Positions 1-64,000 of a DNA stretch of 64,000 nt are shown piece by piece. Within the stretch, counting starts at the first letter, position 1. Every line of letters begins with the position of its first letter. The stretch lies in the NCBI GenBank assembly GCA_030062745.1, contig CP099841.1:7251001-7315000 (forward strand), given 5' to 3'. The stretch is from Capitulum mitella (lineage: Eukaryota; Arthropoda; Thecostraca; Pollicipedomorpha; Pollicipedidae). The notes beneath the pieces were generated by a model, which was not told the DNA's origin, made no database searches, and saw only the letters and a program-made list of their open reading frames with translations. Position numbers and translations under genes: made by a program.

Positions 1-510
1 AAAACGCAATATCATTTACATTGATGTTTCTCGTGCATTTTCTGGTCACCAGTTCAGGATGCATTGATCCTTGAATGACGGTCCTCCTATTGATTTGGTG
101 TTTATGAATGGACAGGTGTGTACGGGTAACACATGCTTGGAATTCCCCTGAACATAACCCCGAGTCGTCTCATTTTCAGCAGTTCGAGTACAACGCTATC
201 TGCAAAAGCCGTCCTAAGCAACCAGTAACGTGGCCAGGATTTTAAAAATGAGCATAGAAAAACGCTGAACGTCTATTCACGTCAACTCAGAGAGTAGTAA
301 GATGTTGAAAAGACGTTTATGAATGTCTTTTGAACAGAACAGTCAATTGACTTTTCTAACCCTTGCCTGGCAGCGATGCTACAAAGAACACAAACGTCAC
401 AAGAATGAAAACATTTCATTTATGCCAAAAGCATCAGACAGTCATGATGCCCAAAAGCGGCGTGAAGGTCGATTTTTTTTTGTCGATTCTCCCAGCTCGG
501 GGGGCCTTAC

Positions 511-1182
511 CTGTGCGACTCGACCGGGTCGCAGGAGATGCAGGCCATCTTGACGCCACGGCTCAGCAGGGAGGGCGCCATTTTGGCCGCCGCACCCAAC
601 TCGGTGGTGCAGACGGGCGTGAAGTCGGACGGGTGCGCCAGCAAAATGCACCAGCTGCCACCGACAGGCATCAGCCGGTCAGCAGAGCGACATCGGCCAA
701 AAAAGAAAACGGTCTGGTCCGTGCCCAGCACAACTGTGTTTCAGGCCTTGAATCAGCTGAACACATAAAGCCCAGTGATATTGAAAAATATGAACGTCAG
801 GACGGTTGTCTCTAAAATATGAGTACGGTGTCACGCTTCAGACGTCCGAAGAAAATATGAATTTCACACCTATTTCAGTCAGTCGCTGGAATGCGAAGAA
901 ACCGTGCCTGCCGAGTTAACGTAAGACGAGCAGGAAAAGGCGAAATCAACCCAGACTGTATTGAAAAAAACGACGAGACAAGCGTCAGAAATCGAAAAAT
1001 TATAAAAACAATCTTTCGCACAAAAAAGCACAAGAGAAACACCGACATTCATTGCTGCGAGATAATTTCCGGCAGGACTCGAGAACGGTAACTCACGAGC
1101 CTCCTATCCAGTCGTGGAATCTGATGCGGCCCTCCGTCGAGTCCGCCTCAAAGTTCGGGAACATTTCTCCCAGAACCACCAT
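511..1182 (-). CDS. PRDX6: 1-Cys peroxiredoxin (PRDX6-like), copy B, exons 1-2 only; gene continues beyond the left edge
   Basis: Exon 1 is 1097-1182 (ATG at 1182-1180) and exon 2 is 511-654. Their lengths (86 and 144 nt) and phases equal those of copy A. The encoded N-terminus runs [18 protein letters not shown], then SWCILLAHPSDFTPVC with the peroxidatic Cys at residue 44, His36 and Thr41. The family reduces H2O2 and phospholipid hydroperoxides in the cytosol using a single catalytic cysteine. Donors (GTGAGT after 1097, GTAAGG after 511) and the exon 2 acceptor (GGCAG before 654) are canonical. Exons 3-5 must lie left of the window. Compared with copy A, the residue after SW is Cys31 rather than Gly, so the phospholipase-type GDSWG motif known in vertebrate PRDX6 reads GGSWC here. 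The gene lies 1.1 kb downstream of copy A in the same orientation, which indicates a tandem duplication. Function follows from the family; activity of this copy is not shown. Confidence 0.88.
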
Positions 1183-2021
1183 GTTGCCCTCTGAAACCGC
1201 TGCTCATGTCAGACCGCAAAACCGGCGATAAGGCAAATTCAAGCTTCTAAACTATCGTTGCGTTAAGAAAGAATGGACGGCATGCTGAACTGCGGCTGGC
1301 TGATGTAATGCATAACGAAGGCATAAAACACGTGGTCAAAGTGAATATGACAATCATGTCGTTCGATCGCAAGGAGTCCCGATTAAAAGCTGGTAATAAG
1401 AGGATGGATTGCCATGAATTTTGAAATATGAACGGGAAGTATGTCATGCGTTTTCTGATAGGCCTTTATAGCTTTTTATGAAAGCTTCGTTCAAGCACAA
1501 TTAATAAGTGCACGTGCAAACACTCACGCTTGGACGCGGCGGAACCTATTTGTGTAGGTTGTGGCTAGCCGGGGAGGCTCCGTCGGACGCGAATGACGGT
1601 GTGCTTTACCCGCAGGCCAGGGCCAAGACCTTTATATGCTCAGCGTCTTCTTCAGAGCCCGGCGCTCAGCGCATGTGTCACGATGACGTCATCTAGCTCG
1701 GGCGGAGCTTCCCTGGTGCGGGCGGCGAGGGACTTTGCTATCTCATCCACCGGCGTCGTCTCTCGTGCTTTATATCAAATATCGACCTGTGATTGATGGG
1801 CCGGGGATACAGATTGCGAAGAAAGGCTAGGATGATACAAAGCCGGTATGTGATGGTATGTGCTTCCACGCAATGAAATCGCAGACATGTTTTTGTTGTC
1901 AGATGCAAAATGAGTTCGATTGTACTGGGGGTTCACCTCCCGGGCTGATGGCAGACCACCACCGTCGTTTTAAATCGCGTGCTGAAAGGGACACATGCTT
2001 TTGTTGTAGAAAAGCCAGTCG

Positions 2022-2027
2022 TTTATT
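2022..2027 (-). terminator. Possible polyadenylation signal of PRDX6 copy A
   Basis: AATAAA on the minus strand, about 280 nt after the stop codon of copy A. The position is suitable for a 3' end, but the hexamer is common by chance. Confidence 0.4.
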
Positions 2028-2304
2028 AAAAAAGTTACTCACATTCTCGTGAGAATACTGCATTCGAAGCAGGCGCTTGAAAGACATGTTAACATGCACG
2101 TGAAAAATGACCATGGGATCGCTGTGTCTTCTTTGAGGTGGCCATTGGAAAGGCGAACACATTCACGCGGATGCTCTGTCTGTACGGGCCATGGCAAACT
2201 TCGGCCGCCACATCTGCTGACGCTGGTCCCCCCCCCTCCCCAAGCTCCCTCAGCGGTGTCCGATCGCGGCGTTCTCTGTCACGGGCCGGCCCCTCCGGCC
2301 ACCT

Positions 2305-5300
2305 TCACTGCGGGCAGGCCGTGGTGCGCAGGTACTCCTTGCCGGACGGCACGGGGTGCACCTCGACCCCGGCAGGGAACAGCTTCTCGGCCTCCTCGGC
2401 GCTCAGGGACGGCAGCACCATGCACCTCTCCCCCGCCTGGCGGCAGAACGGCGGGCGCTCGGAGCGCGTTTGGCAGACTGCCGGTCTGGCCGTTGTTCGC
2501 GGCCTGATGTAGGCGACTGACGGTCTGTCAAGGCCAAAACGCCGCAGCCTGCTTGTGCAGACTCGTAAGACGGCAGATGGCAAACTTCGTGAAAGGAGAT
2601 CCGCAATGATTGTAGGACAGTATTTCCAAAATAACTGTTTTGGGATTTAGTTCTGTGATAAACAGGTCTTTTGTAATAAAATGTCAGGCTTCTTGAAAAC
2701 ATCTTTATGTGTTATATGCATATAATGCTTCGCATCCAGCAATTGGCCAACGAGCTTGTTAATGTCGCGACGTAAACTCTGAGGTTATGACGTTTTCCAC
2801 AGTCCTACAAAGATAGGTCTACACAATGTCATATGGTGCTTGTGAACGTCTTCGTAAGGTTTCTAGAGATGAAAGTTTGGAGAGAAGGAAGCCCCACCTG
2901 CCAGTTAGCGGGCGTCGCCACCTTTTTCACTGCTGTTAGCTGCAGGGAATCGATCACACGAAGAATCTCGCTGAAAACGTACAACCCAGCGTCAAGCAAA
3001 GGCTTGTATTACCAGTGGGCAGCACCGAAATGCGTCGCAAGAACGCTTACCGCTTTTAAACTGCGAATCATGAAAAACGAGATAAACGCTCACTCGACAT
3101 TAATGCTCCACGCATGGGACCTGTCATGAATCTGTTAGCAGTCGGTTGCACCCAACTAGAGATAACAACAGGTCGTAGTAACCTTCTTTTCATTTCTTGA
3201 CAGACATACAAACAAATAACCGTGACGCACAAAATCAGCAGCTTCAAATGGGCTGAAGCGCAACTAGAACTGTGCCTGCAAAGCTGTGCGAACAGATGCA
3301 GAATGGCCCACTCGAGGCCAGGTGCAAGCACTCACTTGAAGTCCCTGCCGGTGGTGGCCGGGTACAGGATGGACAGCTTGAGGCGGGTGTCGGGACCGAC
3401 GACGAACACAGCGCGCGCCGTCAGCGGCTCGCCCTCGGCCGTCAGCTCGTTGGGGTCGAGCATGCCGAGCTGCAGGGCCAGCCGGCGATCCTGGTCCGCG
3501 ATGATCGGGTACGGAAACGCTCCCGGCTCCAGGCCGTTGTAGGCCTGGATGTCGCCGATCCAAGCCCTGCGGTGGCGGCCGGGTAAAGGGTTCAGTCAAA
3601 TGTTGTCGATAGGTATATCAGCACGGTCTAGGAATTCCTTTAACCCTATTCCCGGAGGGCTAGACGGTATGGTCGATTCCCGGCGGGGGGGCGGATTCGA
3701 CCCCCCTGAGATCTCGAGAACTACACATCCGATTTTATCGCAGCAAACGGCAATTGATTTGCTATGGCGTGAACCACATTTTTATAAAAATAAATTTTCA
3801 AAATTTTGAAACGGGTGGACACGGGGCGAAAATGTCAAAATTAGGGGTATTTTTGGACTTCTTTAACTCCGTTGTTTATGGATCAATTCCGTTGAAATTG
3901 GCATGAATCGAGAGATTATGGATAGGATATTTTTACCATTGGTACACATATCTGAAATTTTGAAAAAAATTCATAGGCGTTCACAGGGTTTTAATAATAG
4001 GAGGATTGGTTTTTCAACAACTGAATGGACAAAAAAGGCAAAAACACTTTTTTGGTTCCTGCTAGTCATGTTATGCTAAAGAAGTACAAATCGCATTACA
4101 ATGTTTGCATAATGTTAGCATAGGCGGTGCCAGGGACATGAAAGGGGGAACTGTGATGGTCACACGTTCTTCAGATCAACTTGTGACCTTTAACCTTAAA
4201 TGACCTTCAGTGACCCTGGAGCCACTTGGAATGGTCTCGTGTGCATTTGATATTATCTGTAAACGTTTTCAGTCATTTGAATTCACTATTTCAAAATATT
4301 CATTTTATGGCTATTGCAATATATGATACGCGCACTGACATTTCAGGTTATAGCTTCATGACCCAACCTGATATCAAGCTGAAACTTAAGACGTAAGAAG
4401 AAGACACCTTTCTACGTCATATATATTCCGCGTTTGGAGTTTGAAAAAAGCGCCGAAATTATTGCAACAAAACCAAATTTTGACTTTTGACCTTCACCTG
4501 GCATTGCAGAGTGACCTCACATGAACAAAATTGTATCTGCATGTTGCCCAGCTGTTTTGCTATATATCCATTGAAGGTTTTAAGTTCTATCTTAAAAACA
4601 TTATTTTTGGCAGACATGTTCCTTTTACCCTCACCAGGGCCAAAAATAGCCTGAGGTGCCTCCCAAAAACGTTGCCTGGCTCCGCTCCTGTGCAAAACAG
4701 AATCTTGAAATTTTGTCACGGCACGTAGAAAGGATAGCTAGGAAAAGTGATCAAGTTTCGTGATGCTGCGTCAAAACCCCTGGAATTGGCAAGCAAAAAC
4801 CTGATCGGGGACGGATTTAACCCCCCCTGCCGGAATAGGGTTAATGGGGATCTTCATTTGTGGTTCCCTGTCCAGAAATAAAAGTACTACTGAAAGTAGG
4901 CAAGCCATATTTTCTTGGGAATGGGCCATCTTTCTTTGTCAAAGAATCTCTTTACATAGAAGTAATGGTGACAAATGACTGTTATTGTACTATTGCCTTC
5001 TTCCCATAAAAAACATATTTCTTGACACAGAGATATGACATTATTAAGACAGCTGCGATGTTTGCTAATTAGTAATGTCAGTTAGTAAGGTTTCATTTGG
5101 ACAATGGCTGTTGTTGATTAGGAGTAAGGGATTTGCAGCTATGTTTTCTGCGTAGGGTATGCGAAGCCAAAACTTTAAAGAAAGTTTCTACGCAAAGGCA
5201 TGTCAAGTCGGCTCCAAGAAACTGATACGTGGGACGTTTTCCATTTCAGTACAAAGAAAAAACACCGATTTTCGGAGGACGCAGCCGATTTAACCGCTCA

Positions 5301-7598
5301 GTTAGGCTCACTTGTGCGAGGAGACCGGGTCGCACGAGACGGCCATCATTTTCACACCCCGCTTGGCGAACTCGGGGGCGAGCTGAGCAGCGGCGCCCAG
5401 CTCCGTGGTGCAGACAGGCGTGAAGTCAGCAGGGTGAGAGAACAAGATACCCCACCTGAAACACGTCGCCGGTGCTGTTGTGAAACAAACCTCAGCTCCT
5501 CACAACAGGAGAAAAGTAAGTGGGCAACGAGAAGGCCTTCCAGAAGCGAGATATGCTTGCGGAACGACATATGCCAGCATGTTCCGGTTAAAAACCGCAG
5601 AACCAAGAGGCTCCAAATAACCAGGTACGGTGGTTATTTGGAAGGAACAGTACTCAAACCGATCTGCCATTCAGAAGCTCATGGCGTGGGCCTACACGAT
5701 TTCGGCGGAGAGGGCTTTTGTTGTAATACCACGACACTAATGTTACAAATGGAATACCTCACTTCATTACCTAACCATTGCGTAGTATTGATTCCTGGAC
5801 ATCCTAACCAAAAACCACTCGTCAAAAATGTATTGCAAAATGAGCCTGACATTCCATTTTAGGGCAAAAGTTCGCGTCGCAGAAGTTCGTCGGACAAAAG
5901 TTCGTCGTGCTGAAGTCTGTCGGGTAAAAGTTCGTCGCGGACCGTGAAGAGACTCGTCAAGGACAAAAGCTCATCGAGGGTAAAAGTCCGTCAAGAACAA
6001 AAGTTCGTCTAGACAAAAGTTCGTTTTGCAGAAGTCCGTTTAGAGCAAACGTTCGTCTAGGACAAAGCATCGTCCGGGACAAAAGTTCTTCTCGCAGAAG
6101 TTCGTCTCCTACAAAAGTTCGCATAAGACAAAAGCTCGTATGGGACAAAAGTTTAACTAGGACAGAAGTCCGTCATGCAGACGTTTGTGTAGAACAAGAG
6201 TTGAAGGGCACAAATTTGTCTAGTACAAGTTCGTCTCGCCAACGAAAAAGGCTCGTCATGCAAAAGGTTTGTATGGAAAAATGTTCGTAGGAAAAAGGTT
6301 CGTATGGGAAAACGTTCGTAAAGAAAAAGGTTTGTAACCAAAGGTTCGTATCGGACAAGGTCCGGACCTAAAATAGTAATCTAATATAACTTAAAAAGTA
6401 ACTTAATATAACTTAGTATCCTACACCGCACCTTCGGCGCGGAGTTACGCCTTCGGCGCAAACCCGGAACGAACATTTTCCGAAACGAACCTTTGTTTAC
6501 GAACCTTTGGCTACGAACTTTTCCTTACGAACCATTTTCCATACGAATCTTTTTCTTACGAACCTTTACCATGCGAACCTTTTGCAGTTCAAATCTTCTG
6601 CATCACAAACCTTTTCCGAAACGAACCTTCTATCTTACGAGCCATTTACAATAGGGGCCTCATGCATACGAACCTTTGGCTATGAACCTTTCCCATACAA
6701 ACCCTTGACTTATTAACCTTGGCCCGGTTACCCACTCGCCAGTACCGAGTACAGCCAGGTCAGTACAATGCACAGTGACCGAAGTTGGATATGCACGGGT
6801 TGGTAAGGGACTGGTTCCGGATCCAGCCATGGGGAATCGAAACCCCATTCACCAGCATGATTCCGCTAGCTGTCGCATGACAGGTGGCCGTTTTTGTTGA
6901 CTACACATACATTGCCCTTAAGGGCTTTTGTGCGAGAACTACGAGACGCAGAGACGTCCTTTTTTCCTGGGCAAACTTTTGCCCATGTCTAAATTTTGTC
7001 CAAGACGAACTTTTGCCCTAAACAAATTTCTGCGAGACGAGCTTCTGTCCTGGACGAACTTTTGCCCTATACGAACTTAAGCGAGACGAACTTATGTTCT
7101 AGACAATTTTTGTCCTGGACAAACTTTGTCCATACGGACTTTCGCGAGACGAACTTTTGCCTTAGACGAACTTTTGCCCGACAAACGTTTGTCCTTACAA
7201 ACCATTACCCGACGAGCTATTGCCCTACGAACTATTGTCCGACGAACTTCTGCCCGCAAACCTGCCATTCTTTTACGTCAGCTGCGTGTTAAAAAAGCAC
7301 TGAAGCCAATAGAAGAATATTTTTCATGTCCTGGGAGAAACAAATGTTTATACCAGGAGCGAGATGTATGCACAAAGTGAGGATGAACAATTTTAATACG
7401 GACAGGCCAAAGTCGTCGGACCTTACATTTTAACTGATCTTTGTGTCAGTTTCCGGCTACAATGATTAAGGTGAGAGCCAAAGTTCAGTGCTGGTACACA
7501 ACCCATACTTACGATCCATCCAGCCACTGGTGGAATTGCACTGGCCCTTCGGTGGAATCGGCCTCAAAGTTCGGGAACACATCCCCCAGCAGAACCAT
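2305..7598 (-). CDS. PRDX6: 1-Cys peroxiredoxin (PRDX6-like), copy A, complete, five exons
   Basis: Exons, in order of transcription: 7513-7598, 5312-5455, 3336-3566, 2898-2970 and 2436 down to the stop at 2307-2305. They join in phase to 666 nt, a 221-residue protein (vertebrate PRDX6 is 224). All introns are GT-AG. Visible landmarks: [14 protein letters not shown] with peroxidatic Cys44, His36 and Thr41; PYPIIADQD; the conserved Arg in [40 protein letters not shown]; and a C-terminal dimer region ending in [13 protein letters not shown]. The enzyme is a thiol peroxidase acting on H2O2 and lipid hydroperoxides, normally cytosolic. The phospholipase-like motif is DGSWG instead of GDSWG: the serine is kept, the preceding G and D are swapped. 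Intron 1 holds a foldback-type element and intron 2 a TTAA-flanked MITE, so the gene covers 5.3 kb. The start is fixed by the only Met in frame before the family N-terminus. Confidence 0.93.
3640..4844. mobile_element. TTAA-flanked MITE (piggyBac-type ends), copy 1, in PRDX6-A intron 2
   Basis: Intact TTAA at 3640-3643 and 4841-4844 flanks a 1,197-bp body. The body starts CCCTATTCCCGG and ends with the inverse CCGGAATAGGG. TTAA target duplication with termini beginning CCC is typical of the piggyBac superfamily. No transposase frame is visible, so the element is non-autonomous. A related copy in the opposite orientation lies at 17510-18831. Shared internal stretches include the paired blocks near 3720 and 18750 (inverse) and near 4790 and 17560. 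Confidence 0.75.
5862..7255. mobile_element. Foldback-type element: long inverted arms built of ~17-bp tandem subrepeats, in PRDX6-A intron 1
   Basis: From 5862 to about 6360 a motif of the type GACAAAAGTTCGTC recurs about every 17 bp with many variants. From about 6480 to 7255 the inverse motif GACGAACTTTTGTC recurs in the same way. The outer ends are inverse of each other (GGGCAAAAGTTCG at the left, a variant of CGAACTTTTGCCC at the right). The centre (6365-6475) contains a short GC-rich palindrome around CTTCGGCGC. An unrelated block of about 245 bp lies at 6715-6960 inside the right arm. This architecture, inverted arms made of short direct repeats, is that of foldback transposons; no coding frame belongs to it. 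The family name is inference. Confidence 0.7.
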
Positions 7599-10500
7599 CG
7601 TGTCTGTCGAGAACGAAAGGCCATGAGAGGGAAATCGCATGTCCTTGAGATGGGCGGGAAGCAATGTAAACCACGGTCAGCTGGAAAATGCAACTCTCAA
7701 ACGCTATAGCGCATCAAACAGAGTGTTCTTAATAGCCTTCCTCGAGCCATGATCATGCGTACTTTCACAGCACTGCTAATGTACATGTAAACGAAATGCA
7801 CGACGGAGGAAAATCATTTAGTCAAAAGTAATCATACAATAAAGTTGACTGAAGGTTTCTGCTCAACGGAAGAAAACAGTTGTTTCTATTGGCCGGACAG
7901 CAGTAGTGTCGATTTATGTTCTTTTGTGAGGGTTCGAGTTGCCTCGGCGCTCGATATTTGGCCTACGGGTACGCTGGCAACTGGCCAACATTTGGTCACG
8001 CTAAATACGAAGCGGTCGTGTGGCACCTCTGGCGATAGGTTGAACTCTCGTTATAAAATCAGTCTTTACCTGAAATTGCTCGTTCGGGTGCAGGGGTCGG
8101 TGTCTTTGCCACAAATTCTGCTTGACATGGGTCCTTAACATCACCCTTTTAAACCATTTGGACCAAATTTATTAAAAGAATGGTAGCAAAAAAAGAAAAA
8201 AATGCCGCCAGCCAAAAAAAGTGGGCTAAATCCGTCGAGAAACTTATGTCTTGGGGGAGGCTGGGCGTCAGGCCGTCGGCTCATCTACTCCTCTCCTCAA
8301 TCATTTACAGGAAACGAGGCCTTTGCTGAACAATTATTTTCGTACATTCTGTTTTGAAACTGCGCTCTTGGCCATTGATAACATTAATAAACAGATGAAA
8401 AACAGCAAACATGAGCAATGCTGTATCTAGTTCTTACAAACGTGGTCTGGCAAATCGTTGGCCGTAACTCCACTGTGCCTTGCGCGTACCTCGTTCATGT
8501 CTATCACGCCCACTTGGCCGTGCGGAGAATACACAAAACCATCATCTCCTTCCAAGGAAGATTGTAAAAATGACGTATGTAAATGTCCTCGAATGGGCTC
8601 TTGTGCCATCCCGGATCCAGTTATAACAGCTGTCACTAATCATACGTCTCAAATCTGAAACCTTCGAACTCCTGAAGCATGATACTACTATCAAGTTCTG
8701 CACGGTGAATGGTGAACGCCGCAATTTCTGAACCGCGCAATTTCTGTTCCATGCCGCAAGATGTGCCCAGCGCAACATTCCGCACTAAAATCTCTTTTTC
8801 GTTGTCAGTGACGAAAACGCATTTCTTCATAGTGACTGATTTACGGCGAAGGATTACTATTGCCAGTCATCTGAAGAACCACACGTGTTTACTGCGATCG
8901 AAAAAGGCAGCTATGACGTCAGTCATTCCATCACGGCTTAACACAGCACATTCCCGCCCGACGACTCGGCTGCACGGGTCTGCGCAGTGCCCTTGAAATA
9001 CGAGTACGCCGTCATGTGGCGCCGCAGTGCACGCCGCCGAAGCTCTAGTTGGGCGGCGTGTTATCGTTTGCAGCCGTCAATAACGAGAGCCTTGTGTTTA
9101 CTGGTTGCGATACTCGATCATCCGTCAATATTTACAAAGAGAACGTTTCTCAAACGCGTTTAGTCACGGGTAAGAAACATCAAGGGATTTCGTTAGGTTT
9201 CCGATTTGCTTGCTTGGATCCTCGGTGTCCAGCGAATGTCGAATGCAATATTCGAATTACGAAGTCATTTCCAGTGTTGCGTTCCAATGTTCAAGATGGG
9301 TTCCCCGACGAAGGTTTTCGACCAGACGACCTCGCTCGGATGGGTTTAACTGCAGTAACTCCTTGGACGGAACAGTTTATAAACATTTTCCGATGTTTAC
9401 GTTTTCTGCCGCACCCGGACGCCAATGGCTTATTAGCAGAAGCGATATGTACTTCGTTCGTTATTACGCTTGCACCAGCCCAAGCAAAGACGTGTCTTCG
9501 TACACCATGTTGTCTGTTGTTATATCCACGGCACGTAATCATCTAACAGCGGATATGCGAAAAGAAGGCAGCCCTAATCATAAGGTATCCGCTGATTTGA
9601 GCCCTCGTATCTCTTTGTGACAGCTTGCATTAAACTCGCCAGCTCAGCCAGTCTGTTGAATCCGCGCTTAATCATTGTTTATCTTGGCAGAAAGCCTCGG
9701 TCAATGCTGGGTTAACACAAACCGCATGCTGTCAAAAAATAACCTTTTCCCCTCCTCACGGAAATCCCCAAACGCTCACGGGCGGAAACACTGTAAGAGC
9801 ACTCCGGGATCCCTAAGAAATGTTGTAACTAAGGGCACCCATGATAGTCTAGTTTGCACACAACCACAGAACGTGTCAAGTGTGGCTCACGGACCATGAG
9901 ATCAGGGTCAAGAGATCTGAACGGCTGCTTTATAGATCCGAATGTCATGTTTACCCAAGCCGCGAGCTCCCGGCGCCGGCCATAAGCCCAGCTGTCTGAA
10001 CAAGGCGACGACGAGAACTTCAGGGCATGCTTTGCGCTACAAACCAGGCGGCTCCGTAAGACTGGGGCCTTTTTTCGACAACGCTGCGACCGCGTCCGAA
10101 ACTGAAATTCTGCAAAGCGCGCCCCCTCATTGACAACGCTGGCAACAAGCGTATACCGCAATGCGAAATCAGTGACGCTATGTCCTAACTGAGGGGGATG
10201 GGGGAGCGGCAAAATGCGATAAAACAATGAATGTGATTCGACCACGATGATGACAGATCAAGAGCTTACCTCGCCTATGGGACCGATAGTTGCTCTAAGG
10301 CATCACGCACAGGCTCCACCGTGAGAGAGACCGCCGCCGGGCTTGCATCTTGTGTGTGCTCGTTAGCTCGAGCAGGCTTCGCGCAGGGCAGATCCCCGGC
10401 TGACTCACCTCTGGAAAATGGCCTCGTCTAGCTGAGCTGCAACTTTCTGCCGCTAGATGTCAGCGCTGGTGACGGATGCCGCCTCGGGATTCGACACTGT

Positions 10501-12254
10501 AGATGCGGAGCTGTGCAATGCAGCAATGAACTGCATCGCTCGAGCCCGAGCCCTTTAAGTCTCCCATCCGGCCAGACGGAGGTCGTTGCACGTCGCTCTT
10601 GCGTCAGCTCTGTCGGAATTTCTCCGAAGTTTACTTGATTTTTCCGAAGTGAGACATGCAAGTCATGCGCTGCGCCCGCACGAGTTTCATCATGCATCTT
10701 GAAATCGGTTTTGATGCCGTTGTCAGTATCGATTTTGTAATGCGCGCAGTGGAATTGGCCGTTGACGAGAGTAAGCCCAGCCCATGTCGCGGTGTTCTGG
10801 AACCGGTTCCGTCGAGCGTGCACCCAACCTGATTCAGCTTTATGTGCTCCATTTGTCCACCAGCCCACTCTCCACCTTCCGTTTTACACCGATTTCTATC
10901 GAAGAAATATAATTCCACTCGGAGCACTCTTTCGATGTACAGTTGTCTAGCACGCATCGTCACAGTGGCGTCTGGTCTGCGCTGTTCAGCAGGGCTGACT
11001 GGCGAGTTCCCGGCGGCGCAGACCCGAGAGCGCACCGGACATTTTAACGCTTCACACACGGAAGCCACACGACAAGCCACGCACGGTTTCATCTATATAT
11101 TCACTAGACGCTACCCTTCACTAGGTACTACTCTAACAAACTGCTGGCAGTACGGTTGGGGATTTCTGAAAATTATTGGGGTCTACATGGGATATGGGAC
11201 CTTTTCTTTCCAGTTATTGTCATTCATGAGTCCAACGTTAAAATCTCTTAATACTGGGAGTTAAGACCACCCATCCACGTCCCAGAATCCCAAGCCGTGG
11301 TTAGGAGGCGCTCGCAATCTTTCCAGGAAGAACCACTTCCTTCGACTCTGTGTGACGTCCATACGACCAAAACATGCCTCCCTAAACGCCGCCTCCCCAA
11401 ACGCCTCGCCAAACAATCGCTGGTCTTGGACAGGGATGTTGGTCATCATGACACTGTCGTGTCGATATCAGTGACAGCGTTTACGGTTAGTCCTTTTATT
11501 ATCACCGTATGGAACAGATTCATTGCAAGGTGAAGCAAGGTGTTGGTAGTTGTATAAGTGTAATCGGCATTACCAAAACTTGCCATCGATCGCTTCTTTC
11601 GTCAGCGTGAGTAGTGGACGTAAAATCGTTGCTCAACCCGATGTGGATAAAGTAACATGTCTGAACATAGGAGACCCTCTTTGAAATACATCTTTGGACG
11701 CACAAGGACGACGGAAACTGAGGAACGGAGACGCTGTGAGGCAGTTGCCCTGCATGAATACGGTCTTTTTCTTTTAGCAAAGATGTCGATTTGCATTCCT
11801 TTGGAGGAGCCACGGCCCCTCCAATGTGGATCTGTTCTCCTAAGCTGGTTTCCCCTCTCCATATTTTCTTCCAGTTTTAGTACCGAAAAGGGACAAATAA
11901 CGAAAAGAAAAGTGTAATTATGAGTAAGGTCGAAGACCGAATGAGTCTTACACAGACAGACTTTGACAGACAAAAATGAAACTTAGTGGCCCACCCCGGC
12001 CATAGTGGTTTCTAGAGGCTTAATAACGTTGCAAGTACGACCACAAAAACTATCAAATTGCCACCAGGAGATAGCTTAGGACTCCAGATTTTATGCAGTC
12101 GCATTTGCAATGTGTTAGCTTACAAGCTCTTGCCTCCGCATAACTATTCCGGCAGTAATGCTTTCCTTGTTGAACCTATTTTTCCACGCGTCTTTTTTAA
12201 GCGAGCGAAAGAAGAAAAAGGTCCTAAGGATTTCATGTAGGTGATATTCTCATT
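7599..12254. other. Intergenic stretch upstream of PRDX6 copy A
   Basis: No recognisable gene, RNA gene or element. Several frames of 60-165 codons occur (for example 9049-9546 plus), but they lack family motifs, paired splice signals or coding bias. The first few hundred bases above 7598 should contain the 5' UTR and promoter of PRDX6 copy A; no clear core motif was found. Confidence 0.4.
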
Positions 12255-13321
12255 TTAACCCTTCCCGGCGGGGCCATTTTTACACCCTCGCTCGGCTGGG
12301 GAGGTTCTAAAACGACCTCCCTTCTAACTTTTTAGCCGAGAGAGATAGAGCAATGAAGTAAAGCCAGTGTGTTGCTTGTCGTGTAAGGAACTCAACAATA
12401 TCCAGTTTTTTTGGTTTCAGCTCAACAGATGACCTCCCACGTCAGAGTAATGACCTCAGAAGTGGCTTTTATCAAAATTTCTTTTACAATAAAGTTCCCA
12501 AATTTATGAAAATAAATCGATTCCATAAGCGCCAACGTATTGGTCGTAGTCTTAGCCACTAGAGAATTTATATTTTTTGGGTCAAAGTTGAGGGGTGACC
12601 TCTAAGGTCACAAACATGGCATCACAGCTGAAATTTACATAAAGAGGCATGATAATCCCGCCACACTTTTGCCGAGTCGCAGGTCAAACAAACGACGACA
12701 AGCGAGCCAAACTTGGTACGCCGATTCTCCTCGGGCTGGGAGGGGCTCGCCAGTTTGGAGCAGCGGCTAACTTAGTTCCCAAGGTCACCACCAGAGGCGC
12801 TCATATCGTTAGCAGAAATCGCTCCTTGTCGAAAATCACGCGAGCTAGAGCCACCGAGTTTGGTGTGCAGGTAGGTGTACACATAGTTTTTCCTAGAGTA
12901 TCATGGTGGTGAACGCGATGGTTTCTCAAGGTCACCGCTAGGAGTGCAATCGAATTTTCAGTTTTTGAATTTTCGAATTTTTGACCTTGGCCTACAAACT
13001 GGCGTCTCATTACGTCAAACGATGTTCGTCAAAGTAGTGTTGATGCGGCAGATGGTGATAAAGCATTTTTGGAGGTGTAGGTATTGCTTATTCGGTACAC
13101 AAAACTATAATAGCGTTTGACGTCAGTGTTTGATATTCACGTTTGACCTAGTTTGGCCTCTGATTACTGCTGAAAGAAATATATCATGAGAGAAAAAATC
13201 ATCGCTCTATCTCATCATCGCTCTATCTCCCGTCACCAAAAAGTTGCTCAATAAAAACCACAAGGGAGTCATAAAAATCCTGAGTCCGAAAATGACCCCC
13301 TCCACGCCGGGCGAAAGTTAC
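12255..13321. mobile_element. Degenerate TTAA-flanked MITE, related type
   Basis: TTAA at 12255-12258 is followed by CCCTTCCCGGCGGGG. Near 13305-13321 the inverse GCCGGGCGAAAG is followed by TTAC, a decayed TTAA. The body is about 1.06 kb without a coding frame. An internal segment (about 12660-13090) recurs inside both arms of the large inverted duplication, near 24700-25180 (inverse) and 40010-40560. Confidence 0.5.
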
Positions 13322-14799
13322 TGGAAGTACTCAGATGCGTGGAATTAGGAACCCTGTGTCCTAATGCAGCATAGTCAGGCCTCCTAAAACGCACGTTTGA
13401 AAGCAGCTCATGATTCTTGTGGGTTGTGGATCCTCCACAGTGAAGCCGCTCGTCCGACATTCACCCGAAGACGTCCGGGAGGAGTGTTTTGTTTGTTTCC
13501 TACATCCCACGGGATTTATACGTCGTGAAATGATAAGGTCGAGCGACATTCAACGACAGCGTTATTAGGAGGGGAAACAGCACATCGAGCGACAGTAACT
13601 GAGAATACAGGACAAAACCAAGTCGCCTGTACGAAGTGCCAGTAAACGAGATGTGTTGCCCAAGAAGACGGCATCACCCGACCTTAATCAAGAAGACGGA
13701 AAATGTTGAGTGATGCTGTGAAACTGAATTGGGAAATAGACAAACACAATATGAGAGCTACAAAACGAAATACCGTTTACAGAATTTTCCATGGCCACAT
13801 TGCTAAACCTATGACCAGCCGCAGATCCAGGACGTTAAAAAGGGAGAGACACACTGCCAGTAAGGGATGAGAGGGGCACCAAATCTCTTAAATTGAAAGT
13901 TCTCCACGAAATGGAACTGTTTTCTGAAATCTGTCACAAGAAGAAAAACAGGGCGCGAGTTCCAGCTTCTTATCGCCTCTCTCAACCGCTCATCCCTTCT
14001 CCCCACCCGCTGGATATGTGCCGTACTCAGTCCGTGTTCAGTGAGGCATGGGCTAGCGGTAGGGGTAGTGTCAAGATCACACTAAACCTCTTCGAGTCGC
14101 ACGGAGGGAATGCCGGCCGATAAACCGTTGCTATGGCCACCTGCCAGTTCCGTAGGACGGACGTTGGACAAATAATGTGCTTGTTGAGCTCCAGTTCATG
14201 GGATTGGAGGGGATACAGACCCAGCTAGCGCATTCTGACAACTGCTCGTATCGGCGTTCCTTTCAAAACTGTATACATGGAACATGGTGCAATACAAATC
14301 ACGGAACAGAGTATGGGGAGTACACTTACCTCCCTCTCCCCCCTCCCTTTAAGGTTTTTGCAATTTTCTCCCGAAAGATTGCTTTGTTTATTTTGAAACT
14401 TTGCATAAGGTAAACATTGGATCATTTTACGCATTAGTCCGAAAGCTTAAAGTCAGCACCTTGATGGGCCGCTGACATATGATGTCTTTGTCGAGGGCAC
14501 ACCATGGACAGATAACGATACGGCGACAGTTCTCATCGTACAGAAAATATTTTAAGTATATTACGGTATTACTTTTGACTCTGTCTGAAACGTGTGTAGC
14601 CCATGGTGTCGTTGAGCTCTGTAATGTCGTTCTTATTTGGACCAAGATTATCTCAGACCAAATCGTAAATAAAAATCTCTGGCCTTTTACAACTTTTATC
14701 AGTCTTGTAGGGGTCATAATGTAATCGGAACTGATGATTTGCATACTGATAGTACTTTGAGTCGTTATTTGTTCCCAAAAGTCGTTTTGAGCCACTTGA
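13322..14799. other. Intergenic, no feature recognised
   Basis: AT-rich sequence with only short frames. Nothing with family motifs or convincing splice sites was found. Confidence 0.35.
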
Positions 14800-14946
14800 A
14801 AATGCCACTGCCATATGAGGAAATTTAGAGGAAAAAACAGCAATTTTACGCAACTGACCTCATATTTAACCCGCAGGAATGCGTATAATGTTTGTTTTTG
14901 CAACATAGATCTGACCACTTTTCCTTATTCCTGCAAAATAGCTATA

Positions 14947-16974
14947 TAGGGGAGACCGGGGTCAAATGCAACACGGGACAATTGTAACAGAAGCTTTAAT
15001 CTCGAAACTTTCAGGTGGATGGAACTGGAGGCACTACTGGACATGCGCAGTAAGCTACTTTTCCTCACGGGGTTTCAGGCCAGTGCGGCGGGTGAGTCGA
15101 TTGTGCTGTTAACGATTGTGTTTTTTAGAATGTATTGTAACTTTGTTTATTTTTTAATATGATCAGCTCATTCACGTATCTTGCTAAACACGGGCTGAAG
15201 AGTTTGTGTGGGGTGGGCAGGGGTACCTGGTCAAAAAATGAGTGCATCAGTTGCCGCCCACGCCGCCTTGTTTTGCGTCGTTTTTGCCTCAAAGATGGCG
15301 TGGCGTGACGGGGACAATTGTAACATTTTTGCTGGGATCAAATATAACAGTGTTACAACTGACCCCTATGGCCAGACCATTAAACCTGTATTTCTGTAAA
15401 ATATCAATGCACTTGGCATAAATGTAACCACTGGGGACGTGGAAAAGGCCTAATGGCAAAAAAAAAAGAACATGCTACGTATTTTTCACCAGCCCTATTT
15501 ATCTCTTAGGTACGTTTTGTCAATTTTAACTCTAAGACGTGGTTACATTCTTGGCGGCTAGTCACCGTGGTGTTGCCGTGGATGTTTTATCTTCACAGCG
15601 GATCTATTAAGATATTTTATTATTTTATTTATTGATTATTTTATTGGTTAAATAATTTTATTTTGACTTCATTTGGATATTTCTGGGGGAAGTATGGGAC
15701 ATTTCCATATAGTTTTATTTGTCTTTCTCTGAATGTTACATTGAAAATACATTATTATATCCATGCATCATGGATGATGTATATCATGCAGCATTCCTGC
15801 AGAGGCTGATGCACTGGGGATCGACAAGCCTGGTCCATCGGGGATCGAACAGTGTCGTCCATCGGGGATCGCCTCGAAGCAGCTCACCCCTGAAGCGATT
15901 CGGCCGCTATCCGAGGCAGGTCCAAGAAAAAACAGCAGTGCGGGTCGAAAGCGAAAGGCCGCAACTCTGACTGACACTCCAGAAAAGAGAGCGATAGAGC
16001 TAGAAGAGAGTCGAAAGGATTGCAAACAAGCATCGAAGAAGCTCAATCTTGACAAGGACAAACCTGAAGAGAAGAAGACGAAGGCTGGTGGGAAGAGGGC
16101 TCGGAAGACAGCACGCAGGGAAAGCAGCAGTGATGGTGAAGAAGACATCTTCTGCCTTGTGTGCGTTAAAAACTTCAAAAACAGCCGATCCAAAGAAAGG
16201 TGGATCCGGTGCCAAATGTGCGCAATGTGGGCCCACGAGGCGTGTACCGCAGTCGAAAAGTATGGGGCTTACATATGCGAAAACTGTGAATCAGACACCG
16301 AGTAGGCGATCATAGACCGAGCGTCAGAGATATAAGAGGTGTTGCGTTTCCTCTACTTCAGCACAAATATTCAAGGCATGTTTTGGGCCTCAGAGGTCCC
16401 GTTACTGAATTTGTAAACCCGAGATGGCTGTGATGTTCTATCCAGAAAGAGCTATATGTTTAAGAGCTTTGTTTTGTTGTTAAATCGCGTTTTGTTTGAT
16501 GAAGCCTCGGTTCTTGGCCTGAGAAAGGTCCAGCTGTTCTTTAATTCAGGAAAAGGTGCTGGAGTACTTGAGTTTTACGCCGTTGCGAAATCGTAGTTTT
16601 GTATTGGAGCTGTGATTTTAATCCAGGAAAGGCTCAGGATGTATGAGACAATGTTTGTTCAATAAAGGCTGGTTTCGACAAAAGTGGCTTTCACTACACC
16701 ACTACACCATTCGCTAGCATGTTACATTTGACCCTAGGTGCTGTTACAATTTACCCCGTACCTGGGGTTAATTGTAACAGCTGAAGTGACTTTTTGAAAC
16801 AGTAATTTCGATAACTTAAGGTCGTTATTTCGAGATCGTTTCATGTCCGCTACAAAGGCAAAATATCAGGGTTTGTGAAAACCCGAGAAAATGTTTCCCA
16901 GCCCGAAACATTTTCCAGGATCGTTCCAGGATCGAAAAGGTAAAAAATGTAACATTTAACCTCAGTCTCCCCTA
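14947..16974 (+). mobile_element. pogo/Tigger-like DNA transposon, internally deleted
   Basis: TA target duplication at 14947-14948 and 16973-16974 encloses 2,024 bp. The left end reads GGGGAGACCGGGGTCAAATG; the right end, inverted, reads GGGGAGACTGAGGTTAAATG. Inside, only the C-terminal part of a transposase remains, on the plus strand. TGTAAC-type motifs recur in both subterminal regions. TA duplication, TIR and the transposase tail all fit the Tc1/mariner/pogo group. The N-terminal DNA-binding and DDE catalytic parts are missing, so the element cannot move on its own. Confidence 0.85.
15778..16305 (+). pseudogene. Transposase C-terminal fragment with PHD-like zinc finger
   Basis: The frame is open from 15778 (after a TGA) to the TAG at 16303-16305. 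It contains a linker rich in Pro, Ser and basic residues (LTPEAIRPLSEAGPRK, then AGRKRKAATLTDTPEKRA). It ends in a cysteine/histidine module whose pieces read FCLVCVKNF, RWIRCQMCAMWAHEAC and YICENC, a PHD-type C4HC3 arrangement. This linker-plus-PHD tail is common at the end of insect and crustacean Tigger/pogo transposases. No start codon or DDE domain precedes it. An acceptor-like CCTGCAG near 15800 might mark an old exon start. It is a remnant, not a working gene. Confidence 0.75.
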
Positions 16975-17509
16975 TCTAGTGTAGACCTCTTGGCCCAGAG
17001 GGAGGGGGGGCATGGCCCCATGGCCCCCCTTGGCTACGTCCCTGCATCGTGTAACTACAAGACCAAACTACACGCTTGTTTTTGTGTTGCTGTTCTGTCA
17101 TGTCAAGGTTGGAAATGTCTGGGGTTTTGTAACCTCCTCGCATAATGTTGAAGGCCAAATTGCGGATTTTAGCGAGGGTTAAAGCTGTAGACAAGATAAG
17201 TGGTGAAAGCATAACCTGACAGTTTTTGGCAAGTGGCACAGTGAAGTGCCTGATCTGTTTGGAATTGCAGCATCTACGTTTTAATTTGCTTCCAACATAA
17301 TGAAAAGCTCCATCACAGTTAGGAGACATAAAATCGTGCATTATTTGGAACTCATATCCAAATGGTGCACACTGCAACAAAACCACCGGCGCAGCCAAAG
17401 GGGGCGGCCCTCTTCCCATAGGCCCATATTTTTGTGAAAACCACTGCACATCGTCTTCCCAGCAGGCGGTTTTCGTATGATTTCAGTTGACACTGAGCTC
17501 CGGGTCCCC

Positions 17510-18831
17510 TTAACCCTATTCCCGGCAAGGGGGCCGAATCCGTCCCCCCTCGGGTTTTCTGCTTGCCAATTCCAGGTTTTTTGATGCAGCTTCACGGAAT
17601 TTGGTGACTTTTCCTAGCTACTATTTCTTCGTACTGTGACAATATTTTGAAAGTTTGTTTTGCTCAGGGGCGGAGCCAGACAACGTTTTTGGGAGGCACC
17701 TCGGGCCATTTTTGGCACTGTTCAGGGTAAAAGGAAAAGGACTGTCAAACTAGTGTTTTTAAGATAGAACTTAAAAATTTATATGGATGTATAGCTAAAT
17801 AGTTGGGCAACGTGCACATACAGTCTTATTCATCTGAGATCACTTTACGAAGATCAGTTCTAGGTCAAAATTCAAAATTTGGTTTTATAGTAATAATTTC
17901 GGCGCTATTTTTTCAAATGTCAAACCCGGAATATATATGACATGCAATGATGCCCTCTACTTTTGTATCAAGTTTCAGCTTGATATCAGGTTGGATCACG
18001 GAGCTCTGACCTAAAACGTCAGTGCGCGCACCCTATATCACAATAGTCGTAAAATGAAATTTCTGAAATAGAGTGAATTGAAATGATTGAAAACGCTAAC
18101 ATTATTATAATATAATATTGATAATATTGATATTGATAATATTGATGATTGAATGCACATGAAAACGCTAACATTATTATAATATAATACTGATAACATT
18201 GATATTGATAATATTGATGATTGAATGCACACGAGATCATTCCAAGCGACTCCGAGGTCACTGGAGGTCATTTAAGGTCAAAGGTCAAGAGCTGATTTGA
18301 AGAACATGTGACCATTACAGTTTCCCCTTTTTCATGTCCCTGGCACTGCCTATGTTAACATTATACAAATATTGTAATACGATTTGTATTTCTTCAGCAT
18401 AACATGGCTAGCAGAAGCCAAAAAAGTGTTTTCTTTTTTGTTCATTCATTTGTTGAAAAACTAATCCTCCTATTTTTCAAATCCTGTTAACGCCTATGAG
18501 TTTTCTAAAAAAATTCAAATGTCTGGACCAATGGTAAAAGTCCCATCCAAAATCTTTGGAGTCATGCCAGTTTCACCAAAATCGGTCCATAATGAACGGA
18601 GTTATAAGAAGTCCAAAACTGCCCCCAATTTTGACTTTTTTGACCCCTATATGTACCTTTTTCAAAATTGTGAAAACTTTTTTCATAAAAAGGTAATTTA
18701 CATCGTGGCGAATCGATTCCCGTTTGTTGCAATGAAATCGGACGAGTAGTTCTCGAGATTTCGGGGTGGGCCGCATCCGCCCCCCATGCCGGGAATCGGT
18801 CATACCGCCAGCTCTCCGGAAATAGTGTCAA
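17510..18831. mobile_element. TTAA-flanked MITE, copy 2, opposite orientation to the copy at 3640
   Basis: TTAA at 17510-17513 is followed by CCCTATTCCCGG. The other end is a decayed CCGGAAATAGTG followed by TCAA (18828-18831). Long internal stretches are the inverse of the element at 3640-4844, including the region near GAATTGGCAAGC and the Ile/Asn-rich chance frames around 18050-18250. A short internal duplication of about 60 bp (around 18090-18220) makes this copy longer. Confidence 0.7.
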
Positions 18832-20887
18832 GAAAATCCTGGCTGTTTATAGCCATCTGTATGACATTTATTTCGATCAACTAGCCTAAATATAATTTCC
18901 GCAACATCCATAGTCATTTTCCTTGTGTGTACGCGTCATTAGGTGCCTTGCGTCAGTAGAGCCCTTTCCCTTACTAGGCTAAAGGCAGTGTGGGAATGCA
19001 ACTCTTTTACTTCATGTCACAACGAAAAGAACGGAAATATGGTAGCTTTCTCGTTATACATCTTTGCCTCGATTGATTCATTTAGCGCACAGCGCTGTAA
19101 GAGTGGCGCTGAAGTGATAAATAAGGTACAATAATTTTAGGCCGGTACACGTTGCGTCTCGTTATTTCGCCCTTCTTAGCGACGTGACGTTAAATTAATT
19201 GGAAAGCTTAATTCGGCACATTTCTGGTCATTGTCTATTGCATACGGTAAGCACATTGCTGGCCGGATTTCGAAAGTTTAACGATGTAACGATGTAACGA
19301 TGTGCGTTCAGCAGGCACGACGCAGGTTTTGCCTCGCTTCCCCCTCAAGAAACTTGCTTCGCATTAATGCATATCGAACTGTAAGAGAAGTTTGTAACGT
19401 GGCTTTCTTTTTGCTGGTATATTCTCCTGCCATTTTAGCACTTCACAATACATCACAACAAGTCATTTTCAAAATGACCTTAAAGGAATGATGCATCATG
19501 CATTGTTTAGGGGCTATGTATATCATGCGTGATATTAAGTGGTAAGGCAAATTCTTTGACATTAAATGCCATTGTCATATCATTTAGATGTGCCTTTGAG
19601 GCATTTAAAACATATTTGTATGTTTCAGTGATGTCATTTATTCACTTTGCATGTTTGTCTTTTTTATGTCATGCATATTTGGCTTTGTGTATTATGTCAT
19701 AAGTCTTGAGTGGCATTATAATATGGAACTTTTTGCATTAAGAAAGAGTAGTAACTGAACCTAGTCAGTGTTTTTTTTAACATGTAACATGTTACCATTG
19801 TATGGTTTGCATCCAAAGCCTTCTTGTAGTTATTCTGTTTCCTTTAATGCCATAAAATCCCATGGACCTTTAATAGATACTGGAGATCTCCAAATTGAAG
19901 AGGGGTAGGATGATAACTATGTGTGTTCTTTCCTCAGTGTAATAACATTTTCATAATAGTGCATTAGTGTTTTTATCAAGGTTGAGTCTGGGTACAAGCT
20001 TTGGGCCATATAAAATTGTTACAAGTTTGACCACAGATGAGTATGATGCATGTGAAGCTTTGGTTAAACTAGGCTGAAATCACAACTGTTTTTGCATATT
20101 TCAGCTAAATTGGCAGTGGACTTGCACCGTCTTCTGTGGAGAATAGCATGCAGGTAGTTGCACATGATCATGGAGGCAAAGATAGCCCTCATATTTTTTG
20201 TGAGATTTCATTGTTACCTTGCCTGAATATATTGCTTCTACCCTAAGGCTAACTCAAGAGAAATAAAAAGTAATATGATGAGGTGCTCTTAAGATACAGT
20301 AATATATAGATGGATGATATCAAAACAAACATTTGCTTTTGTAATGGTTTTTCATCCCTGTTTTGCACCAAAAGGTGTGCACATTACCTCAGTTTAGCAG
20401 TGTGCACATAAGAAAAGTGTGCTCAATTGGGAAACCATTGGGGTGATGAAAACATTATTTTATTACAACATTTTCTCTTTGTTTTTGGGATGTATAGCAT
20501 TCAAAGTCCTAGATCTCTGATAATCATTGCATTGCATACAAGGCTAAAACAGAACCACTGACCTGGGAATTTAACAGGCTTTGAGTATACTTCAGGAATT
20601 TTCTTGTGTTCTTTGAATAGATGTGATTACAATTGGATCAGATGATGCTCTTAAGAAGTATGCAGTTCATGTTAAACCAATTTGAGGGTTCTGATATGTT
20701 TATGAAAGTTATGAAACTTTATAACTTAATGGCATTCCAGTTTGTATATGAATGTGTGTGAAATAGCCAGAGCTTTGATATTTTATCCAACATACAGCTT
20801 TGACAGGTACATATTTTGTTTGCATTCTTTCATGAATGGCTGACTTTTTGTTTTGATGAGACTGCATGTCATGCATCTTCATTTCAG
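18832..20887. other. AT-rich, repeat-poor region upstream of DBT
   Basis: No coding region was recognised. Some 5' UTR exon and the promoter of the DBT gene probably lie here, because a good 3' splice site (CTTCATTTCAG, ending at 20887) stands just before the coding exon. A donor could not be assigned with confidence. Confidence 0.4.
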
Positions 20888-20908
20888 ATACGAAGTAAGG
20901 TGCCATAA
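20888..20908 (+). promoter_or_regulatory. DBT: Short 5' UTR of DBT after a probable splice acceptor
   Basis: A pyrimidine-rich tract ending in TTTCAG (AG at 20886-20887) is followed by 21 nt and then the ATG at 20909. This suggests that a non-coding 5' exon lies upstream. This is inference from the splice-site match only. Confidence 0.45.
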
Positions 20909-22414
20909 ATGGCCTTGCTTTTCAACCAGCTCTTGAGGAGGCTTCAGCCAGCACAGAGGCATCACATAATCGCCAGAACGATCACCAGGAGCTCGGTTCC
21001 CGGCCTCCACTGTGCGGCGCTGACTTTCTCGTCCGATGATGCTGCCAGCAACCGGCGGCGGCGGGCGGCTGCCAGGCCCACGTGGGCGCGAGCGCTGCAC
21101 GCGGCGCCACCGCGTGCCGGCAAAGTGGTGCCGTTCCTGCTGTCGGACATTGGCGAGGGCATCGTTGAGGTGGCCGTCAAGGAGTGGTACGTGAAAGAGG
21201 GCGACCAGGTGAGCCAGTTCGACAGCCTGTGCGAGGTGCAGAGCGACAAGGCGTCCGTCACCATCACCAGCCGGTACGACGGCATCGTGCGCAAGCTGCA
21301 CTACGCCGTGGACGACACGGCGCTGGTGGGCCAGCCGCTGGTCGACATCGAGACGGAGCCGGGCTCGTCCGACTCAGAGGACGAGGTCCAGGAGCGTGAC
21401 GCCATCGAGGTGGTCGGCGGCGAGCGCTACACGCTGCCGCTGCCGGGCAAGGTGCTGTCCACGCCGGCCGTGCGCCGCATCGCCATGGAGAACAACGTGC
21501 AGCTGAGCGAGGTGAAGGGCACCGGGAAGGACGGCCGCGTGCTCAAGGAGGACGTGGCCAGGTTTGTGCAAGAGCGGGGCATGGTGCAGTCGGCCGGAGT
21601 GCAGGACGGCGGCGCGGCCAAGCCGAAGGAGAGGCCGACGCCACCACCCCCGAGGGAGGAGCCGAAGCCGGTCTCGCCCACCCCGCCCAAGGCCGCCAGC
21701 GTGCTGGTGACGGAGGACAAGACCGTCCCCGTGTCGGGCTTCACGAAGGCCATGGTCAAGGCCATGAACCTGTCCATGACTGTGCCACACTTCGGTTACT
21801 GCGACGAAATCGACATGACATCGCTGGTCAGTCTTCGACCGACGCTGAGGAAGAGCGCCGAGACCTTCGGCGTCAAGTTCTCCTACATGCCCGTCATTAT
21901 CAAGGCCTGCTCCATGGCCCTGATGCACTTCCCCTTGCTCAACGCCTCTGTGGACGCTGCCTGCGAGAAGATTACGTACAAGGCCAGCCACAACATCGGC
22001 ATCGCCATGGACACGCCGAACGGCCTGGTGGTGCCGAACGTGAAGCAAGTGCAAGGGCTGACTGTGCTCGAGGTGGCGCAGGAACTGAACCGGCTGCAGG
22101 CGCTGGGCGCGCGCGGCCAGCTGGCGGCTGCCGACCTCGCCGGCGGCACGTTCTCGCTCTCCAACATCGGCGCCATCGGTGGCACGTACGCCAAGCCGGT
22201 GATCGTGCCGCCTGAGGTGGCGATCGGCGCCGTCGGCCGAATCCAGAAGTTGCCGCGTTTCGCGCCGGACGGCGCCGTGGTGGCGGCTCACGTGATGCAG
22301 GTCTCTTGGTCAGCCGACCACCGCGTCATCGACGGCGCCACCATGGCCAGGTTCTCCAACATGATGAAGGCCTTCCTGGAGGAGCCCGCCGCCATGCTGA
22401 TGCAGATGAAGTAA
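20909..22414 (+). CDS. DBT: Dihydrolipoamide branched-chain transacylase, E2 core of branched-chain 2-oxoacid dehydrogenase, single coding exon
   Basis: The 501-residue protein is complete. Residues 1 to about 68 are rich in Arg and Ala and lack acidic residues early on, a mitochondrial targeting sequence. The lipoyl domain follows (about 72-148) with the lipoyl-lysine motif CEVQSDKAS (Lys114). After an acidic linker comes the peripheral subunit-binding domain (about 183-221: [20 protein letters not shown]). A Pro-rich linker (240-262) leads to the catalytic core (about 270-501), ending with [17 protein letters not shown], where His471 and Asp475 are the acyltransferase residues. The enzyme moves branched acyl groups from E1 to CoA in the mitochondrial matrix during Leu, Ile and Val breakdown. 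The frame is very GC-rich compared with its surroundings. The vertebrate gene has many exons, whereas here the whole coding region is uninterrupted, so intron loss or a functional retrocopy is possible. Confidence 0.95.
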
Positions 22415-22954
22415 GCGCCGTGTCGCGGCGGTGGCAGTCGCGACGCACGTTTGTGCGATGTCGTCCTGTAGCGTGCTTGGAGCGGCACGCTGGGGTTCGA
22501 CTGAATGCACGAGGTCACGTCAAGATTCGCGACGTCTGCGATTAGCGCGTATGGGGGCTCTCTCCATACTGAACAGCCACTGACCCTGCGTTCGCCGTTC
22601 GTTTCCAACGTTTCGGATGCACGGCCTAACAAGCTCCGTTGCTGCAGGCCTGCGTGCCCGTCTTGTTGCGTGCAGGATCATCTGAGTTGTGAGCGGACAT
22701 ATTGGATTTTCTGTACATGGCGTTTGCTTCGGATCATCCACCTGTGCGCTTTAGATATTAATGTATGCTGCGGGTGTGGTTTTTAGTGCTATTTTGCTTT
22801 ATTTTGTTAGCTTCCGCCCTACATGGGTACTCTGGCAAGTGCAATATTATAGTGCGATGCGCGACTTTGTAAACCGTGATAGACTGGCAGCATTGCCCTA
22901 TTGTTTGTGGATGACGGTGGCCGTACTTTAAGACATGTGGTGTTCCGCGCGGGT

Positions 22955-22960
22955 AATAAA
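22955..22960 (+). terminator. DBT: Probable polyadenylation signal of DBT
   Basis: AATAAA lies about 540 nt after the DBT stop codon, followed by TA/TG-rich sequence. No A-tract follows, so there is no sign of a fresh retrocopy tail. Confidence 0.5.
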
Positions 22961-23904
22961 CCATTTGTATATATACGTGAGATCTCGGCAGCGATTTTTG
23001 GCAGATCGTTGTTAAAACGTTACATCGACTTATGAGCTGGTAACCCACAGTGACGTTTCGACCCTTTGGTTTGGTTCTGCTTCCATGAACAGCCGAAGAA
23101 ATGTACGTTTTCAAGGATTTCACTGGGTCCACAACCACCAGTCCGCATCACTCCTCACGCCGTGTACGGGGGCCACGAGAATGAGAGCTTTATTATCATG
23201 GCGTAGCTCTCGTTTTAGACGAGTTTTCATGCTCACGCGGTCTGCTTCCAAACGGAAATAATCGCGCTCTCCTGTCCTCAATCATGTTGACAAGTCAGGA
23301 GACGTTTGGGGTCGATGTCCCCGGGACCGGGTCCTGGTGGCACGTACATAGAGGGGCCTGCAGTTGACATGTTCATGACTAGGGTTCTGGCTGTTTTGCC
23401 CATATCTTGCGTTCTATTTCGCTTCGGATGCTAAAACAGTAGCTTACGATGGGCTTTCGTGCAACGGTTCGAATGACATATGGGCCATTCCATATGAAAT
23501 CGCACAAGAATTAACCTGACCCCCTACGATTTTGATGCAATTTGGTACACTCATACGACCTATCGAAAAATGGCCTGCCAGATTTCTTTTAGCCCTGGGT
23601 GGTCTGAGGTCAAAGTTACTGGTCACAAAAGGTCACCGATTTTGGCAGACTACCTGACTCAAATGCCCATAATTCGGTGACATACTGTCACAGAAAGGTG
23701 GGATTAGCACCACTCGAAATATAAATGTTCCAGCTTTCGTAAACAAGTTCATTTTTCGGGTCACTGACCTAAGTTTAACCCCGTTTTTTTAAAACATGCC
23801 AATGTTTCAGAGTTTGACGGAATTTTATTATAATAATTTGAGAGTGGGGAGATCAAGACATCTAGTGTCTGCCAATAGACAGTTTCAGTGACCTCCGAAC
23901 ACTG
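22961..23904. other. Intergenic between DBT and the inverted duplication
   Basis: Nothing is recognised as a gene. The right half (about 23490-23900) looks like decayed repeat DNA, but similarity to the right arm stops at about 23905. Confidence 0.35.
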
Positions 23905-24689
23905 ACCTGAGGTCAGGTCACGAATAATTGTTATGAGTCGAAATGCACTGCCATCAAAATAGGCGATGAATGATTCAGACCTGCTGGCTTGCACAGCTGC
24001 GAATAATACCAAGAAGTTCGAAAAGTTTCAAAAACTGGAAATTTTTAAAATAAACATGCTTTTGTGAACAAAGCTCCATCAGCTGTGTAGACTAGCAAAT
24101 GCTGATATTTTTAAAACATTTAAGCACGAGAAACCATCACAAGGATTACTAGGGTCAAGAAACAACATTTGGAGAGGAATATTTCGCGAAAAAGAAGAAC
24201 GCTAAAATTAGCTCTCATTGATTCCATGATAACTGATTTCATGATCATGGTAAGGCATTTAAGTGACATGTCGATTATCCAACAATTATCTTTCGAAAGG
24301 AAATAAATGATCGCCCTGTTTCTGCATAAAGGGATGGTCGTAATAGGCCATTCTCTAAACTGCCATGGCGAAAGACTTTTCTCCCAGTGTACCGGAAGAT
24401 AGAGCGCTGAATTTTGCTGTAGCCGAGTTTGGTACATTTGTACACCTTGAATAATACACTCAGGTTTCATTTTTTATGCAACAGGTCGTGACCTGCGGTC
24501 TTTTTGTCAAGGCCATGTCAATCGTGTTTTTAACCAAATCGAGCAATACTTTGTTTGACATTGGACGTCTCAGAGCTGTGCTATATGTTTCTTTCATAAA
24601 TACTGGTGTCCATGACCTGATTTTCGTGTATGAAAATGGCCAGGCCATCAGAAGTTAAGCTAGGTCAAACGCAAATATCAAACATTGAA

Positions 24690-25330
24690 GATAAACGCCA
24701 TTGTAATTTTGTACAGAAGATAAGTGATACCTACACCTCCAAGAATGTTTTATTACGATCCACCACATCAACATTTTTCTGACATCGTTTGACGCAGTGC
24801 AGAGCCAATTAGTAGGTGAATATCACGCTGACTCAGAGAAATTGGGAAAGTCGAAAATTCGAAACCCGATTGCGCCCCCAGCGGTGAACCAGAGAAACTA
24901 TCGCGACCATCACAATGCTATATTAAGATAGACCGTGTACGGGCATACCTGCACACCAGATTGGTGACTCTTGCTCGAATGGTTTTCGACATGGAGTGAT
25001 TTCTGACAAACGACATAAGCCCCCTGGCGGTGACCTTGGGAACTAAGGTGGCCGCGACCCCAAATAGGCCAACCCCTCCCAGCCCGAGGAGAATCGGCGT
25101 GCCTTGTTTGGCAGGCGTGTCGTCGCTTGTTTGACCTGTGATCCGACAAAAGTGTAGTGGTACTATCATGCCTCCCAATGTAACTTTCAGCTATGGGAAC
25201 ATCTGCCTCACCTGCAAAGTCACTAACTGACCTAGATCCAAAAATCCATACTTTTTCCGATAACCAAGACAACGGCCAACACGCTGGTGCTTGCAAAATC
25301 GATCTATTTCCAAAACTTTGCAAACCATGC
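24690..25330. repeat. Dispersed repeat shared with the element at 12255, left-arm copy (inverse)
   Basis: Inverse similarity to about 12660-13090 (shared text around AAGGTCACCGCCAG and GGCGTGCC) and to the right-arm copy at about 40010-40560. It is probably a MITE fragment carried along in the duplication. Confidence 0.55.
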
Positions 25331-25420
25331 TGCTAAGAAACCTTTATCTAAGTACTGAACGTTTCTTTCACACTCAACCCAATTTTTCCGCGGTCTGCAA
25401 GTAAAGCGGCCCAGACGGAA

Positions 25421-26430
25421 ATGTGCGAATTGGTGGGCGAGCTACAACGGGCAGGGGAACGCGGCGGGCCGAGCTCGACTGATCGCGGACTCATGAACAA
25501 AACGAGGCCAAGTTGGGTGGCACTAGGCCGCCGTCGTCATGAGCTGTTCCCAGGTTGCCGGCGCAAGCTGTACAACTCGGACGAGCTACTGACCGGGGCC
25601 CGTCTTTGTTCTGTCTTCGCAACCACACCTCGAGTGTCAGTTTCACCGATGCTCTGGGAGTTGCCAAAACGTCCGTTCTTCTGCCCAGCGGCATCGTGTC
25701 TTTCAAGATTCAGTTCTCTCCTCTACTGCGTCTTCACTAACGACTTCAGTCTGTTCTCAGAGGGTCAATGGCGTACTCAAGGGCGCTTTCGGAGCCATGC
25801 CCCCTGGAGTGATCGACCCCTGGGCCAAAACCCCAGTAGTTTTTGCCAGTTTAAGGCGGCCGTGGGGCGTCTAAAACGTCAAAACGGGTCCCCAAGGTAT
25901 CAGAATAGGGCGCCGAGACTGAGGGGCCCCAAGTCCAAAGATAGGGACCCCAAGCTGCGAAGGGGACACCCTTGGCTGAAAGTGTTCCCTTGACCTGATT
26001 TGACCCCCTCCTAAACGAAATCCTGGGTATGTCACTGCAGTCGTGGTGCAGTGCGCTTATGACATCCAAACCGTCATTGGCAAAGGATCTGGAATTCAGA
26101 AAGTCGCCACTGAAATGGAACGAATTCTGTTCTCTCTCGACTTTTGGTTCGCAGCCAACGGACCAAAATTAAATGCAGAGAAGACTCAACTGATGGTGAT
26201 GGGCGGTCTACAGAACTGGCGCAATGCTCCAGCTTTCGCGTTAAAAATTCGCGGTCTTGATCTTCTCCCGTTTTGGAAGCCAAGACTCGGGGAATGAAGT
26301 TTGGTCGCTCCCTCAGCTGGAACTAGCCGCCTCTGTCGCCACCAGGCACTGCTGCGGAGTGCTGAATGGCCTACCACGTTTGAAGAGCTGCCCGTTACGT
26401 TTCCTCGCATCGGTAAACAGGGTCACAGCC
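25421..26430 (+). pseudogene. LINE (non-LTR retrotransposon) reverse transcriptase fragment, left arm
   Basis: The frame around 25690-25765 reads LLYCVFTNDFSLFSEG, like the segment before the catalytic YADD box of jockey/CR1-type LINEs. It resumes after a MITE insertion at about 26038 with VVQCAYDIQTVIGKG, where YADD has decayed to CAYD. Next come LNAEKTQLMVMG, FALKIRGLDLLP and, with frameshifts, the RRCCGVLNGL-type motif near 26345. Several frame changes and the lost catalytic aspartate show that it is dead. The class is assigned from motif order; the clade is a guess. Confidence 0.65.
25766..26037. mobile_element. Short hAT-like MITE inserted in the LINE fragment, left arm
   Basis: The 272-bp insertion separates two continuous parts of the RT frame. 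The start CAATGGCGTACTCAAGG and the inverse of the end, CAGTGACATACCCAGG, are imperfect inverted repeats. The flanking 8-mers are only partly alike, so the target duplication is decayed. The same insertion occurs at the corresponding site in the right arm. Confidence 0.55.
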
Positions 26431-27888
26431 AAACTGCCTATTCGCGACATTGGTCAAGCGAAAATTTGCTCGTTTCTTTTCCGGCTTTTTCGACGTACCA
26501 TTTAGACTTGATCATTAGCGTCGTACCTGGAAACCGACTGGTCAGGCGAAAACTGCCGGCACTGTCCGGCACATAGCCGGCTTCGCCTGGCGAGGGCAGG
26601 CCTGGCGCCGGGGCACAATACCAACTGTAGCACACACACACACACACGAGGCGGCCAACCTCAGGGCGCCTCGGTACAAGCACCGCACCTGTCACCCACC
26701 GTTATCTCCTTCCCGGTTAATGTTTTGGCCCTCTCGCAGATCCGGTACTACGTTTCGATTTACCAGAACAGAGCGCTAAAACTGCTTTGGATCTAAGCAG
26801 TTCTGGGCTACGTGGCTAGTCATGTGCTGTCCAAAAAAGAAGAAACATAATCACGCCTCGATCCTGCTTGAGAGGCTTTGCTGGCACAGCGCGGAGAACT
26901 AGGTGACTTACCAGACTTCGTGCGTGATAATAAATGATGATAATAAACATAATGCGTGATAATGCGTGACAAAAATTCGCCATCTGGGCGAAATTGATAC
27001 ACTGGTCAATCCATCTTCGGCGGTGGTGGAGACCTGTGGCATGGCCGTCTCATGCGCTCTCGCTCACCTGCGATGACGTTTTCCTTGTTTTTTTTTTTTG
27101 CTATGGATAGGCACCGATGAGAGGTTTTCATAGCCACCGTGCATAGTGAATTACGTAAGTAAATGTCTGAGTCTGAATCTAAGTCTGAGCCTATATATAT
27201 TTCGAGTTAACAGAGTCTTTGAATCTATTGTGGGATCGAAATAGAGGTCGGTTTCATTCCTTCCTCAATACTGAAATCTGCTTGCAGGGGCATATGAAGC
27301 GCGGGACAAAATGATGGCAAGGGGTCTTGAGAAATTCTCAGCCAGTCATGTCCAAGCGCCGCAGTTAAGATCATGGTCCGATGAAAGAAATGACAAAAAA
27401 AGGACAATGAGGATCTTTGTTTCTAGGTTCTCCCCTTTTTGCGTCTTTGCCTGTCTGATTATCACTAGGATGACCCATTTGAAAAAAAATTTGGATAAGT
27501 CATGCCCCTTTTTTTCTATTTCGTGCATGCTGATATGCTTATTCTGAATATCGCCTCCAAATTTCAAACCTCGAAATAAATTTGCCCGCGGAAAAATCTT
27601 GAAGTTTTTCAACAACGACCATTTTTGTACGTTTGCCCTAATAACATCAACACTTCTGGAAACGAATGCATGATTGACCGTTTGATTGGAAGCTAAGCTC
27701 TTTCCTATTCTCACGACGCAAAAATCATCTTTTTATGTTGACTGGTTGACTTGGAAATCCATCGTAAAGTAGGCGACAAAATACGGTTTAACATTCCGAT
27801 CATACATGGCGATACGGTCGGCTGCGCCTGTTTGCGCGCCGTGAAAGGGCTACGTTTTGCTCGATTGGCGACGTCGATGGAATGCAAG

Positions 27889-27894
27889 AATATA

Positions 27895-27932
<38 letters not shown>
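27889..27932. repeat. (TA)n microsatellite, left arm
   Basis: An almost pure TA tract interrupted by TGTGTG. The equivalent place in the right arm (36986-37164) has expanded and carries a perfect palindrome. Confidence 0.9.
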
Positions 27933-27936
<4 letters not shown>

Positions 27937-28139
27937 TAAATATGTATATCTTATCGATTGTGCATTTGTTTTCGCAAAAGCAAAAGTGAAATATAGTCCT
28001 CGGTTATTTCCCTTGTCATGTTTTTCTGCTTGATGCAAAAATTTAAGGTGGGCGTGATCTTGTGCGTACATGTTCTTATAGCTCTCTGTCGTAGCAAAAT
28101 AGAGCGCGATGGAAGGGAGAACGCTTCCGAAAGAAGTGT

Positions 28140-29280
28140 CCGGGTCAACAGTAAGATTTTGACCGAACGCTTACTTCGAGGGAAAATCATCGTAGAAGTG
28201 GTTGCATGCCGCTTCAAATGCAATATTGATAAATACTACTTACGATTTCAGCCGGAAAAACCTGAAACACACATTATTTTCCCCGAAACAGATTGCGCCG
28301 TCACTGGTATGCTAACCGCCAGACGCTCGCGTAGGGATTTTTGACGTTTCTGCATTTTACGTGAGATCTCGACGCTGATTGGTTGTCGCTCGGACTCAAG
28401 GTCCAATCAAGAGTAATAGAAAAGGTTGGGAAATAACTAATACGATATAAATTATCTTTAAAATAAAAAAGTCAGTCGTTTTAATAATAATAATAACAAA
28501 TAATAAACAAACAAACAATAAAAACAAACAATAATAGTAGAAAAGTAAAAACATTACAAAGATGGAAAAATGAAGTTGCAATTTGAAAAACACAAAAAAA
28601 TAAAAATCAGTGAAATAAAATATCTGAAAAAGAAATCACGGAACAAAACTGGAAAATATTAGGAAGTGAAATAAAACAAGAAATAAAAATTTACCTTAAC
28701 CTAACATAGTAACCTAACCTAACCTAGCCTAACCTAACCTAACCTAACCTAGCCTAGCCTAGCCTAACCTAACCTAACCTAACCTAACCTAACCTAACCT
28801 TATCTAGCCTAGCCCAGCACAACACAACCTAGCAACCTAATGTAATCTAACGAGTATTAAATGCCACAATGTAATAATACTGATATCAGATATACCCACA
28901 ATTATCTAATACAATAATATAATGGTGTAATAATTCAGCAGTTTCTCCAAGTTTAGTTTGCGGCAACAGAATAAAATTTTCATGTATATGACGTCATTAA
29001 TTGCTTGAAGATGCATGCAGGGTCTACACATCCTTGATGTCAATAACCGTGACTTTGGCGGCACTGCATTTTCCGCCGCGGAATAATGTTGTTCTCCGCC
29101 AGTCGACTGCGGCACGGTATTACTGAGTGGTACGTTATCGTTACGATTTTGTCGTTATTTTTTAGAAAATCAAGTAGTGGAAAGTATGGTTAGAAACAGG
29201 ATGATACATTCTTTACATTGGTGGCAATTATACAAAGGATTCTTTGCGATTTCGTCGGGCAGCAACTTACCTTTAGCCAG
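28140..29280. other. Segment present only in the left arm of the inverted duplication
   Basis: The arms match directly on either side of this stretch: left GCTTCCGAAAGAAG and CGTCCTCGTTTG are contiguous in the right arm near 36780-36800. The segment holds an A-rich low-complexity part (about 28440-28690), the TTAGG-type block, and about 450 bp without recognised features. The ends are not a clean GT-AG pair, so an insertion here or a deletion in the right arm is likelier than an intron. Confidence 0.65.
28693..28840 (-). repeat. Interstitial telomere-like repeat, (TTAGG)n on the minus strand
   Basis: From 28711 to 28800 the plus strand is 18 successive 5-mers, 14 of them AACCT and 4 AGCCT. 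The reverse complement is (TTAGG)n, the standard arthropod telomere repeat. Decayed units extend to both sides. The block is far from any chromosome end in this window. Confidence 0.88.
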
Positions 29281-29375
29281 CGTCCTCGTTTGAAAAGCAC
29301 GTCCAGTTTCACATCGTCTCGTGTGAGCAGCCAAAAGACCAGCTACCCACCTGTGGCCAAATCATTGGTAAGATA

Positions 29376-29645
29376 GTGCTGACCCGAGTTCAGCATATGC
29401 TGGAAGGAGAAGTCGATCACTATCACGTCCCCATAAAGATGTGCGTGACAATTGCAGCCAATGACACAACCGCCATACAGAACAACGCATCTGTTCTTGC
29501 AAGGCGAAAAGATAAAGTAGAAGCCCTGATAAGGCAGATGTGGCACCACAAAGACGCACCGAGAAAGGCAGGGAAAAGTCTGAACGCGCGGGATCTGTCG
29601 GGGCTATTCGGCATTTCTAATCCGCAATGCCCCCGGAATTGTTAG
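29376..29645 (+). CDS. Uncharacterised ORF of the inverted duplication, left-arm copy
   Basis: 89 codons that correspond to the last two thirds of the right-arm ORF at 36424-36816 (shared pieces LTRVQHMLEGE, RRKDKVEALIRQMWHHKDAP, KSLNARDLSGLF). It ends at the same place, ISNPQCPRNC. I do not recognise the family. The upstream part of the right-arm ORF is separated here by the 1.1 kb arm-specific segment. It may be a transposon gene remnant. Confidence 0.35.
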   Translation: MLTRVQHMLEGEVDHYHVPIKMCVTIAANDTTAIQNNASVLARRKDKVEALIRQMWHHKDAPRKAGKSLNARDLSGLFGISNPQCPRNC

Positions 29646-30503
29646 ATGACCGAGACTTCCTAGAGGATATGGGAGCCGCCCGGCAGCAGTACATCGGGGG
29701 GGGGGGGACTGACAGGGCGACGTCATCATGGTGGCAAAGGAGAGACGATCAACAACGGCGCTGTATTATCGCCAATGCTGCCAGAGGTACCGCCGCCGCT
29801 CCCGGCACTGCTGCTGACATCGAGGGATTTTCTCCAAGCCACAGCGATGGAAATGCAGATGATAGTGATGCTGATAGTGACGCCGAAAGCAAAGATTATA
29901 AGGCAGTTCGCCCCATGCTGGAAAAAAGAAAGATCTGGATTTAGTCGCCGAGGCGCTTAGTGCGACTGATGCAGGGGCAAGGAAGGCGTCGAAGATACTG
30001 ACGTCGTTTTCAGTGACTGTGTACGATGGTACGGTGTTAACGAAACAGAAAGTTCAAAGCGCACTGGAACGTACTAGAAGCGACAAGGTAAGTGGCGTGA
30101 GTGCCCAGGCCGCTGAGTGTTCCGCTGCTTTCTGTGACGGGCGCAATGACCAGACGAGGGGAGTAAGTGAGTCAGAAGAGGGCAACCAAACGCAGTGTCG
30201 TGTACATAATGTGTTTGTAAACTTGTATTCCGGTAACATGAACGTGGGTGATGTGAGCTGTGGGGGCAGACATACATGCATAGTGCAAGCCCTTCTGAAA
30301 CGATGGGGGTGGATGCTGGAAAGATACTGTTTGTTGGCGGGGATGGAACAGATCAGGTGACTGGCTGGAAAGAGGGCTGGACGACGAGGCTCTAGCAAAT
30401 TGTCGGTAATCCTCGGGGTGGTTACCGTGGTGTGTCTCCTCCATCGTACAGAACTATCCCTGCCGTGGTCTGTTCTGTCATCTGGATGGTGATGCCGCCG
30501 GTC

Positions 30504-31272
30504 CTACGACCTTCTCTGCGCCGATTGGTTAGAGTATATCGGGGTCGATACACAGCCCGCCCGAGGTAGGATTTGAAGTTGTTGAACAAACGTGCGGTTG
30601 CTGAAGTCATCGGGCCCCTGGGTTCCCTGGACGGGGCAGTCCGTTTCGTCGCTGCCATCCACGCAGTCGCGGTCGCCGTCGCAGCGCCAGGCCAGCGGGA
30701 TGCATCTGGTGCTGTTCCGGCACTTGAATTCGTTCGGACCGCAGCTGCGGTCGCAGTCGCTCTCATCGCTGCCGTCGTCGCAGTCGTTTTCGCTGTCGCA
30801 CTGCCACATTTTGGGTATGCACCTGCTGCCGTGACCGCAGGAGAACGTGTCGGACTCGCAGGTGATATCGGTGTCGGCACCTGTAACGGTGGTGGCTCGG
30901 TCAGCAGTGTCATGGACAACTTCGTCAAGGTGTCATCCGCGAGCAAGCTTGAACGATCGAAATTCCACTTCCAAAGCCCATTCATCGTGTCGGACACGAG
31001 TCACATGATGTCAGGTTGCGAGGACTTTTAACCTTCTGAAACTGTAAATCACTTGTTATTTGGATTGAATTCAGCAGAACGCGACGTCGCAAACACGACG
31101 CGCCACAACGCGCATTTCAGCAAACGTACCTGTCTGCAAATGCAAAGCAGCGGCATATCGTACATGGACGGCGGCTCCGGTGAACACAAGCCGTCCGGCT
31201 GGGTACCTTACCGCAAACGCCGACGCCGACGAGCAGGAGACACGCCATCAGAGTCGCTGCCATCGAGGTCAT
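30504..31272 (-). CDS. Small secreted two-LDLRA-domain protein, copy 1, with a replaced C-terminus
   Basis: Exon 1 is 31212-31272 (a signal peptide containing [13 protein letters not shown]) and exon 2 is 30504-30880; the phase-1 intron is GT-AG. The product is 145 residues. It contains two LDL-receptor class A modules with six Cys each and the acidic calcium box [16 protein letters not shown] in the first and [16 protein letters not shown] in the second. After DDFSNRTFV the sequence departs from copies 2 and 3: the hydrophobic tail is lost, and about 24 residues (starting [11 protein letters not shown]) are read from the inverted-duplication arm. LDLRA modules bind ligands extracellularly with Ca2+. 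This copy would be secreted rather than membrane-anchored, if expressed. It is probably a chimeric or dying copy made by the rearrangement. Confidence 0.6.
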
Positions 31273-31479
31273 GGTTCTGTCGAGCTCCGCCGCTGGCCGG
31301 CACCAGAAGGCGACTGGTGTCGGCGAGGTTATCGCGCAAACGTACAGAAATAAACGAAGGAAGCCGCTGTGGTCAAAGTGTGTCCGGCTGACCACCGCCG
31401 ACTGCCAGCGCCGCGGAAGCCAGCTTCCCCAGGTCTGACCTGGTCTGAAGGCGGGGCGGTGTAGCTCACGCGCAGGCCT

Positions 31480-33480
31480 GTTGTTTGGGAAAAAGGGCGT
31501 AGTACGTTCGGAACCAAACTGTTTCAGATAAATGAGACATACACGATTCTTCATTTTCCGTTGGCGTCGTGCTTAGACTGACGGCAAGCTACTCAGCGTT
31601 TATTTTAATAAAAGCGCCCCTTTTTTACAATCATTTTTCTCCGCATTTGGTTCCGGACGTACTACTCCCTTTTTCCCAAACAACAAGCCTGCGCGTGAGC
31701 TACACCGGCCCGCATTCAGACCAGAAGGTCAGACCTGGGGAAGCCGGCCTCGGCAGCAGAGCCGGCTTCCGCGGCGCTGGCAGTCGGCGGCGGTCAGCCT
31801 GACACACTTTGACCACAGCGGCTTCCTTCGTTTATTTCTGTACGTTTGCGCGATAACGTCGCCGACACCAGTCGCCTTCTGGTGCCGGCCAGCGGCGGAG
31901 CTCGACAGAACCATGGCCGCGATGGCAGCGACTCTGATGGCGTGTCTCCTGCTCGTCGGCGTCGGCGTTTGCGGTAAGCGTGCCCCGCCGGACGGCTTGT
32001 GTTCACCGGAGCCGCCGTCCATGTACCATATGCCGCTGCTTTGCATTTGCACACAGGTACGTTTGCTGAAATGCGCGTTGTGGCGCGTCGTGTTTGCGAC
32101 GTCGCGTTCTGCTGAATTCAATCCAAATAACAAGTGATTTACAGTTTCAGAAGGTTAAAAGTCCTCGCAACCTGACATCATGTGACTCGTGTCCGACACG
32201 ATGAATGGGCTTTGGAAGTGGAATTTCGATCGTTCAAGTTTGCTCGCGGATGACACCTTGACGAAGTTGTCCATGACACTGCTGACCGAGCCACCACCGT
32301 TACAGGTGCCGACACCGATATCACCTGCGAGTCCGACACGTTCTCCTGCGGTCACGGCGGCAGGTGCATACCCAAAGCGTGGCAGTGCGACGGCGAAAAC
32401 GACTGCGACGACGGCAGCGATGAGAGCGACTGCGACCGCAGCTGCGGTCCGAACGAATTCAAGTGCCGGAACAGCACCAGATGCATCCCGTTGGCCTGGC
32501 GCTGCGACGGCGACCGCGACTGCGTGGATGGCGGCGACGAAACGGACTGCTCCGTCCCGGGAACCCAGGGGCCCGATGACTTCAGCAACCACACGTTTGT
32601 TGTGGCGGCCGCCCCTGACTTCAGCGACTACACGTTTCTTGTGGCAGCCGCCCCAGCGACGTGCCGGCACTGGCTGCCGCTCGTACTGATTGCGGCGTGG
32701 GCGGCGGCCGCTCACTAGGGTGCGGACACGTCGGCGCGTTCCACCAGTGCGGCACAGGGTCAGCGCCTTCCACCAGTGTGGCGCATCGTCGGGCATTTCG
32801 CCAGTGTGGCGCCGAACGCTGCGGCGGGTGCTGGGCGCGCTAAAGGTGCGAGACGCGTGCCGGCTGGTCCTGTCGAATCAGACAGCCCGCGGTGCTGAGG
32901 AGCACTCGGAAATGGCGATCGGCACTTGATCTGCCAGAGGAGAAGTCTCGCACTGCCGGCATCGTCAGGGATTGTTGCACGCGGGTCCAGTTCGTTCGAG
33001 GGTGTGGTGACGGGTGTTGCGCGCTGTCAGGAGCTCTGGAGTACAACGCAACATTAGTGGTGGTGTAGAGATCCAACGCGGCGCGGTTCACAGTAGGTTA
33101 TATACCCTCAGACAGATCAGTGTGCCTGAAGCAATGTTTACCAACGGATAGCCAGTAGTGGAGAAGCTGCAGCAAAAACAACGAAGCTGTGATGAAACCA
33201 TGAAGGACTACATAGAATGAAGAAGCCGAAGAGCTATTCATTGTCCAGCCAGACACACCAAACAAGAAGACAGTGAAATGTTACATGAATAAATAGATTA
33301 TCATGCTTGGAAATACGAGTTTAGTACATTCACGTCAGAACTGCTTTTGCAAAAAAATGTGAGGTTCGCCTTTTTTTAATAAAATCAATAAGCCATTCAC
33401 CAAACTCTAAAAAAGTTGCCCAACCTAACGGCCTCTTAGGTTGCATTAATATAAGACGCGTTTATTTTTGTCTTATTTGA
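31480..33480 (+). repeat. LDLRA-gene duplicon, copy 2 (plus orientation)
   Basis: The whole block, including 5' flank, gene, 3' flank and the sequence around TAGGTTGCATTAATATAAG at 33440, is the inverse of 41385-43290. Copy 1 (about 30585-31497, minus) is a shorter, inverted version. It meets copy 2 across a spacer of about 165 bp (31498-31662). Confidence 0.85.
31913..32718 (+). CDS. Small two-LDLRA-domain protein with GPI-type tail, copy 2
   Basis: Exon 1 is 31913-31973 and exon 2 is 32306-32718; donor GTAAGC and acceptor CCGTTACAG give 157 residues. A signal peptide ([20 protein letters not shown]) is followed by two LDLRA modules (first CESDTFSC to DESDC, second CGPNEFKC to DETDC). After a short linker comes the hydrophobic C-terminus [18 protein letters not shown] with no cytoplasmic charges, which looks like a GPI-attachment signal. 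The product should therefore sit on the outer cell surface, binding a ligand through Ca2+-loaded LDLRA modules; the partner is unknown. Two differences from copy 3: the second calcium box reads DGGDE instead of DGSDE, and a 39-bp in-frame tandem duplication repeats the linker ([13 protein letters not shown]). Confidence 0.72.
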
Positions 33481-35486
33481 TTACTCACTTTATAAGGTAT
33501 ACGTTTCGTCTGACTTGCGGCAGCAAAGAAGTTGCTTGCTTGTGGGCTATATGTTCGTTGGCGAACGCCGCTTTTCAGCGTTCTTGAATAGATCATGTTA
33601 ACGACCACAAACGAACTGAGTCTTTTTTGCGAGCAACAGGGTTTATCTTGCTCATGATCGAACGACCCACAGCTGAAATTGGCCTCACTAGGATTTGGTC
33701 TGTTTTCAACCGTAACTTTTGTTCTTTTCTGCTTTGGATTGCAAAATGATATTCGTCGGATGTGTTCAAGCGCCCCCATCCGATTGGTGCATATCGCAAC
33801 ATTGGCATAAATTGCTTTAGCAAAATATTATCATAAAACACTTTTTGACGCTTCGGGACGCGGCATCCTGTCGATAGCCAGGTATCTCCTCTGCAAGTGC
33901 ACCGCTGTCCGGGACAGCAGGAGTCAGTTGTTTGATCCGGTTACACACGATTTTAATATCCGGAAGTGACCAATTTTTCAAAATTTTCAAAAAGTCATTC
34001 TCCCATTTTTCTGGTGCATTGCGTTACGCTGATTCCGAATATCACTTCCAAATTTCAAATTGCGGCATAAATTTGTCCGTGGAAAAATCTTGAATTTTTT
34101 CAACGTAACCATGTTTGTACGTCTGTCCCAATTACGTCAACATTTCTGGCAATGAGAGCATAATTGGCCGTTTTATCGAAAGCTGAACTCATTCCTATTC
34201 CAACGTCGAAGATGCCAGTATGTCGAAAGTATGCTTTCGCACTGACTGGTTGACTTGGATACCAATCGTAACGTGGCCACTGCATACCGTTCCACATTTA
34301 CATCATAGATGGCGTCACGCTCGGCACGTAGGCGCGGCGTGAGTGGGCTGCATTGTCGTCGACTGGCAGCGTCAATGGAAGTAAAATATCCGGACATGCT
34401 TTCGTGACGTTCTGATTTCTTCACGGACAGCAATGTACATACATAAGTTATCGTTCTCCTTGTGCAAGCTGCAATCAAACGAGATGCCCACCAACATACA
34501 GTTATCATGGCAATGCTTTCACTGACACCGCTGTCCGTGGAGCACACTTGAGCCGCAAGCCTACGTAAAAAAAAAACACATTCCACCGCACCAGCCACTC
34601 CCACTGCCGGTCATCTCGTGTCTAACAACTAGGCTTTTCCCTTGATCGTCACCGAACCAAGTCATCGCTGCTGGAATGTTCTCTTGTTTAATGCATGCCC
34701 GTCTTGCTGCTCGCTGCCTTTGACGGCGGCAGCGGCCTCGCTCGTCAGCTTCACGCTGCGCTCGGTGGATTCAGTGCGGCAGGGCACACCACACCAGGGC
34801 GGCAGCACATAGTCCTGCAGCTCACAGCCAGGAACGTTGCTCACAGACGAGGTTCCAATGCCCTCACCCTATTCGGCCGCCAGCGACACGTCCATCGGTT
34901 TAATGTAGACGTTGGCCTGGATATTTACCTACGGCACTTTGAAAGTGCGGATGGCTGGTCTGGCTGGCACTCGTGTGGGTGCGCTGCGGCGACGCTCTGC
35001 GCGCGCGGCCCTGACCAGCCACACGCTATCTGCCCTCACCGTCCGGTTGTGATCACCCAGCATAGCGAGTACATATCCTCCGGATGCGCCGCACAGGCTT
35101 TCCGGGTGACGCTGTTCTGCATCACTCCCAGTTCAGCGCCGCTGAAATACTGCCGCTGACGCACCAGCTCTTCACAGATTTGCACTGGTGCATTTACAAC
35201 ATCCCAGAGGTGCCTGATGAGCATCACCACGGGCAAGTACACGCACGTCACGTGGCGCACGAACGACGAGCTGATGACGGGCGCTGTGCTGATGCGTCGT
35301 AACGCAGCAGGCGGCTCTGCGCCGTGTGCCAGCGAGCTTCACAGAGCGGGCCGGTCTACGCGTTGTCCGCTGGCCGTCCCGCGTCACCGGTCATGACCGC
35401 CCCGGCGCACCGATACAGCAGTCGCATGTCGCTGCTCATGCCTGCACCACGTCGGAAGGGACGGATGGAAAATCCGAGCACTGCAC
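33481..35486. other. Central spacer of the inverted duplication
   Basis: About 2.0 kb between LDLRA copy 2 and the right arm. The part 33950-34320 is a diverged direct copy of 27540-27780 in the left arm (and inverse of 37330-37560). From 34660 to 35400 GC content rises and minus-strand frames of 60-75 codons occur, such as 35036-35260, but no family is recognised and the frames break often. It could be a decayed gene. Confidence 0.4.
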
Positions 35487-36423
35487 AGCTTCAAATCCTA
35501 CCATGGGCGGGCTGTGTATCGGCCCTGATGTACCCTAACCAATCGGCCCGGAGAAGGTCCTGGGACCGGCGGTATCACCATCCAGATGACAGGACGGACC
35601 ACGGCAGGGATAGTTCTGTGCGATGGAGGAGACACACCACGGCAACCACCCCGAGGATTACCGACAATCTGCTCGAGCCTCTTCGTCCAGCCCTCTTTCC
35701 AGCCAGTCACCTGATCTGTTCCATCCCCGCCAACAAACAGTATCTTTCTAGCATCCACCCCCAGCGTTTCAGAAGGGCTTGCACTATGTATGTATGTCTG
35801 CCCCCACAGCTCACATCACCCACGTTCATATTATCGGAATACAAGTTTACAAACACATTATGTACACGACACTGCGTTTGGTTGCCCTCTTCTGACTCAC
35901 TTACTCCCCTCGTCTGGTCACTGCGCCAGTCACAGAAAGCAGCGGAACACTCAGCGGCCTGGGCACTCACGTCACTTACCTTGTCGCTTCTAGTACGTTC
36001 CAGTGCGCTTTGAACTTTCTGTTTCGTTAACACCGTACCATCGCCCATAGTCCACTGAAAACGACGTCAGTATCTTCGACGCCTTCCTTGCCCCTGCATC
36101 AGTCGCACTAAGCACCTCGGCGACTAGATCCAGATCTGGCTTTCTTTTTCCAGCACGGGGCGAACTGCCTTATAATCTTTGCTTTCGGCATCACTATCAG
36201 CATCTCTATCATCTGCATTTCCATCGCTGTGGCTTGGAGAAAATCCTTCGATGTCAGCAGCAGTGCCGGGAGCGGCGGCGTTACTTTTGGCAGCATTGGC
36301 GATAGCACAGCGCCGTTGTCAGTCTTCTCTCCTTTGCACCCTGATGACGTCGCCCTGTCAGTCCCCCCCCCCCGATGTACAGCTGCCGGGCGGCTCCCAT
36401 ATCCTCTAGGAAGTCTCGGTCAT

Positions 36424-36816
36424 CTAACAATTCCGGGGGCATTGCGGATTAGAAATGTCGAATAGCCCCGACAGATCCCGCGCGTTCAGACTTTTCCCTT
36501 CCTTTCTTGGTGCGTCTTTGTGGTGCCACATCTGCCTTATCAGGGCTTCTACTTTATCTTTTCGCCTTGCAGGAACAGATGCGTTGTTCCGTATGGCGGT
36601 TGTGTCACTGGCTGTAATTGTCACGTACGTCTTTATGGGGACGTGATACTGATCGAATTCTCCTTCCAGCATATGCTGAACTCGGGTCAACACTATCTTA
36701 CCAATGATTTGACCACAGTTGAGTAGCAGATCTTTTGGCTGTTCACACGGGACGATGTCAAATTGGACGTTCTCTCCAAACGAGGACGCTTTTTTCGGAA
36801 GCGTTCTCCCTTCCAT
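36424..36816 (-). CDS. Uncharacterised 130-residue ORF of the inverted duplication, right-arm copy
   Basis: Complete frame from ATG to stop, beginning MEGRTLPKKASSFGENVQ and ending ISNPQCPRNC. It is basic and hydrophilic, with no signal peptide or membrane segment. The left-arm counterpart keeps most of the frame open over 89 codons despite many substitutions, which hints at past coding function. I do not recognise the family. It could be part of a transposon-encoded protein whose later exons have decayed (another shared frame lies at 35707-36048). Confidence 0.4.
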   Translation of the reverse strand: MEGRTLPKKASSFGENVQFDIVPCEQPKDLLLNCGQIIGKIVLTRVQHMLEGEFDQYHVPIKTYVTITASDTTAIRNNASVPARRKDKVEALIRQMWHHKDAPRKEGKSLNARDLSGLFDISNPQCPRNC

Positions 36817-36985
36817 CTCGCTTTATTTTGCTACAACAGAGAGCTATAAGAATACGTACACACAAGATCACGCCCACCTTAATGATATTTGTTGCATCAA
36901 GCAGAAAAGCATGACAAGGGAAATAACCGAGGACTATATTTCACTTTTGCTTTTGCCAAAACAAATGAAGAATCGATAAGATATG

Positions 36986-37058
36986 CATATATATATATAT
37001 ATATATATATATGCAAGATAGACGCAAGATATATAGATATATACACGCAAGGTAGGCG

Positions 37059-37106
<48 letters not shown>
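36986..37106. repeat. (TA)n microsatellite tracts, right arm
   Basis: Two pure TA tracts (about 36986-37012 and 37060-37106) separated by copies of a GACGCAAGATATATAGAT-like unit. Confidence 0.9.
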
Positions 37107-37107
<1 letters not shown>

Positions 37108-37122
37108 GCAATATGAATGCAA

Positions 37123-37184
37123 TAAAATGCAAGATTTTTATTGTATATATATATATATATATACAATAAAAATCTTGCATTTTA
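37123..37184. repeat. Perfect 62-bp palindrome with TA core
   Basis: The two 31-bp halves are exact reverse complements, beginning TAAAATGCAAGATTTTTATT and centred on a TA tract. It can form a cruciform or a tight RNA hairpin. Confidence 0.9.
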
Positions 37185-38583
37185 CCGACATCGCCAATCG
37201 AGCAAAACATAGCCCTTTCACGATGCGCATATGGGCGCAGCCTACCATGACGCCATCTATGATCGGAATGTTTAACCGTATGTAGTCGCCTGTTTCACGA
37301 CTGATTTCCAAGTTAACCAGTCAACACAAATTGGCATGATTTTGGCGTCGTGCGAATAGGAAAGAGCTTAGGTTTCGATCAAATAGTCAATCATATATTT
37401 CCATTCATTTCCAGAAGTGTTGATGTTATTAGGGCAAACGTACAAAAATGGTCATTGTTGGAAAACTTCAAGATTTTTCGGCCGGCAAATTTATTTCGAA
37501 GTTTGAAATTTGGAGCTGAATCTTCAGAATAGGCATATCGGCATGCACAAGATAGAAAAAGGGAGCATGACTTGTCCAACATTTTTTCAAAATGGGCTAC
37601 CCTAGGGAGGATCAGACAGGCATAGGCGCAGAAAGAGGAGAATCGAGAAACAATGAACCTCAATTTTCTTCTTTTTCATTTCTTCTATCGGACCACGACC
37701 TAAACTGCGGCGCATGGACATGACTGGCTTAAAATTTCTCAAGACTCCTATCGCTATCATTTTGTCCCGCGCTTCGTATGCCTCTGCAAGCAGATTGCAG
37801 TATTGAGAAAGGAATGAAGCCGATCTCTATGTCTATCACACAATAGATTCAATGACTCTGTTAACTCGAAATGTATATAGACTCAGACTTAGATTCAGAC
37901 TCAGACATTTGCTTATGTCATTCACTATGCACGGCGGTTATGAAAACCTCTCATCAGTACCTATCCATAGCAAAGAAAAACAAGGAAAATGTCATCGCAG
38001 GTGAGCGCAAGGAGAGCAGTCAGACTGTCTCAGACTGTCAGTCCACGTACTCCTGCCTGTCCGGCGCACGGCACAGGTATGGCCCAAGACGACGGCCGGA
38101 AAGCGAAACCGGCAGACTCAACAGCTCAGACGGCACCTCACTGTACAGGGCGGCAGCCCGGCTGCAAAAACGTCTCACGCCCATCTCGGTGCGAGATTGT
38201 TAAATGTGCATGTGACGGCCCTGTCGTGTAAGCCTGCCACAGGTCTCCACCACGGCGGAAGATGTATTGAGCAGCGTCTCAGTTTCGCCCAGATGGCGAA
38301 TTTTTGTATCACGCACGAAGTCTGGTGAGTCACCTAGTTCTCTGCGCTGTGCCAGCAAAGCCTCTCAAACACGACCGAGGCGTGATTATGTTTCTTCTTT
38401 TTGGGCAGAAAATGACTAGATACATAGCCTAGAATTGCTTAGATCCAAAACGGTTTTAGTGCTCTATTCTGGTAAATCGAAACGTAGTACCGGATCTGCG
38501 AGAGGGCCAAAACATTAACCGGGAAGGAGATAACGGTGGGTGACAGGTGCGGTGCTTGTACCGAGGCGCCCTGAGGTTGGCCG

Positions 38584-38587
<4 letters not shown>

Positions 38588-38642
<55 letters not shown>

Positions 38643-38651
38643 TGTTTGTGT
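38588..38651. repeat. (GT)n microsatellite
   Basis: About 26 uninterrupted TG units and a short imperfect extension. The left-arm counterpart near 26634-26650 is a much shorter CA tract, so the repeat expanded after the duplication or shrank on the left. Confidence 0.95.
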
Positions 38652-38869
38652 GCTACAGTTGGTATTGTGCCGGGCGCCAGGCCTGCCCTCGCCAGGCGAA
38701 GCCGACTATGTGCCGGACAGTGCCGGCAGTTTTCGCCTGACCAGTCGGTTTCCAGGTACGACGCTAATGACCAAGCCTAACTGGTACGTCGAAAAAAGCC
38801 AGAAAAGCAACGAACAAATTTTCGCTTGACCAATGTCGCGAATAGGCAGTTTGGCTGTGACCCTGTTTA

Positions 38870-39870
38870 CCGATGCAAGGAAACGTAACAACGGGCAGCT
38901 CTTCATACGTGGTAGGCCACTCAAAGACTCCACAGCAGCGCCTGGTGGCGACAGAGTCGGCTAGTTCCAGCTGAGAGAGCGACAGACTTCATTTCCCGAG
39001 TCTTGGCTTCCAAAACGGGGAGAAGATCAAGACCGCAAATTTTGACCTCGAAAGCTGGAGCATTGCGCCAATTCTATGGACTGTCCAGCACCATCAGTTG
39101 AGTCTTCTCTGCATTTACTTTTGATCCGTTGGTTGCGAACCAAAGGCTGAGAGAGAACAGAATTCGTTCCATTTCAGTGGCGACTTTCTGAATTCCAGAT
39201 CCTTTACCAATGATAGTTTGGATGTCATAAGCGCACTGCACCACGACTGCAGTGACGTACCCTGGATTTCATTCAGGAGGGGGTCAAATCAGGTCAAGGG
39301 GACACTTTCAGCCAAGGGTGTCCCCTTCGCGGCTTGGGGTCCCTATCTTTGGACTTGGGGCCCCTCAGTCTCGGCGCCCTATTCTGATACCTTGGGGACC
39401 CGTTTTGACGTTTTAGACGCCCCACGGCCGCCTTAAACTGGCAAAAAGTACTGGGGTCTTTGACCCCAAGGGGTCCATCATCTCCAGGGGGCATGGCCCC
39501 AAAAGCCCCCTTGAGTACGGCTTTGACCCTCTGAGAACAGACTGAAGTCGTTAGCGAAGACGCAGTAGAGGAGAAAACTGAGTCTTGAAAGAGACGATGC
39601 CGCTGGGCAGAAGAACGGACGTTTTGGCGACTCCCAGAGCATCGGTGAAACTGACACCCGGGGTGTGGTTGCGAAGACAGACCAAAGACAAGCCTCGGCC
39701 AGTAGCTCGTCCAAGTTGCGTAGTTCGCGCCAGCAACCTGGGAACAGCTCATGACGACGGTGGCCTAGTGCCACCCAACTTGGCCGCGTTTTGTTAATGA
39801 GTCCGCGATCAGTCGAGCTCGGCCCGTCGCGTTCCCCTGCCCGTTGCAGCTCGCCCACCAATTCGCACAT
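38870..39870 (-). pseudogene. LINE reverse transcriptase fragment, right arm
   Basis: Inverse copy of the left-arm fragment, with the same order of broken motifs (the FANDFSLFSEG piece near 39540, then the LWFATNGSKVNAEKTQL piece near 39130) and its own extra stop codons. It is interrupted by the same MITE. Confidence 0.62.
39250..39525. mobile_element. hAT-like MITE nested in the right-arm LINE fragment
   Basis: Starts CAGTGACGTACCCTGG and ends with the inverse-type CCTTGAGTACGGCTTTG. It sits at the same site as its left-arm counterpart, so the insertion predates the duplication. Confidence 0.55.
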
Positions 39871-39989
39871 TTCCGTCTGGGCCGCTTTACTTGAAGACCG
39901 CGGAAAAATTGGGTTAAATGTGAAACGAAACGTTCAATACTTAGATAAAGGTTTGTTAACAGTATGGATTCCAAAGTTTTGAAAGTAGA

Positions 39990-40560
39990 TCGATTCTGCA
40001 AGCGCCAGCGTGTTGGCCAATATCCTAGCTATCAGACAAAACGTATGGATTTTTGGATCTAGGTCAGTTAGTGACTTTGCAGGCGAGGCAGATGTTGTCA
40101 TAGCTGAAATTTACATTGGGAGGCATGATAGTTACCATTTCATTTTTGCCGGTTCACAGGCCAAACAAGCGACGACACGCCTGCCAAACATGGCACGCCG
40201 ATCCTCTGGGAGGGGTTGGTTTATTTGGGGTCGTGGCCACCTTAGTTCCCAAGGTCACCGCCAGGGGCGCTCATGTCGTTTGTCAGAAATCACTCCATGT
40301 CGAAAACCGTTCGAACAAGAGTCACCAATCTGGTCTGCAGGTATGCCCGTACACTAGTATATCACTTGTGACTGCCGCGATAGTTTCTCTGGTGCACCGC
40401 TAGGGGCGCAATCGGGTTTCGAATTTTCGACTTCCCAAATTTCTCTAACTCAGCGTGATATCCATCCTACTAATTGGCTCTGCACTGCTTCAAACGATGT
40501 CAGAAGAATGTTGATGTGGTGGATCGTTATAAAACATTCTTGCAAGTGTAGGCATCACTT
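39990..40560. repeat. Dispersed repeat shared with the element at 12255, right-arm copy
   Basis: Same orientation as 12660-13090, with shared text around AAGGTCACCGCCAG and GTCACCAATCTGG. It is the inverse partner of 24690-25330. Confidence 0.55.
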
Positions 40561-41384
40561 ATCCGCTGCACAAAACGACAATGGCGTTTATCTTCAATAT
40601 TTGATATTTGCGTTTGACCTAGGTTGACTTCTGATGGCCTGACCATTCTCAGACACGAAAATCAGGCCATGGACACCAATATTTATAAAAGAAACATACA
40701 GCACAGTACTGAGACGTCCAATGCCAAACAAATGTATTGCTCGATTTGGTTAAAAACACGACTGACATGGCCTTGACAAAAAGACCGCAGATCACGACCT
40801 ATTGCAAAAAAAATTAAACCTGAATGTATTATTCAAGGTGTACAAATGTCCCAAACTCGGCTGCAACAAAACTCAGCGCTCTTTCTTCCGGTACACTGGG
40901 AGAAAAAGTCTTTCGCCATGGCAGTTTAAAGAATGGCCTATTACGACCATCCCTTTATGCAGAAACAGGGCGATCGTTCATTTCCTTTCGAAAGATAATT
41001 GCTGTAATCATCGGTATAATGTCATTTGTGTCTTGATCCTAATATTCCTTGTGATGGTTCTCGTGCTTAGATACTTAGAAATCAGCATTTTTCCTGTCTA
41101 CACAAGTGATGAAGCCTTATTTACAAGAGCCTGTTTATTTCCAAAATTTGCAGTTTTGAAAGTTTTCGAACTTCTTGGTATTACTTGTGTTCGCAATCGT
41201 GCAAGCCAGTTTAGCCATTTCCTACCTGATCTGAGTCATTCATTGCCGATTTTGATGACAGTGCATTTTGACCCATAACAATTACTCGTGACCTGACCTC
41301 AGGTCATGGATTTAACATCATCTTTCAAACTGAAGCGGTCAACGAACAAGCCATAATGCAACTGCTTTGCTGCCGCAATTAAAA

Positions 41385-43290
41385 AAAAAACGCGTCTTAT
41401 GTTAATGCAACCTAAGAGGCCGTTAGGTTGGGCAACTTTTTTTTAGAGTTCCGTAAATGGCTTATTGATTTTACTAAAAAAGGTGACCCTTACATCTTTT
41501 TTTGCAAAAGCAGTTCTGACGTGACTATGGTAAACTCTTTTTTCCAACCATGATAATCTATTTATTCATGTAACATTTCACTGTCTTCTTATTTGGTGTG
41601 TCTGGCTGGACAATGAATAGCTCTTCGGTTTCTTCATTCTATGTAGTCCTTCATGGTTTCATCACAGCTTCGTTGTTTTTGCTGCAGCTTCTCCACTACT
41701 GGCTATCCGTTGGTAAACATTGCTTCAGGCACACTGATCTGTCTGAGGGTATATAACATACTGTGCACCGCGCCGCGTTGGATCTCTACACCACCACTAA
41801 TGTTGCGTTGTACTCCAGAGGTCCTGACAGCGCGCAACACCCGTCACCACACCCTCGAACGAACTGGACCCGCGTGTAACAATCCCTGACGATGGCGACC
41901 GTGCGAGACTTCTCCTCTGGCAGATCAAGTGCCGATCGCCATTTCCGAGCGCTCCTTAGCACCGCGGGCTGTCTGATTCGCCAGGACCGGCCTCGCACCT
42001 CCTGCGCGCCCAGCGCCCGCCGCATCGTTCGGCGTCACACTGGCGAAATGCCCGACGATGCGCCACACTGGTGGAATGCGCCGACGCTTTGCCGCACTGG
42101 TGGAACGCGCCGACGTGTCCGCACCCTAGTGAGCGGCCGCCGCCCACGCCGCAATCAGTACGAGCGGCAGCCAGTCCCGGCACGTCGCCGGGGCGGCCGC
42201 CACAACAAACGTGCGGTTGCTGAAGTCATCGGGCCCCTGGGTTCCCTGGACGGGGCAGTCCGTTTCGTCGCTGCCATCCACGCAGTCGCGGTCGCCGTCG
42301 CAGCGCCAGGCCAACGGGATGCATCTGGTGCTGTTCCGGCACTTGAATTCGTTCGGACCGCAGCTGCGGTCGCAGTCGCTCTCATCGCTGCCGTCGTCGC
42401 AGTCGTTTTCGCCGTCGCACTGCCACGCTTTGGGTATGCACCTGCCGCCGTGACCGCAGGAGAACGTGTCGGACTCGCAGGTGATATCGGTGTCGGCACC
42501 TGTAACGGTGGTGGCTCGGTCAGCAGTGTCATGGACAACTTCGTCAAGGTGTCATCCGCGAGCAAGCTTGAACGATCGAAATTCCACTTCCAAAGCCCAT
42601 TCATTGTGTCGGACACGAGTCACATTATGCCAGGTTGCGAGGACTTTCAGCCCTCTGAAACCGGAAATCACTTCTTATTTGGACTGGACTCAGCGGAATG
42701 CGACGTCGCAAACACGACGCGCCACAACACGCATTTCAGCAAACGTACCTGTCTGCAAATGCAAAGCAACGGCATATCGTACATGGACGGCAGCTCCGGT
42801 GAACACAAGCCGTCCGGCGGGGCACGCTTACCGCAAACGCCGACGCCGACGAGCAGGAGACACGCCATCAGGGTCGCTGCCATCGCGGCCATGGTTCTGT
42901 CGAGCTCCGCCGCTGGCCGGCACCAGAAGGCGACTGGTGTCGGCGAGGTTATCGCGCAAACGTACAGATGTAAACAAAGGAGGCGGCCGTGGCCAAAGTG
43001 TGTCCGGCTGACCGCCGCTGGCTGCCAGCGCCGCCGAAGCCGGCTCCGCTGCCGAGGCTTCCCCAGGTCTGACCTCCTGGTCTGAACGCGGCGCGGTGTA
43101 GCTCACGCGCAGGCCTGTTGTTTGGAGAGGAAGGGAGTAGTACGTCCGGGGCCAAATGCAGAGAAAATGCTTGTAAAAAAGCCGCTTTTTATGAAAGTAG
43201 TCGCTGAGTAGCTTGCCGTAAGTCTAAGCACGACGCCAACGGAAAATGAAGAACCGTGTATATCTCATTTATCTGAAACAGGTTAACTGG
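41385..43290 (-). repeat. LDLRA-gene duplicon, copy 3 (minus orientation)
   Basis: Inverse of 31480-33480, from CGCGTCTTATGTTAATGCAAC at the inner edge to CTGAAACAGGTTAA at the outer edge. It lies just outside the right arm. Confidence 0.85.
42126..42892 (-). CDS. Small two-LDLRA-domain protein with GPI-type tail, copy 3, probably the ancestral form
   Basis: Exon 1 is 42832-42892 and exon 2 is 42126-42499, with the same phase-1 GT-AG intron as copy 2. The product is 144 residues: signal peptide, two complete LDLRA modules (calcium boxes [16 protein letters not shown] and [16 protein letters not shown]), a short linker VVAAAPAT, then the hydrophobic end [18 protein letters not shown]. All twelve module cysteines and the acidic calcium ligands are present, and the frame is clean, so this is the best candidate for a working gene. 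The large GC-rich frame on the opposite strand (41892-43085) is its shadow. Family knowledge gives an extracellular ligand-binding role; the ligand is unknown. Confidence 0.75.
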
Positions 43291-43703
43291 AACTGCCTGA
43301 AACGCAGGGAGCCAAATGCTAACGGAATTTCTATTTCTCCTGTGTAAACAAAATTACAGAATTCATAAAATCAGTTGTGTCAGGAAACCTCTTTTCATTT
43401 TTCTCTCTTTTGAACTTCCCATAGACCTTTAAAACAAATATGATGAATGTCCTGGAAAAACAGTCTTTTTTAGATCTAGAAAACTTACGTGTGTTCGTTG
43501 AACAAATGTTTGGTACACGTGAGCTTCGGTTACCACTGCCAGTCAGGTTTGCCGTCATGATATACCCGTTTCCATTCATACCGCTGACTGTTTTGTTTAC
43601 TTTTAATAGTTATTGTTGCCACATATACATCATTCATATTACAAAATTCATTGTTTAGTAGTCATTTAACAGTCATAGGTGCGATATTGGATCCATATTT
43701 GCC

Positions 43704-43715
43704 ATATATTATATA

Positions 43716-43768
<53 letters not shown>
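43704..43768. repeat. (TA)n microsatellite
   Basis: Long TA tract with one TT interruption. Confidence 0.9.
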
Positions 43769-44188
43769 GCAAACTTGTATACCGGCCTAACCTAACAAGT
43801 GTATATTACATATATGCAAAACTTGTCACATTCCATTGCATGTACTGTGAAAACATGAATAAATTAACCAGGCACAACAGCCTAGGCCGAATGGGAAACA
43901 GGAGTGGTTCCCTTGAGGCCCTGCAGCAACTGGATAAGTAGAACCATATCGAAGCTGCTGCCTACTGCTCAAGACAGCAAAAGCCTCGTTTTGTTAGGTC
44001 TTATTCTCCAGTGCCGGCAAATTTATGCTGTCGGTTAGAGGTCAGCTTTTGACACTCCGTCAGAAGACCTTGCTGTAGTCTCCGAATGCAATGCTTGATA
44101 CGTTCTCCAGATGCCTTTCGTACACACATGTGCATGGCCAGCGTTCTCGAAAAAATTCTTCCTTCCAGTTGCTTGGTGCAAATAGCGG

Positions 44189-44191
<3 letters not shown>

Positions 44192-44264
<73 letters not shown>

Positions 44265-44280
44265 TTTTTTTTTTTCTTTT
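44192..44280. repeat. Long T homopolymer
   Basis: 71 uninterrupted T (44192-44262), then A, 12 T, C and 6 T. It could be the poly(A) of a retroposed sequence on the minus strand or slippage expansion. The length may be unreliable in the assembly. Confidence 0.85.
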
Positions 44281-47200
44281 TTCACAAAAATTGTAAAGGA
44301 AACCAACCCTTCCCAGTAGACCGTCGCACGGAGTGCTGTGCTGAATCTAGGGGCATAGTCAAGGGAGCCAAGGGGATCATGACCCCCATGGGACTGGAAA
44401 TTTAACGTGCTTTTACGCACCAAAAATGGATACTGATAAAAAAATGACCAGGAACTCGAAAAAAGTTGCCGAACTCCAAGAAGCCCCAGTTTTCAGGGAG
44501 TTGGGTTTGTACTGGCCTTCCCCTTGGCAAAATCCTTTGGCTACGCCCCTGGTTAAATGTCAGTCTAGTAGCGGGCTTTGATTTTTATTTGTCGCATCGT
44601 TACTACCATACGATTCTACCATTTTGTTTCCGCTTGCAAATGCCTTGAAATTCGAAATCGAAGGGATGTTTTATGCAGTGTAGACACGATGGCATGTAAC
44701 GTAACTGGGTCGCGTGAGCTATGAGGGACATTTCTACAGACCCATTAGTGAGCAGGGAATCAAAGAATGAAGGTCTGCTTGGGCCCTCATGCGTGGCGTG
44801 CACGGGACGCAAGTTTCGAGTTGCGCCAGGAAGCGTTGCCACACCAATATGTAATGATGGCATGTCTGAAAATAAAAACTCTGGTTCCGCGAGCGTCCTC
44901 TGGCTTGAACGCGGCTCCACGGCGACAGTTTTGTACCACGCGGTGGAGAAGTCGACCATCATTGACAAGGCCCATTGTGACGTACCATACAGCCACAGAT
45001 CGCCAGCCGCAGGGACGCGGGACGCATGGACGCAGGGACGTGGAGGCACGAGCCGGCGGCGGCACTGACGCCGCGTCGGCGCCAGTTATGGCTCGTCTCG
45101 CACGAGCGGGCGGCCGGCCGCTGCAGGCCCCACGGCCGCGGCTATCTGCGCCGTGGCCGGGCTTCTGGCGGACCTCGCGCCGCCGCTGGCTCGGCGGGAC
45201 CGGCTCCAGACGGCCCCGGGCCTGGAAACGGCCCGCAAGGGTCCACGCTGTCAAACAAAACCGCCGTGCCGAGCCGCAGGCTTCTACAATATGAGATCAT
45301 CTGTCGGACGACTTTCGGTCGGTGATGCGGGGATCTGGACATCATCACACGTTTGGTGCAACGCGCAATGCCGTTAAAGACGTCTAACCCGTCTTCAGCT
45401 GCGACCGACTCATGGTTTTAGGTTGTCGTGCTAGGTACGTTCGCGTGTTGTCATGACAATAGCGACAAAAAAGGGGTTAACAGCATCTGGATAACATAGG
45501 CCTCGGCCATCTACATGATAGCATCTATATTCCACGAAAGCGTACGTAAGCGTAAGGGTATGCATTATAAGGATAGAGTAGGATAGGGACCACTGGCCTT
45601 GGGACAGCATGGCCTATCTTAATATAAAAAAAATATGAAATGTAGGTCAGGCGTTCCTTATTACGCACACCTAACATCTTAGAGGATTTTCTTGAGGAAA
45701 CTACAGCATAAGTCCAAATGGAGCATGTCACTTAGATAACTTTTGGACAGTTACTCACAAGTCAAGACATAGGAAACTTTTGCATCCTCAGCCAAAAATT
45801 AATAGCAGACGTTTGAGAACCTTATGTCAAGTGCGCGTTATTACATCCCAATTTTCCTATAAGCGCACACCATGTGCATAATTCCGCACGGCTTGCAAAC
45901 GCAAAATAAATAAAAAAAATCTGTAATGGGTCCTTCTGAATCTGGAATATTAAGGACTTGTGTTGTATGCATAAGAACTGGAGTAGCCTGCATATCGTCA
46001 TTTCAACACTGGTATGTATCCGTTCAGCATGACAATAAAACAAAGCTAACTGTTCTCAAATACTCTATGATACACCAATAAGTAAGGGTTTGGTTCACAT
46101 TATCACATGTGAATATACAGGCAGTCTGCGTATGACTCTGCTCACAACCTACCGGCACGTCACATGTGTACATTAGCCCTTTTTTAGTGTCGGTGCGTGA
46201 ATCGCATACTCAGTTTTCGCACATCCTACACTGAATACATGATTCACAAGAAAGTCTGTGCAACATGTCGCACACTAAGCACATGTGCTTGGTTTCAGAG
46301 CAAGCCTTAAACTATGACTTTAACTTGTCTAATTCGACACAAATTTGTTTTTTGAATGCTGTGTGGTGCTATTATTCATCAACCACCAAATGACACGGAA
46401 ACATGACGTGAATGACACAACAGCCTAATTAGATTAGGGTGATCTAAAGTCTTTCTGCGTGAATATTCATCAAAATCTTGGCGAAAACATCATCATGCTG
46501 ACCAGACACTCAGGTAATACTTAACAGTTAGCAATAACCAACAGTTAATAACAGTCACAATGAACAAGAACAAAGCTGTGTGCATTTAGGAACACATTTT
46601 CCTAAATACGCACAACCCACAAATCAGCGATTGGTCAGAACTCTAGTTGCGTAAGCCGGTTAAACCATTCGGTGGTCATTAGCACAGTCCTTTGCGGACA
46701 GGACAATGTCCATACCATTTATTGAAAAGTACATATAGACAGCGAAAATCGAAGTATACAGAGGTGTAAATTCCTACATCAAGCGTCTTTTCAACAATCA
46801 AAATTAAATACGGTTAATGAAAACAAACAGCACTCACCTCCAATGTGCTGCATCCTCCCGTCCGCAGGTCAGACGCATCCAAAATGTCTCACGTTGCATT
46901 TCCGCTTCAGATTTTGGCGGCGTCTGCGCATTAAAGCCATCTACAGGCCATTGCTTGCCAGGTGTGCGTAGTTCGTAGATAGGGACAATTACCCTATATC
47001 AACAGCTGACTTCATTATGTTAACCGGGTAGTGACGCCGTGTGGTAGGTCCTCTAAAAAACGTGTTTATAATGCCATTTGCCGTTTATTTCAGTTCGAAG
47101 CCTGGTATATTTGGCTTTTGCACTAGATTTAGAACAATCTGGGTGTTGATTACACACCGCACGCTCTCATTAAGCCTATTGAATGGCTGACAACAGTCTG

Positions 47201-50200
47201 CGTCAGCTGAACAGTTTTCAGGGCATCACGTGATTACATCAGTTAATAAAAAAGATCAGGGTAACACCTCCCTCTTTAGCTGTGCTACTCCATCTCAATG
47301 TTTGATTCAAAATCGCAACAGTAGCTATGGGCAGAAGACAACGAACTGCTACAGGCTTGGTTATTTAGGTCAACATTTCGTGAACTGTAAAAGCGACAAG
47401 AGGTTCGCGGGCCGCAGAACCCATGCAGGAAGGAGTTCGAGAGGCCCGAGAGGACCATTCCCGGGGAAGGCATGCGGGATGTTCTTTTTCCAGATCCAAC
47501 TTGAGAGACGGAATGTAGGGCGTTTGACCAACAGGCCAAGATGCTCATCGCGACTAGGTCCTTTCAGGGCTGTTTTTAAGAAATTCTTACTGGCTGTCTC
47601 ATTCTCGCATTTATGCTTTAGAGGAAAATCACCATTCCCACAAATCGTCGTCAGCCATGAGAGTCCTGACAGCCATGTGACTGAAGTATCGCCGTTCTGT
47701 AGCGTTAAACGTACGTAATACTTCACTTCGGCCAGAGCACCGGCAAAAGCCAAGAAGAGCCAGAGCCTAACTTAATGTCATATGTATCACCTGCATCTCT
47801 GCACCTATTTGCTGCTGCCAATGAGCCGAAAGGTCTATGTTGAATAATTTCACACGAAAGATTTTCAGGCGCACGTAGATGACAGGCAATGGCGCCAGAT
47901 ATTATGCAACAAACTAAGCTAGTTGGGCCATTTTCATATACATTCTTAAACAAGGAAAATATGAAGACAACCAAACCCAGCTAAGGAGAGTTTTTTTCTG
48001 ATGCCTTGAATCACTGAATTTCACGACCAAGCGTCTTTTCTTACGTAACTGCATGATTTTCTATTATTGAGCACAATATATTTTGACCATTTTTGAACCT
48101 GTATATAACCTATATTTTGACCACCTTGAACCTTGAACCTAGAGGCAGGGTGGACAGGAAAATTGGCACTTCATGCTCGATACGAGTATTTGTGCAGATG
48201 TGCCGGTAACTGCCAACTAAAAGAGCCCATCATCAGGTACGACTAAGAGAACCATGGAAGCTACCATATGCTTTCCAAACCGGATGCGATACGCTGTTGT
48301 TTCTCCCTGACGGTTATCTTTGTGGCAATGAAGTGAAAGTCGGAATCAACAGTTAGAGTACGGACCTGTTATATAAATAATTCGTAAAGGTTTTGGGAAG
48401 AAATCAAATTTTGATATTTAGAGAGCAGATGCTAGTTGTGGTTCCATGCTTGTGTCAGCGAAAACATTGTAGCAAGAATATTTAAACATGGAGCAAAAGC
48501 AGCATGTGCGAGGTACTTTGGCTTTAATACCAGACAGCAGCATCAGTAAAAAAAAAAAACAAAAGGTTGAGCATCTCTATAAAACGTTAGTTATAGAGTC
48601 CTGAGTCCGTGCTCGCTGTCGTATAATCTCGCTTGGAAACATACATAGTGCTCCAAGATCAGTTGCCACATGCACGGATATTTCGACTATGTTCCTCTGA
48701 GCATCACGATGAGCATCGGTCTGGATGAAATTGGTTGTTCGGAGGGAACTGGAAACGGTTTCCGAGTTCTCCCGCCCGTCGTGAATAGCATCATAAATTA
48801 TCGAATTGTTAACATATGTTTCCTTGTCGGAGCTAGAGCCTGAGTTGAACGAAACATTTGCTACCGTTCGTAGGGACTATGGGTTATTTCAGTACGGTCA
48901 TACCTGACTTTTGCAGCGCCTTAATCGTGCATTTAAAAACAAGATAAAGAACAAAGCAAAAGGAAGCTTGTGATAGACCTCAAAATACTAACTACCATTT
49001 GCAGTTTCTTTTTTTACCATGGTTTTTGCAACTGTAATAATGAATGACGGGTATCGTTTGTTTAATAAATCTTCCAGTCGTGGACGTTTTATTGCTGATT
49101 TGCCGTGCTATCGCACAGTGCTTTAGCTAAAGAAACCTCCTTCCCTCTTAATATCGCCATGAACGCATTCATCACGAATATTTGCTGCATGCGTCAATAG
49201 AGCAGAACAGAAAGACCGGTCAATAGAAAAGTTACAAAACATGGAAATGGAATATAAGAATGATGGAACAGAAGGATAAAAAAAGAATACAGGTGAGAAG
49301 AAAATTCGATTAAACAACAAACTATAAACGATGTAAAACAGATTGCAGTCACGACATGAAAACAAGTCTCAGGAGTGTTAGAATGGATGTTGCGATTTAC
49401 GTATAACAGAATAATGAACGCACTTTTCGGAATGTGACAGCCAAACAACACAGGCTTCTCGCGAATAAAGGAAACGACGAGGAAGACCCCGCGCAAAAGT
49501 TTTCTCATAACACTGGCTGATATGAGGCTGCCTGCTACGTTGTGGCCGACCCGGGCAATAACAATTGGTCTCAGAAGCGCCGATGTGTGTTGTCTCGATG
49601 CGGTCATATGTCTATGCTCTTCCACATTCTGTAAACCTGTTCTCTTACACGCTGTGCTCGCCGAACAAGTTCTTCCCAGCATCAGTTAACGTCAATATTA
49701 CTTTTCGGTACAACTAGAGTCATATCTGCTCTCGACCGACGATAACTTGTAAACATGGTGACGTTTTTTATCCTGGAAGTTGCTTTAGGCAAACCAGTCA
49801 AAAATTTCGAAATTTAAGCGGGTGGTGGTGAAAACCTCATCCATGACGTAAACTGTAGACCAACGATAGCATGAGTTGCCCACAATGTAGTTCTTTCCAC
49901 TGTGCTGTAACTTTCTCTCAACACGAACTAAAGCGTCTTCTGCACAGTCTTTAGAATGATGCTGGGATCTTCTCAGATGTATCATTCGCTGAGAACGGTA
50001 TCATGCAAATCTCGAGATTTCAAAGGACAGGCAGCGCTCTCGGATCTTGCATCCATTTATTGCTTGGGCAATGAACGAAGGGCGAAACCGTAAAGGAGCA
50101 CGTAGGACAGCAACATCTGACGTCACGCGCAGGAGGAACCGTTATTCCGCGATCCCTGCTACCGCAAGCGGACGAAAGATCGCGCTATATCTAGGCGACG

Positions 50201-50976
50201 AGGAAGAAAACGTTGTACAGTTTCCAGAAGGCTGGGCTGCTTGCTGAGTCTGCACCGTGGTCAATGCCGTTACTTGCCATCTGCAACGGAAAATAAACCA
50301 CTGTTGACCATGGAGCCAGCGACCACACAGTTCAACCGAAACTGGTCAAATGGCTTGGATGATGGCGACCATGTAGATCACTTGAATTTCTTTGACCCAT
50401 ATTTGATGGCAAAAAAATCACAAAACAACACCCAACAGATATTACTCATGCATGGGATTTAACGTCTTCACAGTCAATAGCTGCAGTAACAGGCGACACA
50501 GACATATGGATGGAGGACAACATTGTTTTTATGCCGTTATCACGCAACAGCAACAGACATGTTTGATTCTGCTTTTGCTGAGGAACCCCGCGTCCCCCCT
50601 TCTGGTAAAGTCCATGATATCTTCTGCTTTGCCATCCTGTAATGTAATGCCAACACCCCCGGCACAACAAACGAATATCCCGGAACGCTCGCCGACCGCC
50701 CCGCCGGCAATGGGGATGCCGCGGCCGACAATCCACCTCCGCTTGGCCCCTCACCGTTAACATGAACACAGCTCGAATTGTCTGGCCATCAGGGACCTCC
50801 CACCGGAAACAGGAGCTCAGCTAGGGCTGTCTTGTCACCAGGGGCATCCCGGCTTGAACGGCACCTGAGATCGAACTGTCTGGTCAGCCCTGCCTCCCAC
50901 CGTGAGCAGGACCTCAGCCCTGACCGTCTGGCCACCACCGACCGCCTCCGCGGCCCGACCCACCTCCGGCGGGCGC
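44281..50976. other. Long stretch without a recognised gene
   Basis: A GC-rich island at about 44780-45260 gives overlapping frames on both strands (for example 44603-45049 minus) but no family match. The segment 44348-44551 has ends resembling CAGGGGCGTAGCC-type hAT termini. Minus-strand frames near 47370-47750 have a signal-peptide-like stretch without an in-frame Met. Nothing is firm enough to call a gene. Confidence 0.35.
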
Positions 50977-53231
50977 TCAGGCCTTCTCCTGGTTGGCCGT
51001 GTCGACCGAGGCGGTGGAGACGGTCTCGGCGGCAGCGCTGCTCTTCTTGGGCTCGTCGTCTCTGATGCACACCCACGGCATGTGCTTGCGCAGCGCCGCC
51101 CGGTACTTGGGATGGCTGAGCGCGTACACCAGCGGGTTGTACGTGCTGACCGCCTTGGCGAAGAGCGCCGGCAGCGCCGACACCAGCGGCGTCACCAGCA
51201 TCTGGTTGCCGCCGATGCCGATGGCGACGACAACGGCGTACGGCGTCCAGCAGAGGGCCCACACGGAGATGTTGGCCAGCGCCACCTTGGCGATCCTGAT
51301 CTCAGCTGACTGCTTGTCCTGGTCGGCGTTGCTGCGCAGCGTCGACACGTTCATCTTCTTCGCCTGCTCCTTCAGCGCCTTCTCGTGCTCGAACACGGCG
51401 TTGACGATGTGGTAGTAGAAGAAGCAGATGGCCAGGATAGGCACCATGTAGAAGAAAATGATGCAGCACCAGATGTAGGCGGTGTTGGTGACGTCGCGGT
51501 CCAAGTAGTCGAACGTGCACGAGTCGAGGATGCCCTCCGGCACGTAGGCGCCGACGCCGAAGAACGGCAGCAGGGTGAAGGCCAGCGTGTACGCCCAGAT
51601 GATCACCATGATGCCCAGGGCCTTGCCGGTGGTGAGGGGGGCGGCGTTGAAGGACTGCACGATGACCCGGTAGCGGTCCCAGCTGATGGCCACGAGGGAG
51701 CAGATGCTGCAGAGGCCGCTGACGGCGCCCAGGAATCCGGTAATCTCGCAGGCCCGCGGTCCCAGCTGCCAGGCCCCGCCCAGGAACGCGTTGTAGATGA
51801 AGGCCGTGTGGTTGGTGGTGGTCATGACCAGGTCAGACAGGGTCAGATTGATGACCAGCATGTTGGACGGAGTGCGCAGGCCCTTGTCCTTCAGGAACAG
51901 GTACAGTGCGGTCAAGTTGCCGAACATGGAGACGACGACTGAAACGAGGAAACGGATAAAGCTTTATTGTGTTCCCGTTCTCCACATTTCTAAGATACGG
52001 TTTTTTAAAACCCTCAGAGTTTCTACTCAGTACGGGAATGGCATGAGTTCATCTCAAACATTCAAACGGTGTTGCACACATCGACCTCTCGACTAGCTGG
52101 AGGACAGTCGCCAGGCGGCGCGCGCTGAGAACGCGCACTTACAGAGGACCAAGTAGACCATGCCGATCATGTAGTGCCAGAGCGGGTTGACCGGCGGGAA
52201 GTTGTACCAGTGCTTGGGGATGATGTCAAGCATGTCGGCAGGAGCGGTGTCAGGCACCCGGGCGTTGGGGTCAAACATCCAGCCGAACTTCTCATCGCGG
52301 GCCGAAACCGCGAAAGCCTGCCGAGCAGGACACCACAAGGGATGAGTGAGCGGTTCAGGGTTCAGGGCTCAGGGTCCGGGGAACAGATTGAGCGGCTCGA
52401 GAGCACGGTAGAACTAGTGAAGAAGAAGCAGGTCTCACACAAAACATGACCAAGGAGATCGGAAGAACGTGAGGCGTAGCTAAACGGAAGTAATGGGAAA
52501 AAATGTTATCGGGAACCTCGAGAAACTTCTCTCGTTCCAAATAAAAATGAAGTGTTGTAGCATAATCAGTCTCTAGTATAGGCAGGCCAACGGTTTCATC
52601 TCAATTTAATCAAGGCTGTTGTTAATTGCTGGGCTTTGTTGTAAATCTCCTCGCCAGTCGGGGGAGAATGGTTGCCAGCCCCATGAGGTTTTTCGTAAGC
52701 CGTTTGTGACCGGTTTGCGACAAGAGCTTGAAGCTGGCAACGTCTGACCCTGCATCCTTTCCACGTCTTTTGCCGATTATCAGGCCATGCAGGGCCATTT
52801 TCGAGCGCCAACAAGCCGTTTTTCTAGGTCTTGCCACGTTTTGGCCTTTTTTAGGAGTATGATGAGATATGGAGTCATTTTTGATGCAGAACTGTTTAGG
52901 CAAAGGCTCGATAACACACAAGAGTTCAAGTACGCGACAGCAATTTTCGAGTCGGACTACACAATTATCAATGGAATGGCTGCAAATTTCAAGTCTTTTA
53001 CAAAAAGAAAAAAAATTGGAATCCATAGAGCGGAAGTAAGTTGCAAGACTGCAAACTGATAAAGCCGCACATGCCAGACTACATCTGTACACAGCCCTTT
53101 ACCATGAGAGCGTGCATATTCAATATCACGACTCCAGTCTTGACAGAGCTCCAGAGAGCAGACGGGCTCGGCCCGCCGGCGCCTTGGCCGGAGGGCGAGC
53201 CGCCACTCACCGCCGCGTGAATGTTCGCCAT
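50977..53231 (-). CDS. Rhabdomeric (Gq-coupled) opsin, three coding exons
   Basis: Exons: 53211-53231 (MANIHAA), 52143-52317 and 50977-51938. Together they give 1,158 nt, a 385-residue seven-helix receptor. Introns are GT-AG, phases 0 and 1. The retinal-binding lysine is Lys327 in ALFAKAVSTYNPLVYA. Also visible are the extracellular disulfide Cys129/Cys206, Glu200 in VPEGILDSC (the invertebrate counterion position), DRY at 153-155, NPLVY at 333-337, the HPK box at 341-343 and AEIRIAK in loop 3. These mark an arthropod visual-type r-opsin that activates Gq and phospholipase C in photoreceptor membranes. At the helix 2 site where arthropod UV opsins have Lys, this protein has Asn (about residue 108), so UV tuning is unlikely. 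The coding exons are strongly GC-rich. The first exon is inferred from splice signals and a typical MAN- start, and is the least certain part. Confidence 0.92.
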
Positions 53232-53278
53232 CCTGTCGCCTCGGGTCAACTGAGCACTGCTCACATGCCACTGGCTGT

Positions 53279-53560
53279 CTGGCGACCTGGGCCGGCGGCG
53301 GCGGCCTTTTGTACCGGCCCGGCGGCCGGCCGCGCCGCTGGGGGGCTTCTTGGCGACCTTGCTCCTCCGCGTCGTACTGCTTCCCGCCGCCAGCTTCCGC
53401 GGCCCTGCTCAGCCGTCGGACGCCAGCCCGGACGGCCCGTGCCCCCGGAACTCTGTGGTGACGACCGGGGGTCGGTCGGTCACTGTGGCCGCGTCGCCGC
53501 CGCTGTCACCTCTGCGCTAGCGGGTTGTGTTGATTCCTCGCTGATGGCGTCTGACGTATC
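53279..53560. other. GC-rich block just upstream of the opsin start
   Basis: A CpG-rich block of nearly 300 bp beginning about 50 bp above the opsin ATG. On the plus strand it is open, with a hydrophobic stretch (GGFLATLLLRVVLLPAA), but no family is recognised. It may be the opsin promoter and 5' UTR, or a divergent exon. Confidence 0.3.
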
Positions 53561-55082
53561 GGATGTGGTCAGTTGTTGATCTGGCTGTCGTGAGGTGACA
53601 GACTTTGCCTTGGTGAGGAGCTCTACAGTGTGTAGTATCCGATATTGTCGGGGGGTTCCTAGTGGTGATGTGTGGATTACTGGCTGATTTGCTGGGGAGC
53701 ACTGGTACTGCCGTCATCACTCAAGACTCGTCTATGGATCAACCCCTTAGGCGGGACTGCTGTGTTCAAACGGGCTTTGCTTATCAAAAACAAGGTGTCT
53801 TTTCAGTCCCATCAAAAGCGACCTACGTGAACAGAAATTATCAAACTGCAATTTAACTTGGGCACTAGTGGTTTTGGGGGAGGACCATTGTCTTCCCGAT
53901 ATGTTTCGTACATAACTTTCTCCGCAATGGGGCTAGAACGCTGGAGCTGTGTCCGTTTTCTACAAAACTCTTAGCCAATCTTCTGTTCTCCGAACATTAG
54001 CCTGTAATTGTTTCCATTGGAGCTCTGCGAAATCGGGAAGCCGGTCCCGCGGCATCGTACCAGCGTAGGCTGTGGACGGTCCCACGCCTGTCGGGACAGG
54101 ACAGACATCTTGTTGCGTATTGAACAATTACTGTCGGACACCCAGCTACGAAACATTGTGAGAGCTCGCACGTATGATAATGCGAAACCAAAAGCGCGAG
54201 CATCCTGGCTTAGGTAAAGCGATGTCAACCAAAATCAAACGATGAACGTAAATCATTCTGCCCTTTTCCTGCAAATCTACCCATCCCATCCCAGCGAACT
54301 TGGCAGGGAGTTAGACTTCAAGATAGATGTACTTACCCTGAAGCACAGGTGACCCGAAGTACGTTAATGGAGGCCAACGGACGTCGGATATTGAAAGTCC
54401 AGCATTTTGTATAGCGGGCACACGGGAGTGAGGCGGGAACTTTGACTGCAAGACGAATTTAGGCGCCCCTGAATATGGGCCAGCTAGATAGGCCAGATAT
54501 CCCTATTCCATGCTCTTGCCCAGATTCCTTGCTGGGGAGGGGGGGGGACTGTTCTACCCCCCGTGGACTCCAAAGTAGTGTTCCGATTTGCTAGCAAAAA
54601 AACGGTGTTCGATAGCCTGTAGCAAGATTTCCATTTCTAAGAAAATGTGAAAAATTTTGGAAAGACAATGAGGGCGAAAATGTGGGCATCAATAGAGGTT
54701 TACTTATACGAGCTTTCTGACCACTTTTTATTTTCGAATTTGTTCTACTTTATGCCATTCTACCCACAATCGATAGATCTATCACACATGCAAAGAAGTA
54801 ATCGATTTTCAAAATTGATCGGCACATGCAGGGTATATGAAAAAGAGGTGAACGTTTCTTTTCAAAAACATTTATTCATTCTGCAACATATTTTAAGTCT
54901 AGCTCGCGAAACATTTCCATATATGTCACATGCTAGGCGGATATAGTTAGGTTACATACTTATGGTTAGATATAGATAGGCGGATCCAATTACCAGAAAA
55001 AGTGGCGCAACTTTCGGCATGCTGAGCTGTCGGTGATTGACTATCAGACTCAATCACATTATGAACGCTATTTTGTGTTGCG

Positions 55083-55370
55083 CTTGAAGACGGGCACGTT
55101 GCCAGGATTTTCCTCGGGGGGGCGGGGCAAATGTGAAATTTTGTCGTATGACACAGGCATATGACGAAATTTACAAGAAAAGGCAGCAATTTTAGGCCAT
55201 TTATCTCATATTTAATGCACAGGAAAACGCAAAATGTTTGTTTTTGCAATATATATATGATCACTATTGCGTATTCATGCGAAATCCCCATGTATCTAGT
55301 GTAGACCGCTTGGCTCAGGGGGAGGGGCATGGCTCCCATGGCCTCCCTTGGCTACGTCCCTGCTTGAAGA
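55083..55370. mobile_element. hAT-type MITE with perfect 8-bp target duplication
   Basis: CTTGAAGA occurs at 55083-55090 and 55363-55370 and flanks a 272-bp element. The ends are CGGGCACGTTGCCAGG and, inverted, CAGGGACGTAGCCAAGG. An 8-bp duplication with such ends is the hAT signature. It contains no coding frame. Confidence 0.88.
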
Positions 55371-56099
55371 TTACATTTTGAGATGATTGGTGCATGTTCA
55401 TATTTTGAAATAATATAATCATAGATATAACCAAGGCACATACAAGGGGATATTTCTTGGAAGAACCTTTGACACTTGTATCTTGTATGTGATATTTCTT
55501 GGAAGAATCTTGAAGAATTTTTCGACATTTTTCATATTTAATTTTGTTACAGATATTCTGAATCTGGTGAGATTATGTGTGTCAAGAAACATTTCCATAC
55601 ATGCCACATGCCATCATATGTACACATTACAAATATTCACAGGAGGATCCAGGTACCAGAAAGAGTGGTCAAGAACTATTCGGTGATAGGTGTGTTTTAT
55701 TCCATAAATCGAGTAATAAATTCTCAGGAACAAGAACAAATAAGATGCTCCTTTTACAGTACCTTGGAGCTACCTCTTATTTTTGTTTTCACTGAAGTAT
55801 ATGGTATCTGATCGTTACATATGTGAAGTAACAAAACCAATCACAGAGCCCCAGGTGCTTGTCAGGCCCACTAAGCATGTTATTGGACGAAATATGCACA
55901 CCAGAACACATACCAATGCACACAGTACATGTGGATGAACTGTATGCTGAAATTAGCGTACGGGTGTCTATATCATACCTTACCTTTGTTTTAGTGATAC
56001 AATAAATCGTAAAATCCTAGGATATAAGAAAAAAATAAATCCGTCGGAATAAGAAAATATATGGTACCCTTTTCACATGCTCATGGACCCGCCATTGGC

Positions 56100-56500
56100 C
56101 AACATTAAAAAAGCGATACTTTGAGTGTGAGGGCTTTAAATATTTTTGATCGTTCGAACTATCCATGATATTAAAAAAGGGCGTAAATATTAATAAATGA
56201 CGTCGAAGCACGCGATCTCCTGAAAGCTCGATATTCCTGAAGCATGCCTCCCAAAAACTTGTTCTGGAAACCGTCTCTGTAAAAGGCAAATTTTTTGAAA
56301 TTTTGTCGCGGCATGTTAAAAAAACATGTTTGGGAAAAATCACCCCGTTTAGTGAAGTAACTTCCAAAAGCCCGGGAATGGTGTGCAAAAAAACCGGAAG
56401 GGAGGGGGGCAGAATCCGTCTCCTCATCACGAAACAGGTTCAGGAGCATTCAGGGGTAATGGGTAAAGACACAGCATTCTTCATTCGTTTCCAAATCTAT
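56100..56500. mobile_element. Possible relic of the TTAA-flanked MITE family
   Basis: Near 56330-56420 the order (AAAATCACCCCGTTTAGTGA, a CCGGGAATGG stretch, GGGGGGCAGAATCCGTC) loosely follows 4745-4830. No clear ends are visible. Confidence 0.3.
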
Positions 56501-57527
56501 TCAAATGATCTCAGCTAGATTTTGTGGGGGTACATTTTGTTAACTTCCGTTGACTTTGGGCAACCCTAGATAGCGTAAAAGCGTCACTAAACTTGCAAAT
56601 ATACTCTTAGAAGTGTATTCTGCCTTCCAACAACCCACCAGACTGAGCAACGTTTTGTTTCGATAAACAAAACATTTCCAAACATCGACCTTGGTTGACC
56701 CTAACTAACAGGTGAAGATCAGCCTCGGTTTGCATAAAGAGAGCTCATCATGCTGATTAAGGTTCCTCAAAATTTGGTTGCTATCGATCGAGTACATGTG
56801 GAGAAGGCCATGAGTGCTGTTTATTCAAAGTTCGACCCATTTTGACCTTGACTGAGCTGACCTAAATCATTCAGGCTTTGAGCTTGCAAGGCCGCTAAGC
56901 TAAATACCGTCCTGCCAAATATCGTTACAATCGATTTCATAGATCAGAAGACAGAATGGGGCAAAATATGCCCAGGACAATGCGTGCAATTAATTTAACG
57001 ATGGTGATATCCACGACTACCCTGGTTTCCACCAGCAGCTTTTACAGTTCTGATATCACTTTGTACGATGGCAGAGGTGCCCTGCATCATAAACCATCTC
57101 ATGTTGCGTTTTATCAACCTTAATACTTCTATATTCCGTCCTTAATCATTGAACCCTCAGACCAAGTAGAGAGTCTTTGCCTTGAGCACTGCTCCAGAAC
57201 TACTACCGCACATTGCAATGGGTTCTTTTTGTCGCATCCGTATCCTTACCCCTTTTTCGGTAGGTGTCTCGTGCTTGGATGCAACGCTCTACAAACAACA
57301 GTGCTTAGTCCGACACATCCTGACGTATCTCTCCAACGTGTATCCTCATTCGCAGTCCCGTTCCACCTCCATTGTATTTAAACACTTGAACCTTCTTCTT
57401 TTTGCACCATTATGTTTATCCTTGTGCGGAATAGCATCAACTCCTTGTGGATGCGCACACATAGCAATACAATGTCACACGGTAATACAGCAAGCCACAC
57501 AGCGGATAACGGTCGGCTTGTGATGGT

Positions 57528-57558
57528 TTTAACTCCAGGGCTGTCCCCTGGAGTTAAA
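57528..57558. repeat. 13-bp inverted motif, third copy 435 bp away
   Basis: TTTAACTCCAGGG at 57528-57540 and its exact reverse complement at 57546-57558 are separated by 5 bp. TTAACTCCAGGG recurs at 57980-57991. They could be element ends nested against each other. Confidence 0.5.
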
Positions 57559-58901
57559 CAGCAGCTTCTGTTTTTTGTCAGAGGGTGCGTGGCGCTCGAT
57601 TCGCGGCGTTCTGTGGATAAAGTGGCCTTTTGGTACCGGCCGTATGCAGAAGATGAAAAAAATGAATAGAGTAGGCTAGTAACTTTATCCTTTCCTTGGG
57701 TAGATATACGCCGGTCAGTAGAGAATCGTCGACATCGCCGGGCAATGACTGCTTTTAGATCTTACCGACAGCCGTCGAACGGTGTCATAAATGGCCGTAA
57801 TAGACATGGTAAAAACGTTGCGGAAATGCGGCCAGAAGCCCGGGTGTCAAAGTGTTACAAAAAAGATACCGAATATTAATGTACATCTCTCAGTCATCCT
57901 GCTTGTACTTCTTCTGGTTCTTTATGTCTGTGCTATGTCTTTTTTTATTCGCTCAGGTCCCTCAAGGAAATAGACGCGATTAACTCCAGGGGTGCTTGGG
58001 CTCAAGCTCATATGTATGCAGCTACGAGTCAAAAAAAGCCAACACATCATCACCGCGTTGGATATGGTAGCCAGTTCTGGCCGATCAGTTTCCATCACTT
58101 TCATCAGTTCCGCAACAACTTTCAAAAGATTCTTAACATCCCCCGTTGCTCCGTGCCACACTCAGTCCGGCAAATGACCAGGACCGAGCTTTGATGACCA
58201 CGAGACAGCGTTATTTGACCTGTAACAGACGGTTCATGCCGTTCACGAGGCCGAGCAGTGTCGGGCCTTGACGGCTTATCAGGGATTTTCAGTGCCACGT
58301 CGTTTCGTGCCTATCGTAAACATTTTTGCGGATTGGAATCCGCTTGGGAGCAGTGGCAGCGTTTCCTCAAAGCACTCTGCCTGTTGTGTACCTTGATGCC
58401 AATACGGTTCGCTTCAAATGTCTGGATAAGCTCGATAAGGAGAATAATGGTTTTGTTTCCTTGGCAGCAGTGCTGTAGGCAGGAATTGAAGCCAGGGGTT
58501 GCAAAAGAGAGAAAGAAAGAAAGAAATAAAGAAAGAGACAAAGAGAGAACCGAAAAATGGAGAACAATGGAAATGTTTCATTTTTATTGCAACTGACAGA
58601 GTCGCATAAAGCAACAGGAATAGAAGAGGAATTCCGTTCATGATTCAGTTTATTATGTACAAATCGGCACTTTTGTTAGTTTTGTGTTATGTCCTAATGC
58701 GTTCAGCGAAATACTCCTAGCGGTACATTCTCTAGCTTTTATTTCAAATGATTCGAAGACGTCGCAAAAAAACATTCCGCAAGTATATTGTAGCCGAAAA
58801 ACCTAGACGGTCGCACGCATCTCAAAGAGCAACGGCTGTTCTTTCCTTTAGATGCCTCGTCTCTTGTGAGGCTCCGTCGGGGAGAAGCTCAGCTGAAGCC
58901 A

Positions 58902-59157
58902 CAGCTGACCAGGCACGTAGCCGGAGGGGCGTGGTGGCCGTGGCTTCCCTCCTGAGCCAGGCGGTCTACACTTGATATTCAACGATTTCGCAGGAATACC
59001 GAATAGCGGATCATATGTATGCTACAAAAGGAAACATTATGTTTTTCCTTTGCGTTAAACGTGAGGCAAATTACGTAAAATTGTTGCTTTTTAACGTATG
59101 ACAAAATTTGACATTCCCCCCCCCGAGGAAAATGCTGGCTACGTGCCTGCAGCTGAC
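58902..59157. mobile_element. hAT-type MITE, second copy, with perfect 8-bp target duplication
   Basis: CAGCTGAC at 58902-58909 and 59150-59157 flanks a 240-bp element starting CAGGCACGTAGCCGG and ending with the inverse GGCTACGTGCCTG. It is the inverse of the copy at 55091-55362 (shared regions around GCGGTCTACAC and TATGACAAAATTT). Confidence 0.9.
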
Positions 59158-60798
59158 GCATCCTTCAAGGCCATTCATGGCTCGGCGCGCCAGCCCATGA
59201 GGAGTTCCGATATGGGATCTGCAACTGCTGTGCAGGAGACTGCGGCGGCGGGCCATAGGAAATGCATGGATGCGGTGTGCTGGGCATGTCTGAACCGAGA
59301 AACTTCTGAAAACTCACCTTATTAAGTGAATCTATACCACAGTGTCAGCAAGCAAAAATGAATGAAGGCATAACGCACTCCTGCAACTCCATTCGCTACT
59401 CCGCTAGCTGACAGGAATCATGAGCATCAAAACGTTGTCTGTGACGGGAATACTGTGTGGCTGTGAGCCCTAAACCACGCTAGTGCTATGGAACCTTTGC
59501 ACCTATTTTAATCTGCACCGCGGTGCGGCTGCAGATCTGTTTGTAATTTGTAAACGTGCGTATCACATTCGTGACTGACATCACTGACCAGCTCTGCACG
59601 GTCTGAGCAGCTCCTCGAATGCAGAGCCCAGAAGCCCGGCGGCGGGAACCAGGTCACCACCCAGAAATCCTGTTAGGGTCGCCGACCATGGCCCGGGTCG
59701 ACACGTGCCCTGCGCTTCGGCTCGCAGCGGGAAGCCGTGCTGCTGCAAGGGCACCCGTCCGTCCTCTTTCGCCGAAGGTTTTGCGAGCTATTTCTGCAAA
59801 TCTTTCGGTCGTGGCGCATCGACACTCGGCGAACGTTCTGTTTTAGCGCAGCAACTGTACAGTTGCGAAATGTGCATGCGAAGGCGACGCCACGCCTTCG
59901 GTTGACCGAGATTAGGTGGCCGAGCGGGTCGGCTTGACAAATGGGGCTGTGCGATTTGAAGGCAAAGTTGCCAGATTGACTCTGTCGGCAAAGTTTTCAT
60001 TTGCCTCGTGACCGAAAACTTGTGTGCTTGAGACCCACTGGTAGCTTTAGTCAACTTCCTGCCGGCAATCGGCGTGAACGCGAAATGACTCTGAAAAGCA
60101 AAACTGGTTTGTTGTTTCTAGCATAAATGTCTTCGTCGGGATGATAGGCCTGTGGCTTCAGTTGTTAGTACCACTTGCATAACGATTACGTGTGTGCATG
60201 GCTCTCTCTTTTTTAAATGTCAGAGAACAGCTGCGAGCTAAAGCCTGTTGATCTCCTAGGATAGGTTACTTCGACAAGAAGAGCAGTTGTTCACCACAGT
60301 CTGCAACTGTGCTTACATTTTAGCAACTTTGTTTATTTTCAGATATGCTATGCAAACATTCGATTCCATCAAAGGCTCGCTAGAACTGTACTTTGTCAAC
60401 ATTTATCGCAGCATGATTGTTGCACGCATCCACATATAATCACTATATATATATATAATATTGAGCTATTTTTCGACGCTGCTCTGTCTGGTGCTACTTA
60501 CTCCGAGGTCTCCTACATGTCCTCATCCGCAGGCTATCAGTCCTACTAATCAGAAAATCTGATGAGCGTGCTTTCTCAGATTTCACCTATTTTGCAAACA
60601 AACGTAGTTCAACAAAATGGACAAAGCACCATTTTTGTTGCAACACGAAGTGGACAACCCGAGCAACACTGGCCCGGCAAGGCAAGAAGGAAAACACCGC
60701 TTGCGAAGTAAAAAGCGATCAATCAAAATCTTTCCAACGTGGAAAATATCAGAAGCTCCCGCTGAGCCGGCTCTCCGTCGAACCTCCCTCTCGTCTCG

Positions 60799-62804
60799 CT
60801 ACTGTGCCGCCTCGTCGCCGGCGGCCGCCGGCGACGGCCTGCTGCCCGCCGCCGACGACGCTGGCTCGTCCGAGGCGGGGTCGTCGATCTCGCAGAGTCG
60901 CTCCGACTCGCGCCGCCCGCGGCGGGCCCGGGCCCGGCGCTGCTCGGCCAGGCCGCCCCGCTGGGCGCGCGGCAGCGTGGCCGAGCGCAGCTGTTCCGGG
61001 AAGGCGGTCAGCAGCTGGGCGCGCAGCTGCTCCAGTTGGCCGAACATCCGCTCGTTCTGCTGCTGGTACTCCAGCGCCTTGTGCATCACGTGGTGCACGT
61101 TGTTGTTGACTGTGTCCATCTCCTGAGAAGTAGGGCGAAAATGAATCGCGTTCGGAAAAAAACGAAAAAATGTCTTCCCGGATTGTCTGAAGTTTATTTT
61201 TCAAGCCATATTGAAACCGGTGAAACGGGTAGTTATTCAGAATGTTCAATGTTTATTTTATCTTATATAAGGGACGTAGCGAATTCCCTGTCGTTACAAA
61301 TTCAACGTTTCTTTAACGTCAGAGATGAATATAAACAATTGCCAATGGGATAATTTTTTCGGACTATCGTCCTCGTCTTGTGTGTTATCATGTTTACAAA
61401 ATTTCGGCAAGCTGCTTCTCCGGTCGAATGAAAAAAAAACTCTTGCATCCAAATAACTGACACGTGGTCTCAGTCACTCAACAAAAATTATAAACAGTTT
61501 CCGGAACCCGAAATTAGAAGCAACCGAAATCCGAAGAGCTGCTAGTTTTGAGATAGATTTGTCTTGGTGTCTCCTCGGCGAAGCCCTAGCTATGTTCCTG
61601 TTTTGAACGTGTATTTTGGAAGGAATGTAGCATGATGCGGTACGTTAAGACCAAGCGACACCACGTAGTCTTTTCTGAATTTCCAATTACGATGTACCTC
61701 CAATGACATCGTACAGTCCCCTCTGATTACGACACGTTTTGCAAACTGACGTCCAGGCTGAATAATCTTGCCCACGGATCCCAGTCGGCGACCTTGGAGA
61801 TCACGTACCGCCCACATTTCCAGCAGCTGCTCGTCCACTTTGCGAAACATGTTGGAAAATGTCGACATCCTGTTGTTGAGCGACGCCACCAGGGTCTGTA
61901 GTGAGGTAACACTTCCCTGTGGAAACACTCCGTAATCAATACTGGCATGAAACGGATTTAAAAAACAATCACTTTTGGGACTTGAGAACAGATAGCCCAG
62001 TTCGTTACCGAGATGCCCACTCATTCACGTCCACCCTACGCCTGTATCTCACTTCAAGTGCTCTCAGAAAAAAACATCGGCAGAGAACGCTGACATAGTC
62101 TGTGCGTTTATTAACACAAGCGAAAGGTCACTGCTTATGGCATCCCCTTTAGCATGGCATTCGGGTTTTATAAACAAACCGTCTCGACTGCCGCCACCCT
62201 TTGTTGATAACCTGATCGTTCGTATTCTTGGAATCTGAACACCACTGAGAGCAAGCTCTGATTGCGTTTTGATGCATGCAATGAGAACAGGGGGTAGGGA
62301 AATGAACAAAACCACACACAGTTTTGTCACATTCGTTTCCCTTGAGCTCACATTCAATAAGGCAAACATACCAGCATGGCTTTGGGAGTTGTTAAATGTT
62401 AGATCTAGGCCTTGGCAACAAAAAAAAAATAACAAGCGAACAAATCAGGTACAAAGACAGCAGAGATGTAGCTGAAGAGTGCCCCAGACATCAATGTATT
62501 TAGACAATTTCATTTCATGCAACATCATACAGTGCATGCGAGAGTCCTGCAGGATTGATAGGTCCACCGTCCCACCTGCCCTATGGGCAGCTACGCCTAC
62601 GGCTGTCGGAGGTGACCATTAAAGCGGCAGCTGGTCGGAGGCAAGTGGCCTCGGCCTGACCTGGACAGCCGCGATGTCGGCCCTGGTGACGGCCAGCTCG
62701 GACTGGGCGCTGTCCTGTCCGGTGGACAGCCGCGTCAGCCGGTCGGACAGCTCCTGCAGGCCGGTTCGCAGCTCCCCGAGGCCGGCGGCCAGCGCCGGCA
62801 CCGC
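60799..62804 (-). CDS. Coiled-coil protein, last three exons; 5' part off the right edge or unrecognised
   Basis: Exons 62661-62804, 61809-61916 and 60799-61122 are all phase 0, with clean borders: CAG/GTCAGG and TTTCCACAG/GGAAGT; GCG/GTACGT and CTTCTCAG/GAGATG. Joined, they give 191 residues ending at a stop (60801-60799). The first exon is heptad-like (ELRTGLQELSDRLTRLSTG) and the second continues (LQTLVASLNNRMSTFSNMF). The third reads NERMFGQLEQLRAQLLTAF, then a basic Arg-rich stretch and an acidic/Ser/Ala tail. The product probably oligomerises through this coiled coil. I do not recognise the family. The first visible exon has no start Met, so more exons lie upstream. Confidence 0.65.
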
Positions 62805-62859
62805 CTGACCTGTCCGGCCGAAACCAGCCGCTCAGCCCCGCAGACGGGAGGGCTGCTCA

Positions 62860-63370
62860 GCGCCGGGTCAAGGGTTGGCTGAGGCCTGGACAGGGACGGC
62901 CGCTCAACGCCAGGCAGGGGTCGACTGAGGCCCGAACAGGAACAGCCGCTCATCGTCAGAGAGGGGTCAACTGGGGACCGAATAGGAACAACTGCCCGTC
63001 GTCAGGGGAGAGGTCGACTGAGGCCCGAATAGGAATAACAGCTCATCGCCAGGGGAGGGGTCACCTGGGGCTCGAATAGGAGCCACCCCTCACCACCAGG
63101 GAGGGGTCAACTGAGGCCCGAATAGGAATAACAGCTCATCACCAGGGGAGGGGTCAGCTGGGGCTCGAATAGAAACCACCCCTCACCACCAGGGAGGGGT
63201 CAACTGAGGTCCGAATAGGAACAACCCCTAACCACCAGGGAGGGGTCAACTGGGGACCGAATAGGAACAACTGCTCACCGCCAGGGAGGGGTCAACTGGG
63301 GCCCGAATAGGAACAACTCCTCACCACGAGGGAGGGGTCGACTAAGGCCTGAACAGGAACAGCCGCTTAG
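62860..63370. repeat. 46-bp minisatellite in the intron upstream of the coiled-coil exons
   Basis: About eleven tandem units of the type GAGGGGTCAACTGAGGCCCG followed by AATAGGAACAACTGCTCACC and a short joiner. The right-hand units alternate between two sub-variants (AGGAATAACAGCTCATC and AGGAGCCACCCCTCACC), suggesting some expansion by pairs. Confidence 0.85.
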
Positions 63371-64000
63371 CATGGAGACAAAAAAATTGCCGAGCTGCGC
63401 GTTATTCATTGGCACGCCACATGGCACGGATCAGGTCGCCAGCGCAGTCGGACGGGCACACCAGTCCTCCTCGAGGGTAGCCTCTGGGTATTCTGTGCCG
63501 CAGAGCAGCTCCGTTTGTTTGCAAATGTTTGGTTCCTGGTACTCACAGCAGTACATGTCATTTGGAAGCCAAACAAGTGATAACTTTCAACAGGGAATGC
63601 CTATCCTGAACCTCTGTCCAACGGTCCCAGGGTCGCGACGATCTTGTTCCGAATCGCACGTTACCATTGAGCATTCGGCGCCTCTGACACCGCTTGCGGT
63701 GCACTGACTGATCCAGAATTAGACAGGCCGTCCCACGAGAACCGTGGACCGCTAGGATTTTCTGAACTGGAAACACGACCTTACAGAAGCCAATGGTCAA
63801 CAATAAAATTGGTGTATAACGATCTAACAAACCATGTCAATGCCCGTTTAGTACAAAACTAAAATATTAAGACGCTAAGCGGAGGAACGGGAGTGGGAGA
63901 GGACCATCCCATTTTTGGAAATGTAACATGAGCCCCATGGGATTTTTGGAGGATGGCCCTACGTTCTGGCATGAAAGTAAGGTGAATAATAAAAGCCAGG
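63371..64000. other. Right end of the window, nothing recognised
   Basis: Only short frames (for example 63372-63707) without motifs. It probably lies within an intron of, or just upstream of, the coiled-coil gene. Confidence 0.3.

Follow-up and report, generated by a model that had tools for sequence, protein, structure and literature searches.

The locus considered here raises the question of how three copies of one LDLRA gene came to lie in alternating orientation at the borders of a long inverted repeat, and in how many events. The window analysed comprised 64,000 nucleotides of Capitulum mitella (GCA_030062745.1, contig CP099841.1, positions 7,251,001 to 7,315,000, forward strand), and coordinates are given as positions within it (Table 1). 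A single ancient DUP-TRP/INV-DUP event around the LDLRA gene, with two junctions and with later deletion, insertion and conversion, is considered the probable answer.

Table 1. Positions of the repeat copies, junctions, predicted genes and later changes in the window.
Feature	Position	Strand	Remarks
Copy 1 of segment A	23903..30582	+	ancestral orientation; joined to presumed native left flank
Insertion in copy 1, ~1.1 kb	28142..29278	.	absent from A'; 1,144-column gap in A' including one site copy
LDLRA gene X1, predicted 145 aa	30504..31272	-	exon 1 31272-31212, exon 2 30880-30504
Deletion joint in copy 1	30583..30584		~2.9 kb lost (X1 3' end and spacer copy); ~2 bp filler
Novel junction J1	31517..31518		head-to-head; palindrome centre; loop ~130 bp (31518-31648)
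LDLRA gene X2, predicted 157 aa	31913..32718	+	exon 1 31913-31973, exon 2 32306-32718
Spacer	33470..35484		complete in middle copy only; 33515 to ~33602 homologous to 41307-41381
A', middle inverted copy of segment A	35485..41306	-	
Novel junction J2	41306..41307		beside TGACCTCAGGTCA hairpin (41294-41306); ~5 bp at joint outside both matches
Left end of copy 3	41307..41381		75 bp; inverted match to spacer 33515-33602
LDLRA gene X3, predicted 144 aa	42126..42892	-	exon 1 42892-42832, exon 2 42499-42126

The window was compared with itself by BLAST; the matches listed are the off-diagonal ones of at least 150 bp (21 of 29). Segment A recurs inverted as A' in five blocks of 77.6-94.0% identity, gaps included. 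X is a 1.9-kb unit with a two-exon LDLRA gene and occurs as three alternating copies. X1 and X2 match in inverted orientation (30585-31518 against 32601-31646, 95.1%), X1 and X3 in direct orientation (30585-31518 against 42204-43156, 93.1%) and X2 and X3 in inverted orientation (31516-33469 against 43284-41382, 91.7%). The order given in the initial annotation (arm A, LDLRA(-), LDLRA(+), spacer, inverted A, LDLRA(-)) agrees with these matches to within a few bases. No inverted self-match of at least 150 bp at E<=1e-10 was obtained in 10 windows simulated with a first-order Markov model of matching dinucleotide composition. The A/A' alignment contained 448 differences in 5374 ungapped columns, 300 of them transitions and 148 transversions, and 45 gaps, 22 of them of one base and the largest of 1,144 bp, which bears out the many substitutions and the 1.1-kb indel described earlier for the arms. 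The longest perfect arm-to-arm match was 186 bp (30948-31133).

Two nested palindromic systems had been proposed, one of arms and one of LDLRA units on the arm borders. This is not needed. Read outward from 31518-31648, A and X1 on the left stand in matching order with X2, spacer and A' on the right, A+X1 being collinear with the reverse complement of X2-spacer-A'; the two sides are one interrupted palindrome, from which ~2.9 kb is absent on the left. The homology blocks between copy 1 and the middle copy run from 23903 to 31517 and from 41306 to 31647. Copy 3 is homologous to the middle copy over 41382-43281 (33469-31519), reaching J1.

The X2-X3 homology stops at 31516-31519 and 43281-43284, within 3 bp of J1. 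Clear microhomology was not found at J1 by eye, and no inverted repeat of at least 4 nt was present within the 20-21 bases tested per end (1262 of 2000 random places have one); later divergence of 5-8% could hide a short inverted repeat there. At J2, the edge of a near-perfect TGACCT/AGGTCA hairpin coincides exactly with the junction. Only one of the four breakends has a hairpin nearby, and about 4% of all positions lie equally close (5 bp or less) to a hairpin edge, so that the hairpin is no more than suggestive as a mark of the event. A one-event model predicts that the 75 bp between X3 and A' is either spacer from the left of X or sequence from outside A. Among six flank comparisons, these 75 bp matched the start of the spacer in inverted orientation, with gaps and a local score of 62, and this match ends ~5 bp from J2. 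Among 100 shuffles the highest control score was 27, and among 30 whole-window shuffles it was 43; the next best place in the window scored 31. None of the remaining five flank comparisons exceeded its own shuffles. The X2-X3 homology thus reaches J1 and, after a short gap, comes near J2, so that two junctions explain every border; its J2 end is placed provisionally, by this one short gapped match.

The outer flanks both carry long frames. On the left, 20909-22414 is an uninterrupted frame whose product is, by Pfam, a 2-oxoacid dehydrogenase acyltransferase (E2) that includes lipoyl and E3-binding domains; we take it to be of the branched-chain kind. On the right, 50980-51963 is an uninterrupted frame for an opsin-like receptor of the rhodopsin family (Pfam); the best match of its product among solved structures was Kumopsin1, presumably a jumping-spider rhodopsin. 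Other repeats were also observed in the window. A dispersed repeat occurs at 12498-13164 in the left flank and once per arm (24647-25320 and 39971-40635), with 69.5-73% identity between flank and arms. A further inverted repeat of ~1.2 kb (3630-4848 against 18840-17506) has 81-82% identity. Minisatellite arrays at 5862-6336 and 6469-7256 face each other and comprise related 14-17 bp units in opposite orientation. Another minisatellite (62846-63367; 46-bp units, ~11 copies) lies partly under open frames 62690-63079 and 63219-63707.

The ancestral locus would have comprised the E2-like gene, A, the spacer, X(-) and the opsin side, one of each. Replication or repair synthesis may have passed A, the spacer and X, and then switched strand just upstream of X, creating J1. 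X, the spacer and A would then have been copied backwards as far as the hairpin at the outer end of A. A switch back into the spacer beside X would have formed J2, with synthesis continuing through X into the right flank. The product would have contained two copies of A, three of X, of which the middle one is inverted, and two of the ~130 bp, in the order left flank-A-spacer-X1, J1, X2-spacer-A', J2, 75 bp of spacer-X3-right flank. Subsequently, copy 1 would have lost 2.9 kb and gained the 1.1-kb insertion, and X1 and X2 would have been homogenised by conversion across the palindrome. We infer this polymerase path and order of events; the layout, the meeting of the homology borders with the two junctions, and the indels are seen in the sequence itself. 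The segment is found in three copies with the middle one inverted (X1(-), X2(+), X3(-)), and on the presumed ancestral locus the copy number runs 1-2-3-2-1 (A twice, the spacer presumably twice with loss from copy 1, X three times, and the ~130 bp at 31518-31648 and 43284-43156 twice). Two novel junctions suffice for all borders if one later deletion and one insertion are allowed. Among the origins suggested previously, template switching fits, since two junctions account for the copy borders; with breakage-fusion alone, a return to the right flank would not be expected.

The insertion in copy 1 is bounded by a 7-bp target-site duplication, AGYGTCC, with one difference, and the empty site in A' is 36784-36790. 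A telomere-like CCTAA (TTAGG-type) array of ~20 degenerate units lies inside it (28710-28811); TTAGG is the common arthropod telomere repeat, and together with the Kumopsin1 match the array indicates an arthropod. Clear microhomology was not found by eye at the deletion joint. The deletion gives X1 a new tail.

Noncoding differences in the part common to the three X copies numbered 14/576 for X1-X2, 39/576 for X1-X3 and 40/576 for X2-X3 (first against last, p 4e-4). Grouped by site, 33 join X1 and X2, 11 and 13 support the other pairings, and at one site all copies differ. The A/A' divergence (8.3%) was not different from that of X2-X3 noncoding sequence in this common part (p 0.26), and a single age for the whole structure is therefore possible. 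X2-X3 noncoding divergence over the full length (94/1463) was somewhat below A/A' (p 0.016), X2-X3 over all columns (101/1898) was further below it (p 1e-5), and X1-X2 over all columns (25/933) was far below it (p 2e-11). Given these lower values, one age for all parts can be upheld only if conversion, constraint or rate inequality is assumed. Along the palindrome the differences are unevenly spread (variance/mean 5.4 in 200-bp windows, reached by 0 of 2000 permutations), with patches of raised arm identity as in gene-conversion palindromes, and they grow with distance from the palindrome centre (Spearman 0.46, p 0.01). From these counts, X1 and X2 look homogenised by gene conversion. Our reading is a single old event, followed by conversion that was strongest close to the centre; unequal mutation rates or constraint are possible alternatives. 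Sites at which X3 stands against both other copies were divided into 1 coding and 32 noncoding, and X1- or X2-only sites into 11 coding and 13 noncoding (p 1.2e-4). Constraint thus appears to have been relaxed on X1 and X2 and kept on X3. Over the 115 codons shared by X1 and X2, 9 of 10 coding base differences change the amino acid (273 of 345 sites are nonsynonymous).

The LDLRA assignment was made for the X2 exon by Pfam (PF00057, two stretches, E 1.2e-26), for the X3 exon by matches to LDL-receptor-family chains in PDB, and for X1 by comparing the predicted proteins by eye. Predicted X3 has a signal-like start, LDLRA domains and a hydrophobic tail (mean hydropathy 1.62), for which GPI-type anchoring is a guess; AATAAA lies at 41566. 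The presumed native 5' flank (43285 on) is kept by X3 only. X2 contains an in-frame 39-bp tandem duplication and is followed by AATAAA at 33288 and 33378. In predicted X1 the last 26 residues derive from the deletion joint and arm A and lack hydrophobic character (mean hydropathy -0.63), and neither AATAAA nor ATTAAA was found between 29000 and 30503 on the X1 strand. An alternative, longer exon 1 with its donor near 32057 was ruled out by intron phase, by eye. Scanning viral contigs with the X3 exon gave 20 pattern matches and no relative; tRNA and Rfam searches found nothing. A doubtful extension of the one-event reading is that X1 and X2 share a newly formed head-to-head promoter, that X1, having lost its hydrophobic, possibly GPI-type tail by deletion, became a secreted two-LDLRA form, and that X3 keeps the old role; the locus would then be a fixed, long-lived, gene-making DUP-TRP/INV-DUP in an arthropod. 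Long dsRNA from read-through, as suggested in the initial annotation, has a weaker case than was claimed. Because the palindrome centre lies between the divergently oriented X1 and X2, their own transcripts would not cross it and would form no hairpin. Complementarity would require X3 read-through via A' against an X1 3' extension or X2 read-through, or a transcript running across the position at 31.5 kb.

The earlier caution that haplotypes may have been joined was right, and the sequence was weighed against it. The assembler would have joined two or three diverged haplotypes in which the locus is simply A-spacer-X, and a haplotig (31518-41306) would have been set in inverted orientation between contig ends. 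Divergence of 3-8% could be allelic if heterozygosity here resembled that of one barnacle, Balanus improvisus: for its 66 genes that have two allelic alignments, PMC8270832 reports a mean difference of 5.5%, and of ~20% at fourfold sites, and the A. amphitrite draft assembly described there is of two pooled animals. The four breakends could likewise be arbitrary contig ends. However, three distinct X copies would require three haplotypes, the window contains no N, and by eye no common sequence for an overlap join is present at J1 or J2. The left and right outer flanks have only 138-bp and 74-bp matches in common at E<=1e-5, and apparent constraint on X3 and not on X1 and X2 would be odd for alleles. 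Flanks, three X versions and overlap-free junctions together argue against joining, which we regard as possible though rather unlikely; we infer that the assembly is correct here. A missed-adapter or fold-back read artefact was rejected, since a self-folded molecule would be near identical and here substitutions are about ten times as many as gaps, and transitions twice as many as transversions.

A history of at least two independent events, in which X2/X3 arose first by inverted duplication and A and X were later duplicated separately as a palindrome, would explain why sites support ((X1,X2),X3) and why A/A' is more diverged than X1/X2. This would not predict that the ends of X2-X3 homology fall at the two junctions, and the A/A' divergence is not below that of X2/X3. 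Since the borders of an older X2/X3 duplication would lie just where J1 and J2 are, this was not preferred, and we hold such a history to be improbable. It is very improbable that a large mobile element brought the LDLRA genes and that the arms are its terminal repeats. A does hold repeats, as the relative of part of it at 12498-13164 (69.5% and 73%) indicates, and a palindromic motif lies at its outer end. Against this, the inverted copies are offset rather than terminal, with X1 inside and X3 outside. No Pfam family was found in the eight A/A' reading frames scanned (three at E<=0.01, five at E<=1) out of many more short ones, and a target-site duplication was not found by eye at 23903 or 41306.

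The single-event structure appears from its layout to match a known kind, DUP-TRP/INV-DUP of the PLP1 type. The comparable rearrangements described in the papers cited here are disease alleles or were found in yeast. From an aged, inherited example in which both junctions can be read, the later fate of the palindrome would be visible: deletion in one arm, insertion, near-centre conversion and relaxed constraint on two of the three genes. A literature search for inverted triplication in crustaceans found none, which is no proof that none is in print. Human DUP-TRP/INV-DUP (PLP1/MECP2), as described in these sources, and the present locus are alike in their two junctions, 1-2-3-2-1 copy number, inverted middle copy and little or no junction homology. 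PMC10766186 gives the 1-2-3-2-1 pattern, with junction homology of 0-4 bp in 13 of 14 DUP-TRP/INV-DUP cases taken from it and 47 bp in one. In PMC4352052, PLP1 rearrangements are described with two junctions and four copy-number transitions, and a later deletion in one copy occurs there also, in case P1150. PLP1 Jct1 is placed in that account within pre-existing long inverted repeats, whereas none was seen here. Unlike the human cases, the locus measures ~20 kb in all and its copies have diverged by 3-8%; the rearrangement is therefore old. The ODIRA inverted triplications of yeast SUL1, for which PMC10766186 proposes secondary rearrangement, resemble it in that their copies alternate, a palindromic junction encloses a short loop, and secondary deletions occur. 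The J1 loop is ~130 bp, in contrast to 40-80 nt in that description, and the short (~5-nt) inverted repeats 40-80 nt apart that are given there for ODIRA junctions were not found at J1. Fold-back inverted duplications (PMC3907307) offer a further comparison. The long inverted repeats of Caenorhabditis are described in PMC1803023 as nearly perfect, whereas the arms here are ~92% identical; both have head-to-head and tail-to-tail gene copies, and maintenance of similarity is proposed there. As an aged, inherited example, the locus would bear on the origin of inverted repeats with gene pairs in animal genomes.
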